A DNA stretch of 64,000 bases from Sphingobacteriales bacterium (GTDB lineage Bacteria; Bacteroidota; Bacteroidia; Chitinophagales; Chitinophagaceae): contig SEFP01000001.1 in the NCBI GenBank assembly GCA_004144185.1, positions 496,001 through 560,000 on the forward strand. The letters are read 5' to 3'. The notes beneath the pieces were generated by a model. It ran no database searches. It had not been told where the DNA came from and saw only the letters and a list, made by a program, of their open reading frames with translations. Below are positions 1 through 64,000 of this stretch, in pieces (within the stretch, counting starts at the first letter, position 1; the number at the start of each line of letters is the position of its first letter). The translations under genes and the position numbers were made by a program.

Positions 1-2
1 TG

Positions 3-1418
3 GCGCAGGGCATTTATGAAACCGGTGCCGGCACCTCCGAACTAGCCACCCAGGCCAACAATCATTTCGGCATGAAGTGCAAGCGAAACTGGACGGGCGA
101 TACGTTTGCGCATACCGACGATGCACCGGATGAATGCTTCCGGAAATATCCCAGCGCCGAAGAATCGTATCGCGATCAGAGCAATTATCTGAAAGGCAAT
201 CCACGCTATGCAGCTTGCTTTGCCACAGATGTAAAAGACTATAACGGCTGGGCCATTCAGTTGCGCAAAGCCGGCTATGCAACCAATCCAAAATATGCGG
301 GCCTGATTTCCAAAACGGTTGAAGATTTTGAATTGCAGCAGTATACTCTTAAGGCCCTTGAAACCACGCCGGCAGAAGTGATTCCGGAAGCCGATAAACC
401 TACAGTTACCCAAGAGGTCCGGCAGGAAGTCAAAGAGATTTTGCAGGAAGCCAAGGCGCTACCTGGTCGGCTGAAAGACGGGCTGGAAACGGCCTTCCGG
501 AAAACACCTGCTGGCCAGCTGGAAACGTATAAAGGCTTACAGGGATTTTATGCAGGTGCCGGTCAAAGCCTGCTGGAAGATGCCACCCGCTACAACGTGC
601 GGTATGCTAAGCTGCTGGAATGGAACGATCTGCCCGATGCCCCCGTGCCGTTCGATATGTTTATTTTCCTGGAAAAAAAGCCGGCCCGGGGTACGACCGA
701 ACGCCATATGGTCAAAGGCACCGAAACGATGCTGAGCATTGCCCAGTCCGAAGCCATCCAGATACGAAGCCTGCGCGACCTGAACATGATGGATATTGGT
801 GAGGAACCCCAGGAAGGGGCTGTTTTGCGTCTGCAAAGTACCGCCGCGTCCAAACCGCCTGTGTATCTGGCCGGTACCCGGAAAGCCCCCGCAGCCATCG
901 AAACACCTGCAAATACTTCAACAACAGAAACCGGCTGGATCAGTAAGACCTCATTGGAGGAAGCTGCACCTGTGGAGACCACAACGACTGCTACACCGGT
1001 TCCACCAGCTGCTACCGAACCGCAACCTGTTGATCCGGCTCCGGCGATTCCGGAAACCCTTGCTACCCAACCCGTTGCAGCAACCGTACCTGTAACGGTA
1101 GCAGCTACGCCAGCGGCTTCTGCTACACCAGCCGCCGCATACGACGATAGTGCGCTAGGCCGGCTGAAAGCTAAAATGGATAAAGCTGTGTATGCAAAGC
1201 AGAACCAGCCGGTCGCTGAAGCAGGAGCAGTGGCCGCACCACCGCCAGCCGTTGTTCCGGAAGCAGCTAACCGGCCTTCGTATCATACCGTAGCCAAAGG
1301 CGAAACTGTATTTGCCATTGCCAAAAAGTACGGCGTCAGCGTTACCGAGCTGCGCAAGTGGAACAAGATGGAATTCTCGGCCATGAAAGTGGGTCAGAAG
1401 CTCCGCGTAAAGCCCTGA
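3..1418 (+). CDS. Glucosaminidase (GH73-like) with LysM repeats, 5'-truncated by window edge
   Basis: Exported peptidoglycan hydrolase that would cleave N-acetylglucosaminyl bonds. The reading frame is open to the window edge, so the ATG at 72 is internal and the true start lies outside. The visible 471 residues begin in the catalytic domain: QGIYETGAG carries the probable catalytic Glu (residue 6), followed by the NNHFGMKC and YAACFATDVKDY stretches typical of FlgJ/GH73 glucosaminidases (about residues 1-115). Two degenerate LysM-like segments follow (about 173-224 and 230-278), then a long Pro/Ala/Thr-rich linker (about 295-425) and a clear C-terminal LysM (about 426-471, HTVAKGETVFAIAKKYGVS). 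LysM domains would anchor the enzyme to the wall. It converges on the next gene with only 8 nt between stops and no visible terminator. Confidence 0.9.
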   Translation, partial: AQGIYETGAGTSELATQANNHFGMKCKRNWTGDTFAHTDDAPDECFRKYPSAEESYRDQSNYLKGNPRYAACFATDVKDYNGWAIQLRKAGYATNPKYAGLISKTVEDFELQQYTLKALETTPAEVIPEADKPTVTQEVRQEVKEILQEAKALPGRLKDGLETAFRKTPAGQLETYKGLQGFYAGAGQSLLEDATRYNVRYAKLLEWNDLPDAPVPFDMFIFLEKKPARGTTERHMVKGTETMLSIAQSEAIQIRSLRDLNMMDIGEEPQEGAVLRLQSTAASKPPVYLAGTRKAPAAIETPANTSTTETGWISKTSLEEAAPVETTTTATPVPPAATEPQPVDPAPAIPETLATQPVAATVPVTVAATPAASATPAAAYDDSALGRLKAKMDKAVYAKQNQPVAEAGAVAAPPPAVVPEAANRPSYHTVAKGETVFAIAKKYGVSVTELRKWNKMEFSAMKVGQKLRVKP

Positions 1419-1426
1419 TTGCCGCC

Positions 1427-2923
1427 TTACAACCGACCCAGCGCGTCCGCCAGTTTCCGGTCGTTGCTGAGTCGTGGCACTTTGTTTTGCCCGCCCAGCT
1501 TGCCTTCATTACGCATATAACGGATAAAAGCATCAGCTGGCAGCGTCTGGATTTTCAGCGGTTGCAGGATGCCACCCCGAAGCAAATCGTCGTAGTAAAT
1601 ATTCTTTTTCCGAAGGGCTTCATCGAGGGTCTGGGCAAAGGCGTTCAGATCTTCCGGAAGCGTTTCGAATGCAATCCACCACTCATGATGCGGCAGGCTG
1701 CCATCGGCCGGTGTAATCTGAGGCGCTACGGTAAATTCGATGACCCCTCCGCCGTGCCGCTCAACCGCCGATTTCAGGGCACTTTCGACCTCCTCACCAA
1801 TCACATGCTCGCCAAACGCCGAGATAAAATGTTTGATACGCCCCGTGACCAGCAGCCGGTACGGATCGGTACTTACGAAGCGAACGGTATCGCCCGTATT
1901 GTAGCTCCACAAGCCTGCGTTGGTACTAACGATGAGTGCATAGTTTTCGCCGGTTTTGACTTCGCTCAGCGACAGCCGGGTCGGGTTGGCCGCAAATACT
2001 TCGCCGGCCGGCACAAACTCGAAGTAGATTCCGGAATGGGTATTCAGCAGCAATCCTTCCTCATCGAGCGTATCCTGCCAGGCAAAAAAGCCTTCTGAAG
2101 CCGGAAAGGTTTCCACCGTATCGATAGGACCGCCCAGGCTTTCAAACAGCTTTTTCTTGTAGGGCTCAAACGCTACTCCGCCATGCACCAGCACCTGTAA
2201 ATTGGGAAACAGCGCTTTGATGGTCTTCCCGCTCCGCTCCTGCAACCAGTCGAAATACATCTGCATCCAAGGCGGAATGCCGGAGATCAGCCGCATATCC
2301 TGTCCGATGGTTTCGGCTACAATCCGGTCCAGTTTGGTTTCCCAGTCTTCGATACAGTTGGTTTCGTAGGAAGGCAGCTGGTTGGTGCGCAGGTAGGCCG
2401 GAATAAAGTGATTGACGATTCCGGAAAGCCGGCCGGTGGGAATGCCTCCGATACGCTCGAGTACCGGCGAACCGGATAGGAAAATCATTCGTCCGTCGGC
2501 AAACGAACTGTTGCCCCGGTTGGCAGCATAACACAGCAGCGCATTGCGGGCCGAGTCGATATGGTTGGCGATAGAATCTTTTGAAATCGGGATGTACTTG
2601 GCTCCCGAAGTCGTTCCGGATGTCTTGGCGAGATACATCGGTTTGCCGGGCCAGAGTATATTTTCCTTACCTGCTTTGATCGCGTCTATGTACGGCGTCA
2701 TCGCTTCATAATCGCGTAACGGAACCGCGCTTTTATAAGCGTCGGCACTGGTTACCTGATGCAGGTGATGGTCCTTGCCAAAGCTGGTGTGGCAACCTTT
2801 CCGGAACAGCATTTGCAGGATTGCCTCCTGATGTCCGATGGCAGTTTCAGCCACACTTTCTCGTGCAACCCGGTTGCGGATAAACGCAGCATAGGGACGG
2901 GCAAGGAACGACTTGATTTTCAT
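1427..2923 (-). CDS. GH3 (auxin-responsive promoter) family acyl-adenylating protein
   Basis: A 498-residue member of the GH3 superfamily, related to plant acyl-acid amido synthetases and common in Bacteroidota; the substrate in bacteria is unknown. The family pattern is seen in the segment LAKTSGTTSGAKYIPIS (ATP/AMP-binding P-loop-like motif), then LSGSPVLERIGGIPTGRLSG and, near the C-terminus, GRIKHFISAFGEHVIGEEVESAL. I chose the ATG at 2923 (MKIKSFLARPY) because bacterial GH3 proteins are about 500 residues and begin this way; the 52 upstream residues do not look like family sequence. It is divergent from rplU. Identification of the family is firm, the function is not. Confidence 0.88.
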   Translation of the reverse strand: MKIKSFLARPYAAFIRNRVARESVAETAIGHQEAILQMLFRKGCHTSFGKDHHLHQVTSADAYKSAVPLRDYEAMTPYIDAIKAGKENILWPGKPMYLAKTSGTTSGAKYIPISKDSIANHIDSARNALLCYAANRGNSSFADGRMIFLSGSPVLERIGGIPTGRLSGIVNHFIPAYLRTNQLPSYETNCIEDWETKLDRIVAETIGQDMRLISGIPPWMQMYFDWLQERSGKTIKALFPNLQVLVHGGVAFEPYKKKLFESLGGPIDTVETFPASEGFFAWQDTLDEEGLLLNTHSGIYFEFVPAGEVFAANPTRLSLSEVKTGENYALIVSTNAGLWSYNTGDTVRFVSTDPYRLLVTGRIKHFISAFGEHVIGEEVESALKSAVERHGGGVIEFTVAPQITPADGSLPHHEWWIAFETLPEDLNAFAQTLDEALRKKNIYYDDLLRGGILQPLKIQTLPADAFIRYMRNEGKLGGQNKVPRLSNDRKLADALGRL

Positions 2924-3183
2924 GGCAGAGGTGTCAAAGTTAGGCAGTGCTTTGGGGGATTGAACGGCGCCTTGTATGACAGTGAATATCGGAACGAAAA
3001 AGCCATTTAACTCCCAGCCGCTTTCTAAAGGGTTGGGTAGCAGATGTTCCGGAAGAGCCATTAGCAGAAAGGTCTTCAATCCTATTCTATAATTTGCTCT
3101 CTGACGCTCCGATCACGGCGGCTTGTATGCACCGGATACCAGCTGTCCGGAAAATTTCTTTTCGTCCTTTACACAGGAGCGAT

Positions 3184-3191
3184 TACCTTCG
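3184..3191 (+). promoter_or_regulatory. Candidate -7 promoter element of rplU-rpmA
   Basis: TACCTTCG fits the Bacteroidota -7 consensus TAnnTTTG with one change, 22 nt before the rplU ATG. A T-rich stretch (CTTTACA) lies about 20 nt upstream where the -33 element should be. Inferred by pattern only. Confidence 0.45.
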
Positions 3192-3213
3192 CGCAAATTA
3201 TTTTTGAGAAGTC

Positions 3214-3510
3214 ATGTTCGCGATTGTAACCATTGCTGGTCAGCAATACCGGGTTCAGAAGAACCAGGAGATTTTTGTACACCGTCTGGCCGGCAATCCG
3301 GGCGATACGGTATCCTTTGCAGACGTGCTGATGACCGGCACCGACGGCAATATCAAGTTTGCTGATCTGCCTGCTATCCAGGCTGAAATTATCGACCACC
3401 TGAAAGGGGATAAGGTCATCGTATTTAAGAAGAAGCGTCGGAAGGGCTATCAGAAAATGAATGGCCACCGTCAGTATCTGACTAAAATCCGCATCGGCGA
3501 GATCGCGTAA
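3214..3510 (+). CDS. rplU: 50S ribosomal protein L21
   Basis: Structural protein of the large ribosomal subunit that contacts 23S rRNA. The 98 residues span the whole L21 family: start MFAIVTIAGQQYRVQKNQ, a central VLMTG loop, and the basic KKKRRKGYQKMNGHRQ stretch followed by TKIRI at the C-terminus. The length is normal. It is followed by rpmA 57 nt downstream in the usual rplU-rpmA order, with a Bacteroidota-type promoter candidate upstream. Confidence 0.98.
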   Translation: MFAIVTIAGQQYRVQKNQEIFVHRLAGNPGDTVSFADVLMTGTDGNIKFADLPAIQAEIIDHLKGDKVIVFKKKRRKGYQKMNGHRQYLTKIRIGEIA

Positions 3511-3567
3511 GCATCTTGCTTCTCTCTTTTCTCTTTTTCTAACCCCGTTTAAAATTTTCTTCAGGAA

Positions 3568-3852
3568 ATGGCACATAAAAAAGGCGAAGGCAGCGTTAAG
3601 AACGGTCGGGATTCGCACAGTAAACGCCTCGGCGTAAAAATCTTTGGCGGTCAGCCAGCGATCTCCGGCAATATTATCGTTCGTCAGCGCGGTACCGCTT
3701 ATCACCCAGGCACCAACGTAGGTGTTGGCAGGGATTTTACAATCTATGCACTGACAGACGGGATCGTTCAGTTCCGCAAGACCCGGAACAAAACATTGAT
3801 CTCCGTTCAGGAAATCACTGCAACCACAACAACCGAAACAGCCGAGGCCTAA
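3568..3852 (+). CDS. rpmA: 50S ribosomal protein L27
   Basis: Ribosomal protein whose N-terminal tail reaches the peptidyl-transferase centre. The 94 residues begin [19 protein letters not shown], so the protein starts directly with the mature tail and has no cleavable N-terminal extension of the Firmicutes type. The family signature [17 protein letters not shown] and the [14 protein letters not shown] region are intact. It is cotranscribed with rplU by position; the histone H1-like gene starts 64 nt later on the same strand. Confidence 0.98.
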
Positions 3853-3916
3853 CCCCCTCCGGCTGTTTTGCCATATAGCCGAACCCATTTTTTCATCCCC
3901 ATAAATTCACAACCTT

Positions 3917-4465
3917 ATGGCAACAACCAAAAAAGCGGCGACTCCAGCTAAAGCGGCCACTCCAGCCAAAGCGGCGACTCCAGCCAAAGCGGCGACTCCA
4001 GCTAAAAAAGCAGTGACTCCGGCTAAAGCAGCCACCCCTGCTAAAGCAACAACGGCTTCCAAGGCAACCGCAGCTCCGGCTAAGAAAGCAGCAACTCCGG
4101 TTAAAGCGGCTTCTAAGGCAACAGCGGCTCCGGCTAAAGCAGCGACTCCGGCTAAAGCAACGGCTACCAAAACAGCTTCAGCTTCTAAGGCAACCGCGGC
4201 TCCGGCTAAAAAAGCAGCGACTCCGGCTAAAGCAGCCACCCCTGCTAAAGCAACGGCTACCAAAGCAACTGCGGCTCCGGCTAAAAAAGCAGCAACTCCG
4301 GTTAAGGCAACGGCTACCAAAGCAGCTCCGGCTTCCAAAGCCACTGCAGCTCCGGCTAAGAAAGCAGCGGCTCCGGCTAAATCTGCGACTCCAGCAAAAG
4401 CAACGGCTACCAAGTCGGCGACTCCAGCTAAAAAAGCAGCGACTCCGGCCAAAAAGTCTAAGTAA
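3917..4465 (+). CDS. Histone H1-like Lys/Ala/Pro-rich repetitive protein
   Basis: A 182-residue protein made almost wholly of AATPAKAATPAK and KATAAPAKKA repeats, with no hydrophobic core. Such composition matches the eukaryote-like H1 C-terminal domain and bacterial H1-like proteins that bind DNA and may compact it. Both the protein and the DNA are repetitive (near-identical units of GCGACTCCAGCTAAA type), so the copy number may vary by slippage. It begins 64 nt after rpmA and ends just before a strong terminator, so rplU-rpmA-H1 may be one transcript. The antisense reading frame over the same stretch is a shadow. DNA binding is inferred from composition only. Confidence 0.8.
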   Translation: MATTKKAATPAKAATPAKAATPAKAATPAKKAVTPAKAATPAKATTASKATAAPAKKAATPVKAASKATAAPAKAATPAKATATKTASASKATAAPAKKAATPAKAATPAKATATKATAAPAKKAATPVKATATKAAPASKATAAPAKKAAAPAKSATPAKATATKSATPAKKAATPAKKSK

Positions 4466-4494
4466 GACACTAGTACCCCCCAACTAACCCAATG

Positions 4495-4530
4495 AAAGGA
4501 AGCTGTTCACAACCAGCTTCCTTTTTTTTT
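4495..4530 (+). terminator. Rho-independent terminator after the H1-like gene
   Basis: An 11-bp perfect stem (4495-4505 with 4514-4524, core GGAAGCTG/CAGCTTCC) and 8-nt loop run into a tract of Ts to 4530. It closes the rplU-rpmA-H1 unit. Confidence 0.9.
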
Positions 4531-4671
4531 AATGCTGCTGGTGTGAAATTTGCGGCCTGCCTGCGTCTTTTATCAGGCTGTATATCCGTATCACGTCCGG
4601 AATGGTTTGATTCCGAACGACATTCGTTATTTTTCCGGTTCTTGCTGACCGCTACTTATTGACGCTTTTTT

Positions 4672-4929
4672 ATGACTCCTGAAACGCCTGATTATCTCCC
4701 CAACCGTAAAGAAGCTGCCGGCATCCGGTTCCGCGCTGGCCTTAACGTCATGATGGGCATCATCTATATCTTACTTGGTGCAGTGGTCATGTATCTCCGT
4801 TATTTCGGAACCATCGAACTGGAACCTGTGCTGGCGTATTTTTTGGGGGGACTGTTTATCATCTACGGTCTCTTCCGCATCTGGCGAGGCGCACGCGATC
4901 TGAAGATGCTGCGGATGCACCGGATCTGA
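4672..4929 (+). CDS. Small two-TM inner-membrane protein, unknown function
   Basis: An 85-residue protein with two predicted membrane helices (about residues 24-44 and 51-68) and the tail YGLFRIWRGARDLKML, which recalls short conserved Bacteroidota membrane proteins. I do not recognise a named family. It precedes the PstS-like lipoprotein by 74 nt on the same strand and may share its transcript. Length, ATG start and hydrophobic pattern support a real gene; nothing in the sequence gives a role. Confidence 0.7.
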   Translation: MTPETPDYLPNRKEAAGIRFRAGLNVMMGIIYILLGAVVMYLRYFGTIELEPVLAYFLGGLFIIYGLFRIWRGARDLKMLRMHRI

Positions 4930-5003
4930 TTTGCACAGGCCGGGATTGTTAATCAATTGTTGCGCTTGGGCGCAGGTCGAAATTTATGTTGCATCTTGCC
5001 ATT

Positions 5004-5918
5004 ATGCGCACGGTTCTGAAGCCTACTATTCTGCTTTCCGGATGGATCCTGATAGGGTTGATAGCCTGTACCGATCCGGACAAAGCCAAAGCACCGACGG
5101 ATACCCTTTCGTCCGGCACGATCTCAATTTCTGCTGATGAAACGTACCAGCCGGTGATCGAAGAACAGAAAAAAGTTTTTGATTCGTCGTATCCGGATGC
5201 CCATATCACCATTCATTACAAGCCCGAGACAGACTGTTTTGAAGATCTGCTAAACCGGAAAGCCCGGATCATCCTGGTCACCCGGCAGCTGGCGCCTTCC
5301 GAAAAGCAGGATTTTCTGGATCGTAAAATTGCCACCTCCTCGCTCGACCTGGCCCGTGATGGCGTAGCGCTGATCACCGGGCGGGACGCCAAAGATTCTG
5401 TCTTCGTGCGTCCACAACTCAAAGGCATTCTTTCCGGGACCTACAAAGACAAGATTACAGTTGTATTCGACCATGCCGGTTCGAGTACCGTACGGTTCAT
5501 GCAGGATTCTATTTTGCAGGGTGCCAAACTTGGCGCCAACGTCTTTGCTGCCGGCAGTGCCGACTCGGTGATTGCCTATGTAAAGCAAAACCCGTCTGCT
5601 ATCGGCTTTGTCGGGATGCCATATATCTATCAGGGCGGCGACGATTTCCGGAACGACATTCGGATAGGCGCCATCAAAAACGACTCTACAGGTGAATTTC
5701 TGAAGCCCTATCAGGCCTACGTAGCCATGCGAACCTATCCACTGACCCGGACGTTATACTATATCTCCGGTGAATCGTACCGTGGACTGGGCACCGGATT
5801 TGCCAATTTTCTGGCTACCGAACGTGGTCAGCTGATCTTCCGGTCTTCCGGATTGTTTCCATTGCGCATGAACGTAATTATCCGCGAAGCCAATGTGAAC
5901 AGCAGCAATAATCTTTAG
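5004..5918 (+). CDS. PstS-like phosphate/ligand-binding lipoprotein
   Basis: A 304-residue periplasm-facing lipoprotein of the PstS-like substrate-binding superfamily. The start at 5004 (MRTVLKPTILL) gives a signal peptide with lipobox LIAC (Cys22); an in-frame ATG at 4986 would add six residues. SISADETYQPVIEEQKKVF near the mature N-terminus, FDHAGSSTVRFMQDSIL (the ligand-loop region) and the late SYRGLGTGFANFLATERGQ segment fit the family. No ABC permease or ATPase lies nearby. Instead a TPR protein follows by 81 nt, an order often seen in Bacteroidota beside TonB/ExbBD genes, so a role other than phosphate import is possible. Confidence 0.82.
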   Translation: MRTVLKPTILLSGWILIGLIACTDPDKAKAPTDTLSSGTISISADETYQPVIEEQKKVFDSSYPDAHITIHYKPETDCFEDLLNRKARIILVTRQLAPSEKQDFLDRKIATSSLDLARDGVALITGRDAKDSVFVRPQLKGILSGTYKDKITVVFDHAGSSTVRFMQDSILQGAKLGANVFAAGSADSVIAYVKQNPSAIGFVGMPYIYQGGDDFRNDIRIGAIKNDSTGEFLKPYQAYVAMRTYPLTRTLYYISGESYRGLGTGFANFLATERGQLIFRSSGLFPLRMNVIIREANVNSSNNL

Positions 5919-5999
5919 GAAACTTTTTCCAAACCCAAGGCCTGTTTGAAGGTCTTACTTTTTTCCCAACCGGAACCCGTTCCGGAACTTGCTTTAACT

Positions 6000-7577
6000 A
6001 TGATGACAACCCACATAAAAAGAACGTTGCTGGTACCAGCTGTTGCGCTGGTGCTGAGTGCCGGTGCTTTTACAGCACAGGCTCAGAATTCAATGCAGGA
6101 TGGCGTAAAAATGCTTCAGTACGAGCGGTATGAAAGTGCCCGCCGGATGCTGACGCCGCTGGCTACAGACGCCCGTGCCAATTATTACCTCGGTCTGGCA
6201 GAGCTGGGAGATGAAAATTATGAAGCTGCCCGTGCTGCATTTGCAAAATACCCGGATGATGCTGCTAACATGGCAGGCATGGCTCAACTGGCGTTCGCTC
6301 AGGGCGACAAAGCGACCGGCACCCGTCTGGCTGAACAGGCTGCCGGAAAAGCCGGAAAGAAAGATGTAGAACCCCTGCGTTTTGCAGCGGATGCGTTCCT
6401 GAAGGGAGGCGACGCTCAACGGGCAGTCGATCTGTACAACAAATATCTTGAAAAGAACAACGATCCGGTGGTGCGTGTAGCACTGGGCGATGCATATATG
6501 AAACTGCCGGGCGGAGCTGGTCAGGCGATGAGTGCCTATGAAAAGGTAGTCGGAGCCGATCCTAAAAATTCGCTGGCGTATTCCCGGATTGGGTCCGTCT
6601 GGTATGCGGCCAAGCGGTATGACCTGGCGCTGGAAAACTACAACAAAGCCAAGGAAGCCGATGCGCAGAACCCATTGCCCTACCGCGATCTGTCCAACGC
6701 CTACTTCTACAGCGGTAGCTACCAGAACGCGCGTAAAAACATTGAAGAATACCTGAAGTACTCGGACAAGTCTCCGGAAGATGACCAACAGTATCTGAAC
6801 CTGCTGTATCTGACCAAAGACTATCCGGCTACGATCGCCAAAGCCAATGAACTGATGACGTCCGGAAAGAAAAGTCCCGGATTGTACGGGATGCTGGCGT
6901 ACAGCCAGTTGGAGACCAAGGATGCAGCCAATGCGCTGACCAATGCCCGCATGTATCTGACCACTCAGAAGTCCAACAAACTGTATCCGGCTGATTACAT
7001 GAACGTAGGCCGCATCATGGCCATGAATGCACTGACAGACAGCGCAAACTATTACTACCAGCTGGCAGTTACCAAAGACACCTCGGCCAACAAATCGGTT
7101 CTGTATCGCCAGTTGGCGGAGAACATGAAAGATGCCAAGGATTATCCACGCAGTGCCGAATGGTATGGCCGTCTGGTTAAAGAATATCCGGAAAGCCCGG
7201 CGATTGATTATTTCTGGGGCGGCGCGATGGCGTACTACGCCAAAGACTATCCGACTGCCGAGAAGACCTTTATGCAGATGGAAACAAAATACCCGGATCA
7301 GCCATCTGCTACCTACTGGCGTGGACGGGTTGCGGCCGCTATGGATGAAGAAGGCAAATCAGGAATGGCCGTGTCGTATTATGAAAAATGGCTGGGCAAT
7401 ACCGCCGAGAAAAAAGAAGCCGATCTGATGCAGGCGTATCAATACCTGACGTTGTATTACTACAACAAAAACGATAAATCCAAGATGCAAAGCTATCTGG
7501 ATAAGATCACCACGATGGAGCCCGAAAATGCTTTTGCCAAGCAAATCAAGGCTGCTTCTGCCAAGAAAGGCAAATAA
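6000..7577 (+). CDS. Exported tetratricopeptide-repeat (TPR) protein
   Basis: A 525-residue periplasmic or outer-membrane-associated TPR protein. The start is the first of two consecutive ATGs (6000), giving signal peptide MMTTHIKRTLLVPAVALVL ending AQAQN. The body is helix-rich with repeated A-A-Y/Y-Y patterns such as YSRIGSVWYAAKRYDLALEN, and many short units over residues 40-520. TPR arrays scaffold protein complexes. It follows the PstS-like gene by 81 nt and is closed by a perfect hairpin at 7604-7633. The frame extends upstream to a TTG at 5946, but that segment is not signal-like. Confidence 0.85.
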   Translation: MMTTHIKRTLLVPAVALVLSAGAFTAQAQNSMQDGVKMLQYERYESARRMLTPLATDARANYYLGLAELGDENYEAARAAFAKYPDDAANMAGMAQLAFAQGDKATGTRLAEQAAGKAGKKDVEPLRFAADAFLKGGDAQRAVDLYNKYLEKNNDPVVRVALGDAYMKLPGGAGQAMSAYEKVVGADPKNSLAYSRIGSVWYAAKRYDLALENYNKAKEADAQNPLPYRDLSNAYFYSGSYQNARKNIEEYLKYSDKSPEDDQQYLNLLYLTKDYPATIAKANELMTSGKKSPGLYGMLAYSQLETKDAANALTNARMYLTTQKSNKLYPADYMNVGRIMAMNALTDSANYYYQLAVTKDTSANKSVLYRQLAENMKDAKDYPRSAEWYGRLVKEYPESPAIDYFWGGAMAYYAKDYPTAEKTFMQMETKYPDQPSATYWRGRVAAAMDEEGKSGMAVSYYEKWLGNTAEKKEADLMQAYQYLTLYYYNKNDKSKMQSYLDKITTMEPENAFAKQIKAASAKKGK

Positions 7578-7603
7578 GGATTCCGGAACGAATCCTGCCA
7601 ACC

Positions 7604-7633
7604 AAAAAGGTGCTTCATATGAAGCACCTTTTT
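7604..7633. terminator. Bidirectional terminator, perfect 30-bp palindrome
   Basis: A perfect inverted repeat with 15-bp halves (core GGTGCTTCAT/ATGAAGCACC) starts with A5 and ends with T5, so it would terminate both converging genes. Confidence 0.9.
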
Positions 7634-7690
7634 CTGTTACCTACCAAACGGAACAGAAGAATTACTGGTCCCGGAAAGCAGGCTTTACTG

Positions 7691-9244
7691 TTATCGGGTG
7701 AACATACCGGCGTGAACGACGCCATCGGATGTACGCACCTGGTAGATATAATTGGCGGGGGCCAGGTTCTCAACAGAGATTTCTTCTCCGGATACATAGC
7801 TTCCGGAACGCACTATTTTGCCTTGCAAATCAGTCAGTGTGTAGGTAGCTTGGGAGGCGGCAGCCGGGAGCTTAAACCGGATCCGATCCTGTGACGGATT
7901 GGGATACACGCTTACCACCTCCTGCACCGGAACCGGCACCGTAAAAGTGCTCAGCGCAGTACCGGTACTGTCAAGGATAAACGCATACAGATTCTGCTGG
8001 GTTCGGGCAGTGGCGGCAGTTGTAAAGTCATAGGCCGATGCCAGTACCATTAGCCGGTGGTTTGCCAGTTCGTAGATTCCGGCCACTCCGAACGCATGAT
8101 TGGCTTTAGACAAACTGCGGTACCACAGCAGATTGAGTGCGGTATCGTACTTGGCAACCAGCATGGCGTTCGATGCCTGGGTATACCCGGCATTCATGTT
8201 GGTTCCCAGAGCAATAATCTCTTTTTGATTGTGCAACAGCTGAAGTGAGGATTCGGTAGCCGCATACACTGCAGACCGGCCCATATACGGATAGGACGGT
8301 AAAACGCCGGACGTCCGGAGGGTATCCTGTGCATTGGCCAGTTTGGAGACGCCCAGCCGGTTTCCGGAATCGGTAGCCACTACCGGCCCCAGGAAATACG
8401 CCCCCGACGGATGCCACAGGCCGCTGCAATCATCCAGCACCGGAATTTTATTGTTGCGTCGGGCATTCGGAAGATGCGGACGTGCAGCCAGGTTTCCGGC
8501 CCACTCCAGAATGTGCAAGCCGGTATCAATCAACAAAGCATTGTAAGAGGTATTCTGGAGCTGGGCAAAGGCTGTAAAAGTAGTATCACTGCTTTTTTGA
8601 AGCCCTGTCAGCACATTGTGAGCACCAGTAGACGCACAGTTCAGGTACGTTTGATCGATAAACTGATGTCGGATGCGGTTAAGATTGTAATCGTAAACGG
8701 TTAGGTAAGACTGGTCGAAGTTGATGGATTGGTTTAACCCGGAGCAATATCCCATTACAATCCGGTCTTTCAGGAAAACCGTTTTCATCCGCAGAAGCGC
8801 TGCAGTATGGTTCTGTCCGAATGCAAACGCATCCATTGAAATCAGATTCAGATCCGTCGTCAGGCACAGGACAAAGATTTTGTTCAGGTACTGGCGGTGG
8901 GCAACCGTATCTACATAGCCCACCGCGCCGGTAATGTAGATATGATCATTTTTTGCACCTACATCATTGAATTTAATGTAGTGATTCGGACCCAACAGGC
9001 TCAGGTTAAATCGTTTGAGTACCTGACCGTTGCTATCGGTTTTAATGCAGAATCCACTCAGGGAATCTTCCCCCTGCCCGCTCAGGCCGGCCTCACGGCT
9101 GCCACAGAAGTAATACTGACTTTTGTATTCGGCAAAGCCGGCAAATACATCTCCTTTGTTTGTGCTTTCGCTGGCAGGCAGAAACGGAACCTGCCCCAGA
9201 GCAGACGAACCCCACAACAGAAGCACAACCATCAACGCTTTCAT
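7691..9244 (-). CDS. Secreted protein with T9SS type A C-terminal sorting domain
   Basis: A 517-residue exported protein. The start at 9244 (MKALMVVLLLWGSSALGQ) provides a clean signal peptide; the longer frame to 9304 only adds basic residues. The last ~75 residues match the type A T9SS sorting domain: VVSVYPNPSQDRIRF, then LTDLQGKIVRSG and a final APANYIYQVRTSDG strand. The central part, rich in short beta-like segments (YIYHITGAVG-type turns), could be a beta-propeller, but I recognise no catalytic motif. Export through the GldKLMN machinery encoded in this window is the natural inference. It lies 60 nt downstream of the lipoprotein gene 9305-10489, probably cotranscribed. Confidence 0.85.
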   Translation of the reverse strand: MKALMVVLLLWGSSALGQVPFLPASESTNKGDVFAGFAEYKSQYYFCGSREAGLSGQGEDSLSGFCIKTDSNGQVLKRFNLSLLGPNHYIKFNDVGAKNDHIYITGAVGYVDTVAHRQYLNKIFVLCLTTDLNLISMDAFAFGQNHTAALLRMKTVFLKDRIVMGYCSGLNQSINFDQSYLTVYDYNLNRIRHQFIDQTYLNCASTGAHNVLTGLQKSSDTTFTAFAQLQNTSYNALLIDTGLHILEWAGNLAARPHLPNARRNNKIPVLDDCSGLWHPSGAYFLGPVVATDSGNRLGVSKLANAQDTLRTSGVLPSYPYMGRSAVYAATESSLQLLHNQKEIIALGTNMNAGYTQASNAMLVAKYDTALNLLWYRSLSKANHAFGVAGIYELANHRLMVLASAYDFTTAATARTQQNLYAFILDSTGTALSTFTVPVPVQEVVSVYPNPSQDRIRFKLPAAASQATYTLTDLQGKIVRSGSYVSGEEISVENLAPANYIYQVRTSDGVVHAGMFTR

Positions 9245-9304
9245 AGGCAAGTAATTAAAGCGGCTGTTCCGGAAGGCATTATTCCGGAACAGCCGCCGGT
9301 ACAT

Positions 9305-10489
9305 TTAGAATCGGGTCTCACCAGGCAACCGGGTATACACCAGGTTTGCAAACTGGAAATTAGACGTGGTAAGCTGATGTTCATAATCGAATGCATAAAC
9401 CACGCCTGTACGGCCATTAGGCTTCTGCCGCTCGCTCAGTTCGTATTTGATGCAGACTTTTCCACGTGCGGCCTGCTGGTCCAGCACCATCTGCTTCTGT
9501 GCAGTCCGGTAGTAGTTCATTCCATCTACATCCACGCATATAAACAGGTTCGGATTGGGCGTGTTGAACGGCATCGGGCTGGATAAAAACCGATTGTAGT
9601 TCTTAATGTTTGGATAGCTCTGAGCCAGATAGTTGTAACTGTTGATCTGCGCGCTAGGACTATCGGTATTCATAGCCACCGATACAATACTGGTAGCTAG
9701 CGGCGTAGGTCCGTTTGCAGACGTGCTATAGAACCCAATGTTTTGTTTTACATAGGCACCGATGGCAACCATAGCATCCGGATTGTTCGGGCAGCTGGTA
9801 TTATACACTGCACTCAATGGCCAGGAGCTGTTGTAATAGCCATAGCCCGTAAATGTTTGCTCGGTAATCAGTCCCTGCCAGGTATTTAGGCGTGGATCCG
9901 TTGCGCCATACCGGATGTCGGCAATAGCTACCAGCGCTTGCGTGCCTGGGTTGTACTCAAAATCTGTGTATCCAAACGACCGTTCGGTTGGGAATGCTTC
10001 ATAAAATTCCTTGAACTGAATCCGAAACGTATTGTACGTCTGCGCCAAACCATTCAAGGTCATCTCTGTGGGGGCGCTGGTCACGGCATTTATGAAGGTC
10101 GCTGCGGAATCCTTGGGCCGGAACTGGTTGGGACGACCGTAATAATAGTTAGTGGTAGTTTCCAGCAGCTCTACAGCCTCTGCCGGTGAAAAGGTGCCGG
10201 GAAGAATCCCCGGATTGGGAGCCAGATTTTCCCGTAGGTCGTTGGCATACTGCTGGAAGGTTTCGGCGCGCTTAATCAATAAGGCGGTTTCGGCATCCGT
10301 ACGCGTCATAGCCGCGATTGTTGCGGGAGCGGTAGGCGAAACGCTGGTGCTGACAGGTTCGGCAGCTTCTTTTTTACAGCCGGTCAGGGCAGCGGCGGCA
10401 CCAAGAAACAAGCCTGCCAGTACGGAAGGCCGGATTTTCTCCAGTAGGAGATGCCTCACACGAATGGAGAGCGGGAGAGAGTGGTACAT
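9305..10489 (-). CDS. Lipoprotein of unknown function
   Basis: A 394-residue protein with a long basic N-region and a lipobox at LTGCKKE (Cys38), so it is probably an outer-membrane or periplasmic lipoprotein. I recognise no domain. The mature part has alternating polar and aromatic segments (FEAFPTERSFGYTDFEYNP, PNIKNYNRFLSSPMPF) and two Cys residues besides the lipid Cys that might form a disulphide. It is the first gene of a two-gene unit with the T9SS cargo that starts 60 nt downstream. The divergent M16 protease starts 178 nt away on the other strand. Confidence 0.72.
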   Translation of the reverse strand: MYHSLPLSIRVRHLLLEKIRPSVLAGLFLGAAAALTGCKKEAAEPVSTSVSPTAPATIAAMTRTDAETALLIKRAETFQQYANDLRENLAPNPGILPGTFSPAEAVELLETTTNYYYGRPNQFRPKDSAATFINAVTSAPTEMTLNGLAQTYNTFRIQFKEFYEAFPTERSFGYTDFEYNPGTQALVAIADIRYGATDPRLNTWQGLITEQTFTGYGYYNSSWPLSAVYNTSCPNNPDAMVAIGAYVKQNIGFYSTSANGPTPLATSIVSVAMNTDSPSAQINSYNYLAQSYPNIKNYNRFLSSPMPFNTPNPNLFICVDVDGMNYYRTAQKQMVLDQQAARGKVCIKYELSERQKPNGRTGVVYAFDYEHQLTTSNFQFANLVYTRLPGETRF

Positions 10490-10667
10490 AAAGGGGAGAG
10501 AGATTGAGGCTGCAAATTAACAGCTTTTTCAGACATACAAAAAATTTGGGCCGTGTTGTTAACTCATAATTACCAACCCGGCCTTTCTTTTCCGGAAATT
10601 CCTGCTATACGGCTTTTACTTCCCGGATACACACGCTATCTTTCAGCAAATTTTTTCCTTTTCTTTT

Positions 10668-13421
10668 ATGAATGTCCAAAAACTGTTGCTTCCGGCACTG
10701 GCAGCCTTCCTAGCTGTGTCTGATGCCGGGGCGCAAACCAAAACTGGCACCAAACCAGCGGCAGCTACTGCAGTTCCCGGTGGTATCAAAAAAATAACGT
10801 CGGTTGAAGGTATCACCGAGTACGAACTCGCTAATGGTATGCGGGTGCTGTTGTTTCCGGATGCATCCAAGCCTACGATTACAACCAGTGTTACCTATAA
10901 GGTAGGCTCCCGCAACGAAGGCTATGGCGAAACCGGCATGGCCCACCTGCTGGAACACATGGTGTTTAAAGGCACGCCTAAACATCCTAATATCCCGGCC
11001 GAACTGACGGCTCACGGGGCATCGCCCAATGGTACCACGTCTTATGACCGTACCAACTACTTTGAAACGTTTGCGGCTACCGACGAAAACCTCAACTGGT
11101 CGCTCGATATGGAAGCAGACCGGATGATCAACTCGTACATTGCGCAGAAAGATCTGCAAAGCGAGTTCACTGTCGTGCGCAACGAGTTTGAAAGCGGCGA
11201 GAACAGTCCATCCAATATCCTGATGGAACGTATCCTCGCATCTGCGTACATCTGGCACAACTACGGGAACACCGTGATCGGTTCTAAAGAAGACATTGAG
11301 CGGGTGCCGATTGAAAACCTTCAGGCGTTTTACAAGAAATACTATCAGCCCGACAACGCGGTGGTACTGGTAGCCGGTAAAATTGATGAAGCCCAAACGC
11401 TGGCGCTGGTCAACAAATATTTTGGTAAGATTCCACGTCCGGCACGCAAGCTGCAAATGGACTATACCGTAGAACCAGTACAGGACGGCGAGCGCTTTGT
11501 GGAACTGCGCCGGTCCGGCGACGTACAGGCGGTGGCACAGGCCTATCACATTGCACCCGGTGCGCATCCGGATTACGCCGCGATGGATGTCCTCAACGAA
11601 GCCCTGACCAGCGAGCCGAACGGACGGCTGTATCAGAGCCTCGTGAAAAGCGGAAAAGCAGCTTCCGTCTGGAGCTGGGCAGCCGGTCTGCGCGATCCGG
11701 GCTTCCTGTATATCAACGCCGATGTCCCGAAGGAAAAATCGATCGACAGCGTACGCATGATTATGAATCAGACGCTAGCTGATATCCGTACCAAGCCGGT
11801 GACCGAAGAAGAAGTAAACCGCGGCAAAACCAAGCTGCTGAAAGATTTTGAAACCCTGTACCGCAACACCGCACGCGTGGGTATCGGCCTTTCAGAATTT
11901 ATCGGTCAGGGCGACTGGCGTCTGGGTTACCTCTACCGCGACCAACTGAAAAAAGTAACCGCAGCTGATGTAAACCGCGTTGCCAACCTGTATCTCAAAG
12001 GCTCAAACCGCACATCCGGTATTTTCGTTCCGGCAACCAATGCCGAGCGTACGCAAACGCCTGTGCGCCCGGATATCGCCAAAATGCTGGATGGCTATAA
12101 AGGAGAGGCCGCAATGGCTGCCGGTGAAGCCTTCGATCCGACACCGGATAATATCGACAAGCGTACGGAAGTAGGTTCTATGACCAGCGGCGCCAAATAT
12201 GCCCTGCTCCGGAAAGACACCCGTGGAAATACCGTCGATATGCGCCTGACCTTGCGTCTGGGTGATGAAGGTTCGTTGCAAGGCAAAAGCACGCTGGCGG
12301 AAGTAACCGCCGCTGCGCTACGCCGTGGTACCAAAAACAAGTCGATGGCTCAGATCAATGATGCCCTGGACAAACTGCAATCCAACCTGAGCATTTCCGG
12401 AAGCGGACAGACCGTAGCGATCCGTCTGCAAAGCACTAAGCAAAACTTCGGACCGGCCCTCGACATTCTGGATGAGATTCTGCACCAGCCTGCGCTGAGC
12501 AACGCCGAGCTGACCACTATGCGCGATGAAGCGATTACCGCACTGGAGCAGGAGCGTAGCGAACCGGAAAGTATTGCCGGTCGCGAGCTGACACGTACCC
12601 TGAACAACTATCCGAAAGGACATGTTCGGTATCCGATGAACGTAGATGAGGAGGTAACGGCGATGAAAGCCGTTTCATTTGATGAAGTCCGGAAGTTTCA
12701 CCAGGATTTTTACAACGGCTCGGCTGCAACGGTAGCGGTCGTAGGCGATTTTGATGTGGACGATACAAAGAAAAAGCTAACCAAGATGCTGGGCGACTGG
12801 TCTGCCATTAAAGGCTATTCGTATGTTCCGGATGCCTATTATGCCGCTCCTGCAAAAGTGATCGACATCAAAACACCGGATAAGAAGAACGCCATGATGA
12901 TGGCCGGTACCAACCTTAAAATGCGTGAGGACAATCCGGACTATCCGGCGCTGACGATGGCCAACTTCGTATTCGGAGGTGGCTTCCTGAACTCGCGCCT
13001 GGCGACCCGTATCCGGCAGAAAGAAGGCTTGTCATATGGCGTGGGTTCGTACCTCCAGGCGTCCTCACTGGATGAAACCAGTGCATTTGGCGCCTATGCG
13101 ATTTACAATCCGGATGTGCGTCAGAAGGTCATGGATGCCTATAAAGACGAGCTGCAGAAGCTGGTCCGCGATGGCATCACTGAAGACGAGCTGAAGGCCG
13201 CCAAAAGCGGTCTGTTGCAATACCGCCAGACCGGCCGGGCGCAGGATGCCCAGTTGGCTGCCAAGCTTTCCTCTAACCTGTATCTGAACCGGACCATGGC
13301 CTGGGACAAGCAGATGGATGATAAGCTTCAGGCCCTGACGGTGGCCGATGTCAACACGGCGATCCGGAAGTACTTCAATCCGGCAACCATGTCGTTTGTG
13401 ATGGCCGGCGATTTCAAATAA
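10668..13421 (+). CDS. M16 family zinc metalloprotease, two-domain (PqqL/pitrilysin-like)
   Basis: A 917-residue exported zinc protease. A signal peptide (about residues 1-22, ending GAQ) leads into an active M16 domain: the inverted zinc motif HLLEH (His93, Glu96, His97) and the downstream NEFESGE glutamate (about residue 172). The second half (about 480-917) repeats the fold without HxxEH and carries the partner pattern RLATRIRQKEGLSYGVGS, which forms the substrate cage. This single-chain active-plus-inactive layout matches bacterial periplasmic M16B/PqqL-type proteins. It stands alone, with its own terminator at 13448-13475. Confidence 0.93.
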   Translation: MNVQKLLLPALAAFLAVSDAGAQTKTGTKPAAATAVPGGIKKITSVEGITEYELANGMRVLLFPDASKPTITTSVTYKVGSRNEGYGETGMAHLLEHMVFKGTPKHPNIPAELTAHGASPNGTTSYDRTNYFETFAATDENLNWSLDMEADRMINSYIAQKDLQSEFTVVRNEFESGENSPSNILMERILASAYIWHNYGNTVIGSKEDIERVPIENLQAFYKKYYQPDNAVVLVAGKIDEAQTLALVNKYFGKIPRPARKLQMDYTVEPVQDGERFVELRRSGDVQAVAQAYHIAPGAHPDYAAMDVLNEALTSEPNGRLYQSLVKSGKAASVWSWAAGLRDPGFLYINADVPKEKSIDSVRMIMNQTLADIRTKPVTEEEVNRGKTKLLKDFETLYRNTARVGIGLSEFIGQGDWRLGYLYRDQLKKVTAADVNRVANLYLKGSNRTSGIFVPATNAERTQTPVRPDIAKMLDGYKGEAAMAAGEAFDPTPDNIDKRTEVGSMTSGAKYALLRKDTRGNTVDMRLTLRLGDEGSLQGKSTLAEVTAAALRRGTKNKSMAQINDALDKLQSNLSISGSGQTVAIRLQSTKQNFGPALDILDEILHQPALSNAELTTMRDEAITALEQERSEPESIAGRELTRTLNNYPKGHVRYPMNVDEEVTAMKAVSFDEVRKFHQDFYNGSAATVAVVGDFDVDDTKKKLTKMLGDWSAIKGYSYVPDAYYAAPAKVIDIKTPDKKNAMMMAGTNLKMREDNPDYPALTMANFVFGGGFLNSRLATRIRQKEGLSYGVGSYLQASSLDETSAFGAYAIYNPDVRQKVMDAYKDELQKLVRDGITEDELKAAKSGLLQYRQTGRAQDAQLAAKLSSNLYLNRTMAWDKQMDDKLQALTVADVNTAIRKYFNPATMSFVMAGDFK

Positions 13422-13447
13422 GACCGTCTGTTTTGCTTTACAGCAGG

Positions 13448-13475
13448 AACGCCACCCGGTTTGGGTGGCGTTTTT
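13448..13475 (+). terminator. Rho-independent terminator after the M16 protease gene
   Basis: A 10-bp perfect stem (13448-13457 with 13463-13472, core CGCCACCC/GGGTGGCG) with a 5-nt loop and a T-run follows the stop by 26 nt. Confidence 0.88.
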
Positions 13476-13540
13476 CGTTGCCGGATGCTGAACAACGGCT
13501 GCCGGGAACGGGTGATTTTGCATACACCTGCACTTCATTC

Positions 13541-13885
13541 GTTTTGAGGAGCGTTTTTATGCATTCCGGGCGCGTTTGAGGCCTTTCCGGATGCGGTTGG
13601 GTTATTTCCGGATGCGTTTTACAGCGGTTTTGTTGCGGTTGAGCGGTTTTCGAATGCGTTTTTGCGATCGGCACGAGCGTTTTTACGAAGGGAAGGAACG
13701 TTTTTAAAGTAGGCAGATGCGTTTTTATAGAGGGAAAGGGCATTCTTAAGTGGGCGGATGCGTTTTTACTATTGGCGCAGGTGTTTTCAAGCCGCTCAAG
13801 TGTGTTTTTCCTCTGGGGCCGACCGGTTTTAGGTGCGGACAGACCGGTTTTAGCTTGAGCCATGAACGTGTTTCTCCTGTCCTCT
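13541..13885. repeat. Degenerate 21-bp tandem repeat with phased A/T-tracts
   Basis: GTTTTT-type tracts recur at about 13553, 13574, 13595, 13616, 13637, 13658, 13679, 13700, 13721, 13741, 13762, 13783, 13804, 13825 and 13846, a period of 21 bp. The unit is roughly GCGTTTTTA followed by a G-rich spacer. On the minus strand one frame (13438-13863) stays open for 141 codons and reads a heptad pattern, e.g. IKTHLPT, LKTFLPF, VKTLVPI. Because 21 is divisible by 3 the heptads follow automatically from the DNA repeat, so I do not call a gene. A-tracts every 21 bp are in helical phase and should give intrinsically curved DNA. Confidence 0.75.
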
Positions 13886-13975
13886 CTGGTAGGGTACCTG
13901 CAACACCCGTTTTCGAACGCCCACTACTGATTTTGTACCGGATCCCTGATGACAAGCCTATTGCAAAAGAGTAGT

Positions 13976-14100
13976 TGGCATTGCAGTGCCTTACAAGCAT
14001 CCTAAGCATTCGAGTAACCGGGTCCTTGTAAGGAACGAAGCAATCTCTATCTCCACGAACCACACATCCCTGCTTCTCACAGATTCTTTCAGCATCTGAT
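13976..14100. repeat. Degenerate palindromic repeat element, copy 1
   Basis: The stretch starting at 14022 (GTCCTTGTAAGGAACGAAG followed by CAATCTCTATCTCCACGA) is clearly the same family as copy 3 at 16303. An 8-bp inverted repeat (CTTACAAG at 13990-13997, CTTGTAAG at 14025-14032) sits at its left. The right arm is decayed. The element lies just upstream of the yidC promoter. Confidence 0.6.
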
Positions 14101-14152
14101 GCCTATCAGAACAGGTTCTGAAATCTCAAATCACAACTCCCGCGTTCCCCGT

Positions 14153-14160
14153 TACCTTTG
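14153..14160 (+). promoter_or_regulatory. -7 promoter element of yidC
   Basis: TACCTTTG is an exact match to the Bacteroidota -7 consensus TAnnTTTG, 30 nt before the yidC ATG. No convincing -33 TTG is present at normal spacing. Confidence 0.55.
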
Positions 14161-14190
14161 CGGCCGTTTTACCGACGTTATTTTAGATTC

Positions 14191-16005
14191 ATGGATCGTA
14201 ACCAGATTATTGGTTTCTCGCTCTTGCTGGTGTTGCTGGCCGCTTATGTAGGCTGGAACAGCAAAACGCAGAAAGAGTATCAGACCCAAAAACAGAAACA
14301 GGCAACGGCCGACTCAATCGCCTATGCCAAAGCGCATCCCAGGGCAGCGGTCCCGCTTCCTGTCGATAGTACTGTAGCTACCGTAGATACTGCGGTTCAG
14401 AATGCGCTGCCACCCGCCCTGCGGCAGGGTGCCGGCCAAGAAGTAGTACTCGAAAATGCTGATGTAGCCCTTACGTTCTCCACGCGGGGTGCCAAACTCA
14501 TCAACGCCCGGCTCAAGAATTATAAAACCTTTGGCGGACAGCCCCTGGATTTATTTTCCGGAACCAACAACGGACTGGCCTTTACCCTGCCCTATGATAA
14601 TGGGCGCAGCACCGCCGATCTGTTGTTTGCACCCGCTGCTGTAGCCGCACTTGCCGACGGCACCAAAGCCATTGACTTTGTAGCCGATCTCGGTGGAGGC
14701 AAACGCGTAGATCTGATTTACTCCCTTCCGCAAGAGCAGGGCATGGCGCAGCTTACCATCCGGGCTACCGGCCTGAACGCCAGCGCACTGCCTTTTACCT
14801 GGAATGTAAGCGGTCGTAAAACCGAACGCGACGTTACCGTAGAGCGCCAGAACGCCCAGGTCTATCATCAGTACAAGGATGGTGACGGCGATTATTTTAC
14901 CATCCGCGAAGCCAAGGAAGAAACCTACAAGGAAAACCTGCAGTGGATGGGCTTCCGGAAGCATTATTTCAGCACGGCCCTGCTCAGCGACGATGGTTTT
15001 AACCGTGGGGTATTGAAAGCCGATGTGCCCAAAGACTCGGCCACAGTAGCAGTTGTGAATGCGAAGGGAGAACTGCCGCTTCGTAACGGTGAAGGCCGTC
15101 TGCGCTGGTATATCGGCCCCAACAAGTACAAAGTGCTGAAGAGCTACAAGATCGGTCTGGATGATATGGTGCCGCTTGGTTCGGGATTGGTGTTTTTTGT
15201 CCGGTACATCAACAAAGGCATTATCATACCTGTGTTCAACTTCCTGCACGACAATCTGGGGATCATGAACATGGGCGTGATCATCATGTTGCTCACGCTG
15301 TTTATCCGACTGATTTTATCCTTCTTTACCTACAAAAGCTACCTGTCTTCAGCCAAGATGCGGGTGCTGAAACCGGAGATCGATCAGCTGCGCGAAGAGC
15401 ATAAAGACAACCAGCAGGCGCTGAGCATGGAGCAGATGAAGCTGTACCGTACGGCCGGGGTAAATCCGCTGGGAGGCTGTCTGCCGATGCTGTTTCAGCT
15501 TCCGATTCTGATTGCGATGTATTCCTTCTTCCCTTCGGCCATTGAGCTGCGGCAGAAGTCGTTCTTGTGGGCACCGGATCTGAGCACGTACGATTCCGTG
15601 CTCGACCTGCCCTTTACCATTCCATTTTATGGCGATCACGTGTCGTTGTTTACCATCCTGATGACGGTCTCGTCGCTGATGCTGGCGCTGTACAACCGCA
15701 ACATGACACCGCAGGATCCGAACAACCCGCTGCTGAAGTGGATGCCGTTTATTTTCCCGTTCCTGCTGTTGGGCGTATTCAATAAAATGGCGGCCGCCCT
15801 TACCTTCTATTATTTCTTCGCCAACGTAGTTGCCCTGGTGCAGCAGTTCCTGATTCAAAAGGTGTTCATCAACGAAACCAAGATTCACGCGCAGATCAAA
15901 GAGAACCGCAACAAGCCGGCTCAACAAAGCAAGTGGGCACAGCGACTCGAAGAAATGCAGAAAGCACAGGCTGAACGCGCCAAGCAACCGCCACGCCGTA
16001 AGTAA
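14191..16005 (+). CDS. yidC: Membrane protein insertase YidC
   Basis: A 604-residue inner-membrane insertase that folds and inserts membrane proteins alone or with SecYEG. The ATG at 14191 (MDRNQIIGFSLLL) starts directly with TM1 as in Bacteroidota YidC; the in-frame extension to 14158 is not used. The large periplasmic beta domain spans about residues 75-335. The conserved Oxa1/YidC core follows (about 345-565), with NMGVIIMLLTLFIRLIL, the cytoplasmic KMRVLKPEIDQLREEH coiled region and NPLGGCLPMLFQLPILIAMY. A basic C-terminal tail (AQRLEEMQKAQAERAKQPPRRK region) could contact ribosomes. It is monocistronic by context, with its own promoter and terminator. Confidence 0.97.
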   Translation: MDRNQIIGFSLLLVLLAAYVGWNSKTQKEYQTQKQKQATADSIAYAKAHPRAAVPLPVDSTVATVDTAVQNALPPALRQGAGQEVVLENADVALTFSTRGAKLINARLKNYKTFGGQPLDLFSGTNNGLAFTLPYDNGRSTADLLFAPAAVAALADGTKAIDFVADLGGGKRVDLIYSLPQEQGMAQLTIRATGLNASALPFTWNVSGRKTERDVTVERQNAQVYHQYKDGDGDYFTIREAKEETYKENLQWMGFRKHYFSTALLSDDGFNRGVLKADVPKDSATVAVVNAKGELPLRNGEGRLRWYIGPNKYKVLKSYKIGLDDMVPLGSGLVFFVRYINKGIIIPVFNFLHDNLGIMNMGVIIMLLTLFIRLILSFFTYKSYLSSAKMRVLKPEIDQLREEHKDNQQALSMEQMKLYRTAGVNPLGGCLPMLFQLPILIAMYSFFPSAIELRQKSFLWAPDLSTYDSVLDLPFTIPFYGDHVSLFTILMTVSSLMLALYNRNMTPQDPNNPLLKWMPFIFPFLLLGVFNKMAAALTFYYFFANVVALVQQFLIQKVFINETKIHAQIKENRNKPAQQSKWAQRLEEMQKAQAERAKQPPRRK

Positions 16006-16030
16006 GAACCACTACTTATTCTACCAGATT

Positions 16031-16066
16031 AAACGGGATGCGGGTTGAACCTCGCATCCCGTTTCT
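16031..16066 (+). terminator. Rho-independent terminator after yidC
   Basis: A 12-bp stem (16031-16042 with 16053-16064, AAACGGGATGCG/CGCATCCCGTTT) with a 10-nt loop follows the yidC stop by 25 nt. The T-tract is short. Confidence 0.8.
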
Positions 16067-16144
16067 GTTTCCGGAAATCAATTCTTCCGGAAGATTTCTT
16101 GTATAGGAGGGCGCATTGCGTCATCTCCTGGGTATTAAGCTGAA

Positions 16145-16245
16145 GGTCCACTGAGAGGCATAAAACGATCTCATAGTAACAGCAGAACGAATCGCCCATG
16201 TATCACCTATCACAGATTGATTCGTCGTTCCTCCTCGCAAGGACC
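16145..16245 (-). repeat. Degenerate palindromic repeat element, copy 2 (inverted)
   Basis: Read on the minus strand this begins GGTCCTTGCGAGGAGGAACG and continues with ACGAATCAATCTG, matching the start of copy 3. Its far end (GGTCCACTGAGAGG at 16145) is a decayed inverted arm. It lies head-to-head with copy 3 in the yidC-priA gap. Confidence 0.6.
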
Positions 16246-16302
16246 TGTACAACATCCGAGTGGTGATACCCTACAACACAAAAACGGAGTCACAGCAACT
16301 GT

Positions 16303-16395
16303 GTCATTGCGAGGAACGAAGCATTCTCTATCCCCACGAGCCGGATTATAGCCCCACATCTTATAGATTGCTGCGTTGTTTCTCCTTGCAAAGAC
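16303..16395 (+). repeat. Palindromic repeat element, copy 3 (best preserved)
   Basis: A 93-bp element with imperfect terminal inverted repeats: it starts GTCATTGCGAGGAACGAAG and ends TTTCTCCTTGCAAAGAC. The family (GTCATTGCGAGG...AACGAAGCAATCTC) is a REP/MITE-like intergenic repeat that I recognise from many bacterial genomes. It carries no reading frame. Confidence 0.7.
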
Positions 16396-16423
16396 CCAAC
16401 TAGATCCCATCCGGAATCCGGAT

Positions 16424-18880
16424 TTACACTGGGTCTACATCAAACTGGATCTGCAACGCGCTATGACCGCGTTGGGCCATTAGCAAGCTTCGCTCGTGTA
16501 GCAACCGGGCCTTGACCGCGTCAATGATTTCTTTAATTCTCGGGCACTTCAGCCAGACTTCCTGTACATACTGGTTACGCACCTTGGCGACCAGTCCGGA
16601 TACAGGCCCCTGTACTTCGATCCCGTCTATCTTTTGCATCGAATCGGCCATTGTCAGTGCGGCAGTCGCAGCTACCGCATGTTCTTTGTGCCGGAACACA
16701 ATCCGGATCATCCGGACAAACGGGGGGTAACTGAACAGTTCGCGGAATTTGATCTCGTGTTCGTAAAATGCGGTGCCGTCATGGCGCTGGACCCAGCCGA
16801 TGGTCGGATGGTCTTTATTATACGCCTGGATAATCACCCGACCGGCGCCATCACTTCGTCCGGCCCGGCCACTCACCTGCTCCATCAGCTGAAAAGCGCG
16901 CTCGTTGACCCGAAAATCCGGAAACGACAGCAGCCCATCGGCCAGCAAGATTCCGACCAGCGCTACCGGCGCAAAGTCCAGTCCCTTAACCACCATCTGC
17001 GTACCCACCAGAATGTCAATCGTCTGGTTTTGCATCTGATCGAGCAAATCTGTAAAGCTGTTTTTGGCGCGGGTGCTGTCTACATCCATCCGGGCCACGC
17101 GGGCCTGCGGAAAGACGCGCTGCACTTCTTCCTCGATCTTTTCCGTACCAAAGCTTTTGCTTCGGATTTTATCCGAACCACACTGCGGACAACTATGAAT
17201 CACCGGTACTTTGAGACCGCAGTAATGGCAGTGCATCTTGTCGGTGCTCTTGTGATATGTAAGACTCACCGAGCAGTTGCGACAATGCGGTACGAAGCCA
17301 CAGGCCACGCAGATCAGGAAGGGCGCATAGCCCCGCCGGTTCTGAAACAGAATCACTTGTTTGCGACGGCCCAGGGCATCCGTAATGGCCGCGATGAGTT
17401 CGGGTGTGAGCAGGTCGATCCCCTGCGGGCGCAACTGGTCGATGCTCTTGGCATCGATGACTTCGATCACGGGCATTTTCACGCCCAAATAACGTTCGGT
17501 CAGGGCTGCATACCCATATTTGCCGATCTGGGCATGGTACAGGGATTCTACAGACGGCGTGGCCGAACCCAGAATGACCTGTGCATCATGCAGGGTTGCC
17601 AGATAAATCGCAGCGTCTCGGGCATGAAAGCGGGGCGAAGGATCGCGCTGCTTGTACGACGGATCGTGCTCTTCGTCGGCAATGATCAGTCCGAGGTTAT
17701 GATACGGCAGCCATAAAGCAGAGCGGGGACCGACTACGATGCGGTAAGTGCCATTGAGTACCTTATCCCAGATCTCGACACGCTCATTGTCGGAAAAGCG
17801 GCTGTGGTACACGCCGAGCTCCTCACCAAAATAGGCATAGAGCCGACTGACCAACTGCGTGGTCAGACCAATTTCCGGAAGCAGCAGGATGGCTTGCTTG
17901 CCCTGCGCCAGGACTTCACGGATTTTGCGGATGTACAGCAGCGTTTTTCCGGAACCGGTCACGCCATGGAGCAGCGCAATCGGCTTTTGAGCCAGACCGG
18001 CTTCGAGATCGGCATACGCCTGTTGTTGAGCAGGGGTAAAGGTGATGTCTTTTAAAGTACCAGTAGTATTTCGGGCCAGCCTATCTACCGGGATTTCTTC
18101 GATATCAAAGATTCCCTTATCAACCAGTGCCTTGAGCGAGGCCGGCGACGCACCACTTTTTTCCAGTAAAGCAGGTTGCCGGACCTGACCCTGCTGGGCA
18201 TACAGCTGCATATACGCCAGCAGGATCTGCAACTGCTTGGGAGCCCGGCTTAGTTGATCGAAAAGCGCCTTCCGGGCATCCTCCGGCTCATAGTCGGCAC
18301 CGAGCGAAACGATTTTTTCAATCCGGGGCTTGTAACTGCTTTTCAGCGATTCATCGACCAGGGCCGCACCTCGTTCGAGCAGTTCGTGCAATACCGCCAC
18401 CAGATGCCGCGCAGACACCAGCGCCCGCAGTTCGGAGATAGCCAGTTCTTTTTTGACCTGTAACGCTTCAAAAGCCAGGTAGCCTTCTTCCGTCCAGGCT
18501 TCCGGATCTTCAACCAGCCCGGTCCAGAGCAGCCGCGTTTCCGATTGAATTTTAAGGTGCGCTGGCAATGCACATTGCATCACTTCGCCGGGACTGGCCA
18601 GGTAGTATTTGGCAACCCAGCTCCAGAACCGGATTTGCCGCTTATTGACAATTGGCGTTTTGTCTACGATGCTGCGGATCAGTTTGACTTCATACCCCTC
18701 TGGCCGGCGGTTGTGCAGCGCCACCACTAAGGCGGTATATACTTTGTTGGCCCGCAACGCTACTTCCACCCGCATCCCGACCGCGATATCGGCCTGCAAC
18801 TCCAGCGGGATCCCATAGGTAAGCGTCTGCGGCAGGGAAAGCGGCAGAATCACTTCGGCAAACTGAGGGAGGGCGTTCAA
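16424..18880 (-). CDS. priA: Primosomal protein N' (PriA helicase)
   Basis: An 818-residue superfamily 2 DNA helicase that restarts replication at stalled forks. The N-terminal DNA-binding domain (about 1-110) is followed by the helicase core: Walker A GVTGSGKT (306-313) and Walker B DEEH (402-405). The zinc-binding insert with paired cysteines (CVACGFVPHCRNC, then CHYCG and CPQCG) lies about residues 525-565. Late motifs QVSGRAGRSDGAGRVIIQ complete the helicase. The start codon appears to be TTG (18878-18880), since no ATG lies in frame near the conserved FAEVILPLSLP start. It follows queA by 30 nt and is probably cotranscribed. Confidence 0.96.
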   Translation of the reverse strand: MNALPQFAEVILPLSLPQTLTYGIPLELQADIAVGMRVEVALRANKVYTALVVALHNRRPEGYEVKLIRSIVDKTPIVNKRQIRFWSWVAKYYLASPGEVMQCALPAHLKIQSETRLLWTGLVEDPEAWTEEGYLAFEALQVKKELAISELRALVSARHLVAVLHELLERGAALVDESLKSSYKPRIEKIVSLGADYEPEDARKALFDQLSRAPKQLQILLAYMQLYAQQGQVRQPALLEKSGASPASLKALVDKGIFDIEEIPVDRLARNTTGTLKDITFTPAQQQAYADLEAGLAQKPIALLHGVTGSGKTLLYIRKIREVLAQGKQAILLLPEIGLTTQLVSRLYAYFGEELGVYHSRFSDNERVEIWDKVLNGTYRIVVGPRSALWLPYHNLGLIIADEEHDPSYKQRDPSPRFHARDAAIYLATLHDAQVILGSATPSVESLYHAQIGKYGYAALTERYLGVKMPVIEVIDAKSIDQLRPQGIDLLTPELIAAITDALGRRKQVILFQNRRGYAPFLICVACGFVPHCRNCSVSLTYHKSTDKMHCHYCGLKVPVIHSCPQCGSDKIRSKSFGTEKIEEEVQRVFPQARVARMDVDSTRAKNSFTDLLDQMQNQTIDILVGTQMVVKGLDFAPVALVGILLADGLLSFPDFRVNERAFQLMEQVSGRAGRSDGAGRVIIQAYNKDHPTIGWVQRHDGTAFYEHEIKFRELFSYPPFVRMIRIVFRHKEHAVAATAALTMADSMQKIDGIEVQGPVSGLVAKVRNQYVQEVWLKCPRIKEIIDAVKARLLHERSLLMAQRGHSALQIQFDVDPV

Positions 18881-18910
18881 GAGATTGGAGAGTACGTTGG
18901 AGGTAAGGCG

Positions 18911-20140
18911 CTACCGCCACAACAGGCTCCCGTCGCCGTAGCTGAGAAACCGGTAGTCGTGGCTAAGCGCATGGTCATAGATCTGCCGCCAGCCGGGACC
19001 GGCAAAAGCGGCGACCAGCAGCAATAAGGTAGAGCGTGGCTGGTGAAAGTTAGTGATCAGGCCACGGGCGATTTTAAACGGATATCCCGGTGCAATCAGA
19101 ATCTGGGTACGGGTCCGAATGGGGGCAGTTGTTTTCCGGAGGTACCCGAGCAGCGCATTTAAGGCCTCCGCCACGGGTAATTCTACATATAAGGAGTCAT
19201 AAGGCTCCCACTGCGTAATGGCATTACCGCTCCAGTCGACCGGGAGGTGCTGCGCCAGTTTACAGCCGATCCAGTACAGACTTTCAATCGTTCGCAGGGC
19301 GGTGGTACCCACAGCTACAATGTTTCCGGAAAGGCCCCTGAGAAGCGCTTCCACCAGTGCTGCATCGATTTCGATCCATTCGCTGTGCATTGGGTGGGCT
19401 TCCATCGTAGCCGCTTTTACGGGCTGGAAGGTTCCGGCACCCACATGCAGCAGGGTAGGTGCCAGACGAACACCGGTATCGGTTAATTGTTGGAGGAGCA
19501 TGTCCGAGAAATGCAACGATGCCGTTGGGGCCGCCACACTTCCGGAAACGTGCGCAAAAACGGTCTGATAGCGCTCCCGGTCGTCGCCCTGCGGCGCCCG
19601 GTTCATATACGGTGGCAACGGGATGGCTCCAAACAGCTCCAGAACCGCTGCAAATGACCAGTTGACTTCTGACCACTGAAACCGAATCAGGAATTCGCCT
19701 CCCTGCCGGGTAAGGGCGACGGCCCGGAGGGTCACGCCGGCCGTTTCAAGGGTGAGGACCTGCCCGGTTTTCCATTTGGAGGCCCCGCCGACCATACAAT
19801 TCCAATCTACAGACCCGTGTTGAGCCAGCGCCGCTTCGACCCCACCGTACCGGGCATCCGGTTCCAGGCAAAACACTTCAATGATCCCACCGGTTGCTTT
19901 AGTAAAATGCAGCCGGGCCGGAATCACCCGGCTTTGATTCAGTACCAACGTAGTTCGTTCCGGAAGCAGCCGGGGCAGATCCATAAAGTGGGCATCCGCG
20001 ATTTCGCCCTGGTTCCAGCATAGCAGTTTAGCAGCATCCCGCTGCGGCAACGGATGCCGTGCGATGCGATGATCCGGAAGCGAATACTCAAACGCTTCGA
20101 TCGCCAGATGGCGCGGGTGATTGTTTTCAGAGGCTTCCAA
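18911..20140 (-). CDS. queA: S-adenosylmethionine:tRNA ribosyltransferase-isomerase
   Basis: QueA transfers the ribosyl part of SAM to preQ1 in tRNA, making epoxyqueuosine. The 409 residues fit the family: YSLPDHRIARHPLPQRDAAKLL at the start, NQSRVIPARLHF, the GAIPLPPYMNR motif, and VGAGTFQPVKAATMEAHPMHSEW near the centre; NFHQPRSTLLLLVAAFAG is near the end. No ATG is available: an in-frame stop lies 15 nt upstream of TTG at 20138-20140, so that TTG (or a CTG just before it) must be the start. It precedes priA by 30 nt on the same strand. Confidence 0.95.
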   Translation of the reverse strand: MEASENNHPRHLAIEAFEYSLPDHRIARHPLPQRDAAKLLCWNQGEIADAHFMDLPRLLPERTTLVLNQSRVIPARLHFTKATGGIIEVFCLEPDARYGGVEAALAQHGSVDWNCMVGGASKWKTGQVLTLETAGVTLRAVALTRQGGEFLIRFQWSEVNWSFAAVLELFGAIPLPPYMNRAPQGDDRERYQTVFAHVSGSVAAPTASLHFSDMLLQQLTDTGVRLAPTLLHVGAGTFQPVKAATMEAHPMHSEWIEIDAALVEALLRGLSGNIVAVGTTALRTIESLYWIGCKLAQHLPVDWSGNAITQWEPYDSLYVELPVAEALNALLGYLRKTTAPIRTRTQILIAPGYPFKIARGLITNFHQPRSTLLLLVAAFAGPGWRQIYDHALSHDYRFLSYGDGSLLWR

Positions 20141-20255
20141 CAGAACCAGGTTTTACCCAAAAGAGGGGTGCAAATTTCCGGAAAAGAAGACGTTTGGCAT
20201 GTTTTTATTTTTCACAAAAGCAGATCTCTTCACTCATCTCCCAAAATCCCATTTT

Positions 20256-20483
20256 ATGGTTCGCAACGCATTACAAAAACTGTCTTTCCTGATGCTGGCG
20301 CTTCTGACCGGCACCCTTTCGTTTGCACAGGACGCCAAGAAGCTCGACGTAGACATCGATGTCAACAAAGGTGGAGACGCCGGTGCCGGTTTTATGAGCA
20401 ACCCGGTGGTCTGGGTCATCGGCGCCGCTGTATTTATCCTGTTGCTGGTCGCTCTGATGCGTGGCAACAAGCGCAGCGCCTAA
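20256..20483 (+). CDS. Small single-pass membrane protein, unknown function
   Basis: A 75-residue protein: signal peptide or first helix (residues 6-22, LSFLMLALLTGTLSFAQ), an acidic segment (DAKKLDVDIDVNKGGD), and a C-terminal helix (about 48-68, VWVIGAAVFILLLVALM) with the basic end RGNKRSA. The start is the ATG at 20256; the longer frame upstream overlaps the queA promoter and looks unreal. Small proteins of this DVDIDVNKGG type are common in Bacteroidota with no assigned role. A strong terminator follows. Confidence 0.72.
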   Translation: MVRNALQKLSFLMLALLTGTLSFAQDAKKLDVDIDVNKGGDAGAGFMSNPVVWVIGAAVFILLLVALMRGNKRSA

Positions 20484-20518
20484 TCTTCCGGAAACCGGAG
20501 ATACGATTTGAACTCCAT

Positions 20519-20554
20519 AAAAAAGCCCTGCAACTGTTGCAGGGCTTTTTTTTA
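20519..20554. terminator. Terminator between the small membrane protein and the RND operon
   Basis: A 15-bp perfect stem (20519-20533 with 20537-20551, core AGCCCTGCAA/TTGCAGGGCT), 3-nt loop and T-tract; A-tracts on the other side let it serve the converging RND gene too. Confidence 0.93.
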
Positions 20555-20576
20555 ATTCCGGAATGGATTCTTATTC

Positions 20577-23500
20577 TTAGCCGATGACTTCCGGTTGAAT
20601 AGTCGTATGCGCATCGGTAGTGGCAGTTGTGGTAAAATCAACCGCCGGAACCGCCAGTGCCGCCTTCCGCTTACGACGGTTACCAAAGCGCTCCATTCCT
20701 TTATCAACGATGTAGTAGATACAAGGCACCACCACCAGCGTCAGGATAAGCGAGGAGGTCAGACCGCCGATGATAACCCAGGCCATCCCGTTCTTTACTT
20801 CCGCGCCGGCTCCTTTGGCAAGTGCGATCGGCAGCATCCCGAAGATCATGGCAATGGTCGTCATTAGAATCGGTCGGAACCGTTCGCGGCCCGCGTCGAT
20901 CAGCGCATTCAGTAAGGTTTCGCCTTCCGCTTTTCGCTGGTTGGTAAAGTCGACCAGCAGAATCCCGTTTTTGGCGACCAGACCCATCAGCATAATCATA
21001 CCGATAATGGCAAAGATGGTCAGGTCATTCATCGTAAGGGCCAGTGCCAGGAACGCACCAATCCAGGCCAGTGGCAGCGCGAAGAGGACCACAAACGGAT
21101 ATACCGCATTTTCGTACAGGGCCACCATGATAAGATAGATGAGCAGGATGCCCAGCCCGAAGGCGGCAAGCAGGCTGCCGAACGATTTGCTTTGGTTTTC
21201 CAGCGTACCGATAAACTGCCAGGTAACGCCTGCCGGAAGTTTCATCGCATCGATCTTGGCTTTGATTTCCTGACCGACGGTACCAACCGGACGACCAATC
21301 ACCGAAGCATTCACAGTGATCGACGGCAGCCGGTCCATCCGCTCCAGAGCCGATTCGCCCAGCTCCTGACGGATGGTTGCGAACTGCGACAATTCAATCG
21401 GCAATCCCCGGCTGTTGACAAACCGGAGCGCCCGCAGATCGCCTGCAGAGGTCCGGTCGCCCGACTGGGACTGCACCATAATATCATACTCATTGCCGCC
21501 TTCCGTAAACTTGGCCAAGTCATTACCCCGGAACGCGTTTGAAAGTGCATTACCCACATCGCTGGCATTGACGCCCAGCAACGCCATCTTCTCGCGGTCG
21601 AGTTGAACAGTCAGCTGCGGTTTCGGATCCTGTGCACTGTATTTTACATACTGGATGCCCGGGATTTTTTCGACCATCTGCCGCACCTGAGTAGCAGCCG
21701 TCCGCATATCAGCCCGGTTTTCCGCCTTGAGGGCAATCTGTACATCCGGTGCATTGTTACCGGCAATACCGACTGGTGTAACCGTGACGGTTACGCCCGG
21801 ATACTTCCCGATGACATTCTTCATCCGGACACCGAAGTCATCCGTTGAAATGGCGCGGTCTTTCTTGTCTTTCAGAATTACTGTCAGATCGGCCACGTTT
21901 CCGTTGTTGGCCGTAGCCACCCCGTTGTTGGAAAAGCCTACGTTGGTAAATACACTCACCACTTCCGGCTGTGCAAACAAATCCTTTTCGATGTTCTGTG
22001 TCAGCAGGTTGGTTTGATAAATAGCCGTTTGAGGGGCCATCTCTACGTGGATGCTCAATTCGCCACGGTCGGTAGCACTGAAGAAAGCCGTTCCGATAAA
22101 GCCGTTTGCAATCAGCATAATCGCGCCTATGAACAATACGATAACGCCTCCCAAGACTCTACGTTTGTGCTTGCGGGCAAGAGACCATCTCAGGACACTG
22201 ATATAGCCTTCCCGAAGGGCGGTGATCCGGTCTTCAAACCAGATATTGATACGACCCCACAGCGTTTTGGCATTGAGATGTTGCAGTTTGCCAAACCGGG
22301 CCGCCAGCATCGGGGTAATCGTAAACGATACCAGTAGCGACATCAGCGTGGAAACCACTACGACGAGAGCAAACTCGCGCAGGATGTTCCCGATCAGTCC
22401 ACCGGCCAGCGACAGCGGTATAAATACCACCACATCTACCAGTGTAATCGCAATCGCGGTAAAACCGATCTCAGCACGGCCGTCAATGGCTGCTTTCTTT
22501 CGGTCTTTGCCCATCTCCATATGGCGGATGATGTTCTCCAGGATTACAATTGAGTCATCCACTAGGATACCGACCACTAGCGAGAGCGCCATCAGCGTCA
22601 TCAGGTTGAGCGACATGCCGAAGATGTTCATAAAGATGAACGTCGGGATCATCGAAGACGGCAGGGCAATCAGTACGAACATGGCACTGCGGGCACTGTG
22701 CAGGAAGAACAGCATGACCAGTGCTACGATCACGACGGCTAGGAACAGATCATGTACGACGGCATCGGCAGACGCCAGTGTAAACACCGACTGGTCGGCG
22801 GCAATGCTGAATTTGAGACCGATGTTTTTGTAGGTTGCAGTGATGGCGTCCAGGCGCTCGCGCGACAACCGGCTTACTTCTACTGCATTGGCATCGCTTT
22901 GCTTCAGAATCTGGATACCGATGGCCGGCACACCGTTGAAGTGGTTAATCGCCGTTACACGTTGCTGGGCATCTACCACCTCAGCTACATCGCGCAGGAA
23001 CACCTTGCTGCCATTGGGCAACTGGGCAATCACCAGATTCCGGAGCTGATCGAGGTTGTTGAACTTAGCGTTGTACTGAATCGCATACGCATTTTCAGAG
23101 GTTTCGACCTGACCGGCCGGTGCCGAGATACTGGCCCCGTTAATAATGGTCGCTACCTGAGAGATATTCAGGTTGTAGGCTGCCAGTCTGGATTTGTCGA
23201 TATTGACTTGAATCTGCCGCTCATTGCTACCCACCAGCGCTACCTGACCCACACCGGGAACGTTGGCAATCTGTGGCGAAATTTGTTTGTCGAGCAGATC
23301 ATACAACTGGGCCGAACCGATATTGGCGGTGGCACTCAGCCGCAGTACCGGAAAGTCATCGGTAGAGAATTTATTGACGACCGGATTGTCGACACCCTGT
23401 GGGAGCAGCGCCAGAATCTGGTTCACCTTTCGCTGGGCATCGTTCTGGGCTTTGTTGACATCTGTCCCGTCTTTTAGGGTAATGGTTACGATCGAAGCAC

Positions 23501-23762
23501 CCTCTTGGGAAGTCGAAGTAATCCGGTCAACGCCTTCCAGCGCCGATACCGCATCTTCGATCCGTCGGGTAACCACGCTTTCGATTTCATCGGCGGAGGC
23601 GCCGCGATACGAGGTAATGACTGTTACAACGTTGGCGTCGAATTTGGGCAGGAGGTTATAGTTGAGGGCCCGGTAGCTGATCACGCCAAACAAAATCAGC
23701 GCGCCGAAGATCACGGTGATCAGCAGCGGCCGGTTGATGGCTATTTCCGCGAGTTTTTTCAT
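20577..23762 (-). CDS. RND efflux transporter, HAE1/AcrB-type permease
   Basis: A 1061-residue proton-driven inner-membrane exporter. The N-terminus (MKKLAEIAINRPLLITVIFG) is TM1; two large periplasmic loops and 12 TM helices follow the AcrB plan. Family motifs include the TM4 segment LMTLMALSLVVGILVDDSIVILENI, which has the paired Asp residues of the proton relay, and GLVAKNGILLVDFTNQ in TM10. HAE1-type pumps export hydrophobic drugs or lipids; the substrate is not visible. It is the last gene of a MarR-TolC-MFP-RND operon, 97 nt after the MFP with a hairpin in between. Confidence 0.95.
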   Translation of the reverse strand: MKKLAEIAINRPLLITVIFGALILFGVISYRALNYNLLPKFDANVVTVITSYRGASADEIESVVTRRIEDAVSALEGVDRITSTSQEGASIVTITLKDGTDVNKAQNDAQRKVNQILALLPQGVDNPVVNKFSTDDFPVLRLSATANIGSAQLYDLLDKQISPQIANVPGVGQVALVGSNERQIQVNIDKSRLAAYNLNISQVATIINGASISAPAGQVETSENAYAIQYNAKFNNLDQLRNLVIAQLPNGSKVFLRDVAEVVDAQQRVTAINHFNGVPAIGIQILKQSDANAVEVSRLSRERLDAITATYKNIGLKFSIAADQSVFTLASADAVVHDLFLAVVIVALVMLFFLHSARSAMFVLIALPSSMIPTFIFMNIFGMSLNLMTLMALSLVVGILVDDSIVILENIIRHMEMGKDRKKAAIDGRAEIGFTAIAITLVDVVVFIPLSLAGGLIGNILREFALVVVVSTLMSLLVSFTITPMLAARFGKLQHLNAKTLWGRINIWFEDRITALREGYISVLRWSLARKHKRRVLGGVIVLFIGAIMLIANGFIGTAFFSATDRGELSIHVEMAPQTAIYQTNLLTQNIEKDLFAQPEVVSVFTNVGFSNNGVATANNGNVADLTVILKDKKDRAISTDDFGVRMKNVIGKYPGVTVTVTPVGIAGNNAPDVQIALKAENRADMRTAATQVRQMVEKIPGIQYVKYSAQDPKPQLTVQLDREKMALLGVNASDVGNALSNAFRGNDLAKFTEGGNEYDIMVQSQSGDRTSAGDLRALRFVNSRGLPIELSQFATIRQELGESALERMDRLPSITVNASVIGRPVGTVGQEIKAKIDAMKLPAGVTWQFIGTLENQSKSFGSLLAAFGLGILLIYLIMVALYENAVYPFVVLFALPLAWIGAFLALALTMNDLTIFAIIGMIMLMGLVAKNGILLVDFTNQRKAEGETLLNALIDAGRERFRPILMTTIAMIFGMLPIALAKGAGAEVKNGMAWVIIGGLTSSLILTLVVVPCIYYIVDKGMERFGNRRKRKAALAVPAVDFTTTATTDAHTTIQPEVIG

Positions 23763-23832
23763 GGGTTCGTTGGGCTTTCAATCAAGCCGTTTTGAAGGAG
23801 GTTCTGCCTTCCGGATGAGTTCCGGAATGACA

Positions 23833-23858
23833 CGGTAGCAGCGAGACGGTCGCTACCG
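23833..23858 (-). other. Intercistronic hairpin between MFP and RND genes
   Basis: CGGTAGC (23833-23839) pairs with GCTACCG (23852-23858) immediately after the MFP stop. There is no T-tract, so it may mark mRNA processing or stability rather than termination. Confidence 0.45.
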
Positions 23859-23859
23859 G

Positions 23860-24924
23860 TTAGCTGTTTTGCTGCACTACTTTCACCGGGGTGCCGTCTT
23901 TCAGATTGATCTGACCATTGACGACTACCTGGTCGCCATCCACCAGACCATTGACGATTTCGACGTTGCTGCCAAAGTCACGACCCAAGGTTACGTTGCG
24001 GCGAACCGCTTTGGTTCCCTGTATCACATAGACGTAGGGTGCTTCGATATTTTCGATGACAGCCGTACGCGGAATCTGAAGTCCGGGCTTTTCCGAGTTC
24101 TGGATAAAGTCTACATTAACGAAGGTGCCGGCTTTGAGGGCACCACCCGGATTAGACAGCCGCACCTGCACCTGGTAGTTGTGGGCGGCATCTGCCAGTT
24201 GGGAGATAAACGACACGGCACCGTTAAACGTCCGTCCCGGATATACATCGGTCGTTACCCGTACATTCTGACCGGTCCGAAGTTTATAAGCATCAGCTTC
24301 GCCGACCTGAACATCTGCCCGGAGGGTTGAGATATCTACAATTTTACCAAGTGCAACACCTGGATTCACATATTCGCCGGGCTCGCTGGCTTTTTGAACC
24401 ACCTGACCGCTGATGGGTGCTTTAATAGCGTTGTCGGCCATCTGCTTCCGGATCTGGGAAATCCGGTTCTGCGCCGTTGCGAGGTTGTACCGGATGTCGG
24501 CTACGTTGACTTCAGTGGTGGCTTCACCGGCCAGCAGCGCCTGATAGCGTTTCAGATCGGCACTCAGCTTATTAGCCTGTAGCTGTGCGGCGTCCAGTTG
24601 CAGTTGCAGACCGCGGTTGTCGACCATAGCAATCGTTGCGCCCTGGCTTACATAGCTGCCCAGGTCGAAGCGAACGGTAGTCAGGTTTCCGGACGTGGCC
24701 GAGGTAATGTCTGCTTCACGAGACGGCACCAGCGTACCGGTCCGGATGAGCTGATCGGTTCCGGAGGCGACGGTAGCCAGTGCAATGTTGACCGGAATAG
24801 CTGCGACAGCCTGCGTAGGGACGGTTTTCTTTTCATCGAGCTTTGCTTTATTGGCCGTCAGCCGCCAGGCAATCAGGCCGGCAACGGCTACGATAAAGAC
24901 GATAATCCAAACTCTATTTTTCAT
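23860..24924 (-). CDS. RND efflux periplasmic adaptor (membrane fusion protein)
   Basis: A 354-residue HlyD/AcrA-type adaptor bridging the RND pump and TolC. N-terminal anchor helix (residues 5-22, VWIIVFIVAVAGLIAW), then a lipoyl-like half (ITSATSGNLTTVRFDLGSYVSQGA), an alpha hairpin (about 105-150), the second lipoyl half (DNAIKAPISGQVVQKASEPGEYV), a beta-barrel domain and membrane-proximal domain (LKDGTPVKV end). No lipobox. It lies between TolC and RND genes on the same strand. Confidence 0.94.
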   Translation of the reverse strand: MKNRVWIIVFIVAVAGLIAWRLTANKAKLDEKKTVPTQAVAAIPVNIALATVASGTDQLIRTGTLVPSREADITSATSGNLTTVRFDLGSYVSQGATIAMVDNRGLQLQLDAAQLQANKLSADLKRYQALLAGEATTEVNVADIRYNLATAQNRISQIRKQMADNAIKAPISGQVVQKASEPGEYVNPGVALGKIVDISTLRADVQVGEADAYKLRTGQNVRVTTDVYPGRTFNGAVSFISQLADAAHNYQVQVRLSNPGGALKAGTFVNVDFIQNSEKPGLQIPRTAVIENIEAPYVYVIQGTKAVRRNVTLGRDFGSNVEIVNGLVDGDQVVVNGQINLKDGTPVKVVQQNS

Positions 24925-24993
24925 AACAAGGAAGACAGTTTCCGGAAGGATGATTGTTCCGGAATCGGAAGATGGTGAGGAAGAGAGACGCGG

Positions 24994-26343
24994 TTAGAGT
25001 TGCTGGTAGTACGCTTCGAGCGTACTGTTGGCGCGCTCGATGTCGAGTTGAGACAGATACAGGTCGATCATTGACTGGATATAGTTATTCTGTGCATCGC
25101 TGTAAGACGTTTCTGCATTGAGCAGATCGCTGAGCGAACCCACACCCTGACGATATTGCAGCGATACGTTTTCGTAGACTTCAGAAGCCAGATCGAGGTT
25201 GGCTTTGTTGGAAGCCAGCGTAGCCTGTGCACGTTGCACCCGCGAGCCGGCATTCAGGAACTGAAGGTTCTGATTCGCCTGCGAGAGTTTCTGATTCAGA
25301 CGGGCATTGTCGCGATCGATCAGCGCCTGCCGGTACTGGGCACTCCGCCGGAAGCCGTCGAACAGCGACAGGCTAAACCGGAGCCCGACCGACGAGAAGT
25401 CGAACTGACGGTCGAAAACCTCCCGGAACTGGTTGCCAAAGCCGTTGAAGCCATACTGGGCAAACGCAGAGAGCGTAGGATAATTTCCGGCCCGCAGTAC
25501 TTTGGCCTGCAGGTCGAGCAATTCAATCCGTTTATCCTGAATCAGGTAATCGAGCGTCTGGTTGGACCGAAACGCCGTCCCGGGGGTTGTCACGGCATTC
25601 GCCATATTCAGCCAGCGGGACGTATCCTTTAGTTGAATGGGCGGAGCATCCTGCTCGTAAATGCCCATGGCATTGTTGAGTGCGTTCTGGGCCACTTCAA
25701 TGGAATTGAGCGCCACGGTCCGCTGTGACTCAATATTATTGAGCTGCACCTGCACCTGTTTGGCGTCTACTTTTTTAGCTACACCCAGTTCTGCCTGCAG
25801 ATTAGACACCCGTACGAGACGCGCAATCCGGGCCCGGTTGGTATCGAGCAGTTTCAGTTGCTGCTGGTTGATCAGAATCTGGTAGTACGCCGTCGCAATA
25901 TTGTAGATAATCGTTTGCCGCGTCTGTTCCAGATTCAGGGTCGACAACTCGGTATTGGGCTTGTTGGCCCGAATACCCAACAGCAGACTGCGGTTATAAA
26001 TGGGCTGATTGGCATCGGCAATCGCCTGCGTAGCGTATTTGTTACCGAACGTAATCCGCTGCTCTTCCGGACCGAAAACGCCCGCCGGAATCACATTGGT
26101 CTGGAGTTTCAGGTTATTGGTTACATTGGCATTTATGTTTACCTGTGGGAGGTATGAGGCAATAGCCTCACGAGCCTGTTGGCGGCTGTTTTCCTGATTG
26201 TTTCGGGCTACAGCGATCGCCGGATGATTGGCCAGCCCAAAGTCGATACATTCTTTTAGGGAAAGTACCGGTTGCGCATGAAGGGCCTGAACGGTTAGAA
26301 AGGCAGCGGCGAAGAGAATAAATCGCCTCATTTTAGACATCAT
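24994..26343 (-). CDS. TolC family outer-membrane efflux protein
   Basis: A 449-residue outer-membrane channel of the efflux pump. The signal peptide ends LHAQ (about residue 24), followed by LSLKECIDFGLANHPAIAVARNN, the usual first helix of the OEP family. The internal repeat pattern of two OEP domains is visible: VQLNNIESQRTVALNSIEVA in the first half and VQRAQATLASNKANLDLASE in the second. The start MMSKMRR may use either of two ATGs. It begins 5 nt after the MarR stop, so MarR and TolC are translationally close. Confidence 0.93.
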   Translation of the reverse strand: MMSKMRRFILFAAAFLTVQALHAQPVLSLKECIDFGLANHPAIAVARNNQENSRQQAREAIASYLPQVNINANVTNNLKLQTNVIPAGVFGPEEQRITFGNKYATQAIADANQPIYNRSLLLGIRANKPNTELSTLNLEQTRQTIIYNIATAYYQILINQQQLKLLDTNRARIARLVRVSNLQAELGVAKKVDAKQVQVQLNNIESQRTVALNSIEVAQNALNNAMGIYEQDAPPIQLKDTSRWLNMANAVTTPGTAFRSNQTLDYLIQDKRIELLDLQAKVLRAGNYPTLSAFAQYGFNGFGNQFREVFDRQFDFSSVGLRFSLSLFDGFRRSAQYRQALIDRDNARLNQKLSQANQNLQFLNAGSRVQRAQATLASNKANLDLASEVYENVSLQYRQGVGSLSDLLNAETSYSDAQNNYIQSMIDLYLSQLDIERANSTLEAYYQQL

Positions 26344-26348
26344 ATCAA

Positions 26349-26864
26349 CTATTGACAGATCAACGATTGGTTTGGAGGTAGTTGGGAGGCCGATTTTTCG
26401 AGTTTTTCGGCCAGATCGTGCAGGGCCTGCAAGGCTTCGTCACGCTCTTTAACGGTAAAAGAAGCAAACGCCAACGAATCAATCTGCCGGAGTACCTGAC
26501 GGCACTTCAAGGCAGTTTCATGGCCCTCTTTGGTAATGTTAACCACATTTTTGCGCTTATCCTGCGGGTGCTGGATGACTTCCAGCAAACCTTTGCGCTG
26601 TAGTAAGGTAATGGTGCGCTGTACGGAAGACTTATCGCGCATCAGAATGTCCGCAATTTCCTGCTGCGACAGATTCTGAATATTATCAATGGTAATCAGA
26701 ACCGGATAGTGGTCTTTCTGAAGATCATTGGTATCGTCCTGCATTAAAGTGCCCGCATGACGAAAAAACGCCTTCATAATCCGATGCATCTGAAAACTAA
26801 AAGTATCCTGTAGCTCCAGATAGAATTTTTCCAGCGCATACTCTCGTTGTTGGTCCGTAGTCAC
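26349..26864 (-). CDS. MarR family transcriptional regulator
   Basis: A 171-residue winged-helix regulator. The wHTH lies about residues 58-125: NLSQQEIADILMRDKSSVQR is the recognition-helix region, and RKGLLEVIQHPQDKRKNVVNIT is the wing with the family DxR motif (DKRKN). Start is GTG at 26864; the only other in-frame Met residues are well inside the conserved fold. It heads the efflux operon and most likely represses it; a palindrome sits at its promoter (26884-26897). Ligand unknown. Confidence 0.92.
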   Translation of the reverse strand: MTTDQQREYALEKFYLELQDTFSFQMHRIMKAFFRHAGTLMQDDTNDLQKDHYPVLITIDNIQNLSQQEIADILMRDKSSVQRTITLLQRKGLLEVIQHPQDKRKNVVNITKEGHETALKCRQVLRQIDSLAFASFTVKERDEALQALHDLAEKLEKSASQLPPNQSLICQ

Positions 26865-26869
26865 GAACG

Positions 26870-26901
26870 CAAAGGTAGTATTCGTTGACGTGTCAACTAC
26901 C
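26870..26901 (-). promoter_or_regulatory. Promoter with MarR-type operator of the efflux operon
   Basis: On the minus strand, TACCTTTG (26877-26870) matches the -7 consensus and a TTG of TTGAC lies 16 nt upstream. Between them sits an inverted repeat, GTTGAC-GT-GTCAAC (26884-26897), flanked by GGTAG/CTACC arms. A repressor bound here would cover the promoter, as expected for MarR autoregulation. Confidence 0.6.
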
Positions 26902-26923
26902 GTAAAGAGTCGTTAAAAATCAT

Positions 26924-27484
26924 TCACATTTCCGGAAGGCCGGCGGCCCGGATCGCTTGTTGGCGATGCCGGTTCAGGTGGTGGATGTAAAACCGCAACA
27001 CATCGCCCAGATTCAGCCGGATCCAGGGCGACAAGCTGATGGGTACCCGAACGGCGTTCCAGTCTTTGGATGTAGCCGCCGCCAAGAGCCTTTGAATCTG
27101 TGTCAAATCGGTCCAGAACGTATCTAATACCTCGCTCCGGTCCAGCGGTACACCCGCCGGATTTTTGGAAGCCGGCGCTTTCATTTTTCCGGGTTTGGCC
27201 TTTTCGGCGCGGATGAGGTTGGCAAACCAGTTGCCCAGCCAGCCACTCCGGTAGGTGCTGTGTTTTGCAGCAGGCGCTTTTTCAATAGCTCGGGTCAGTT
27301 CCGGAAGGTAAAACGCTGCGTACCGGTTAAGATGTTCCAGACATTCCAGTGCATTCCAGCCACCGGTATCCGGGCGATGCTGCAACCGGTCTTCCGGAAG
27401 AACTTCCAGCCGGGCCAGATCTTGTTGAAAGGTGCTGAGCAGTTGGGTCAGTTCGGTTACTACTGGTTGGGTCTGGAGTGTCAT
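26924..27484 (-). CDS. DinB family protein
   Basis: A 186-residue four-helix DinB-superfamily protein, possibly a metal-dependent thiol transferase-like enzyme; the role is unknown. Seen: WNALECLEHLNRYAAFYLPEL in helix 2 with a putative metal-binding His, and the C-terminal FYIHHLNRHRQQAIR, with the paired His residues typical of the fold. The start at 27484 (MTLQTQPVV) is ATG; a TTG 21 nt upstream is possible but less likely. It lies 53 nt after the Crp/Fnr gene on the same strand and directly upstream of the MarR promoter. Confidence 0.85.
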   Translation of the reverse strand: MTLQTQPVVTELTQLLSTFQQDLARLEVLPEDRLQHRPDTGGWNALECLEHLNRYAAFYLPELTRAIEKAPAAKHSTYRSGWLGNWFANLIRAEKAKPGKMKAPASKNPAGVPLDRSEVLDTFWTDLTQIQRLLAAATSKDWNAVRVPISLSPWIRLNLGDVLRFYIHHLNRHRQQAIRAAGLPEM

Positions 27485-27537
27485 ACAAAAGCGTTTCAGC
27501 TGCAAAATTCCAACCTCCCGGCTCCTCCAATCTTGAT

Positions 27538-28077
27538 TCAGATCATGAATTTCCGGATGCGGCTCAGCGTTTCCGGTGTCATCCGCAGGTAGGACGCAAT
27601 ATATCGCAATGGGATTTCCTCAAACAATTGCGGACTCCGGTTATACACCCGTTGATAGCGGACCAGCGGATCCGGTTGCAGCAGATCCAGTTCCCGCTCG
27701 TTTTGCTGTACAATGGTTTGTTCCAGCAGAGCCCGGTAGGCGTCAAGCCGCTCCGGCGTATTCAGAAAGCGTTCTTTCAAAGCGCTTCCGGATATTGCAT
27801 GAAGCTGGGTTTTGCGAAGGGTTTGCAGCGCAAAGCCGGATGGAGTGCCGCTTAGAAATGATGGCAGTGCATTGATGATGGAGCCCCGATACGCCAGCCG
27901 GATCACCTGCGGAGCACCGCCGGTTTCGTAAATCGCCTGAACGGCTCCGTCCTGAATCCAGTACAGTTTGGTTTCTGTTTCACCGGTACGGGTCAGAATT
28001 TGTTTACCCGCAATTGTTTGCAGCGGCGTTTCCGCCTGCATCCACGCACACAGCTCCTGGTAAAACGAGGGAATCAT
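27538..28077 (-). CDS. Crp/Fnr family transcriptional regulator
   Basis: A 179-residue regulator. The cyclic-nucleotide-binding-like beta domain (about 15-115) is visible in LYWIQDGAVQAIYETGGAPQ and the following strands; the helix-turn-helix is at the very C-terminus (PLRYIASYLRMTPETLSRIRK), as in the short Bacteroidota Crp/Fnr subfamily. No Fe-S cysteines, so it is not an oxygen-sensing Fnr. The neighbour genes do not point to a target. It precedes the DinB gene by 53 nt. Confidence 0.88.
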   Translation of the reverse strand: MIPSFYQELCAWMQAETPLQTIAGKQILTRTGETETKLYWIQDGAVQAIYETGGAPQVIRLAYRGSIINALPSFLSGTPSGFALQTLRKTQLHAISGSALKERFLNTPERLDAYRALLEQTIVQQNERELDLLQPDPLVRYQRVYNRSPQLFEEIPLRYIASYLRMTPETLSRIRKFMI

Positions 28078-28123
28078 ATGGTTCCGGAAATAGTTTGGCT
28101 ATGCGTCCGTTTACGGGTGTCGG

Positions 28124-28696
28124 CTAGCGGTAGTACCGGTTTTCTTCGATGTATTGCCGTACGGTATCCTGCACCAGATAGCGGGTCGAGCGTCCGGCGC
28201 GGATTTCCTGGCGGATGTACGAAGCCGACAAGTGAATTTGTGGTGCATCGTGGAGAAAGGTTACCGTGGCTTCCGGAATGGGCTTGTTGTTGAACCCCGG
28301 TCGGGCATACACGATCAGCGGATGCCGCGCCACCAGCTGTTCCCAGTTTTTCCAGCGTTTCAGATTGGCATAGGAATCACCGCCCAGGATCACCGAAAAG
28401 GTTTCCAGCGGAAACTTTTCTGCCAGGTAGGTCAGCGTATCGATGGTGTATGAAGGCTTGGGCAACGAAAACTCGATGTTGCTGACCCGAAGTTTCGGAT
28501 TGTCGGCAATCGCCAGTTCTACCAGATGCAACCGGTCGTATTCATTGAGGAGCGAAGCCGAGTCTTTGAGCGGGTTGTGTGGGGAAACTACAAACCAGAC
28601 CTTATCCACTTCGGTATGCGCCACCACATGTTCGGCCACCATCAGGTGACCGTTATGAATGGGATTGAAAGAGCCGAAGTAGAGTCCGATATGCAT
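28124..28696 (-). CDS. nadD: Nicotinate-nucleotide adenylyltransferase
   Basis: NadD converts nicotinate mononucleotide and ATP to deamido-NAD in NAD synthesis. The 190 residues begin MHIGLYFGSFNPIHNGHL, which carries the nucleotidyltransferase GxFxPxHxGH motif, and end with the SASYIRQEIRAGRSTRYLV segment containing the ISxTxIR-like second motif (here LSASYIR). The length is normal. It follows the FeoA-like gene by 27 nt and is likely cotranscribed. Confidence 0.95.
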   Translation of the reverse strand: MHIGLYFGSFNPIHNGHLMVAEHVVAHTEVDKVWFVVSPHNPLKDSASLLNEYDRLHLVELAIADNPKLRVSNIEFSLPKPSYTIDTLTYLAEKFPLETFSVILGGDSYANLKRWKNWEQLVARHPLIVYARPGFNNKPIPEATVTFLHDAPQIHLSASYIRQEIRAGRSTRYLVQDTVRQYIEENRYYR

Positions 28697-28723
28697 AGAA
28701 ACAAAAGAAAGAAACCTAAAAAC

Positions 28724-28978
28724 CTATGGATGCAGCACGACCCAGATGTTCTCTGCATCCCGCTTGCGGATGCTGAGGTAATAACCCGCAATCCGGATGG
28801 CCAGTGGATCGCCCATCGGAGCCACCATTTCGATACTCACCGGTTCGCCCGGAATACAGCCCATCTCCATCAGGGTAATGAAGAAATCCGAGTCTTCGTT
28901 ATGGGCATGAATTGTAGCCTTGGTTCCGGCCCGCAATTGCGACAGCCGGAGGGGCAACTGTTCTGCATCCTTTTTCAC
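28724..28978 (-). CDS. FeoA family protein
   Basis: An 84-residue SH3-like FeoA-domain protein: LSQLRAGTKATIHAHN, then LMEMGCIPGEPVSIEMVAPMGDPLAIRIAGYYLSIRK, the full FeoA core. FeoA proteins assist FeoB ferrous iron uptake, but no feoB lies near, so stand-alone action is possible. The start is GTG at 28976-28978 (VKKDAEQL), chosen because it lies 4 nt after an exact -7 promoter element; the longer frame to 28999 would run through that element. Confidence 0.85.
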   Translation of the reverse strand: MKKDAEQLPLRLSQLRAGTKATIHAHNEDSDFFITLMEMGCIPGEPVSIEMVAPMGDPLAIRIAGYYLSIRKRDAENIWVVLHP

Positions 28979-28982
28979 GGCG

Positions 28983-28990
28983 CAAAGATA
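28983..28990 (-). promoter_or_regulatory. -7 promoter element of feoA-like-nadD
   Basis: TATCTTTG on the minus strand matches TAnnTTTG exactly and lies only 4 nt before the GTG start, so the transcript would have almost no leader. Confidence 0.5.
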
Positions 28991-29049
28991 AGGCGGCAAA
29001 AAGGGGCTCCTTTTACCGACCTTTGCCGTTCCCTTTTTTGACCTCTGTT

Positions 29050-29490
29050 ATGGCTGCTCGGTTTTATGATGTGGAAGCCAAAGGAAAGCTTCGCGATAAA
29101 CGACGATTGTCGGCATTTCTGGAACACCTGATACACCCGTATCGCCCGCAGCTCCGGAAACAAACGCTTACGTATCTGTTCCGGACGGATGAGGCGCTGC
29201 TGGAGGTAAACCAGCAGTTTCTGAACCACGATACCTACACCGACATTATCACCTTCGATCTGAGTGCCGTTCCGGAAAACCTCGAAGGCGAGATTCACAT
29301 CAGCACCGAACGGGTCGCCGAAAACGCCAACCGTTTTAAAACCGATTACCAAACGGAACTCCACCGCGTGATTTTTCACGGCGCGCTTCACCTGGCTGGT
29401 CTTAAAGACAAAACAGCTGCCGACGCCAAACAAATGCGCGCCGCCGAAGACGCAGCCCTTCAGAATTATTTTCAAAATACCCCTGCATGA
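29050..29490 (+). CDS. ybeY: Endoribonuclease YbeY
   Basis: A 146-residue zinc-dependent endoribonuclease for 16S rRNA maturation and ribosome quality control. The metal motif reads HRVIFHGALHLAGLKD; Bacteroidota YbeY proteins show this H-G-x-L-H-L-x-G form followed by a KDKT stretch and MRAAED. The start is the ATG at 29050 (MAARFYDVEAKGK). It overlaps the next gene by 4 nt (ATGA), so the two are translationally coupled. Confidence 0.94.
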   Translation: MAARFYDVEAKGKLRDKRRLSAFLEHLIHPYRPQLRKQTLTYLFRTDEALLEVNQQFLNHDTYTDIITFDLSAVPENLEGEIHISTERVAENANRFKTDYQTELHRVIFHGALHLAGLKDKTAADAKQMRAAEDAALQNYFQNTPA

Positions 29491-30212
29491 AGCTTACGAT
29501 CCTGCACGAAGATGACGACCTCATTTTTGTAGATAAACCTGCCGGACTGCTGGCGATTCCCGACCGGTTTGACTCCACCCTGCCCTCTGTAAAAGGACTG
29601 CTGGAACAGAAAACCGGCGACAAAATTTTTATTGTGCACCGCATCGACCGGGAAACCAGCGGGTGCATGGTCTTCGCTAAAAATGAAGAGGCCCACCGGC
29701 ACCTATCGATTCAGTTTCAGGAGCACATTGCCGGTAAATTTTACGTAGGCCTGGTGCATGGACGCCTGGCAGAAGAAGCCGGTACCATTGATGTGGCGTT
29801 GATCGAGCATCCGGCCCAACCGGGTAAGATGACGGTTGCCAAAAAAGGCAAAGCCAGCCGGACTGACTACCGGGTGGTAGAGCAATGGCCTCTGCATGCG
29901 CTGGTACAGTTCCGGATTTTTACGGGCCGGATGCACCAGATCCGGGTGCATATGCAATCCATTGGGCACCCGCTCCTCTGCGATCCCTTGTACGGCGACG
30001 GCAAACCTTTTTTCCTGTCCTCCGTAAAGCGGAAATTTCAACTCTCCAAACACGACGAAGTCGAGCGGCCGTTGCTGAGCCGCGTGGCCCTGCACTCCTA
30101 CCGGCTGGTGGTGGAATCGCTCCAGGGAGAAGAAATTTCTGTAGAAGCGCCCCTGCCCAAGGATCTGAATGCGGTGGTCCAGCAACTGCGTAAAGTGAGC
30201 GGCTCTGTTTAA
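29487..30212 (+). CDS. RluA family pseudouridine synthase
   Basis: A 241-residue rRNA/tRNA pseudouridine synthase. The catalytic motif HRIDRETSG (catalytic Asp) is intact, as is GRMHQIRVHMQSIGHPLLCDPLYG, the family's second signature. No S4 domain precedes it, so it resembles the RluA/TruC side of the family; the target uridine cannot be read from sequence. It overlaps ybeY by 4 nt and is followed by gldC after 76 nt. Confidence 0.92.
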   Translation: MKLTILHEDDDLIFVDKPAGLLAIPDRFDSTLPSVKGLLEQKTGDKIFIVHRIDRETSGCMVFAKNEEAHRHLSIQFQEHIAGKFYVGLVHGRLAEEAGTIDVALIEHPAQPGKMTVAKKGKASRTDYRVVEQWPLHALVQFRIFTGRMHQIRVHMQSIGHPLLCDPLYGDGKPFFLSSVKRKFQLSKHDEVERPLLSRVALHSYRLVVESLQGEEISVEAPLPKDLNAVVQQLRKVSGSV

Positions 30213-30288
30213 GCACTCAAAGAGCTGCCATTCCGGAATCTAACAATCCATCCATTATTTTGCACCGCGCCAGTAGCGCTTTTAACTT

Positions 30289-30639
30289 ATGAACAACTCG
30301 ACCATTCAGATTGACGTTACCCGCGACGAAAGCCAGATGATCACCGATATCCGTTGGGTGGCTCCCGATGGAGGCATTGATGCCTATCAGACGGCAAAAG
30401 CTGCCTTTCTGGGACTGTGGGACGGCGAAGCCCGCGAAAGCCTGCGCATCGACCTGTGGACCGGCAAGATGATGGTGGACGAGATGAACGATTTTCTGTT
30501 TCAGAGCATGATGGGCATGGCCGACACCTTTGCCCGTGCGACCCGCAACGTAGCATTGTCGGACGAACTGAAAGCCTTCGCTAAAGAATTTCACCGGAAA
30601 GCGTCTGAAGCACTTGAAGCGGAAAATAAAGGGCAGTAA
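30289..30639 (+). CDS. gldC: Gliding motility protein GldC
   Basis: A 116-residue cytoplasmic protein found beside gliding genes in Bacteroidota. The family hallmark is WDGEARESLRIDLWTGKMMVDEMN, followed by MADTFARATRN; I recognise the ESLRIDLWT core from Flavobacterium GldC. Role is unknown beyond aiding gliding. It is not adjacent to gldKLMN (12 kb away) but is embedded in the ybeY-rluA unit. The ATG at 30289 agrees with homologues. Confidence 0.87.
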   Translation: MNNSTIQIDVTRDESQMITDIRWVAPDGGIDAYQTAKAAFLGLWDGEARESLRIDLWTGKMMVDEMNDFLFQSMMGMADTFARATRNVALSDELKAFAKEFHRKASEALEAENKGQ

Positions 30640-30759
30640 GCGCTTCCGGAACGGCCGACTCCGTTTCGACCACTGCGATTCCGGAAGCAGCTAAATACGA
30701 AGGTTATCGTATTGCTGGCGGGGCAGAATTGTGAAAGCTTTGCATAAACATTTCTGCTT

Positions 30760-31710
30760 ATGAAAACGCTTCTACTCGCTCTTTGCGTGCTCTTCGCTGC
30801 TACCCCGGGGGCACAGGCGCAAAACATGGTTCATACCTATGATTTCCGTGGCACCTTCAACGAAGCCTCCAATGCCGGACCTGCCTTACTACCGCTGGGA
30901 ACGGGCCGGTTTAAAACCGATACGCTGACCGATTACAACGGCCTGCAGCGGACCGTGTATCAGTTTGACCTGAATAGCGGTTTTTACCTGAACGACTCGC
31001 TCCAGCAGTTTCTAGCTTCCGGAAGCTATACGATTGAGTTGTATTTCAAGATGAATGAGCTCACCAGCTGGAAGCGCGTGATCGATTTCAAGAACCGCAC
31101 CAGTGATCTGGGATGCTATGTACTTTCAGGTCAGCTGAATTTCTACAACATGGCGACCAGCCAGGGCGCGCCCTTTGTCGTGAATGAATACAGCCAGTAT
31201 GTGATCAGCCGCAATGCTGCGAACAGTCGGGTGCAGCTCTATGGCGACGGCAGTAAGTACATCACCTTTACCGATAACGGCAATAATGCGATCTACAACG
31301 CAACTAAAAAGCGGATCAACTTTTTCCAGGACGATCTGATCGTACCGAACGAAGCCAGTGCCGGTTCGATTGCCATGCTGCGTATCTACAACTACGAGCT
31401 CGATAGCCAGTCAGTCAAATCGAATTATAACGGGCTTAACCAGTCGCTGGGGGTGAGACCCGTTTTTGCCGGTGCCGGGCAGGTTACGTTGCATCCCAAT
31501 CCGGCTACTGCATCCCTGCAGGTGACGCTTCCGGAAAACCGCACCACCCGTCTTCAGATCTGTGATCTGATGGGACACGTGCTGTACGATCAGACGGTTG
31601 ATCAGTCAAAAGCCACCTGTGATATCAGCCCCCTGGCAGCCGGCAATTACTTTTTACTGGCGACTGACGAATCGGGTGGCCGGTTGACCTTACGATTCAC
31701 CAAACAGTAA
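30760..31710 (+). CDS. T9SS cargo with LamG-like domain and C-terminal sorting domain
   Basis: A 316-residue secreted protein: signal peptide (about residues 1-21, ending AQAQ), a concanavalin/LamG-like beta sandwich (about 25-225, with SGSYTIELYFKMNELTSWKRVIDFKN), and a type A T9SS sorting domain (about 243-316, VTLHPNPATASLQVTLPENRTTRLQI, then CDISPLAAGNYFLLATDES). The LamG part usually binds carbohydrates; no catalytic site is visible. Export through GldKLMN-based T9SS is inferred. It stands alone and ends before a strong terminator. Confidence 0.88.
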   Translation: MKTLLLALCVLFAATPGAQAQNMVHTYDFRGTFNEASNAGPALLPLGTGRFKTDTLTDYNGLQRTVYQFDLNSGFYLNDSLQQFLASGSYTIELYFKMNELTSWKRVIDFKNRTSDLGCYVLSGQLNFYNMATSQGAPFVVNEYSQYVISRNAANSRVQLYGDGSKYITFTDNGNNAIYNATKKRINFFQDDLIVPNEASAGSIAMLRIYNYELDSQSVKSNYNGLNQSLGVRPVFAGAGQVTLHPNPATASLQVTLPENRTTRLQICDLMGHVLYDQTVDQSKATCDISPLAAGNYFLLATDESGGRLTLRFTKQ

Positions 31711-31735
31711 GCGGCTATTGGTTTCAATTGATTTT

Positions 31736-31774
31736 AAAAGGAAAAGCACCGAATCGTTCGGTGCTTTTCCTTTT
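31736..31774. terminator. Bidirectional terminator, 18-bp perfect stem
   Basis: AAAAGGAAAAGCACCGAA (31736-31753), 3-nt loop, and the exact reverse complement (31757-31774), with A and T ends on both sides: it serves both converging genes. Confidence 0.95.
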
Positions 31775-31825
31775 AATAAAAAATCGTGTAAGTCGGTTAT
31801 CCCGGACTAGGAAAGCTCAGTTTTT

Positions 31826-33808
31826 CTAGAACGACAGCAGTTTTTCCAGGGCGCCATCGAGGTGGGATTTGGCCATAAATTGTTGTTCGAGTTCAATGGC
31901 AAACGGAATCGGCGTTTCGATGGAACCGCAGCGTACCACCGGCGCATCGAGGCTTTTGAAACAATGTTCGTTGATCCAGGCGCTGATCTCACCGCCGAGG
32001 CCACCAAACAAGGTGTCTTCGTGCAGAATAAGTACCCGACCCGTTGCTTCTACCGCGGTTTGGATCGCCTCGTAGTCGAGTGGTAGCAAACTCCGCAGAT
32101 CAAGAATGTATACAGACGTCTCCGGATGCTTGGTTGCCCATTCAGTTGCCCAGTGTACACCCGCACCATAGGTAATGATCGTAATGTCCTCGCCTTCCTG
32201 TACCACCCGCGCCTTGCCGATTTCGATGGTGTAAAACGCTTCCGGAACCGGCCCGGTGATCGCGCGGTAGAGCGCTTTATGTTCAAAGAACATCACCGGG
32301 TTGGGATCTTCGATGGCCGCACACAGCAATCCTTTGGCATCTTCGGGCGTAGACGGATACACCACTTTAAGGCCCGGAACCTTGGTAAACCAGGCTTCGT
32401 TGCTTTGGGAGTGGAACGGTCCGGCCCCCACTCCGCCGCCCGTCGGCATCCGGATGACCACATCGGCCGGCTGGCCCCAACGGTAATGAATTTTGGCGAG
32501 GTTGTTCACGATCTGGTTGAAGCCTACCGTCACGAAGTCGGCAAACTGCATTTCCATCATGCTTTTAAAACCTTCCAGGCTCAGTCCCAGCGCCGTTCCT
32601 ACAATCGCACTTTCACACAAGGGTGTATTCCGGACCCGCGCCTTGCCGAACTTTTCGACAAAGCCTTCGGTCAGCTTGAATGCACCGCCGTATTCAGCGA
32701 TATCCTGCCCCATCAGCACCAGATTCGGGTGGCGCTCCATGCTTTGTTCCAGTCCTTCGGAAAGCGCCTGGATAAATTTCTTTTCACTAACCGGTCCGCT
32801 TTCCGGAATGCCGGTTGCAGTACTTTTTGCTGGTGCATACACATCGTGCAGCTCTTCCTGCAGATTGGGCACGACCGGTCCTTCAGCAAAACCTTCTTCC
32901 AGTCCTTGTTCGATCTCGGTCCGCAGTTCTTCCCGGAGCTGGGCAATGCGGTCTTCGTTCAGCAGTCCTTTCTTCACCAGGTATGATTCGTAGTTCTGCA
33001 CCGGGTCTTTCTCCTGCCATTCTTCAAACAGCCGCTTGGGCACATATTTCACCCCGCTGGCTTCTTCGTGGCCGCGCATCCGGAAGGTCATTGCTTCAAT
33101 GAGCATCGGCTTGCCTTCTTTGATGCAGTATTCGCGGGCTTCTTTCACCGTCTGGTACACATCCAGGATGTTATTCCCGTCGATGGTGATGCCTTTCATG
33201 CCATAGCCTTTGGCGCGGTCGGCCAGCTGCTTGCAGATAAACTGCTCCCGCACCGGTGTACTGAGGCCATAGCCGTTGTTTTCGATCATGAAGATGACCG
33301 GCAATCCCCACACAGCCGCTACGTTGAGCGCCTCGTGAAAATCGCCTTCAGAGGTACCGCCATCACCGGAAAACGCCAGCGAGACTTTGCCTTCGCCACG
33401 CAGCTTATGCGCCAGCGCGGTGCCGTCGGCCAACGCCAGTTGCGGACCGAGGTGCGAGATCATTCCACAAACGTGAAACTCGGGTGCGCCAAAGTGAAAG
33501 GATCGTTCGCGGCCTTTGGAAAATCCGCCTTTACGGCCCTGCCATTGCTTGAAGAGCTGGGCAAAGGGCATATCCCGACCGGTAAATACACCCAGGTTGC
33601 GGTGCAGCGGCATGATCCACTCATCGGATTCCAGTGCAGCCGTAGCACCCACCGAGATCGCTTCCTGACCGATTCCGGAAAACCATTTGGAGATGCGCCC
33701 CTGGCGGAGCAGGACCAGCATTTTCTCCTCGATCATCCGGGGAAACAGGATACGGCGATGCAGCATCAGAAGCTGCTCATCAGTCAGGCCGGCGCGATAA
33801 AACTGCAT
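31826..33808 (-). CDS. Fused alpha/beta E1 component of a 2-oxoacid dehydrogenase
   Basis: A 660-residue thiamine-diphosphate enzyme in which E1 alpha (about 1-330) and E1 beta (about 345-660) are joined. The alpha part holds the ThDP motif GDGGTSEGDFHEALN and NNGYGLSTPV; the beta part holds GQDIAEYGGAFKLTEGF and PLCESAIVGTALGLSLEG. Such fusions in Bacteroidota are usually annotated as branched-chain 2-oxoacid (2-oxoisovalerate) or pyruvate dehydrogenase; E2 and E3 genes are not in the window, so the substrate is open. It has its own promoter candidate and terminator. Confidence 0.93.
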   Translation of the reverse strand: MQFYRAGLTDEQLLMLHRRILFPRMIEEKMLVLLRQGRISKWFSGIGQEAISVGATAALESDEWIMPLHRNLGVFTGRDMPFAQLFKQWQGRKGGFSKGRERSFHFGAPEFHVCGMISHLGPQLALADGTALAHKLRGEGKVSLAFSGDGGTSEGDFHEALNVAAVWGLPVIFMIENNGYGLSTPVREQFICKQLADRAKGYGMKGITIDGNNILDVYQTVKEAREYCIKEGKPMLIEAMTFRMRGHEEASGVKYVPKRLFEEWQEKDPVQNYESYLVKKGLLNEDRIAQLREELRTEIEQGLEEGFAEGPVVPNLQEELHDVYAPAKSTATGIPESGPVSEKKFIQALSEGLEQSMERHPNLVLMGQDIAEYGGAFKLTEGFVEKFGKARVRNTPLCESAIVGTALGLSLEGFKSMMEMQFADFVTVGFNQIVNNLAKIHYRWGQPADVVIRMPTGGGVGAGPFHSQSNEAWFTKVPGLKVVYPSTPEDAKGLLCAAIEDPNPVMFFEHKALYRAITGPVPEAFYTIEIGKARVVQEGEDITIITYGAGVHWATEWATKHPETSVYILDLRSLLPLDYEAIQTAVEATGRVLILHEDTLFGGLGGEISAWINEHCFKSLDAPVVRCGSIETPIPFAIELEQQFMAKSHLDGALEKLLSF

Positions 33809-33815
33809 AGGAGCG

Positions 33816-33823
33816 CGAAATTA
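33816..33823 (-). promoter_or_regulatory. -7 promoter element of the E1 dehydrogenase gene
   Basis: TAATTTCG on the minus strand matches TAnnTTTG with one change and lies 7 nt before the ATG, the same spacing as for the flavin reductase gene. Confidence 0.4.
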
Positions 33824-33946
33824 CTGATTAATGGTTAGGGATGGATACCGAATGAATGCTTTGAGACCGTTTTACGAGTTACAAAAAAGATTGGTGTTAT
33901 GGACTTCCGGAACTTTAGCGTCTGTACCCTCCCAAGCCAACTCAAC

Positions 33947-34369
33947 ATGCAAATCCGTTTTTTAATTCCGCTCTTTGCCCTGGCAACAGTGAGCACTCAT
34001 GACAGTTTTGCCCAAAAGCAAAAGTCAGCCAGGAAACCCACTTCGGTTGTGCCTATGAAGCCAGCGGTTTTCAAGTATGTGGAGCAGATGCCCCAATTTG
34101 ACGGCGACCTGATAGCCTTCCTGATCCAGCACACAGTTTATCCGAAGGAAGCGAGGGAAAATGGGATCGGAGGTCGTGTGAATGTGAAAGTGGTGATTGA
34201 CGAAACCGGCCAGGTAACGGACCCTATTATTGAAAAAAGTGTTCATCCCCTACTCGACGCTGAAGCCCTACGCGTGGTTAAACTGATGCCGCCCTGGAAG
34301 CCGGGTATGCAAAACGGTCATGCAGTCCGGGTTTTTTACACCATTCCCATCAAGTTTATTATCAGCTAA
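33947..34369 (+). CDS. Secreted TonB C-terminal-domain protein, copy 1
   Basis: A 140-residue protein: signal peptide (about 1-22, ending FAQ) and then a lone TonB C-terminal domain. Family features are YPKEARENGIGGRVNVKVVIDETGQV, then PLLDAEALRVVKLMPPWKPGMQNG and VRVFYTIPIKF. No proline-rich spacer or TM anchor is present, so it cannot span the periplasm like TonB. The start at 33947 (MQIRFLIPL) fits a signal peptide. A paralogue follows 121 nt downstream. Confidence 0.88.
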   Translation: MQIRFLIPLFALATVSTHDSFAQKQKSARKPTSVVPMKPAVFKYVEQMPQFDGDLIAFLIQHTVYPKEARENGIGGRVNVKVVIDETGQVTDPIIEKSVHPLLDAEALRVVKLMPPWKPGMQNGHAVRVFYTIPIKFIIS

Positions 34370-34490
34370 GGGTTCTTCCGGAAACTTTAAAGGCAGAAAT
34401 TCAATAGAGGCCCGATCGAAACCGTTTTAAAGAAAACGAGTATCTTACAACAGCTGGTTTCTTCATCCTTTTCTAATTTCAAACCCCTTT

Positions 34491-34892
34491 ATGAAAAAGC
34501 TCTTCGTCCCGCTTGCACTGCTCCTTCTGACCGCCGGAACGACCCTTGCCCAGAAAAGCGCTACAGGTGCGCCCTCGAAACAGGAAAAGGTGCTGCTCAC
34601 CGCCGATGTGATGCCGGAGTTCCAGGGCAATCTTCAGAGTTTTCTGGCTAAAACCGTAACGTACCCGGCCGATGCCCGCAAGCGCCAGGCGGAGGGACGG
34701 GTGGTGATTAAGTTTGTAATAGCAGAAGATGGCCGGGTCACGGACGCGATCGTAGAGCGCGGGGTAGATCCGGTGCTGGATGCCGAAGCGCTGCGGGCGA
34801 TCCAATCCATGCCCCGCTGGAAACCCGCTACCAACGGCGGCAAACCCGTAAAAGTGTATTACCGCGTGCCGGTTTCCTTTAAGCTGGCCTAG
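34491..34892 (+). CDS. Secreted TonB C-terminal-domain protein, copy 2
   Basis: A 133-residue paralogue of the preceding gene: signal peptide (MKKLFVPLALLLLTAGTTLA) and a lone TonB_C domain with YPADARKRQAEGRVVIKFVI and DAEALRAIQSMPRWKPATNGG. The two share the layout and the MP-x-F-x-G-x-L-x-x-F-L start of the domain, so they look like a tandem duplication that has diverged. Function unknown; in Bacteroidota such domains sit on many envelope proteins. Confidence 0.88.
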   Translation: MKKLFVPLALLLLTAGTTLAQKSATGAPSKQEKVLLTADVMPEFQGNLQSFLAKTVTYPADARKRQAEGRVVIKFVIAEDGRVTDAIVERGVDPVLDAEALRAIQSMPRWKPATNGGKPVKVYYRVPVSFKLA

Positions 34893-34947
34893 GTCCGTTC
34901 CGGAAAGTAGCATTCGGGGATCGTAGTGATTCAGGGACTCAAAAGAA

Positions 34948-34978
34948 ACGGCAAAGACCGAAGTCTTCGCCGTCTTTT
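34948..34978 (+). terminator. Rho-independent terminator after the TonB_C pair
   Basis: ACGGC-A-AAGAC (34948-34958) pairs with GTCTT-C-GCCGT (34963-34973) around a CGAA tetraloop, with one mismatch, followed by a short T-tract. Confidence 0.75.
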
Positions 34979-35145
34979 CCACACACAAAGGGTAGCTAAA
35001 AAGAAACCCCGGTTTCCTAAATTGATTTAAGGTACTCGCAACCATCCCGTCCCCCAAAGCGATTGCAACACAAAGATTGCGCGGGGTGACTATCCGTTCA
35101 ATACGACAAACTGCGTATTCCGGCGGCCCGTACCTTGCAACCGCT

Positions 35146-36372
35146 TTGCGATTGCCTCTCTTTTTTGCCCTGCGCTTCCTGACCCGTCAAAAAGGGTCTT
35201 TTTCGGCGTTTATCATCCGGCTGGCCGCGGGTGCCACCGCACTTAGCGTCGCGGTGATGATTTTATCAGCGGCTGTGGTGACCGGTTTTCAGCACACGAT
35301 TCAGGAAAAAATCTACGTATTCTGGGGACATATCCTGATCACGCCGTTTACCGCCAACCCGTCCAACCTGACCAGCGACGAACCGATTGCCTTTGACGCC
35401 AGCCTGCTTCAGCAGATCGAGCAGACCGCTTCCGGAAGCCATATTACCCCCTATGCCCTCCGGCCTGCCATTTTGCGCACCGACTCGGCTCTGGAAGGGC
35501 TTCAACTCAAAGGGGTCAGTGAAGATTATGTTCCACCCGCAGCCATGGACGTCAGCGGAAAAATTGACTTTTCCGACACGGCGTATTCCAAAGATATTTT
35601 GCTGTCGCAAACGCTGGCCAACCGGTTGCGACTGAAGAAAGGTGATGCAGTAATGCTGTACCTGATCGACCAGGCCGGAGCGCCTCCCCGAATCCGGAAG
35701 ATCACCGTGGCCGGTTTGTATCATACCGGTCTTGACGAAGTAGACCGCAACTTTGCGCTCTGCGATCTGCGATTGGTACAGCGGCTCAGCAACTGGGCAT
35801 CAACCGACATTTCCGGGTATCAAATTGACCTGGATCATCCGGAAGGGGCAACCGCCATTTCCGATGCGCTGTATGAGCAGGTTTTGGCAGCGCCGCTCCG
35901 TAGCTACACCCTTCCGGAACGCTACCCACAAATTTTTGACTGGCTCAACCTGCAGGAAACCAATGTGCGGGTTCTGATGAGCATTATGGCCGCCATTGCC
36001 ATCATCAACCTGGCAGCGGCATTGTTAATTCTGCTGGTCGATCGTGCACGCACCGTAGGCTTGTTGCAGGCACTGGGCATGAGTCGGCGCAGTTTGATGC
36101 AACTGTTTATTTACCTCGCATCCGGCATCGGCGTTATTGGCTGTCTGCTCGGCACCGGACTGGCATTGCTGCTGGCGTTCCTGCAACAAACCACCGGCTT
36201 TATGAAGCTTCCGGAAGAAACGTATTATATGCGCACCGTTCCGGTTCAGCCCCTCCTGTCACACATCCTGCTTATCAATGGACTGACGCTGGTTTTGTGC
36301 CTGTTGTGTATGACGCTGCCAGCGCTGTACCTGCGCCGCATCTCCCCTACGAAAGTGTTGCAGTTCCGGTAG
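35146..36372 (+). CDS. LolE/FtsX-type ABC transporter permease
   Basis: A 408-residue inner-membrane permease of the LolC/E-MacB-FtsX class. N-terminal TM follows LPLFFALRFLTRQKGS, then a periplasmic domain (about 50-265), and three C-terminal TMs of the FtsX domain (VRVLMSIMAAIAIINLAAALLI, then VGLLQALGMSRRSLMQLF, LLLAFL). There is no ATG before the conserved start; the likely start codon is TTG at 35146 or 35152, so the 5' end is uncertain by a few codons. No ATPase partner is adjacent. A lipoprotein-release role is inferred from the family. Confidence 0.85.
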   Translation: MRLPLFFALRFLTRQKGSFSAFIIRLAAGATALSVAVMILSAAVVTGFQHTIQEKIYVFWGHILITPFTANPSNLTSDEPIAFDASLLQQIEQTASGSHITPYALRPAILRTDSALEGLQLKGVSEDYVPPAAMDVSGKIDFSDTAYSKDILLSQTLANRLRLKKGDAVMLYLIDQAGAPPRIRKITVAGLYHTGLDEVDRNFALCDLRLVQRLSNWASTDISGYQIDLDHPEGATAISDALYEQVLAAPLRSYTLPERYPQIFDWLNLQETNVRVLMSIMAAIAIINLAAALLILLVDRARTVGLLQALGMSRRSLMQLFIYLASGIGVIGCLLGTGLALLLAFLQQTTGFMKLPEETYYMRTVPVQPLLSHILLINGLTLVLCLLCMTLPALYLRRISPTKVLQFR

Positions 36373-36384
36373 CAGTCCCGGTTT

Positions 36385-39300
36385 TTAAAAATCGGTTCCG
36401 AACGACAGGTACAGGATTGGTTTCCGGAGGCCATCGATATTCCAGGCGGCATCTGCGCGAACAAAATAACCCAATACAGTCGTACGCAGACCCAGCCCGT
36501 ACCCGATGGCAACGCCGGAACTGTTGGGATCATCCAGTATCAGTGTTACCGGATTGTTGAATGACTGCGCCACGACCGGCCGCTGCATGTTTTCGCCGTT
36601 CGGGAACAGCCCATTCCAACCGGCACCGACGTCTGCGAAGCCTACCAGTTGCAGGTTTTGCAGCAATGGACTTTTGATGGGCCGCTTCACAAACGTATTC
36701 CAGATCGGCAGACGCAATTCTTCATTCAGCACGGCATAGCTGTTGCCATTGCGCGCACCTTGTTTGTAGCCCCGCAGGTTGGTAGCCAGTGTCTGAAACG
36801 CGTATTGTTCCTGTCCGATGCCGGTACCGGTTGCATTTTTCGGTAAGATCCAGTTGTCGACACCGCCCAGGAAATACAAAATCTTCTGTTGACCGCCGGA
36901 ATGGGCGCCTGCCAGACGGGATGCCAGGGTAAAATTCCGGTACAGCCGCTGGTAATGCCGGACATCGAATCCGATGTTGTACATCCCGCTAAGGCCGCCA
37001 CTTTCAGATTGCGGGTTTTGAGACGACTTATTCATGGCCAGCATTCCTTCGACGTATACTTTATAACGCAGCCCCCGGCGGATGTTGAGCAACGGCATAA
37101 TGCTGTTGTCAAATACATATTCAGCCCGGCTGACGAGCCAGTTGTTTTTCTGGTCCGGAAGATATTTGAGGCTGATACTGTCCTGCGCCTTCCAGTTGAG
37201 TTTATCCATCCGAACCCCACCGGTAAAACCAACACGCCGCACCCGGTCAAAGGGATAACTGGCAGTGGCCTGAAACAAGTAGCTGACGGTATTGGAGATT
37301 TCGTTCCGGGCAAACAAAAAGCGTCCACGCTGATCGTAGTAGCCTACTGGTGTCTGGAACGAATTGGCGTCGCGATAGGCCAGCAATCCCCAGTCCCAGC
37401 GACGGGTTACATTTTCGTATTGCAGGAAGTACGTACCCCCTTTTAGGTTGGTCGGAATCCGGATGCCGCCCGTGAACCGGTGGTTTTCCAGCGCATCGTT
37501 GAGGGAAGCTGTAATCAGTCCGCCCAGTGGTGGGTTAGTAAAGCCAACGCCATTGGTGGCTACGCTTTGGTACTTGGTAAACAGAACGGTATTGTCGACC
37601 CGTGCAGAGAACGCCTCCAGTTTGAAGTTGTGCCGGTAGGACTGTGCTTTGAGCTTTAAGTATGTACTGTCTTTAATCGCCGGGTTGAGCAGCAACGTGG
37701 TATCGATTCCTGCATTGGCCAGGCCAGTCATCGTCTGTGTTCCGGAAGTGACGGTAACCGTATCCGGCTCAAATTCGGACTGATAAATCTGTGGCTGCGA
37801 AACCGGACTGGCGACACCGGAATCCAGGATCACACGTTCTGCGATATTAGACGCTCCATAGACTGGTCGCAGCAAGGGTCGCGCGTGTTGCTGTTCTTTT
37901 TGGAGTAAGCTCGTCAGCGTAGGCGGTGTGGGTTCCATATCTCTTCCGGGAACTTTAATCCGGTCCTGATACACGGAATAGCCCGTTGCATCTTCCAGTA
38001 CATAGTTGATCCGGTTGCTGGCCAGCGTGTACTGATGGTATAAAATGCTTTGCGGCAGATTGGTAATCGGCACCCCATACGCCGAATCCATATTATTGAC
38101 ATCCCGGCCATCAATCACCACATACTGGTTGCGGACGCCGTTGCTGTCATCCAGATAAGCGAAATTGTCGGGGCCGTATTGAATGGGTTGGCTGATCTTT
38201 TGGCGGCCTTCGTTGTGGCTGGCCTGGATCAGTTCCGGGCTCTGGGTGACGGTGTTATAAAAAAACGCGTTCATCGGCCCGGTCGGCAGCACATTGACCT
38301 CTGCGGGCACGTTCATGCTGGGCGCCGGGCGGTTGGATAAAAACAACAACCCTTTCCGGAAACCACCACTCACATACCAGGGCGCCACATCATCCCAGAC
38401 ATCGTTGGTGATCGGCGTCAGCCGGGAGCCTTTGATCCGGAAATCATACAGATCGGTCTGGCTTTTCTTGATCGCAGAGAATACCAGCCGGGTGTTATCT
38501 TCCACGAAGGTCATCCCCAGTACGCGGTCAAAGCGGTTGTTGGGAACAATCAGATTCTGCGTCCGGCCTTTAGTTGCGTTGTAAATCCGCAGGCGCGTTT
38601 CCCGACCTTTTCGGTATAGAATCGCCAGGTTAAAGCCGTCATTGCTCCAGGCCAGTAATGGATAATCCGGGTCGGGAGCCATCTCATTGTAATCTTCCCG
38701 TCCGCCACTCAGGATCGCCGAGGACGTGGCCTGCTGCGAGACACGTTGCAACCGTACCTCGTACTCCCCGTTTTTCCAGTAGATATACGCGACATCCCGG
38801 CCACTGGGCGAGACCCGGATATCACGAATCACGGCTCCGTCTCCGGGACGGGCAATGCGTGCGATACGGGTTGTACTATCCGGCGCTTGTTGTTGGGCCG
38901 AATCGAGACTGTACTGACTTCGGAAATACGCCAGGCAGGAATCCTGCGCCGGGCGTTCCTTCAATCCCAGTATAGCTTTGATGCCATTACCCGCCGCGCC
39001 CCGGATCCGCATCATGTGCAGCAGCTCCTTTACCTGCTGGGGACCTTTGATATCGGCGATCCACTTCCAGAAGGCTTTCCCGCTCAGTTCCGGATACTGC
39101 TCGGCCAGAAGATAAAAATTAGGCACCGGCTTTGCACTGATCAACGCTTTCCACCGCGAATCCGCTTCGGTATTCCAGCCGTCGGTCAGGTAGGCAATGA
39201 ACCCTTCAATCACCCAAGGCGGCAGATTCAGATTCATATAGTTCTTCACCATTTCACGGGCCGATTCGCCAAACATCATCCGCTCCATAACGACTTTACT

Positions 39301-39792
39301 CATCCCGGCGCGCAACTGGCGACGTAAATCAGTATGTACACCGGTAAAGTACACCACCAGCTGATCGCCGACCAGATTTACAGTGCCGGTAGGAACGTCC
39401 CGGAGTTGGGATACCCAGCGGCGTCCCATATTGGTCTGGCGGTACTCGTCGTACTGGTTGTACAGAACGATCTCAAAGCGCTTGGGAAACCGGCCTTCGA
39501 GTTTGTTTTCAATCGCGGCAATGTCCTTTTCGGCCTGCTCGGCCACATAGCGCGCCAGGGTGCGGCCGCTACGGTCGTAGTGATAAATCCGGAAATGTTC
39601 GGTATCGAAAAACCGCCAGTCGAACGTACGGTACTGCACCCGGTTCTGACCAAAAATCTCCGTGTTGGTCTGGGCATGCGCAGGGGTGACAGCCAGCAAT
39701 CCGCAAGCCACCAACAATCCGCTTAAAATAAGGGTTATGAAGCCGGTCAACCGGTTTAAAAACAGCATCTGAAAAGAATAACGCAAAAGCAT
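36385..39792 (-). CDS. Large PD40 propeller/beta-barrel outer-membrane protein
   Basis: A 1135-residue envelope protein. After an N-terminal export signal (about 1-42, ending AHAQ) comes a metallopeptidase-MA-like region (about 45-290) ending LPPWVIEGFIAYLTDG, but the HExxH zinc motif is replaced by KVVMER, so it is probably inactive. Next comes a TolB-like PD40 beta-propeller (about 315-560), e.g. DIRVSPSGRDVAYIYWKNGE. The last ~400 residues are a surface-antigen/Omp85-like barrel (GGVRMDKLNWKAQDSISLKY) ending in Phe (SFGTDF). This arrangement is Bacteroidota-specific; role unknown. It converges with the permease gene over 12 nt and diverges from the MBL gene by 60 nt. Confidence 0.85.
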   Translation of the reverse strand: MLLRYSFQMLFLNRLTGFITLILSGLLVACGLLAVTPAHAQTNTEIFGQNRVQYRTFDWRFFDTEHFRIYHYDRSGRTLARYVAEQAEKDIAAIENKLEGRFPKRFEIVLYNQYDEYRQTNMGRRWVSQLRDVPTGTVNLVGDQLVVYFTGVHTDLRRQLRAGMSKVVMERMMFGESAREMVKNYMNLNLPPWVIEGFIAYLTDGWNTEADSRWKALISAKPVPNFYLLAEQYPELSGKAFWKWIADIKGPQQVKELLHMMRIRGAAGNGIKAILGLKERPAQDSCLAYFRSQYSLDSAQQQAPDSTTRIARIARPGDGAVIRDIRVSPSGRDVAYIYWKNGEYEVRLQRVSQQATSSAILSGGREDYNEMAPDPDYPLLAWSNDGFNLAILYRKGRETRLRIYNATKGRTQNLIVPNNRFDRVLGMTFVEDNTRLVFSAIKKSQTDLYDFRIKGSRLTPITNDVWDDVAPWYVSGGFRKGLLFLSNRPAPSMNVPAEVNVLPTGPMNAFFYNTVTQSPELIQASHNEGRQKISQPIQYGPDNFAYLDDSNGVRNQYVVIDGRDVNNMDSAYGVPITNLPQSILYHQYTLASNRINYVLEDATGYSVYQDRIKVPGRDMEPTPPTLTSLLQKEQQHARPLLRPVYGASNIAERVILDSGVASPVSQPQIYQSEFEPDTVTVTSGTQTMTGLANAGIDTTLLLNPAIKDSTYLKLKAQSYRHNFKLEAFSARVDNTVLFTKYQSVATNGVGFTNPPLGGLITASLNDALENHRFTGGIRIPTNLKGGTYFLQYENVTRRWDWGLLAYRDANSFQTPVGYYDQRGRFLFARNEISNTVSYLFQATASYPFDRVRRVGFTGGVRMDKLNWKAQDSISLKYLPDQKNNWLVSRAEYVFDNSIMPLLNIRRGLRYKVYVEGMLAMNKSSQNPQSESGGLSGMYNIGFDVRHYQRLYRNFTLASRLAGAHSGGQQKILYFLGGVDNWILPKNATGTGIGQEQYAFQTLATNLRGYKQGARNGNSYAVLNEELRLPIWNTFVKRPIKSPLLQNLQLVGFADVGAGWNGLFPNGENMQRPVVAQSFNNPVTLILDDPNSSGVAIGYGLGLRTTVLGYFVRADAAWNIDGLRKPILYLSFGTDF

Positions 39793-39852
39793 ACCACAGG
39801 TTGCGTACCGTTGCTTTGCATATTCTAAATTACCACCAAATTTTACAGTCTT

Positions 39853-40494
39853 ATGTTAGAAGTCCATTCGTTTACATTCAATCCGTTTTCGGAGAATACC
39901 TATGTGCTGACGGATGCGCAGCGTAATGCCTGGATTATCGATCCGGGAATGCACACGGCCAGCGAGATGGCGGTCCTGAACCGGTTTATGTCCTCCCGGC
40001 AACTGACCCTCCAGGCCATCCTGAATACCCACGCACACATCGACCATATCCTGGGCATTCCGGCCTTGCTGGATCTGCATTCCATTCCGTTTGCGCTGCA
40101 TCCGCTGGAAGCGCCGGTGCTGGCAGCCGGGGCTTCCAGCGCGCTGATGTTCGGAATCGGCACATTCACCCCACCGGTGGTCACCCAACACCTTTCAGAA
40201 GCCGAGCCGTTGCAACTGGGAAGCCATTCACTGAACGTTTTGCTGACGCCCGGCCATTCGCCCGGATCGGTCTGTTTTTACAACGAGGCCGATGGCTGGC
40301 TGATCGGAGGCGATGTGTTGTTCAATGGCTCGATTGGTCGTACCGATCTGCCCGGCGGCGATATGGATACCCTGCTGAACAGTATCCGGAAGGAATTGTA
40401 TACGCTTCCGGATACAGTTGTGGTATATCCGGGTCACGGTCCCTCAACGACCATCGGACAGGAGAAGAAAACCAATCCATTTGTACGGGGCTAG
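39853..40494 (+). CDS. MBL-fold metallo-hydrolase (glyoxalase II-like)
   Basis: A 213-residue metal-dependent hydrolase. The zinc motif THAHIDH (59-65) is intact; PGHSPGSVCFY and the later VVVYPGHGPST supply the remaining ligands, and GGDVLFNGSIGRTDLPGGD is the usual GloB/thiol-hydrolase segment. The reaction could be thioester hydrolysis or persulfide oxidation; sequence alone does not decide. No operon partner is evident. Confidence 0.92.
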   Translation: MLEVHSFTFNPFSENTYVLTDAQRNAWIIDPGMHTASEMAVLNRFMSSRQLTLQAILNTHAHIDHILGIPALLDLHSIPFALHPLEAPVLAAGASSALMFGIGTFTPPVVTQHLSEAEPLQLGSHSLNVLLTPGHSPGSVCFYNEADGWLIGGDVLFNGSIGRTDLPGGDMDTLLNSIRKELYTLPDTVVVYPGHGPSTTIGQEKKTNPFVRG

Positions 40495-40625
40495 CGCACC
40501 GTTCACTACCTTATTTTTTTACCAGAATCTTCCGGAAATCAGACGGTCCTTTAACGGTTTCTTGAACCCACCCCACCGACCGGCTTTTTACATTCGCATA
40601 AACACAGACTAACAGTAACCAATTT

Positions 40626-41564
40626 ATGAAAAACGTACGCGGGATGTTCCCGGTTATGCTGCTTGCAGCCACCGCCCTGGGTGTTTCTGCACAGGCACAA
40701 AAAACAACCATTTTAAAGCAGGGAGCCGACCGGCCTCAGACGGTCATCGAAGTGGAGCGTGGCTATGTAATTGTAAACGATGATACCGTGGTCCGTCCGG
40801 GCCAGACCGGCTACCGCAAGATTGTAATCGACCGGGAATCCGATGCACCGGGTTTCGGCATGCGGCCCTTTGGCGGTGGCAGTATGGGTGGTAACACCGC
40901 TCAGAAAGCCCGGCTGGGCGTGCTGACCGATCCGCAGCAATCGAAAGGAGGCGCGTATATCCGTGAAGTGCAACCAGCGTCTCCGGCACAGGCAGCGGGC
41001 CTGAGAGCAGGCGATAAAATTGTAGCGGTAGATGGTGCTACCATTGCCGACGCCCAGGAACTGATTGAAACCATCAGTGCCCATGCACCGGAAGACACCG
41101 TAAAAATTACATACGAGCGTTCCGGAAAGCGCTTGAACACCACGGCTTATCTGGAGGGTGCTGCCCTAGAAGGGGGCGGGATGTCGGGGGGAATGTTCGG
41201 AATGCCTCCGGGAGGCGATTTCAGTGAAGAACTGGGTAAGCTTTTCGGTGGCGGCGGCGGCGGTTTATTTGGCAGCAAAGATGCCGAAGCGCCTAAACTG
41301 GGCATTTCTGTTGAAGAACGGGCCGACGGCGTCGGCGTGCAGGTGCTGGATGTTACAGCTGGCAGCCTGGCCGAAAAAGCCGGACTGCGCACTGGAGATG
41401 TGATCACGCATCTGGGCGACGTTAAAATCGATGCTCCAACCACCTTGCAGCAGACCGTTCGCCGGCAGCAGGGAAAAGACCTCACTTTGAAATACCAACG
41501 CAACGGCAAGTCAATGAGTACCAAACTGATGATTCCGAAATCGCTTCGTAAAATGGATATGTAG
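40626..41564 (+). CDS. Exported double-PDZ protein
   Basis: A 312-residue periplasmic protein with signal peptide (about 1-24, ending AQAQ) and two PDZ domains (about 97-178 and 220-303): GAYIREVQPASPAQAAGLRA and GVQVLDVTAGSLAEKAGLRTG. Between them lies a glycine/methionine-rich linker (GGGMSGGMFGMPPGGDF), then GGGGGGLFGSKD. There is no protease or S2C domain, so unlike DegP/HtrA this is a binding-only protein. Partner unknown. It is closed by the long dyad at 41571-41628. Confidence 0.85.
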   Translation: MKNVRGMFPVMLLAATALGVSAQAQKTTILKQGADRPQTVIEVERGYVIVNDDTVVRPGQTGYRKIVIDRESDAPGFGMRPFGGGSMGGNTAQKARLGVLTDPQQSKGGAYIREVQPASPAQAAGLRAGDKIVAVDGATIADAQELIETISAHAPEDTVKITYERSGKRLNTTAYLEGAALEGGGMSGGMFGMPPGGDFSEELGKLFGGGGGGLFGSKDAEAPKLGISVEERADGVGVQVLDVTAGSLAEKAGLRTGDVITHLGDVKIDAPTTLQQTVRRQQGKDLTLKYQRNGKSMSTKLMIPKSLRKMDM

Positions 41565-41570
41565 GACGGA

Positions 41571-41628
41571 AGGGTCCGGAATACGAAAGGCCTCATCAGT
41601 TGATGAGGCCTTTCGTATTCCGGACCCT
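41571..41628. terminator. Perfect 28-bp inverted repeat between converging genes
   Basis: The arms (41571-41598 and 41601-41628) are exact reverse complements with a 2-nt spacer. It separates the PDZ gene from comB. It lacks a flanking T-tract, so it could be a transcription-collision hairpin or a binding site rather than a standard terminator. Confidence 0.7.
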
Positions 41629-41632
41629 AATC

Positions 41633-42346
41633 TTATGCAATCACCAATGCCTGGCCGCGAAGCACCGGTACAATCGGATGCAGGTCGGGTGTGGCACAAT
41701 AAGCCATATCGGCTTCCAGGCCATAGGCCGAGAGCCGTTTGTAGTGAGACGAGTCTTTCAGAAACTCCAAGTAGTTGCCCTGAACGGCGGTAGCCATTTG
41801 CACGGCGCAACGGGTACTGTCGTCATTGGTTTCGTAGCCCTGTTGGAGCAGCCTGCGGGCCACTTCACCGGCAAACAAGGTGTCTTCCAGGTTGAACTTG
41901 TCTTTCCAGGCCGCACAGCCAAGCACCACGTCCCGGTTGCTCTGTACTAAGTATTCGACAACAGCACTGATGTTCAGGAACGCACCAGTCAGAATGGTGT
42001 GAGCATCCTGTACCATATGCAACAATTTAGTTCCGTTGGTAGTCGTCAGGATCAGGGTTTTTCCCCCGATAAACTCGGCTGGATACTCGGAGGGTGAATT
42101 TCCGTGTGCCAGTCCGGGCGCAATGCGACCGTCCCGTTCTCCGGCCGTAATGCTTTCCGGAAGGGTCTCGCCCAGCCGGATGGCCGTTTCAACCGCAGCC
42201 ACCGGAATGATCTCGACGGCACCGTTATGCAGCGCCGCAGCAATAGTCGAAGTGGCCCGGAAGACATCAATGATCACCACATTCTTATCACGGGTATCGT
42301 ACAGATGGAGCAGGGCTGGTGAGAGGCAAACGTCTACTTGGGGCAT
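41633..42346 (-). CDS. comB: 2-phosphosulfolactate phosphatase
   Basis: ComB removes phosphate from 2-phosphosulfolactate, giving sulfolactate. The 237 residues show the family: VVIIDVFRATSTIAAALHNGA near the start, ERDGRIAPGLAHGNSP, TLILTTTNGTKLL and VLGCAAWKDKFNLEDTLFAGE. In archaea the product leads to coenzyme M; in Bacteroidota it may feed sulfonate or sulfonolipid chemistry (inference). It has a -7-like element (TACCTTCG, minus strand, 42362-42355) 8 nt before the ATG. Confidence 0.92.
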   Translation of the reverse strand: MPQVDVCLSPALLHLYDTRDKNVVIIDVFRATSTIAAALHNGAVEIIPVAAVETAIRLGETLPESITAGERDGRIAPGLAHGNSPSEYPAEFIGGKTLILTTTNGTKLLHMVQDAHTILTGAFLNISAVVEYLVQSNRDVVLGCAAWKDKFNLEDTLFAGEVARRLLQQGYETNDDSTRCAVQMATAVQGNYLEFLKDSSHYKRLSAYGLEADMAYCATPDLHPIVPVLRGQALVIA

Positions 42347-42354
42347 AAGGGCGG

Positions 42355-42362
42355 CGAAGGTA
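42355..42362 (-). promoter_or_regulatory. -7 promoter element of comB
   Basis: TACCTTCG on the minus strand lies 8 nt before the comB ATG; no TTG is found at the -33 spacing. Confidence 0.35.
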
Positions 42363-42399
42363 CTGTGATCTGTCGTCCCGGCAGGAAGGGCTTCCGGTC

Positions 42400-42440
42400 A
42401 ATAAAAAAACCGGACTGCATAGGTAGCAATCCGGTTTTTA
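42400..42440 (-). terminator. Rho-independent terminator of the gldKLMN operon
   Basis: Read on the minus strand, AAAAACCGGA (42439-42430) pairs with TCCGGTTTTT (42414-42405), with TGC/GCA pairing further in, and runs on into more Ts. It follows gldN by about 20 nt. Confidence 0.88.
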
Positions 42441-42460
42441 AATCAGTTCTGATACGGGTA

Positions 42461-43381
42461 CTAGTAGACCCACATATCGTGCTCTTTGTTGAAGATTTCT
42501 TCTGAGAAACGTTGTGCCTGATAAAGCGCTTCCATTCCGGAAGCGTTCTCACTGATCGCCTCGTTGAAGCCATTGCTGACGCGGGTGATGCGGGAGGCAA
42601 ACCAGCGACCTTCAAAGTATTCATCCCAGTTCATCCGGGCCACATCGTTTTCCGGATTGTATACTTCGTACTGCGCCAGGGTTTCGCGGATTTCCGGATA
42701 ATACAGCCAGAACATCGGCTGGGTACCACGGAACAAACCGGTATTCTGATCGTATACGTCGCGAACCGGTGCAATACCGATGATGCGCACGACCATCCGA
42801 CCAGTGTTACGGTCGATGATCCAGTCTTCTTTGAGACGGTATTTAGTAATCAGTTCCGGGTTAAAATCACGGTTCTGATAGCTTTGCGAAACCGCACCGG
42901 TTACCGGATCTACGACCTCGATGGTATCTGTTTTACCCACCATCATCTCGATGATCTGATCTTTGCTCAGCGCAGAGGTAAAGCGCTCATCATAGGCCGA
43001 ATAGGCTTTGATTTTGCCACGCTTCACGGCATCCATCAGGATCTCGATGAAATACCCTCCACCGGTGTTTTCATCACCCGGATAGCGAAACGCCAGGTTT
43101 TGCTTTTCACGGGTGTCGATTTCGCGCCAAACGCGTTTTTTCCAGAGGACATCATTTTCACGGATCGGCGACCAGGGAATCACACGCATCACGTGTGGCA
43201 CACGGTCGATGACACCGTCGCGAACCAGTGAAGGCTTCCAGGTATTGGTAACCGCATCACCGGAATTAGGATTCTGCACCTGTGCATTATCGGTAATGAT
43301 CGGATTTTGGCCATAGCTGACGGTAGCGGAAAAGCCCATCAGCGCGATAGCTGCCGATTTAACTATGTTCTTGACATTCAT
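42461..43381 (-). CDS. gldN: Gliding motility / T9SS protein GldN
   Basis: GldN (PorN in Porphyromonas) joins GldM and GldK in the trans-envelope part of the type IX secretion system. The 306 residues have a signal peptide (about 1-24, ending SYGQ) and the family core WSPIRENDVLWKKRVWREID, then GGGYFIEILMDAVKRGKIKAY and PMFWLYYPEIRETLAQYEVYN. Last gene of gldKLMN, 35 nt after gldM and before the terminator. The order and all four genes are intact. Confidence 0.97.
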   Translation of the reverse strand: MNVKNIVKSAAIALMGFSATVSYGQNPIITDNAQVQNPNSGDAVTNTWKPSLVRDGVIDRVPHVMRVIPWSPIRENDVLWKKRVWREIDTREKQNLAFRYPGDENTGGGYFIEILMDAVKRGKIKAYSAYDERFTSALSKDQIIEMMVGKTDTIEVVDPVTGAVSQSYQNRDFNPELITKYRLKEDWIIDRNTGRMVVRIIGIAPVRDVYDQNTGLFRGTQPMFWLYYPEIRETLAQYEVYNPENDVARMNWDEYFEGRWFASRITRVSNGFNEAISENASGMEALYQAQRFSEEIFNKEHDMWVY

Positions 43382-43416
43382 GTCCGGAAATTAACTAAGA
43401 TAAGAAGGTGAGAGGA

Positions 43417-44967
43417 TTAGTTCAGCGTGAAAACGATCGGATTGATCGACCGAACAGTGTTATCCGGCAAAGTGGCTTTAACTTCTTCAATGAAGATTTT
43501 ATCGCCAGGACGGGCAGATTCGACTAGTTGTTGAACGTCACGGTTGTCTGAGAAGCGAGGACCATTTACAGTGAATGGGCCGATGATATCGCTGCTTTTC
43601 TTGCGCACCATCGAGAACTGGAAACTTTTAACTACGCTTCGGATATCAAATAGGAAGTCTTTCAGTTCCGAAACCACACCCAGCTGTGCACGGAAAGTAG
43701 AAGAAGGCATGAAACCCTGCGTCTTACCTGCCATTTGTGCTTCCGGATTCGGAATCCGCTTCACACGGATTGGATAGGTTCCTACTGTCTTGACACCAGC
43801 TGCTGTACGCACATTCACTGAAGCCGTCACAGTGGCAGCATTCGGGGCTGCATTGATCACATACTTGCCCTTGCCGGCACCAGCACTGAGGGTCACGCCT
43901 GGAATGCTTAGCGAAACATCTTCCATGTTGTAACCCGCAGCAGAAACTGATACCGGGTTTGGAATACCAGCATACACTACGTTCATCGCATCGAGCTGCA
44001 TGGCAGCACCAGCGGAACCCACCATATACTGGAACTCAAACGGACGGCTTTGAGTTTTACCATCAAAATCAAGGGATACGGTACCGCGTACGGTCTGAAG
44101 ACCCACACCCGAAGCCGTAGTTTCCCAGGTACCGATGCCATCTTTCACCTGCAGGACACGTCCGGAAGAAACACTGATCCGGGGTGTTACGCTTTTGTTG
44201 TACGCAGCGATCATGATGTTGCCTTCTACCTTCTGGCCTTGCAGCGCATAGGAAGTTTTAGGTACCCCCAGAGCGATGATTTCATCAAACTTGATGGTCT
44301 TGGCACTGGATTCACGGGTCAGCTCGTTGATAATAGTGGCTTCTGAGTTGCGCACATCATTCTGCATTTTGCTGAACAAGGTCACGGCACCCATTACCGG
44401 CATATTATAAAAATTAGCTGTAGCCCAGTCTCCCTGCGGATTGTTATCCGTTTTGGAAGCCGTATCAATCCGGAGCGGCAGATCCTTATCGAATGCAGCC
44501 CGCACGTCGGGGTTCACCCGGTCGAGCATATAGCTACGCAAGGCTACAATCCGCTCTTTGATCTGATTGCCGCCTTTCTCTTCCACCAGCAGGCGGGTAG
44601 AGGCGTCGATGTCAGACTCAGCTTTGATATCGCCATCGGGTAGATAACCACCTGAAGCTGTTACTACTTTCTTCTTCCATTCTTCGAGATACTGGACCAT
44701 CTTTTCAGCTTCCTGACGCACTTCAACGGCTTTGTCGTTGAATGGACGCACACGATCGCGGGCTTCCGGAAGCTGTGCATTCGCATCGAGGCTCATGTAC
44801 AGTTCTCCGTTTTTACTTTGGATCGACTCGTTGGAATGCGTGATGCTGTTGTTGATGGTCTTAAAAGCGTGCAGAATTTCAGAGGACACGTTCAGGGCGA
44901 GCATGGCCGTCAGTACCAGGTACATCAGGTTAATCATCAACTGCCGCGGCTCTTTAGGTAATGCCAT
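43417..44967 (-). CDS. gldM: Gliding motility / T9SS protein GldM
   Basis: GldM is the periplasmic rod of the T9SS motor; its TM helix joins GldL and its periplasmic domains reach GldKN. The 516 residues begin MALPKEPRQLMINLMYLVLT with TM about 11-30 and a long mostly beta periplasmic part. The start LPKEPRQLMINLMYLVLTAM is the family signature. It lies 71 nt after gldL. Confidence 0.97.
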   Translation of the reverse strand: MALPKEPRQLMINLMYLVLTAMLALNVSSEILHAFKTINNSITHSNESIQSKNGELYMSLDANAQLPEARDRVRPFNDKAVEVRQEAEKMVQYLEEWKKKVVTASGGYLPDGDIKAESDIDASTRLLVEEKGGNQIKERIVALRSYMLDRVNPDVRAAFDKDLPLRIDTASKTDNNPQGDWATANFYNMPVMGAVTLFSKMQNDVRNSEATIINELTRESSAKTIKFDEIIALGVPKTSYALQGQKVEGNIMIAAYNKSVTPRISVSSGRVLQVKDGIGTWETTASGVGLQTVRGTVSLDFDGKTQSRPFEFQYMVGSAGAAMQLDAMNVVYAGIPNPVSVSAAGYNMEDVSLSIPGVTLSAGAGKGKYVINAAPNAATVTASVNVRTAAGVKTVGTYPIRVKRIPNPEAQMAGKTQGFMPSSTFRAQLGVVSELKDFLFDIRSVVKSFQFSMVRKKSSDIIGPFTVNGPRFSDNRDVQQLVESARPGDKIFIEEVKATLPDNTVRSINPIVFTLN

Positions 44968-45038
44968 CCTGAGAGGATTTTATTTCTTTTATGATTGAAA
45001 ATTAGATACTACGGTTTGAAACGATTTCGGAATCCGTA

Positions 45039-45890
45039 TTAACGGCCCTGCATCGCTCCCAGCATATTACCGTAAATAGTATTGAGGCTGGTAAGGTTTT
45101 GCGCCAGACGACCCATCTGCTCTTTGGCAGCCTGTGCATCTGCAGCAGAGTTGGCCATTGCGTCGGATGCATTCACCAGGTTGCTATAGAACTTGTTCAT
45201 CGCCTTCAGGTGGTTGTTGGCATCCTGCAGTTCTACTTCATAGATCTGATTCAGCGAACCCAGGTTACGGCTCAGAACGGTTACCTGCTCGTGGAACTTC
45301 GCAGTGTCTTCTGCAGCGGCGTTGAACGATCCCATCGTCTGGGCAGCACCGGAGAAGGTTGTTTTCAGTTGATTCAGCGTGTCGGCTGTTTCACGGGCAG
45401 CAGTGGTGTAAGCACCGGTAGCAGCAGTTACATCGGTGATGTCGCGCATGCTTTCTACTGTTTGTCCGAAGCGGGAGAAGTTCTCATTCAAGCGCTTCAG
45501 ATTGGCAGGAGTAATCTGTGCATCTTCCAGCATCTTATCCAGTGCACCGGTTGCATTGGAGGTTTGGAGGCCGCCAGCAGCCAGCTGGGCCGCCGTAATA
45601 TCTACGTTCACGGTCTTAACACCTTTGCGGTAGGCTTCTACTTTAGGGTTTTGATCCAGATTCGGGTAGTAACGCTCCCAGTAATAATCTTTATGCGGAG
45701 GCAGAATCCCCAGAATGGCGAAGATGAAGGCTTCGGTAAGCATTCCGATCGTCAGAGCCGGACCAGCCCAAGACCAGTGCTGAATCTTAGCCAGTGCCCC
45801 TACCAGTACGACAGAGGCGCCCAGACCAATGATCAGGTTTTTGATGTATTTGCCGGATTTTGTTTCGAAAAACAGGGCGATTGAATTCAT
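45039..45890 (-). CDS. gldL: Gliding motility / T9SS protein GldL
   Basis: GldL forms the inner-membrane motor with GldM, powered by the proton gradient. The 283 residues start with two TM helices (about 17-36 and 43-62; TM2 contains Glu53 in GMLTEAFIFAILGI), preceded by the GKYIKNLIIGLGASVVLVGA motif with Lys35 and His38 at the helix end. The rest is a long cytoplasmic coiled-coil-like domain (about 115-283). The TM2 acid is known to matter for proton flow in GldL. It lies between gldK and gldM. Confidence 0.97.
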   Translation of the reverse strand: MNSIALFFETKSGKYIKNLIIGLGASVVLVGALAKIQHWSWAGPALTIGMLTEAFIFAILGILPPHKDYYWERYYPNLDQNPKVEAYRKGVKTVNVDITAAQLAAGGLQTSNATGALDKMLEDAQITPANLKRLNENFSRFGQTVESMRDITDVTAATGAYTTAARETADTLNQLKTTFSGAAQTMGSFNAAAEDTAKFHEQVTVLSRNLGSLNQIYEVELQDANNHLKAMNKFYSNLVNASDAMANSAADAQAAKEQMGRLAQNLTSLNTIYGNMLGAMQGR

Positions 45891-45943
45891 GGATGCTAGA
45901 ACTTGTAAAAGGGAAGGAACAAAGTAGGGATTTCAGGAAAAAC

Positions 45944-47203
45944 TTAGCGACGGTTGGTCAGAGCAGGCGCGATTTGCTGGTATACGCAGCGGAAACCGAT
46001 GTATGCCTTAGCTGTGTCTTTATACTCCCAGTCGCGGGTACCGTTTTGCAGGTAGTAGGAGATGTCACGCCAAGAGCCGCCACGAACCACTTTGCGGGTC
46101 ATCCACTGCGGATCGCTTTCACGAACGCGGTAGTTGATATCCGGATTGATGTCGGCTACATTTTGATAGGCGTTACCGAAATAGGTCGTGTTGGTCCATT
46201 CGCTTACGTTACCCGCCATGTTGTACAGGCCGTAATCGTTTGGATAATACTTGTCTACTTCTACCGTATACAGCCCGCCATCAGCAGCGTAGTTGCCACG
46301 TTGCGGCTTAAAGTTGGCCAGGTAACAGCCTTTTTTGTTTACGAGGTACGGTCCGCCCCACGGATAGGTTGCCTGGTTGCGGCCACCACGGGCAGCCCAC
46401 TCCCACTGCATTTCATTCGGCAGGGTAAAGCGGCCTTCAAAAAACTGGCGGGTGCGCTCACGCTCATCCTTCCAGGTTTTGGTACGCCAGCTACAGAACG
46501 CATTGGCCTGGTTCCAGTTAACGCCTACCACCGGATAATTGTTGAATGCCGGGAACCAGTTGTACTGCTGTCCGATAGGTTCGTTGGCAGAATAATTGAA
46601 CTGACGGGCCCAGACCAGTGTATCCGGATAGGCAGGAATATTTACCGTGCGAACAAAATTGGTCCGGGGCTGATTCGGGTTGCGGGCAGCTTCGTCGTAA
46701 TCGAACTCGGTGTAGGTATAAATCAGTTTGCTGACGTCCAGCTCCTTACGACCCCAGCCGGATTGCTCGGCAGGAATATACAAGCCAGCCAGCTGATCCT
46801 GTACGTCCTCATCACGGAAGTTGATAGGGCGGCGAAGATCGACCCGCTGTGTTCCATCCGGATTGTCAACAAAATCGCCCAGCGTAGTGTGTGCGATAGA
46901 GTCGAGTACGTATTTGGTAAACTGACGGTATTCCGCATTGGAAACTTCGGTATTGTCCATGTAGAAGCCGGTCATCTGCGAGGTGCGGATGGTGGCGTCG
47001 TTTCGTCCACGGATATCCTCATCGGAAGCACCCATACGCAGCACTCCAGAAGGAACGTAAGACATACCAAGTGGGGTAGGTGGCTTGTAGGCAAGTGTGT
47101 TAGGTGCACCTACGAGCTGGCCTCCAGTGCCCGACGGTCCACAGCCAGTAGCCGCTATAACAATAAGCGCGAGGGCTGAGATCTTCAGGGGGACGTTTTT
47201 CAT
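45944..47203 (-). CDS. gldK: Gliding motility / T9SS lipoprotein GldK
   Basis: GldK is the outer-membrane lipoprotein ring component of the T9SS, with a formylglycine-generating-enzyme (FGE/SUMF1) fold. The 419 residues have a lipobox AATGC (Cys21), then the FGE domain: MGASDEDIRGRNDATIRTSQ, FYMDNTEVSNAEYRQF, FTLPNEMQWEWAARGG and GNVSEWTNTTY near the C-terminus with RGGSWRD. FGE catalytic cysteines are not obviously retained, as expected for a structural homologue. First gene of gldKLMN. Confidence 0.96.
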   Translation of the reverse strand: MKNVPLKISALALIVIAATGCGPSGTGGQLVGAPNTLAYKPPTPLGMSYVPSGVLRMGASDEDIRGRNDATIRTSQMTGFYMDNTEVSNAEYRQFTKYVLDSIAHTTLGDFVDNPDGTQRVDLRRPINFRDEDVQDQLAGLYIPAEQSGWGRKELDVSKLIYTYTEFDYDEAARNPNQPRTNFVRTVNIPAYPDTLVWARQFNYSANEPIGQQYNWFPAFNNYPVVGVNWNQANAFCSWRTKTWKDERERTRQFFEGRFTLPNEMQWEWAARGGRNQATYPWGGPYLVNKKGCYLANFKPQRGNYAADGGLYTVEVDKYYPNDYGLYNMAGNVSEWTNTTYFGNAYQNVADINPDINYRVRESDPQWMTRKVVRGGSWRDISYYLQNGTRDWEYKDTAKAYIGFRCVYQQIAPALTNRR

Positions 47204-47644
47204 ACTACGGTCAATGTGTTTTTTGCAGGGTTCCGAGTGCGAGGAAAAGAGAGGATATCAAAGCCTGTTTTCACTGAAACGGCTCACAATATTTGCAAGA
47301 TTTTTGGAAAAAGCAAGTGTTACACAAAAAATTCTTCAAAAACTTCCTAAAAAAGTTGCTGTACCCAACGGTACAGCGCCTTTTCCTGTCTGGTTGTTTG
47401 CTGTAAAAATACCGGAACTTTTCTTGCTTTTGCAAATGGTTTTTTAAAAAACTGATCGGGCTTTACAAATTCCTTGTTAAACCATCGTTTGATTCCGGAA
47501 TCAGCCTCTGTAGCGTCCGGAAAAAACGTATTTGAAAGCCCCCGGTAAAATAAGCGTATTCTGCATCAAGAAAGCGTCCTCGGGATCGCCCGATCGGTTG
47601 CCGTCCGAGTGAGTCAATCCGGGCCTATCAGCCCATAATTGGTT
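47204..47644. other. 441-nt intergenic region upstream of gldKLMN
   Basis: No gene is supported here; the plus-strand frame at 47097-47447 is a shadow. It must hold the gldK promoter, but I find no convincing TAnnTTTG. It contains a hairpin at 47358-47377 followed on the minus strand by a T-tract (see terminator). One TTCCGGAA lies near 47493. Confidence 0.6.
47350..47377 (-). terminator. Intrinsic terminator-like hairpin upstream of gldK
   Basis: GCTGTACC (47358-47365) and GGTACAGC (47370-47377) form an 8-bp stem with a 4-nt loop. Read on the minus strand it runs into AACTTTTTT. It is about 155 nt upstream of gldK and about 270 nt past the tamL stop, so it may end tamBL transcripts or act as an attenuator for gldK. 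Confidence 0.6.
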
Positions 47645-49951
47645 CTAAAACGGATAGCCGATGGCCAGGTTGATGATCAGGTTTTGACGGCGGTATTCCG
47701 GATTGCCAAACGTATAGTCTACCGACTGATTTCCGGGTCTCCGAATCGGTGTCGACAGATCTGCCCGGATCACCAGGAACGAGATGTCAAACCGCAGTCC
47801 TACCCCGGCACCAACGGCCAGTTGAGACAGAAATTTGGACGTAAACTCAGCCCCCGGACGGGTCGAATCTTCCCGCATCGACCATACGTTTCCGGCGTCT
47901 ACAAACACGGCGCCTTTGATGAACGAATAAATCGGGAACCGAAGCTCGTTGTTGAATTCAAACCGGATATCGCCCGGCTGATCCGCCAGATACGTGATGC
48001 CGTTGGCCGTGTATGAACCGCCTTCATACGTACCAGGCCCTACAGAGCGTGCGCGGAAGGCCCGGATACTGTTGACACCCCCACTGAAAAACTGCTTGAT
48101 AAACGGCAGATCCGGCCGGTTTCCGTACGCATAGCCCGCACCGGCAAACAAACGGCTTACGAGCGTAATGTCGTTGGCAGGACGCGAGGTATTGAGCCGC
48201 CAGTAGTGCCGAAAATCCACTTCTCCCCGGAGGTACTGCGAGAACGGAATATTTTGAATGGTCACCGGATTTTCGGCAGAGGCACCAGTCAGCAATCCCA
48301 ACAGATTCCCCGCACCTTCGACATTCCCGTTGAAAAAGTAGTTGTGCCGCAGCCGGTTGGATCGGGCATTGGTGTTGTAATTGTAGTTGTACATGCTGCC
48401 GATAATGAGCTGGCGCGTGATACTCCGCTGCAATACCGGATTGATGGCCAGCAGCCTCCGGAAGGAATCGGTAATCTGAGACGAATCCACTACGTTGATG
48501 TTGATCAGCGTTAGTTGATGCTCTTTCCGGATTTCCGGCTTCCAGCTGTACCCATACTGTCCCTTAAAGGTGTTCAAAGAGTATAGATCCGTCCGGTTGT
48601 AATGCTCATATCCAAGGGTAAACCGGGTCTGCGGGACATACTCACCCCGGGTATTGATCGGAATCGGCGACAGGATGCGCGGCAGGGTCAGATTGAGCTC
48701 GGAGCCGTACCGGAGGATAGTTACATTTTGCTGGCCGTAAATCTGGCTTTCAAGGCCACCGTAGACCGATGCGCTGAACTGCTCGGCCCCACCAAAAAAG
48801 TTTCGGTGACGCCAGGAAAGGCTCAGCTCTGAACCGGTCGAGTTGTTGGAGCGGGTCAGTCCCAGCACCTGTGCGCCCAAAGTCTTCCGGGGCTGCGGAG
48901 TGGCATAGTAATCCACATCCAGAAAGTTGCCGGGCGTATCCACATCTGTAAATTCTGCCTTTACAAACTTGAACGTTCCCAGATTCACCATCCGGTTCAA
49001 CGAGGTGTTGTGATCGCGGCGGTTGTACAGATCGTACGGCTTGAACATCAGGGTTTTGCTAAACACCACTTTCCGGTAATGATGCTGCGGATCGGCGATG
49101 TAATACCCTTCTTTGGTCAGCGTCGCCTGCTCTTGGTCGCCGGTAGTATCGCCGGAAAGGCTTTCTTCCAGGTCGAAATTGGGGTACACGGTGATTTTCC
49201 GGATCCGGAACTGCTCCAGTGAGCGGGGCGTCACGTCGTCTTTGACCACTATGTTCAGATCCACCTTGTGGTCGCCTACCGTAGAATCGACTTCTACCAG
49301 CAGTGCTTCCGGATTGAAATAATAAAAGCCTCGTTGTTTCAGGATCTGGTCGATCCGGGTACGCACCGCTTTGATCCGGTCCAGGCTATACGGTGCTCCC
49401 GGCTTCAGCAATTCTCTGCGCTTTGCAATCCGCTGAATGTTGACAGAGAGCGAGTCGGTACCATCCGGATAGGTCACGTTCCGGATAAAGTACTGCTCGC
49501 CGGGAGTGGCGGTGTAAACAGCCTTCATGTAGCGGCCTTTTCCGGACGTATCGGCGGCAGCTGCAACCAGCCCGTGAAAATAGCCCCGGTTCACCAAGCG
49601 GCTTTGCATGATCTCCCGGTTTTTTTCCAGCTTTACTTCAGAGGCCAGTACAGGCGGCTCTCCGAATTTGCGCTTCAGCCAAGACTTTACGCCCCGTTTT
49701 TTAGGCGTATCGACCAGATTCCAGAAATACAGCTTGTACCGGATTCCCAGCACATTGGTATTCGGTTTGGGTCGCGCCAGTTCGCTCAGCTCGGTGGCCA
49801 GCGCTTTGCGTTGTTTTTTTTCCAGGCCGTTCACTTCTATTTTGGCGCCCGTGTACAGGCGCTCCCCTTCGGGAAGATGCTTGGTCGGATTGCAGGCACC
49901 GAGTCCAAACAGCAGTGCCAGTACCGGCAGCAGTCTATACAAATTCATCAT
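47645..49951 (-). CDS. tamL: TamL, lipidated TamA/BamA-like outer-membrane protein
   Basis: A 768-residue Omp85-family protein with a lipobox, LGACNPTKHLPEGE (Cys20), the mark of TamL, the Bacteroidota variant of TamA. POTRA-like segments occupy about residues 30-350 (e.g. GFYYFNPEALLVEVDSTVGD). The 16-stranded barrel region ends the protein with GAGVGLRFDISFLVIRADLS and the final IGYPF ending in Phe. It works with TamB to insert outer-membrane proteins or lipids. It overlaps tamB by 4 nt, showing translational coupling. Confidence 0.93.
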   Translation of the reverse strand: MMNLYRLLPVLALLFGLGACNPTKHLPEGERLYTGAKIEVNGLEKKQRKALATELSELARPKPNTNVLGIRYKLYFWNLVDTPKKRGVKSWLKRKFGEPPVLASEVKLEKNREIMQSRLVNRGYFHGLVAAAADTSGKGRYMKAVYTATPGEQYFIRNVTYPDGTDSLSVNIQRIAKRRELLKPGAPYSLDRIKAVRTRIDQILKQRGFYYFNPEALLVEVDSTVGDHKVDLNIVVKDDVTPRSLEQFRIRKITVYPNFDLEESLSGDTTGDQEQATLTKEGYYIADPQHHYRKVVFSKTLMFKPYDLYNRRDHNTSLNRMVNLGTFKFVKAEFTDVDTPGNFLDVDYYATPQPRKTLGAQVLGLTRSNNSTGSELSLSWRHRNFFGGAEQFSASVYGGLESQIYGQQNVTILRYGSELNLTLPRILSPIPINTRGEYVPQTRFTLGYEHYNRTDLYSLNTFKGQYGYSWKPEIRKEHQLTLININVVDSSQITDSFRRLLAINPVLQRSITRQLIIGSMYNYNYNTNARSNRLRHNYFFNGNVEGAGNLLGLLTGASAENPVTIQNIPFSQYLRGEVDFRHYWRLNTSRPANDITLVSRLFAGAGYAYGNRPDLPFIKQFFSGGVNSIRAFRARSVGPGTYEGGSYTANGITYLADQPGDIRFEFNNELRFPIYSFIKGAVFVDAGNVWSMREDSTRPGAEFTSKFLSQLAVGAGVGLRFDISFLVIRADLSTPIRRPGNQSVDYTFGNPEYRRQNLIINLAIGYPF

Positions 49952-52900
49952 GGTTGTGGATCAGCATTGCGGGCTTTCTGCCGTTTCTGAAGTCGGAGCG
50001 TCCGTGCTTTTTCAGCACTCTGGAAAATTTCACGGAAGCGGTCGTAGTTTACGTTAACGCCTACACCCGCCCCGGTTTCGATTACTTGTCCCAGTACAAT
50101 ATCGGTGTACTGATTCCGGCGGTAGGTCCGCAGCTGGTAACGTCCGTCTTTGGTCAGCAGATACTCAACCGAAAGATCACCGGCAATCTGACTCGCCGAC
50201 TGATTGTACTGCTGGGGCCCTTCCAGCATAAAGTTGGAGCCTACATTGACCCGCAGCCGGTCGTTGAGCAACCGTTTGGACAGCCCTACCGATAAATCGG
50301 TGCGCTGTGCATAGCTGCCGGTGGTATAGTCTTCCGAAGAATTGACCCCTATGTTTACGTCTACAAACGAAATCAGACTGCTGGCCAGCCGGTTGATCTG
50401 ATCCGTGAGCAGACGACTGGCACTCTGGCGGATGTACCGGTCGGCAACACTGCCTTCGTCTCCGAAATCCTTCAGCGGCGACTCGCTTACGAATCGGTTG
50501 AGGAGCAGCAATGCAAAGACTTGTTTATTGAGTTCGCTTTCGTTGGTCCGCAGCTGCTCCAGCCTGGATTTGACCACATCCCACTGGGAACTGAGCCGGT
50601 CCGGAAGCACGATGTCGAAGCTGATCACCGGTTTCAGCAGCTCGCCCCGCATCCGGAGTTGTACTTCAAACGGCAACTGCTGCCGGTAACGGGTGAGTTC
50701 GGTTTGAGAAGACCCGGCCAACTGATCGGCTACCAGATCGATAGACGCAGTAGTGGCGGTGTAGGTCGCCGTTACATCTACCGTGGCGGTTGTAGGTTCT
50801 CCCGTCCAGGTAATGGTGCTGCCCGGCCGGATAAAAAACTGCCGCTTCAGGAAGTTCAGCGTCATCAGGTACGAGCCGTTTTGCAGCAGGTAGTTGCCGG
50901 TCATGCTAAACTGTCCGCTCCGGTCCAGTCCCAGCGATAGATTGGACGTACCTCGTACTGAGAGGGCATCCCCGTTCCGTTCGTCGATCACAACGGTAAA
51001 CTGCGCTGCGCTGTCGGTCCGCACGTTCAGATCGGCCCGGACGCCCGCCATCTCGGTTCGGGCTTTCAGGGTATCAAATTCCTGATTGACCAGCTGGGAA
51101 TGAGTGGGATTGTCCTGATCTACAAATTTCACGACGCCTACGCCGGCATCGACTTCCGGATTGCTGCTGGGCATCAGGATTTTAAAGTCAGTGCCTTTAT
51201 TAACATCGACTGTACCATCTACGTTGGGCGCTGTCAGCGTACCAGTGATGCGGGTATCGGTAGAGATGTTCAGACGACCGTAAAACATCTGTTCGCTGCC
51301 GGCTTTGCGCTGGGCATTGGCAATCAAAAAGTCTTCTGCGGTTACCTGAAGGTCGAACCGGTATTTCTTGAAGTCGCTCGTCAGGATATCTCCATTGACG
51401 ATGGCTTGTTTGCCGGCAGAGTCCAGCAGTGTAAACCGGTTGAAGCGAACGCCCTGCGGCGTTATAAAAATATTATCAGACGGAACATACAGCCGGGCAC
51501 CCAGCATCGTAGGGGTAAAGAATGCACTGTCAAAGTGCAGATTACCGTTTACATCCGGATCATCGAGCGTTCCCAGCACATCGATATTGCCTTTCAATCC
51601 GCCACCGGCTTCTTCAATCTGGCCAACGCTTAATGCCGGTAGCTTTTGCAGATTCAGATTGCCGATATTTAAGTTCATATCCACCTTCTGACCCGCGAGA
51701 TAGTACACACCGTTGAGACGCATATCATTGCCGTAGCCGCTCAGGGCCACGTTAGCCGTAATCGCATCTTCGGTGGCGTTATCGGCCTGCACCACGATGG
51801 TCCCGATGGTATCCCGGTTATACACCAGATTCTGAACCCGCAGATCGGAGCTAAATGCCGGAATGGTGCCCAGTGGATTTTCCACAGACGCGTATCCGTT
51901 GATCTGACCGGCCAGCTGCAAGGAATCCTGCCCGGCAAAGTTGGTTAACGTAGCGATCTCAAAATTCCGGAAGCGAAGCTCTATCGGTGCCTTCGGATCA
52001 GGTGCGGTACTGTACAAACCAAAACTTTCGTTGTTCCGGATAAAGGCAAACTGGTTGGCTACAATGCCGGCGTCGGAATACTCCAGATAGTTGGAGTCCG
52101 GAACCATCCAGCTGGCATAATTCAGCAGTACGGTGTCCTGCGCCAGAGCCAACCGGAACCCGTCTTGTGGAGTGGGTTGCACCGTACCACTCAATGCATA
52201 CCGGGGTACGTCTGCAATGTCTTTATTGTTGAGCCGGAAATCAACTGTGTTGTTGGCTACGCCTCCCTGAAGGGCTGTCTGGTAAATATGCATCGACGGC
52301 GCATGCACCCCATTGGTCTTCAGGTTGTACGCCAGAAGCGCCGGATCAGCAGTAGTGGCTGTAAACGACAGCGTATCGATCCGGTTTTGCGCATAATACA
52401 ACCGGGGTGATTGCACCCGGGCATCCAGCAGGGTATTGACCGAATTGAAAGCCGTATAAATATTGATCGGTTCCGATCCTTTCAGTTCCGGAACAAAGCC
52501 CAGCAACAGAGGAGAGGACGGACGCGCAACGGCGGTCAGTACAAAATCCTGCGGACGGGTTTGCGTAGGCTTGAAGCCCGGCAACTGGTAATACCGGTTG
52601 ACCAGTTCCATCACAGAGGGTCCGATTTGCGTCAGGGCGAAGTTGCCATACATCAGCGCATTCAGGGCATCGCTGTTGACGCGGACCATATAGCCCGAAT
52701 CGGCACTGCGCAGCGCATATACGTCTATTGAATCGGTAGTAAATTTCTGGCCGTTCACGTCAAAACTGGCATTCCGGACGGTTACGGTTCCGATCGGATT
52801 GTCAGGGTCCAGGCTGCTGATATCCGCTACGATGTTTCCGTTTACGCGGAAGGGCGTGGGCGAAAATCTCAGCGCCTGCAGATCAATGGAACTCAGGTTG

Positions 52901-54999
52901 ATCTTCCCGGCAATAGCAGGCGTTTTGGTATTCAGATCAATCGTCAGCGCAAAATCGGTTCCCAGATTCGGGTCTTTGGACACCCCATTGACTGTTGCGA
53001 TACCGCTTTTCAGAGTTCCGGAAACCGCCACGTCCCGATAATTATAGCCATTGAAATACGCGCTGTAAACCTGCGCATTGTAGGTAGCAGCAGCGGTCTT
53101 CGGATCAAAACCGGCTCCATTGGCCACCACCCGCGCGCTTACCTTACCGATCGTTTGAGGTTGCTTGGTGATAAAGCCCAGATCCAGTCCGTTGGTGACG
53201 GCATCAATCCGGTAGCCACCCTCGCCGTAGTTGCGCATGGCCAGCGTTCCGCGTGCAGTGCCCCGGTTGGTCGTGAGGTTGAAATTGCTCCGGAAATCAA
53301 TTACCTTACCGGTAAACGTCCCGGTCATCGTCAGGCGTTCCGGAATCTGAATGTTATCGGGCAAGGTATTCGGAGGCAGAAAAGTGTTGAAGTCTTGGCT
53401 GGTGGCCCGGAGTTGAGCAATCTTTACGTCATACACCGTGTTGACCGGATCAGGCGAGCCCCGCACCGTACCGGTGAGCCGCACCCGGGTATCCTGCAAA
53501 CCAGCAATATCCAGCGCGTTGAAGCGCAGATTGCGCAGGCGTCCCACGACGTTCAGTTCATTGATGGTGTAGATGGCATTGGGTGCTTTCTGAAACGGCG
53601 GCACGTCTTTCAGCAACGGCGCAAAGGTGATCAGATCCTGTGCAGACAGCTTTGAATTGCGCAGATTTCCCTGGATGAGCATCACGCCCGGATCTTTTGC
53701 CAGTGCATCCAAAGACGGCCAGCCTACGACAATCCGGTCCCGAAGCAGCGTTTTATCGGTTTCTACATACAGATTGTTCAGGTTGATCCCGGAGTCGTTG
53801 TACACAAAATCGGTGCGCAGATTCCGGAGACGGAAGCGGCTGTTCTGTTCGTTCAGTTCCATCCGGTCTACGGACCCTTCAAAGCGGGCCGGTGTAAAGA
53901 CCATATTGTCGCCGTCGAGCAACAGGTTTTGTACATCCAGGTGCGCATAGTCCATCCCGACAGGTTGCCGGCGTTCTCCGTCGTTGTCAAACTTTACGTT
54001 CACATTCGTCAGGGCCAGCTGGTCGATCAGCAGCCGCCAGGGGTTGTTGACGGTTGCCTGAATGGTCTCACCGGTTTCTTCCGCCACCAGCTGTGCAGGA
54101 GGGGTAGGACCAAAGCGCACGACGCCTTGGGTATTGCTCAGGTTAAAGCGGTCCAGATCGATGTACAGTTTTCCCAGATCCAGGGAGTCGACTTCCGTCC
54201 CGAACGCACCGAGCGTAAGCTTGGCAGAAACGTCCTGTACGGTGTTTTCATAGTCGAAGTCAATCTGCTTCAGGTCAATGGTGCCCAGTTTTAGGACCAT
54301 AGCAATCGGCTCGCTGCTTTCAATCTCATGAGCCATCATGCTTTTGGGCGCTTCAATCAGGGGCTTGTATTGCCGGATAACGACCCGGGTATTTTCCAGT
54401 CCGATCTGAGGAACCCCAAACCGGAGCCGGTCGGGATTAAACTCCCGCATCTGCACATCCAGCTTTCCCAGCGAGGTATACAGGTTCATACCGGCCTGGT
54501 CATCCACATACGACGCCACGATCCGGCGCAGTGCCAACCGGTCGACCTCGAAGCGCATACTCCCGGTGGTATCAGTTTTGGTTTGAGAAGGCGACGCAAA
54601 TGCATCAACGATGTACTGGTAGTTAAACGTGGTGTCGGCGCCTGTGCGATAGATATTGGCACGGATGCCTTCCAGCTCCAGATTTTTAACGACCACACTG
54701 CTTTGAAGCAGCTTGAGCAGCTCGATATCCACCGCCACCCGCTCCCCGGCCAACAGCGTATCCTTCCGCTGATCTTCGAGGTAGATGCCTTCCAGCACAA
54801 TTTTTTTAGGAAATGCAATCGACAGGCGGTCGACAGCCACCCGGGTGCCCAGTTTTTTCTCCAGATAGGCAACGGCCTGATTCTTTAAAAAATTTTGTAT
54901 CGCCGGCACCTGGATCAATAGAAAGACAAGCAGAAAGAGTGCAAGCACACTTCCTACCACCCAGGCAAGACCTTTCGTAATTTTACGTATAATATTCAA
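49948..54999 (-). CDS. tamB: Translocation and assembly module protein TamB
   Basis: A 1683-residue AsmA-like protein with an N-terminal inner-membrane helix (about 13-33, WVVGSVLALFLLVFLLIQ) and a long periplasm-spanning beta groove; the C-terminal TamB (DUF490) domain is about the last 350-400 residues (LMTLNFLKRQFFIRPGSTITW, ...LFALLLLNRFVSESPLKDFGD). It forms a bridge with TamL for outer-membrane or lipid transport. The start codon is TTG (54997-54999). The gene overlaps tamL by 4 nt (ATGA). Confidence 0.94.
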   Translation of the reverse strand: MNIIRKITKGLAWVVGSVLALFLLVFLLIQVPAIQNFLKNQAVAYLEKKLGTRVAVDRLSIAFPKKIVLEGIYLEDQRKDTLLAGERVAVDIELLKLLQSSVVVKNLELEGIRANIYRTGADTTFNYQYIVDAFASPSQTKTDTTGSMRFEVDRLALRRIVASYVDDQAGMNLYTSLGKLDVQMREFNPDRLRFGVPQIGLENTRVVIRQYKPLIEAPKSMMAHEIESSEPIAMVLKLGTIDLKQIDFDYENTVQDVSAKLTLGAFGTEVDSLDLGKLYIDLDRFNLSNTQGVVRFGPTPPAQLVAEETGETIQATVNNPWRLLIDQLALTNVNVKFDNDGERRQPVGMDYAHLDVQNLLLDGDNMVFTPARFEGSVDRMELNEQNSRFRLRNLRTDFVYNDSGINLNNLYVETDKTLLRDRIVVGWPSLDALAKDPGVMLIQGNLRNSKLSAQDLITFAPLLKDVPPFQKAPNAIYTINELNVVGRLRNLRFNALDIAGLQDTRVRLTGTVRGSPDPVNTVYDVKIAQLRATSQDFNTFLPPNTLPDNIQIPERLTMTGTFTGKVIDFRSNFNLTTNRGTARGTLAMRNYGEGGYRIDAVTNGLDLGFITKQPQTIGKVSARVVANGAGFDPKTAAATYNAQVYSAYFNGYNYRDVAVSGTLKSGIATVNGVSKDPNLGTDFALTIDLNTKTPAIAGKINLSSIDLQALRFSPTPFRVNGNIVADISSLDPDNPIGTVTVRNASFDVNGQKFTTDSIDVYALRSADSGYMVRVNSDALNALMYGNFALTQIGPSVMELVNRYYQLPGFKPTQTRPQDFVLTAVARPSSPLLLGFVPELKGSEPINIYTAFNSVNTLLDARVQSPRLYYAQNRIDTLSFTATTADPALLAYNLKTNGVHAPSMHIYQTALQGGVANNTVDFRLNNKDIADVPRYALSGTVQPTPQDGFRLALAQDTVLLNYASWMVPDSNYLEYSDAGIVANQFAFIRNNESFGLYSTAPDPKAPIELRFRNFEIATLTNFAGQDSLQLAGQINGYASVENPLGTIPAFSSDLRVQNLVYNRDTIGTIVVQADNATEDAITANVALSGYGNDMRLNGVYYLAGQKVDMNLNIGNLNLQKLPALSVGQIEEAGGGLKGNIDVLGTLDDPDVNGNLHFDSAFFTPTMLGARLYVPSDNIFITPQGVRFNRFTLLDSAGKQAIVNGDILTSDFKKYRFDLQVTAEDFLIANAQRKAGSEQMFYGRLNISTDTRITGTLTAPNVDGTVDVNKGTDFKILMPSSNPEVDAGVGVVKFVDQDNPTHSQLVNQEFDTLKARTEMAGVRADLNVRTDSAAQFTVVIDERNGDALSVRGTSNLSLGLDRSGQFSMTGNYLLQNGSYLMTLNFLKRQFFIRPGSTITWTGEPTTATVDVTATYTATTASIDLVADQLAGSSQTELTRYRQQLPFEVQLRMRGELLKPVISFDIVLPDRLSSQWDVVKSRLEQLRTNESELNKQVFALLLLNRFVSESPLKDFGDEGSVADRYIRQSASRLLTDQINRLASSLISFVDVNIGVNSSEDYTTGSYAQRTDLSVGLSKRLLNDRLRVNVGSNFMLEGPQQYNQSASQIAGDLSVEYLLTKDGRYQLRTYRRNQYTDIVLGQVIETGAGVGVNVNYDRFREIFQSAEKARTLRLQKRQKARNADPQP

Positions 55000-55153
55000 A
55001 AGCAGTCAATTTCAGTTTTAAAACTTACTTACTATAATACTCCTGGCAGCACTTTCCGGAAAACGGGAGGCTCCTTTTACATAAAAATGATTCCCGGACC
55101 TGAAGTGGCATGACTTTGGCGAAGGTCGGTTGTTCTTACTTGATACACATTCT

Positions 55154-56092
55154 ATGAAAATATACTGTTTGCTTGCAGGAATATTTCTGATTGCCTTTGG
55201 TTCCTGTACGCCTCCCACCACCACCGGCCAACGTGCTAAAGACAGCATCAGTGCAGAGCCACGGCCCAATATGGAAGCACTGGCCCCGCAGCCAAAAGAC
55301 ACCCTTCCTCAGGCCATCCCCCCTGCAATGGATATTCAGTACAGTTATTTTCTTTTTAAAGACAGCGGACGGGCTCGGATGCAAGCCTATACGCCTGCGC
55401 AGCGAAAAGTTATTTACGCCTTAAACCGCGTCGACGGAACCAGTCTGTCGTTGCTGGATACCGTGCTGGTGCCCAATCAGTTTCCGGAAGATATTCGGGC
55501 CATCAGCCCTTTCCCCCAACAGGTGCCTGGGTTACGGGACATCCACAAACTGGTGCTCTTTTCCTATCCGATTCAGGCGTTTGCCGCTTACGAACGGGGC
55601 ATTCTTCAGCGCTGGGGACCTACCAGCATGGGCCGCAAAGACAAACCGACTCCGGAAGGCCTGTATTTTGCCAACTGGAAAGCCGAGGAGACCATCAGCA
55701 CGTTTGAGGACGAATGGGAGCAGAACTGGACGGTCAATATTGAAACCAAAGCCGGGATCGGCTGGCATCAGTATGCCTTGACTGGCAAGCCCGCCTCCCA
55801 CATGGGCCTACGGTTGCTGGCAGCAGATGCCCAGTGGCTGTATGACTGGGTCGATACCTGTATGCTGGAATCCGATACTGTTGTGAGCGCACCGGGCACC
55901 CCTACCCTTGTATTCGGGCAGTACCCGTGGGGTAGTCGCCGGCCCTGGATGCAGCTACTCAGCAATCCGGCAGCCAACAATCTGTCGGCAGAGCAGGTGC
56001 AACAGCTGGTTCAGCCCCACAGCACTCAAATTATGAACGCACAGCAAAAACGAACCTTAGCAACCCCTGCTTCCGGAAACAGAACGTCCTAA
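55154..56092 (+). CDS. L,D-transpeptidase-like (YkuD-fold) lipoprotein lacking the catalytic Cys
   Basis: A 312-residue lipoprotein: signal with lipobox FGSC (Cys18), then a YkuD-like domain (about 120-260). The family pattern is visible in LQRWGPTSMGRKDKPTPEGLYFANW and HQYALTGKPASHMGLRLLAADAQWLYDWV. The active-site segment, normally S-H-G-C-hydrophobic-R, reads SHMGLRL (215-221), so the catalytic cysteine is absent. It may be a non-catalytic binding protein. The start at 55154 (MKIYCLLAG) is chosen for the signal peptide; a longer frame starts at 55130. Confidence 0.8.
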   Translation: MKIYCLLAGIFLIAFGSCTPPTTTGQRAKDSISAEPRPNMEALAPQPKDTLPQAIPPAMDIQYSYFLFKDSGRARMQAYTPAQRKVIYALNRVDGTSLSLLDTVLVPNQFPEDIRAISPFPQQVPGLRDIHKLVLFSYPIQAFAAYERGILQRWGPTSMGRKDKPTPEGLYFANWKAEETISTFEDEWEQNWTVNIETKAGIGWHQYALTGKPASHMGLRLLAADAQWLYDWVDTCMLESDTVVSAPGTPTLVFGQYPWGSRRPWMQLLSNPAANNLSAEQVQQLVQPHSTQIMNAQQKRTLATPASGNRTS

Positions 56093-56122
56093 GAAACTGC
56101 TGGTAGCACCCCAAAGCATTTT

Positions 56123-57226
56123 TTAGAACCAGTTTTTACGTTTAAACCAGATCAGCATAAACAACGGGATGATAAACATCAGCGTCACCATGATGATGAA
56201 CCCATCCTTCTGATGCGCCAGCGGAATGATGTCAAAATTCATCCCGAAAATGCCTCCGATCACCGTTGCCGGTGCCAGCAACGTAGTGATAATAGTAAAC
56301 ACTTTTACGATCTCATTAGTCCGCATGTTGACCTGGTTGAACGTTAGCTCCAGCAGCGTCGTGGTTCCGTCGCGCATCGATTCTGCATTGTCCATGGCAT
56401 GCAGAATGTGATCGAGAATGTCTTTGTAATATTTCTCGTTGGTGTTTTCCATCAGGGTGCTGTCACAGCTGATAAGGCCATTAATCACCTCTCGCACCGG
56501 CGCGATAGCTCGGGCAACGGTCAGGATTTCGCGACGCAGTAATGCTATTTTGGCTGCGCTGGCACCCCGCCGATCCTGTAAAATTTCTTCTTCCAGCCGT
56601 TCAGCCCGCTGATCCAGCCGCTCCATAATGCCGAAATACGAATCCACGATCACATCGAGCAGGGTATAGAGCAGGAAATCGGCCGTGCCGGTGCGCAACT
56701 TGCTGCCGCCGGAGCGCAACCGGATGCGGATGGGATCAAACACATCCCGTTCTGCTTCTTCCTGAAACGAAATCACGCCGCCCGGCACCAGCACCAGACT
56801 GACCTGTTCGCACTCTACCATGCCAGTGTTCTCGTTGTAATACAGCATCGGCAACAGGCAGAACACCATGTTACCGATCTCGTCCATCTTGGCGCGCTGC
56901 CCTACATTCTGAATGTCTTCTATCAGCAGTGCATGAATCTTAAAATGCTTCGCCAGCGTTTCCAGTAGGCTTTTATTTACGCCATCCACGTTGAGCCAGG
57001 ACACCTGCTGTTCCGGAAACTGAATAGCTTTTTCCTGCGATACGGATTCTTCGGTCAGATGGTAGGCATCATAGCTGAACCGGGTCAGCTTGATTGCCCC
57101 ATCCGGTGACGGTCGCTGCACCGGACGGGCCGGATTGTATTTTTTCCTGCGCCGCCCGGTAGGCTCGGCACTGATAAATTCTTCGGCTATCCGGGCCAGT
57201 TTGCGAACGGGTCTGAGAAGCGACAT
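56123..57226 (-). CDS. corA: Magnesium/cobalt transporter CorA
   Basis: A 367-residue divalent-cation channel of the CorA family. The large cytoplasmic domain (about 30-290) precedes two C-terminal TMs; the signature GMN lies in GGIFGMNFDIIPLA at the end of TM1. The C-terminus LIWFKRKNWF is typical. A TTTG/TTCG-type -7 element (GATCTTCG) lies 7 nt before the ATG on the minus strand. Function is well supported by the GMN motif; no operon partner is seen. Confidence 0.95.
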   Translation of the reverse strand: MSLLRPVRKLARIAEEFISAEPTGRRRKKYNPARPVQRPSPDGAIKLTRFSYDAYHLTEESVSQEKAIQFPEQQVSWLNVDGVNKSLLETLAKHFKIHALLIEDIQNVGQRAKMDEIGNMVFCLLPMLYYNENTGMVECEQVSLVLVPGGVISFQEEAERDVFDPIRIRLRSGGSKLRTGTADFLLYTLLDVIVDSYFGIMERLDQRAERLEEEILQDRRGASAAKIALLRREILTVARAIAPVREVINGLISCDSTLMENTNEKYYKDILDHILHAMDNAESMRDGTTTLLELTFNQVNMRTNEIVKVFTIITTLLAPATVIGGIFGMNFDIIPLAHQKDGFIIMVTLMFIIPLFMLIWFKRKNWF

Positions 57227-57292
57227 TGTGCTACGAAGATCAATCGCATTTCCGGTTTATGTTCGTGTCAATTTTCCGTTCCTTTTCACCCT

Positions 57293-57955
57293 ATGAAGAA
57301 ATCTATTTTATTGGTGCTGCTGTTGAGCCTGGGTAGCACCGCCTTTGCCCAGAAAAACAAGGTCCGCATTGAAACCGTCTACGGTCCGATCGTCATTGCG
57401 CTCTACGACGGCACCCCACTCCACCGCGACAACTTCTTAAAGTTGACCAAAGAGCGGTTTTACGACTCGCTGTTGTGGCATCGGGTCATTCCGGGCTTCG
57501 TGATTCAGGGCGGCGATCCCGACAGCAAGCATGCCAAACCGGGTGCGCCGCTGGGAGAAGGCGAATACGGACAGCGCATTCCCGCCGAAATCAAACCGGA
57601 GTATTTCCATAAGCGCGGGGCCGTAGGGATGGCGCGCGACAACAACCCGAATAAAGAATCCAGCGGCTGCCAGTTTTACATCGTTATAGGTAAGCCGTTC
57701 GATAATGCCGCACTGGATAAAGCCCAGCAGCGCAGCGGCCATACCCTTCCGGAAGCGCAACGGGCCGTGTACCACACTCTGGGCGGCACGCCGCATCTGG
57801 ACGGCAACTACACGGTATTTGGAGAAGTTATTTCCGGTATGGCGGCTGCCGACAGCATTGCTGCGCAACCACGCAATGCCGCTGACCGGCCCAACACGGA
57901 TAGCCGGATCTTAAGCATCCGGAAGGTGCGCAAAAAGTTTTTGGGTATCTTTTAA
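57293..57955 (+). CDS. Exported cyclophilin-type peptidyl-prolyl isomerase
   Basis: A 220-residue cis-trans prolyl isomerase with a signal peptide (about 1-20, ending AFAQ), so periplasmic. The cyclophilin fold is clear: FYDSLLWHRVIPGFVIQGGDP, then ESSGCQFYIVIG and GNYTVFGEVISGMAAADSIA. An insertion (about 125-160, GKPFDNAALDKAQQRSGHTL region) between conserved blocks is a feature of Bacteroidota homologues. It converges with the tubulin-like gene and shares its hairpin terminator. Confidence 0.94.
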   Translation: MKKSILLVLLLSLGSTAFAQKNKVRIETVYGPIVIALYDGTPLHRDNFLKLTKERFYDSLLWHRVIPGFVIQGGDPDSKHAKPGAPLGEGEYGQRIPAEIKPEYFHKRGAVGMARDNNPNKESSGCQFYIVIGKPFDNAALDKAQQRSGHTLPEAQRAVYHTLGGTPHLDGNYTVFGEVISGMAAADSIAAQPRNAADRPNTDSRILSIRKVRKKFLGIF

Positions 57956-57964
57956 AAACCACCA

Positions 57965-57998
57965 AAAGGGTCCGGCACACATGTGTACCGGACCCTTT
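57965..57998. terminator. Terminator hairpin between the cyclophilin and the tubulin-like gene
   Basis: A 17-bp inverted repeat (57965-57981 with 57982-57998, one C-A mismatch), with AAAA/TTTG ends, serves both converging genes. Confidence 0.85.
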
Positions 57999-58021
57999 GA
58001 ATTAGTTATAAAACAGATCAG

Positions 58022-59485
58022 CTACAGTTTGATCCGGTCAGCGACCAGCTCGGCAGTGGTTTTGCTGAAAAGGGTCAGCAGCTTGGCTTCCGGTTTTAGG
58101 CCTTTGTTTTCTCTCTGTACCACCGCATTGAGGGTATCCACGTATTTCTTCAGCCCTTTGACGGCCAGGAAGCCGGGTTTCTCTTCAAAGCCTTCTACAA
58201 TCTTCAGCAGATCGGCTTCGCCCACCGTGCGCTTAAACGGCCGGAAGCCGATACCGCTTTTTTCCATTTCTTCCAGCCACTGCTCGTAAAAGCTGTTGAA
58301 GGTGGACAGGTTGCTTAAAAACTCACTGTTCAGATTTTTGCGTTGCAGCTTTTCGGTTTCGTCCTTGGCCCAGCGCCCGTCTTCCTGCGTTGCATAGTAG
58401 TCGCGGAAAAAGCGTAGAAATAAATAATACTGCGTCAGTGCTTTAGCGGCTGTAGCCCGGCTGCGGCTGCCGAAGTGGCCAAACCGGACCGGCGACATCC
58501 CGTCTTTCAATCCGAATTCGAAATACCGCGGTGCCTGTGCAACTCCATTGGGTGCTTTTAGAGTACTGCGGTCGGCCTGCATAAAATCAAAGATGGACAG
58601 GGCTGCGGCCAGCTCGATAAAATGTGCTTTGTTGCGCTGCTCCTGCGCACCGTCAGCACCGGCTTGGGTATTCCCCAGAGTATCGCCGATGTAATACAGC
58701 GCGTTGAGGCGTGGAGTGCTATTGCCCGTCAGGTTTTTGGCGTAGTAGGCCAGCGCGTCCTTTGTTTTGGCGATAAAACTGTTGCTGTCGATTACGGTAC
58801 GGCCGCCGGTGGCGTCAATGTCGAAGTACGGCAAGACCGTAACCGCGCCTATCGGCATCTCCTGCAACCGTGCATGGTTGGGCAACGAACTATCGGCATT
58901 CCGGATATTTTTGACCAGCAGCGGAAAGCCTGCAGCACCGGTGCCGCCGAAAATGGACGAGATGATAAACACCCGGTCGTTTTCGTTGACCGACGCAGCA
59001 AATTTCCGGAATAGATCGCTCTCGCGCATCCGGTTCAGCACCACGCTTCCGATGTGTGGATTGCCTTTAAAGCCGACTTCCATATCAGAAGCCAGGTTTT
59101 TCTCGGAGTACAGCAAGGATGCCAGCGCCCGATTGGCCCGGCTCATGCTTTCGTAGCCTACAAACTCTTTGAATCGCTTGCCTGTGATGCCTTCCAGATC
59201 GAACCGGAACTGGTCTTCGGCACCACCGCCATCGCCCAGTTCATTAAGCGATTTGATCTCGGTTCCAAAAAAGCCAGTGGTGCTTCCGGACGTCCGTTGC
59301 ACCGCCTGGTAGCGTTTCAGGATTTCGATGGTGCGGGTGAGGTCGCCATTCGCGGTGTCCGGATCGATCAGGATCGGAATCACCGCTTCGGTATTGGCTA
59401 CCGGCATTCCGGAAGCCAGCAGCAAAGTAAAGGCTTTGAGCACCCGGGCTCCGGTACCGCCAATGCCAAAAACGTAAAGTGCCAT
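58022..59485 (-). CDS. Divergent tubulin/FtsZ-like protein
   Basis: A 487-residue cytoplasmic protein with Rossmann-like tubulin/FtsZ features: an N-terminal glycine-rich FGIGGTGARV (6-15) where FtsZ binds the nucleotide phosphates, AVIPILIDPDTANG (34-47), and IFGGTGAAGFP (178-188), which resembles the tubulin signature GGGTGTG. It shows no helicase or kinase motif and no TM. The C-terminal half (about 290-487) is unassigned. It is the last of three closely spaced genes, 23 nt after the membrane protein. The family is inferred from two motifs; it could be another nucleotide-binding protein. Confidence 0.68.
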   Translation of the reverse strand: MALYVFGIGGTGARVLKAFTLLLASGMPVANTEAVIPILIDPDTANGDLTRTIEILKRYQAVQRTSGSTTGFFGTEIKSLNELGDGGGAEDQFRFDLEGITGKRFKEFVGYESMSRANRALASLLYSEKNLASDMEVGFKGNPHIGSVVLNRMRESDLFRKFAASVNENDRVFIISSIFGGTGAAGFPLLVKNIRNADSSLPNHARLQEMPIGAVTVLPYFDIDATGGRTVIDSNSFIAKTKDALAYYAKNLTGNSTPRLNALYYIGDTLGNTQAGADGAQEQRNKAHFIELAAALSIFDFMQADRSTLKAPNGVAQAPRYFEFGLKDGMSPVRFGHFGSRSRATAAKALTQYYLFLRFFRDYYATQEDGRWAKDETEKLQRKNLNSEFLSNLSTFNSFYEQWLEEMEKSGIGFRPFKRTVGEADLLKIVEGFEEKPGFLAVKGLKKYVDTLNAVVQRENKGLKPEAKLLTLFSKTTAELVADRIKL

Positions 59486-59508
59486 GAGGAAGTTGTGTTC
59501 CGGAAAAG

Positions 59509-59946
59509 TTACAAAGGAATGTATCGGTTGTTACGGCTGCCCCATTTCAGCGTAAACGTGCAGATCAGCGACATAAGGATCGAATAGACCGCCGACTCAG
59601 TTGCAAAGGCATGACAGTCGCCTTCGTTAAACGGCAAGGTAACGTTGACATTGCCGCTGTGCAGCATATTGTACGCTTTGTAGAACGCGATCCCGTAAAC
59701 GAGCGCGGCCGCCAGTAGTACATGCATGCCCCACCACCGTTTCCGGTCGGCTCCCGGCCGGTTGAACAGGCCATAGTAATAGTTTACGAAGAATACGAGG
59801 TTGATCCCTATGATCCACAACAGCGTATACAGAAACTCATTGGGCTGCGTATACCCGTTGAGGATATCCGTCCGGTCGATGCCCTTCAGATGCTGCTCCA
59901 GGTTATTGGAAGGCTGCAGTCCAGGCAGGTAATACGAAAAAGGCAT
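59509..59946 (-). CDS. Three-TM membrane protein of the tubulin-like cluster
   Basis: A 145-residue inner-membrane protein with three predicted helices (about 38-60, 72-94 and 117-134). It is unlike any family I know. It lies 32 nt after the vWA-like lipoprotein and 23 nt before the tubulin-like gene, so it probably anchors or links the two. The periplasmic or cytoplasmic side cannot be told by eye; the NRPGADRKRW stretch is basic and may face the cytoplasm. Confidence 0.75.
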   Translation of the reverse strand: MPFSYYLPGLQPSNNLEQHLKGIDRTDILNGYTQPNEFLYTLLWIIGINLVFFVNYYYGLFNRPGADRKRWWGMHVLLAAALVYGIAFYKAYNMLHSGNVNVTLPFNEGDCHAFATESAVYSILMSLICTFTLKWGSRNNRYIPL

Positions 59947-59978
59947 GAGGGAGAAAGGGGAGTAAAAACAAATAGCTA

Positions 59979-61244
59979 CTATCGGGTGACCTGTACGGGC
60001 GGCAGCTCAAAAATATAGGGTGTCGGGTTAAAGCCTTCTGCAAATCCACGAATGAGGTAGGCCAGGCCATACGTCTTGGCCCATTCGGCCGGTTTCTTGC
60101 TGATGGGTCCGGGATCTTCACTGCTGTACTGCCCTACCCAAACCGGTAAACTGTTTTTCAGCTTCACCCCAACGGTGTGCGCCGCGCCCAGGGTTGGATT
60201 ACTGAGTTGCAACACATGCGTATAACGGCCATGAGCTTTGGCGGTTACCTTGATCTCATACCCGGCAGGCGTTACTTCATAATTGGACGGATTCATCTTG
60301 TAGGATTCTGTAGCCGGAACGGCACTCAGGTCGGCCTCTACCTGCAACACAAAATTGTTGGCCGGACCATTTCTACGGGCTTTTTTGGCGATGAGGCTTT
60401 TGGCACTTTCCGGATCGGCCGCATAATACTCCAGGCCACCAGCCGGCGGCAATAAAGTAGCAGCAGGTGTAGCCGCTTTAGGCCCCAGCAGCACCGACTG
60501 CGCATAAAACGGCTGTCGGGCAGCCAGCTCATCCGATAAGCGGGTGATGGCCGTTGGTGGACCCAGCAGAATGATAAAATACGGACGGTCACCGGTAATC
60601 TTTTCGCTGCCACCAGCCGGCGGGTAGTAGATACCATTCCGGAATGCCGAGGTATCGCGCAGAATCAGGGCAGCCAGTGGGGATTTTCCGAAGCGGCGAC
60701 TGACGATGGTTTGCAGATGACTTTGCTGGGAGGCCAGATTGCTGCCGTTGGTTTTAGTATCCACCACACAGTCGCTCACCAGTACCGAAAGGTCATCCGG
60801 ACCGGTGGCGTTCAGCACCGTGGCCAGGATGGTCGACAGATCGGAAGTCGTACGGCTGGCTTTACCGGCTGCATGCTTGTCTACTGCGGCTTTGCTCAGA
60901 TTGCTGAAATAGGTGGCTACCTGCTCATCCGTCGCATTCGGAAATACCTCATAGGCAACATTGGCAATCTCATAGATCGAAAAGCTTTTCCTGCCTTCAT
61001 GCGTGTTGAGAACCGCCTGGAGCTGGTTGATGGCACTGTTGAACCGCGTCGTACCAGCACTCAGGTAAGCGTCTGTACTTGAAGAGGTTTCGAGGTAAAA
61101 CTGGTAGTGGAGCGCCGGAAAGGGCTGGGTCGTTGCCGCAGCCGTTGTACCGGTGGCAGTAGTACCGGTTGCGGGCGGATCAGCCGTACAGCTTTGCAGG
61201 CCTACGGCCAGCAACAGGGCAATGGAAGAAGAGCGGAGCGACAA
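59979..61244 (-). CDS. vWA-like lipoprotein of the tubulin-like cluster
   Basis: A 421-residue lipoprotein with lipobox LQSC (Cys19), a Thr/Ala-rich spacer, then a vWA-like domain (about 45-270). The MIDAS pattern appears as FYLETSSSTDAYL (Glu52-x-Ser54-x-Ser56, where D-x-S-x-S is usual), with a Thr near 132-133 and Asp158 in DDLSVLVSDCVVD. The rest is beta-rich (SYKMNPSNYEVTPAGYEIKV). The frame runs on to 61766, but that part crosses the opposite lipoprotein gene; no ATG precedes the signal, so TTG at 61244 is the start. First gene of the three-gene unit. Confidence 0.72.
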   Translation of the reverse strand: MSLRSSSIALLLAVGLQSCTADPPATGTTATGTTAAATTQPFPALHYQFYLETSSSTDAYLSAGTTRFNSAINQLQAVLNTHEGRKSFSIYEIANVAYEVFPNATDEQVATYFSNLSKAAVDKHAAGKASRTTSDLSTILATVLNATGPDDLSVLVSDCVVDTKTNGSNLASQQSHLQTIVSRRFGKSPLAALILRDTSAFRNGIYYPPAGGSEKITGDRPYFIILLGPPTAITRLSDELAARQPFYAQSVLLGPKAATPAATLLPPAGGLEYYAADPESAKSLIAKKARRNGPANNFVLQVEADLSAVPATESYKMNPSNYEVTPAGYEIKVTAKAHGRYTHVLQLSNPTLGAAHTVGVKLKNSLPVWVGQYSSEDPGPISKKPAEWAKTYGLAYLIRGFAEGFNPTPYIFELPPVQVTR

Positions 61245-61367
61245 GAGGGAAAAGCTAAATACGAAGAAAGAGAAATCAGGGTCCTTATCCGGCTGTTCCG
61301 GAACCGGAATCACCGGATGCAGACTGTCTTCCCAAAAAAAAGTCAGAACTGCATCCGCAGCAGTTTT

Positions 61368-61375
61368 CGAAATTA
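61368..61375 (-). promoter_or_regulatory. Candidate promoter of the vWA-TM-tubulin cluster
   Basis: On the minus strand TAATTTCG lies 18 nt after TTG, near the Bacteroidota -33/-7 spacing, about 120 nt before the TTG start codon. The leader contains a short hairpin (AACTGC/GCAGTT) and an 8-nt T-tract. Confidence 0.45.
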
Positions 61376-61437
61376 GGCAACTCCGTTTGAAAACAACCGG
61401 CACCCGGTCGCTTCCGGAAAATACGCAGTTTATCGTA

Positions 61438-61468
61438 TTGCCTTCGGAGCCCGGTCTGCCAACCTTTG
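61438..61468 (+). promoter_or_regulatory. Candidate promoter of lipoprotein gene 61506
   Basis: TTG (61438-61440) and AACCTTTG (61461-61468) are 20 nt apart, close to the Bacteroidota -33/-7 layout with one change in TAnnTTTG. Confidence 0.4.
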
Positions 61469-61505
61469 CAGCATCAATCTCTTCACCCCCTTTTTCCACC
61501 ACACC

Positions 61506-62051
61506 ATGACTGTAAAATCCATTCTCCTCGCTGCCGGTACGCTGGCTGTTCTCGCCACAACGTCCTGCAAAAAAGACGACAACGGCAGTGGCGGCACCAA
61601 CACCGCGCCATCTGCATCCAGCCTCGCAGCCAGTACCGGGTATATCACGTTTAATACGGACAAAGCATTTAACGGCGGCACCACCCACACGTACAAAGAA
61701 GCGGCTCCGTATGATCAGGTAAAATGCGTCCACAGCGGAAACGCGTCCAACTTTGCCGGAATCCATACCGTTGTTTCCGGAACCTCTGCTACCGTTTCAA
61801 CCGCATCTCTTTTTGTAACTGCAACCGGTGCCACCAAGCTGGACTTCAGTAAGAGTGATGCCGTTTTCTCCATTGCTGTTGCCACCAGCGCAGGAACCGT
61901 TCAGGAAGCCTATGCTATGGATGAAGGCACACTGGAAGTAACCAAACTGAGCGCTACCGAGATCGAAGGTACCTTCTCCGGAAAGGCCATCAATGACGAT
62001 GCTAAAACCAGTATCAACGTCACCAGCGGCAGCTTCTCGGGTAAGTTCTAA
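61506..62051 (+). CDS. Small lipoprotein of unknown function
   Basis: A 181-residue lipoprotein with lipobox TTSC (Cys21) followed by KKDDNGSGG, a spacer typical of Bacteroidota surface or periplasmic lipoproteins. The rest is a predicted beta-sandwich of about 140 residues (TGYITFNTDKAFNGGTTHTY, ...EIEGTFSGKAINDDAKT). It resembles small DUF6252-type lipoproteins in layout, though I cannot assign the family. It diverges from the tubulin-like cluster across 261 nt and ends at a hairpin. Confidence 0.78.
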   Translation: MTVKSILLAAGTLAVLATTSCKKDDNGSGGTNTAPSASSLAASTGYITFNTDKAFNGGTTHTYKEAAPYDQVKCVHSGNASNFAGIHTVVSGTSATVSTASLFVTATGATKLDFSKSDAVFSIAVATSAGTVQEAYAMDEGTLEVTKLSATEIEGTFSGKAINDDAKTSINVTSGSFSGKF

Positions 62052-62074
62052 AACCTGTTGAATCCCAGCTGTTC

Positions 62075-62107
62075 AATCGCTTCCGGAGGCCTTCCGGAAG
62101 CGATTTT
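62075..62107 (+). terminator. Terminator built around TTCCGGA palindrome copies
   Basis: AATCGCTTCCGGA (62075-62087) pairs with TCCGGAAGCGATT (62093-62105) around a 5-nt loop, then a T-tract. One arm contains an exact TTCCGGAA (62092-62099). Confidence 0.85.
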
Positions 62108-62165
62108 TCATTGCGACTTCTTTCTACCTACCGATAAACACACGGGTGGCTCCAACACCTGCCAC

Positions 62166-62173
62166 TACCTTTG
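62166..62173 (+). promoter_or_regulatory. -7 promoter element of the flavin reductase gene
   Basis: TACCTTTG matches TAnnTTTG exactly and is 7 nt before the ATG at 62181, which supports that start and suggests a nearly leaderless mRNA. Confidence 0.55.
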
Positions 62174-62180
62174 CGGGCCT

Positions 62181-63086
62181 ATGCGTATTCTTCCCGGTGA
62201 TATCAAAACCAGTCAGCTCCACGCTTACCTGTTAGGTGCTGTTTCGCCCCGTCCGATTTGTTTTGCGTCGACGCTCGATGAAGACGGCACACCGAATCTG
62301 TCGCCCTTCTCGTTTTTCAACATCTTTGGTGCCAAGCCACCGATTCTGATTTTCTCCCCGGCCCGGCGCGTACGCGACAATACCACCAAGCATACGCTGG
62401 AAAACGTGATGCGCAGCAAAGAACTGGTGATCAATGTAGTCAGCTATGCCATGGTGCAGCAGATGAGCCTTTCGTCCTGCGAATACCCGGCCGGTACCAA
62501 CGAATTTCTGAAAGCCGGGTTTACCCCGGTGGAAAGTTCCATCGTCAAGCCGTTCCGGGTGGCCGAGTCGCCTGCCCAGCTGGAGTGTCGCGTGTTACAG
62601 GTCATCGAAACCGGTACCGAAGGCGGAGCGGGCAACCTGGTGATCTGCGAGCTGGTTTGCCTGCATCTCAACGAAGCGGTTCTTAACGAGGCGGGCCAGA
62701 TCGATCCGCACAAAATTGATCTGGTCGCCCGTATGGGGGGCGATTTTTATTGCCGCGCTTCTGGCGATGCGGTGTTCACCGTTCCAAAACCGAACACTAC
62801 GCTCGGTATCGGTATCGACGCGCTTCCGAAAGCTATCCGGACCAGCCGCATCCTGACCGGCAACCATCTGGGACTGCTGGGCAACAGCAGCGCCCTGCCC
62901 ATCGTCGAAACCATTACCAACGACGAGCGGCTGGTCGAGTTACTGCGCGAGTATGATACGCATCCGGAAGCACTCCGCCATGCCTTGCATCAGTACGCAG
63001 CCGAACTCCTCGACAAAGGCGATGTAGAAAAAGCCTGGGAAGTGTTGCTGAGCGACAGCGATGAAGGCAAAGAACTGATGGGCTAA
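62181..63086 (+). CDS. Flavin reductase family protein
   Basis: A 301-residue FMN-binding split-barrel protein: [21 protein letters not shown], then [20 protein letters not shown] and a C-terminal helical extension (about 200-301) common in the Bacteroidota members. Flavin reductases supply reduced flavin or act as flavin-linked oxidoreductases; the partner is unknown. The ATG at 62181 (MRILPGDIK) is preferred over the frame extension to 62058 because a promoter element lies 7 nt upstream. Confidence 0.9.
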
Positions 63087-63136
63087 CCCTTGCGGCTACA
63101 CAAGACTCAAAAACCGGTAGCAGATTCGAATCTCTT

Positions 63137-63604
63137 ATGCGATTGGTGATTCAACGGGTTTCCGAAGCCTCGGTACAGATCGGCGGTGCCGTTCATGCCG
63201 CGATCGGCAAAGGCCTGCTGATCCTGATCGGCATCCATGAATCGGACACTGAAGCCGACGCGATCTGGCTGGCCGGCAAAGTGGCCCGGCTGCGCATTTT
63301 CAGCGATGCCGAAGGCAAGATGAATCAAAGTCTGGCGGACATTGGCGGAGCGGTACTGGTAGTGAGTCAGTTTACCTTGTACGCTCAGTACGAAAAAGGC
63401 AACCGCCCTTCGTTCATCGAAGCCGCCCGTCCGGAAAAAGCCATTCCACTCTACGAGTTTTTTAAGGCGCAGTTAGAAGCAGCCCTTAGCCAACCTGTTC
63501 ATTCCGGAATCTTCGGGGCGGATATGCAGGTGGCGCTCCTCAATGACGGACCCGTAACCATTGTTATGGAACATCCCAAGCAATACGCTGCTCATGGACA
63601 CTAG
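63137..63604 (+). CDS. dtd: D-aminoacyl-tRNA deacylase
   Basis: Dtd removes D-amino acids from mischarged tRNAs. The 155 residues are full length: [17 protein letters not shown] at the start, the [20 protein letters not shown] motif (catalytic Gln/Phe/Thr region) and [10 protein letters not shown] near the end. It overlaps tadA by 11 nt in a different frame, so the two genes are coupled. Confidence 0.96.
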
Positions 63605-64000
63605 CCGCTCGCATGAAGACTGGATGGCCATTGCCCTGCAGGAAGCCCAACAGGCCTACGACGCCGGTGAGATTCCGGTAGGTGCCGTAGTGGTGTGGGG
63701 CGACAAAATTATTGCCCGGGGTCATAACCTGACCGAAACCCTCAACGACCCGACTGCCCATGCTGAGATGATTGCGCTCACCAGCGCCTTCAATACGCTG
63801 GGCGGTAAATACCTGGGCGAGGCCACGCTATACGTGACGCTGGAACCCTGCCTCATGTGCTGTGGAGCGCTGTACTGGAGCAAGATCGGGCAGATTGTTT
63901 ACGGAGCCGCCGATCCCAAAAACGGGTATGGACGCATTACACAAGACCGGTGGCCATTTCATCCCAAAACCACCCTCCATACAGGCGTATACGCAACGGA
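63594..64000 (+). CDS. tadA: tRNA adenosine deaminase TadA, 3'-truncated by window end
   Basis: TadA converts A34 to inosine in tRNA-Arg. The ATG at 63594 overlaps dtd by 11 nt. Visible residues include HAEM (zinc His and catalytic Glu) in [11 protein letters not shown] and the zinc-binding PCLMC in [11 protein letters not shown], then [12 protein letters not shown], the usual TadA sequence. At least 135 residues are visible; the window ends before the stop. It could also be a related nucleoside deaminase, but the DPTAHAE start and small size favour TadA. Confidence 0.92.

What the first reader, a model, noticed from the sequence alone, without database searches (positions are those of the whole stretch)
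58022..61244. Compact vWA-like lipoprotein, membrane protein and tubulin/FtsZ-like protein cluster
Seen: three minus-strand genes with gaps of 32 and 23 nt; a lipoprotein with an E-x-S-x-S MIDAS-like motif (Glu52), a conserved-looking Asp158 and lipobox Cys19; a 145-residue three-TM protein; a 487-residue protein with GIGGTGARV and GGTGAAG. Established: glycine-rich GGGTGTG is the tubulin/FtsZ signature, and divergent FtsZ/tubulin-like families tied to membrane and vWA proteins have been proposed to remodel membranes. Inference: a cytoskeletal protein coupled through a membrane protein to an outer-envelope vWA adhesion or sensing lipoprotein. The combination is not a named system I can place, so it is the best candidate here for an undescribed one.
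Basis: partly seen in the sequence, partly recalled or inferred. Interest (0 to 1): 0.8.

Follow-up and report, generated by a model that had tools for sequence, protein, structure and literature searches.

The report
Split tubulin–actin envelope machine
Three neighbouring bacterial genes (a lipoprotein, a small membrane protein and a tubulin-like protein) look like one detached piece of a larger cell-envelope machine of Bacteroidota, for which I found no description, that pairs a tubulin-like with an actin-like protein and often carries relatives of a proton-driven motor.

Summary
The three genes and their motifs are real. The 487-aa protein (TUB) is predicted to have a tubulin/FtsZ GTPase fold (pTM 0.91; the 50 best solved matches are tubulin-superfamily proteins or complexes holding tubulin). 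The lipoprotein (LIP) has a vWA-like fold with an E-x-S-x-S MIDAS. They are not a three-gene system. In 80 named relatives the usual same-strand order is LIP–TM3–TUB–ACT–C4, often followed by MotA- and MotB-like genes and exported proteases or nucleases. ACT is a ~1150-aa protein with actin/Hsp70 ATPase motifs. In the window's own genome the set is scattered: ACT–C4 lies about 480 kb away, a MotA homologue elsewhere, MotB was not found, and MotA lacks conserved channel residues. The sister species shows the same breakup plus a ~28-residue MotB remnant. In 198 class-level genomes, full-length TUB and ACT occur in exactly the same 8. Window genes are under purifying selection (dN/dS 0.06–0.14). 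Closest known kind: the FtsZl1–vWA–OmpA clusters of Makarova & Koonin; differences are no coiled coil, an actin-fold partner and a Zorya-like motor. Function is inferred: a nucleotide-driven trans-envelope sensor/actuator. Defence is the main rival, weakened because TUB is in all 36 genomes searched of one genus (Spirosoma).

The parts
59982..61244 (-). LIP: 421-aa vWA-like lipoprotein, TTG start, lipobox Cys19 (stop codon 59979-59981)
   Evidence: AlphaFold pLDDT 87.6; PDB matches mostly vWA proteins; conserved family, 51 rows aligned
61077..61091 (-). MIDAS-like E-x-S-x-S of LIP (residues 52-56)
   Evidence: E52, S54, S56 at least 90% conserved in 51 rows
60771..60773 (-). Asp158 of LIP, candidate MIDAS Asp just after a beta strand
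   Evidence: invariant in 51 rows; strand 151-157 in the model
59509..59946 (-). TM3: 145-aa membrane protein, three hydrophobic stretches by eye
   Evidence: same cluster in 78 loci; HMM match 6.9e-25; alignment A9
58022..59485 (-). TUB: 487-aa tubulin/FtsZ-superfamily protein
   Evidence: pLDDT 86.1, pTM 0.91; 50 best Foldseek rows are tubulin/FtsZ/CetZ/TubZ entries or complexes holding tubulin; Z 16.3, 3.1 A over 205 residues to CetZ 3zid
59450..59467 (-). T1 loop GIGGTG of TUB (residues 7-12)
   Evidence: G9, G10, G12 invariant in 59 rows
58928..58951 (-). T4 GTP-binding loop FGGTGAAG of TUB (residues 179-186)
   Evidence: F179-A184 invariant in 59 rows; FGGTGA in 81 of 81

Best explanation
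The three genes encode one end of a trans-envelope machine. SHOWN by sequence or structure prediction: an envelope lipoprotein with a vWA-like domain (LIP), a small membrane protein (TM3) and a tubulin-fold protein with intact GTP-binding loops (TUB). They belong with a ~1150-aa protein carrying actin/Hsp70 ATPase motifs (ACT), a signal-peptide/one-TM protein (C4) and, in many relatives, a MotA/ZorA-like plus MotB/ZorB-like pair and exported hydrolases. INFERRED: GTP- and ATP-driven assembly of TUB and ACT on the inner face of the inner membrane, held by TM3 and C4, changes the state of a peptidoglycan-anchored proton motor where there is one. This passes force or a conformational signal across the periplasm to the vWA lipoprotein (ligand capture) and gates local periplasmic proteases or nucleases. 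It would act as an envelope-integrity sensor and actuator, not as a divisome. In this organism and its sister the motor half has been dismantled (MotB not found or only a remnant, MotA channel residues gone) and the gene set scattered, while LIP, TM3, TUB and ACT stay under selection. So the nucleotide-driven vWA/TM/TUB/ACT core is the indispensable part and the motor an optional drive.
For: Predicted fold of TUB and LIP. ACT: phosphate-1 DxGTTNT in 76 of 80 and phosphate-2 DxGGGTxD in 78 of 80; weak Pfam FtsA in 19 of 33; MreB and Hsp70 as best profile hits in the PDB. Gene order in loci with enough flank: TM3 77 of 78, LIP 72 of 73, ACT 76 of 79, C4 66 of 72, MotA 52 of 69, MotB 44 of 66, one of four hydrolases 36 of 64. 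TUB and ACT full length in the same 8 of 198 genomes, including two where they are not adjacent. Distance matrices of TUB and ACT correlate, r 0.947, n 72. MotB-family Asp motif in 48 of 48 loci. Split in G000 and G002; MotB remnant plus Asp protease in G002; MotA residues lost in both. dN/dS 0.06-0.17 for five of six genes. Core without motor elsewhere: TUB in 36 of 36 Spirosoma genomes but a full MotB in only 1 of the 36, about 8.5 kb from that genome's second TUB copy; G004 and G022 have LIP, TM3, TUB and ACT but no MotA or MotB anywhere.
Against: No experiment exists; every functional step is inference. The T7 catalytic motif of FtsZ could not be recognised in TUB, so GTP hydrolysis and polymerisation are not established. 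The vWA match is moderate: best Z 8.1, at the level the tool warns may be only a common arrangement, and sequence profiles find no vWA. ACT's fold was not predicted and rests on motifs. Full-length TUB is absent from 190 of 198 class-level genomes, which looks more like an accessory system. The mirror-tree correlation also arises from shared ancestry. No link of the hydrolases to the core was shown beyond gene order.
Confidence: 0.5

Rival explanations
1. Anti-phage or conflict system of the Zorya type: the machine senses envelope breach by an injecting phage, TUB/ACT assemble as a threshold switch, and the swappable hydrolases attack the incoming phage or its DNA in the periplasm.
For: MotA and MotB homologues hit PADLOC ZorA2 (1.7e-9) and ZorB1 (6.8e-12); variable tail of Asp protease, trypsin, SNase or EEP nuclease; a TIR gene beside one copy, a GajA gene near another, an Abi_2 gene beside ACT-C4 in this genome; patchy presence, 8 of 198; a distant Ter-linked branch; a second, motor-bearing copy in 1 of 36 Spirosoma genomes.
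Against: TUB in 36 of 36 genomes of one genus, with the same upstream neighbour family (c11) in 11 loci, ten of them titled Spirosoma and one a Spirosoma MAG; one match among plasmid records, on a 1.77-Mb Prevotella replicon; no phage-record match for ACT; no ZorC/D/E among the proteins scanned; defence-gene enrichment near the loci was not measured against a control.
Confidence: 0.3
2. Membrane-remodelling cytoskeleton of the FtsZl1 kind proposed by Makarova and Koonin, bending or budding the envelope.
For: Same combination of tubulin-like protein, vWA protein and OmpA-domain protein (PMC2875224); weak Tubulin_2 and Tubulin Pfam hits in 57 of 59 members.
Against: No coiled-coil extension; no P-loop GTPase or kinase recognised among the core families scanned; a MotA-type protein and an actin-fold partner are present instead. 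Remodelling itself was a prediction in that paper (sections read).
Confidence: 0.12
3. Surface adhesion or gliding apparatus: motor-driven movement of a vWA adhesin.
For: vWA-like domain on a lipoprotein; 5:2-type motors power gliding elsewhere, and vWA-motor transducers are proposed in PMC12204202 (passages).
Against: MotA not detected in 17 of 69 loci, MotB in 34 of 36 Spirosoma genomes at most a short weak match and none here; exported hydrolases do not fit. Gliding genes were not searched for.
Confidence: 0.06

Closest known systems
FtsZl1-vWA-OmpA gene neighbourhoods (Makarova & Koonin 2010, PMC2875224)
   Same: Divergent FtsZ/tubulin-superfamily protein encoded with a vWA protein and, in several genomes, an OmpA-domain protein; membrane association predicted
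   Different: TUB is 487 aa with no long coiled coil and no recognised GTPase or kinase partner; it is paired with an actin/Hsp70-type protein and often a MotA-MotB-type pair with exported hydrolases
GAP1-N2 GTPase-centric conflict systems with tubulin and vWA, or with HSP70 (Kaur et al. 2020, PMC7159879)
   Same: Tubulin-domain proteins plus membrane vWA proteins; HSP70-fold proteins in a sister theme
   Different: Those are built on DO-GTPases, GAP1 and FNIII proteins, and the tubulin theme is described from firmicutes and actinobacteria; these components were not recognised here, and tubulin and HSP70 are in separate themes there
Zorya anti-phage systems (ZorAB motor; PMC11890865)
   Same: Related MotA/MotB-type pair with a conserved aspartate motif and OmpA-like domain; a nuclease effector (ZorE) in type II
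   Different: Far below NCBIfam ZorA2/ZorB1 cut-offs; no ZorC/D/E among the proteins scanned; adds tubulin- and actin-type proteins and a vWA lipoprotein
vWA force transducers on TolQ-like motors (PMC12204202)
   Same: vWA domain in the periplasm associated with an ion-driven motor
   Different: There the vWA protein is itself anchored by a TM helix that contacts or enters the motor; here it is a lipoprotein and the motor, when present, has its own MotB-like protein
FtsZ-FtsA pair (recalled)
   Same: Tubulin-fold and actin-fold nucleotide proteins acting as a pair at the inner membrane (analogy)
   Different: TUB and ACT are distant families encoded with envelope proteins and absent from most genomes sampled

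Membership tests
Tubulin/FtsZ superfamily | Tubulin-type GTPase fold | tested here: met
   AF2 model pTM 0.91; 50 best Foldseek rows all from the superfamily or complexes holding tubulin; Z 16.3 to 3zid, 3.1 A over 205 residues. A prediction, not a solved structure
Tubulin/FtsZ superfamily | Glycine-rich T4 GTP-binding loop | tested here: met
   FGGTGA in 81 of 81; invariant in A2. It is FGGTGAAG, not the exact GGGTG(S/T)G
Tubulin/FtsZ superfamily | T7 catalytic loop (NxDxxD/E; recalled) | tested here: inconclusive
   No such motif seen by eye after the putative H7 (residues 289-303) in P0003 or the consensus; no residue-level structural alignment available
FtsZl1 (Makarova & Koonin) | N-terminal FtsZ domain followed by extended coiled coil and helical C-terminal domain (majority architecture) | tested here: not met
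   487 aa, longest model helix 23 residues
FtsZl1 (Makarova & Koonin) | Neighbouring vWA gene | tested here: met
   LIP vWA-like fold, upstream in 72 of 73 loci
FtsZl1 (Makarova & Koonin) | Pfam Tubulin_2 (link to FtsZl1 is recalled) | tested here: inconclusive
   21.2 bits against a cut-off of 27 for P0003; E up to 0.01 in 57 of 59 members
FtsZl2 | Proteobacterial, FtsZ domain plus ~300-aa mixed alpha/beta C-terminus, no gene partners | tested here: not met
   Strict gene partners; most of the 80 best relatives are Bacteroidota by record title
vWA domain | vWA/Rossmann-like fold | tested here: met
   Foldseek hits under 1e-3 are ArnAB and a bacterial vWA protein, then BatB; realigned rows nearly all vWA chains (domain identities recalled), best Z 8.1, 3.7 A over 156: moderate support, near the tool's warning level; no Pfam vWA hit
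vWA domain | Canonical MIDAS DxSxS | tested here: not met
   Glu replaces Asp in P0001 and in 64 of the 71 with the pattern, of 77 examined
Actin/Hsp70/FtsA superfamily (ACT, outside the window) | Phosphate-1 and phosphate-2 motifs | tested here: met
   76 and 78 of 80; FtsA Pfam in 19 of 33, below cut-off in the three shown
Actin/Hsp70/FtsA superfamily (ACT, outside the window) | Actin-like fold | not tested
Zorya | ZorA and ZorB at curated level | tested here: not met
   24.8 bits vs cut-off 700 and 25.3 vs 400 for one representative pair
Zorya | ZorC/ZorD or ZorE effector | tested here: inconclusive
   None among the 9 proteins scanned with PADLOC; other neighbours not scanned
GAP1-N2 conflict systems | DO-GTPase, GAP1 and FNIII proteins | tested here: inconclusive
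   None recognised in the families scanned with Pfam; other neighbours not scanned
Anti-phage function | Protection from phage | not testable with these tools
   needs plating assays

The most novel reading that the evidence does not exclude
A previously undescribed class of trans-envelope nanomachine in which a tubulin-fold GTPase and an actin-fold ATPase form an obligate pair that drives, or is driven by, a proton-powered MotAB-type motor and a vWA lipoprotein to control exported proteases and nucleases. In the window's lineage the motor was lost and the nucleotide-driven core kept running from scattered loci; Spirosoma keeps a motor-less core in the whole genus.
Probability: 0.35. Interest if true: 0.9.

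Novelty: new variant of a known kind. Interest (0 to 1): 0.72.

Why it matters
Apart from FtsZ-FtsA and the eukaryotic cytoskeleton, a tubulin-fold and an actin-type protein that are gained and lost together are unusual (recalled). Here such a pair is linked to envelope proteins and often to relatives of an ion-driven motor. Several carriers are cultured named strains (Spirosoma, Flavobacterium, Hymenobacter, Chitinophaga, Terrimonas), so the old FtsZl1 question of what divergent tubulins do with vWA and OmpA partners becomes directly testable. Natural motor-less versions (the window's genus, Spirosoma) separate the core from its drive.

Tried and rejected
A true three-gene system: rejected, because ACT, C4 and MotA homologues occur elsewhere in the same genome. 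Decaying remnant: rejected by dN/dS of 0.06-0.17 in five genes; for C4 dS is saturated and identity only 43%. My first ORF caller hid genes under longer antisense ORFs (TUB in L066, L068 and L008/L014 and MotA in L099 were missed); HMM searches of stop-to-stop frames corrected this, and the order counts quoted come. My first regular expressions were too strict (ACT both motifs 39 of 80, TUB both 50 of 81); looser ones gave 76 and 78 of 80 and 81 of 81 for the T4 loop. A profile search of the PDB with TUB gave only CetZ 3zid at E 0.17 and with LIP an unrelated hit at E 0.021, so the folds rest on the models. SrfB as specific family of ACT: only 2 of 33 weak hits, not pursued. Empty site in G001/G003: the flank gene was found but at a contig end or in another setting, so undecided. 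Bacteroidota promoter consensus (recalled): 0 matches in the window, 1.09 expected. Rfam: none at gathering level in 55000-64000. Viral contigs: none with P0003, 3 loci with the alignment, each with an ACT gene next to TUB. The G002 MotB remnant lies 205 bases from a contig start and could be an assembly fault. In the ACT survey at most three candidates per genome were scored.
Full report
WHAT IS THERE. The window carries three co-directional minus-strand genes: LIP (TTG 61244, stop 59979), TM3 (59946-59509) and TUB (59485-58022), with gaps of 32 and 23 nt. Downstream lies a convergent cyclophilin gene and upstream a divergent gene with a weak DUF6252 hit. By Pfam, P0003 gives only weak Tubulin_2 (1.9e-4, 21.2 bits, cut-off 27) and Tubulin (1.8e-3) hits; LIP and TM3 give none. 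NCBIfam gave only weak unrelated hits and PADLOC none for the three.

STRUCTURE. From a 59-row alignment TUB was modelled at pLDDT 86.1, pTM 0.91. The 50 best PDB rows are all tubulin, FtsZ, CetZ or TubZ entries or complexes that hold tubulin (best E 9.2e-5); realigned, the best is CetZ 3zid at Z 16.3, 3.1 A over 205 residues, and the rows cover mainly residues 1-349. The C-terminal ~140 residues are scarcely tested. LIP (51 rows) was modelled at pLDDT 87.6; Foldseek lists two ArnAB chains (Sec23/24-like), a bacterial vWA protein and BatB-type proteins first, and the realigned list is nearly all chains that I know as vWA-fold, best Z 8.1 with 3.7 A over 156 residues. The tool warns that Z under 8 may mean only a common arrangement, so this is moderate support. 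The family has Glu at the usual first MIDAS Asp.

DISTRIBUTION AND NEIGHBOURHOOD. Of 59 genomes searched, the window's own included, 7 have TUB. Most are Bacteroidota by title; exceptions are a Leptospiraceae, a Sulfuricurvum, a Williamsia and an Acetatifactor record, some of which may be mis-binned. HMMs built from the neighbour clusters were run on all stop-to-stop frames. Among loci with enough flank, on the same strand: TM3 within 400 nt upstream in 77 of 78, LIP within 2.5 kb upstream in 72 of 73, ACT within 600 nt downstream in 76 of 79 (misses L014, which is the sister species with the split, and L027 and L030, which have extra ORFs in between), C4 66 of 72, MotA 52 of 69, MotB 44 of 66, and at least one of four hydrolase families 36 of 64. 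The hydrolases are a retropepsin-like Asp protease (3.2e-15), a trypsin-like protease (2.6e-24), an SNase (7.5e-23) and an endonuclease/exonuclease/phosphatase (3.5e-10) in the one representative of each scanned; by eye they begin with signal or lipoprotein-like sequences.

THE PARTNER PROTEINS. ACT (~1144 aa) has the actin/Hsp70 phosphate-1 motif in 76 of 80 and phosphate-2 in 78 of 80. FtsA is the commonest weak Pfam hit (19 of 33), and MreB and Hsp70 head the PDB profile list (best E 2e-4). C4 has, by eye, a signal peptide, one TM and a conserved C-terminal domain. The MotA-like representative has a MotA_ExbB hit just below threshold (22.5 bits, cut-off 22.9) and PADLOC ZorA2 at 1.7e-9; the MotB-like one hits ZorB1 at 6.8e-12 and OmpA at 3.9e-6. 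The motif FWxSYxDLMT with its Asp, in a looser form, is in 48 of 48 loci, D24 invariant in 20 aligned.

THE SPLIT. In the window's genome ACT is at G000:C1:1037689-1041153, about 480 kb from the cluster (window = C1:496001-560000), followed by a short C4. A MotA homologue lies at C1:1221549-1222817, and an Asp-protease domain related to the hydrolases sits in a 399-aa protein with a signal-like start on C15. No MotB was found. In the sister species G002, TUB-TM3-LIP and ACT-C4-MotA are on different contigs, and a ~28-residue MotB C-terminus followed by an Asp protease gene lies near the start of contig C215. In both species MotA has lost the conserved residues A218, M219, S222 and T229 and has a gap at G183 (numbering of L018; that these line a channel is inferred from MotA homology). 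I infer that an ancestral complete operon broke up in this genus and lost motor function. G001 (83% complete) and G003, of the same genus, lack TUB, ACT and MotA.

THE MOTOR IS OPTIONAL. G004 and G022 have LIP, TM3, TUB and ACT but no MotB or MotA anywhere. In the genus of L039 (Spirosoma by its title) all 36 genomes held have a TUB match, 35 of them full length and G286 interrupted, while the MotB family has a full match in only 1 of 36, G269, about 8.5 kb from the second TUB copy of that genome, and a weak partial match in one more. So in that genus the core without motor is universal among the genomes held, and a motor-bearing copy is an accessory.

LINKAGE. In 198 class-level genomes, full-length TUB (E below 1e-100) was found in 8 and full-length ACT (E below 1e-200) in the same 8; ACT lies next to TUB in 6 of them, far away in G000, and on another contig in G173. 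Two more genomes (G078, G209) carry a diverged TUB. The ACT profile matched 170 of 198 genomes, but outside these 8 only by short hits of the kind FtsA or DnaK would give. A distant branch in G009 has a TUB relative (29% identity), a 1270-aa ACT relative (9.5e-23), two TerD genes and an OmpA gene, which suggests that the TUB-ACT pair is the oldest core. Distances of TUB correlate with ACT at r 0.947, LIP 0.917, TM3 0.890 (72 loci each), C4 0.903 (54), MotA 0.843 (50) and MotB 0.656 (43); none of 1000 permutations reached any of these, but common descent alone would also give this.

SELECTION. Between the window's genome and its sister: dN/dS TUB 0.061, TM3 0.142, LIP 0.096, ACT 0.142, MotA 0.172; C4 not estimable. 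dS is 1.4-3.0, so the values are rough.

FUNCTION. Against a purely sporadic defence role: the Spirosoma result above, the same upstream neighbour family in 11 loci, one matching record of 72,556 plasmid records, a 1.77-Mb Prevotella replicon, and no phage record matching ACT. For defence: the Zorya-like motor, exchangeable hydrolases, nearby TIR (PF13676 1e-15; PADLOC PDC-S66 1.6e-16), GajA (1.7e-200) and Abi_2 (1.9e-56) genes, and patchy presence. I therefore commit, at 0.5, to a nucleotide-driven trans-envelope sensor/actuator for envelope integrity, with defence as the main rival at 0.3. The order of events, filament formation, force transfer and hydrolase gating are all inferred.

COMPARISON WITH WHAT IS KNOWN. 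PMC2875224 (abstract, first part of the text, the genomic context section, the concluding remarks and find passages read) describes FtsZl1 with vWA, GTPase, kinase and OmpA neighbours; its supplements were not opened, so an overlap with some loci here cannot be excluded. PMC7159879 (abstract, outline and passages) describes tubulin-vWA and HSP70 themes in GTPase-centric conflict systems. PMC12204202, PMC11890865, PMC12904381 and PMC7824862 were seen as passages; other papers only in listings. Ten full-text searches of the open library pointed to no paper describing TUB with ACT and a motor; most subscription papers and bioRxiv were not covered.

Noticed in passing
L098 9037-9945 (G000:C1 about 1036-1037 kb): An Abi_2 abortive-infection family gene (PF07751, 1.9e-56) converges on the ACT-C4 pair in the window's genome.
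   Followed up: partly
L009 4423-5232: A TIR-domain gene (PF13676, 1e-15; PADLOC PDC-S66) lies directly upstream of LIP-TM3-TUB-ACT in G004.
   Followed up: partly
L100 8681-12000: A Gabija-type GajA gene (PADLOC 1.7e-200) and a helicase-like ORF lie a few genes downstream of the ACT-C4-MotA-MotB half of the operon in G008, whose other half is on another contig.
   Followed up: no
L012 5506-15767: A Ter-linked branch: TUB relative, distant 1270-aa ACT relative, two TerD genes and an OmpA-domain gene in a row.
   Followed up: partly
L111 205-866 (G002:C215): A ~28-residue MotB C-terminal remnant followed by an intact Asp-protease gene, near a contig start.
   Followed up: yes
L120 7982-9181 (G000:C15): A 399-aa protein with a signal-like start whose C-terminal part is a retropepsin-like domain related to the operon's Asp protease.
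   Followed up: partly
G269:C1:7519191-7529741: One Spirosoma genome has a second TUB copy with a MotB-family gene about 8.5 kb away, beside the genus's usual copy.
   Followed up: no
G286:C1:2930047-2931515: One Spirosoma genome has a TUB copy interrupted near residue 350, with an in-frame TAG in the second piece.
   Followed up: no
L044, L051, L030, L027: ACT appears as two ORFs in L044 and L051, and extra ORFs separate TUB from ACT in L030 and L027; not checked for sequencing error or insertion.
   Followed up: no
L112 2896-5052 (G003:C15): An AAA ATPase-like ORF next to an HNH-like ORF (both by eye) lies beside the flavin-reductase-like gene that is near the cluster in the window; not searched.
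   Followed up: no
window 49948-54999: A 1683-aa TamB-family gene (PF04357, 5.5e-64), ordinary.
   Followed up: no
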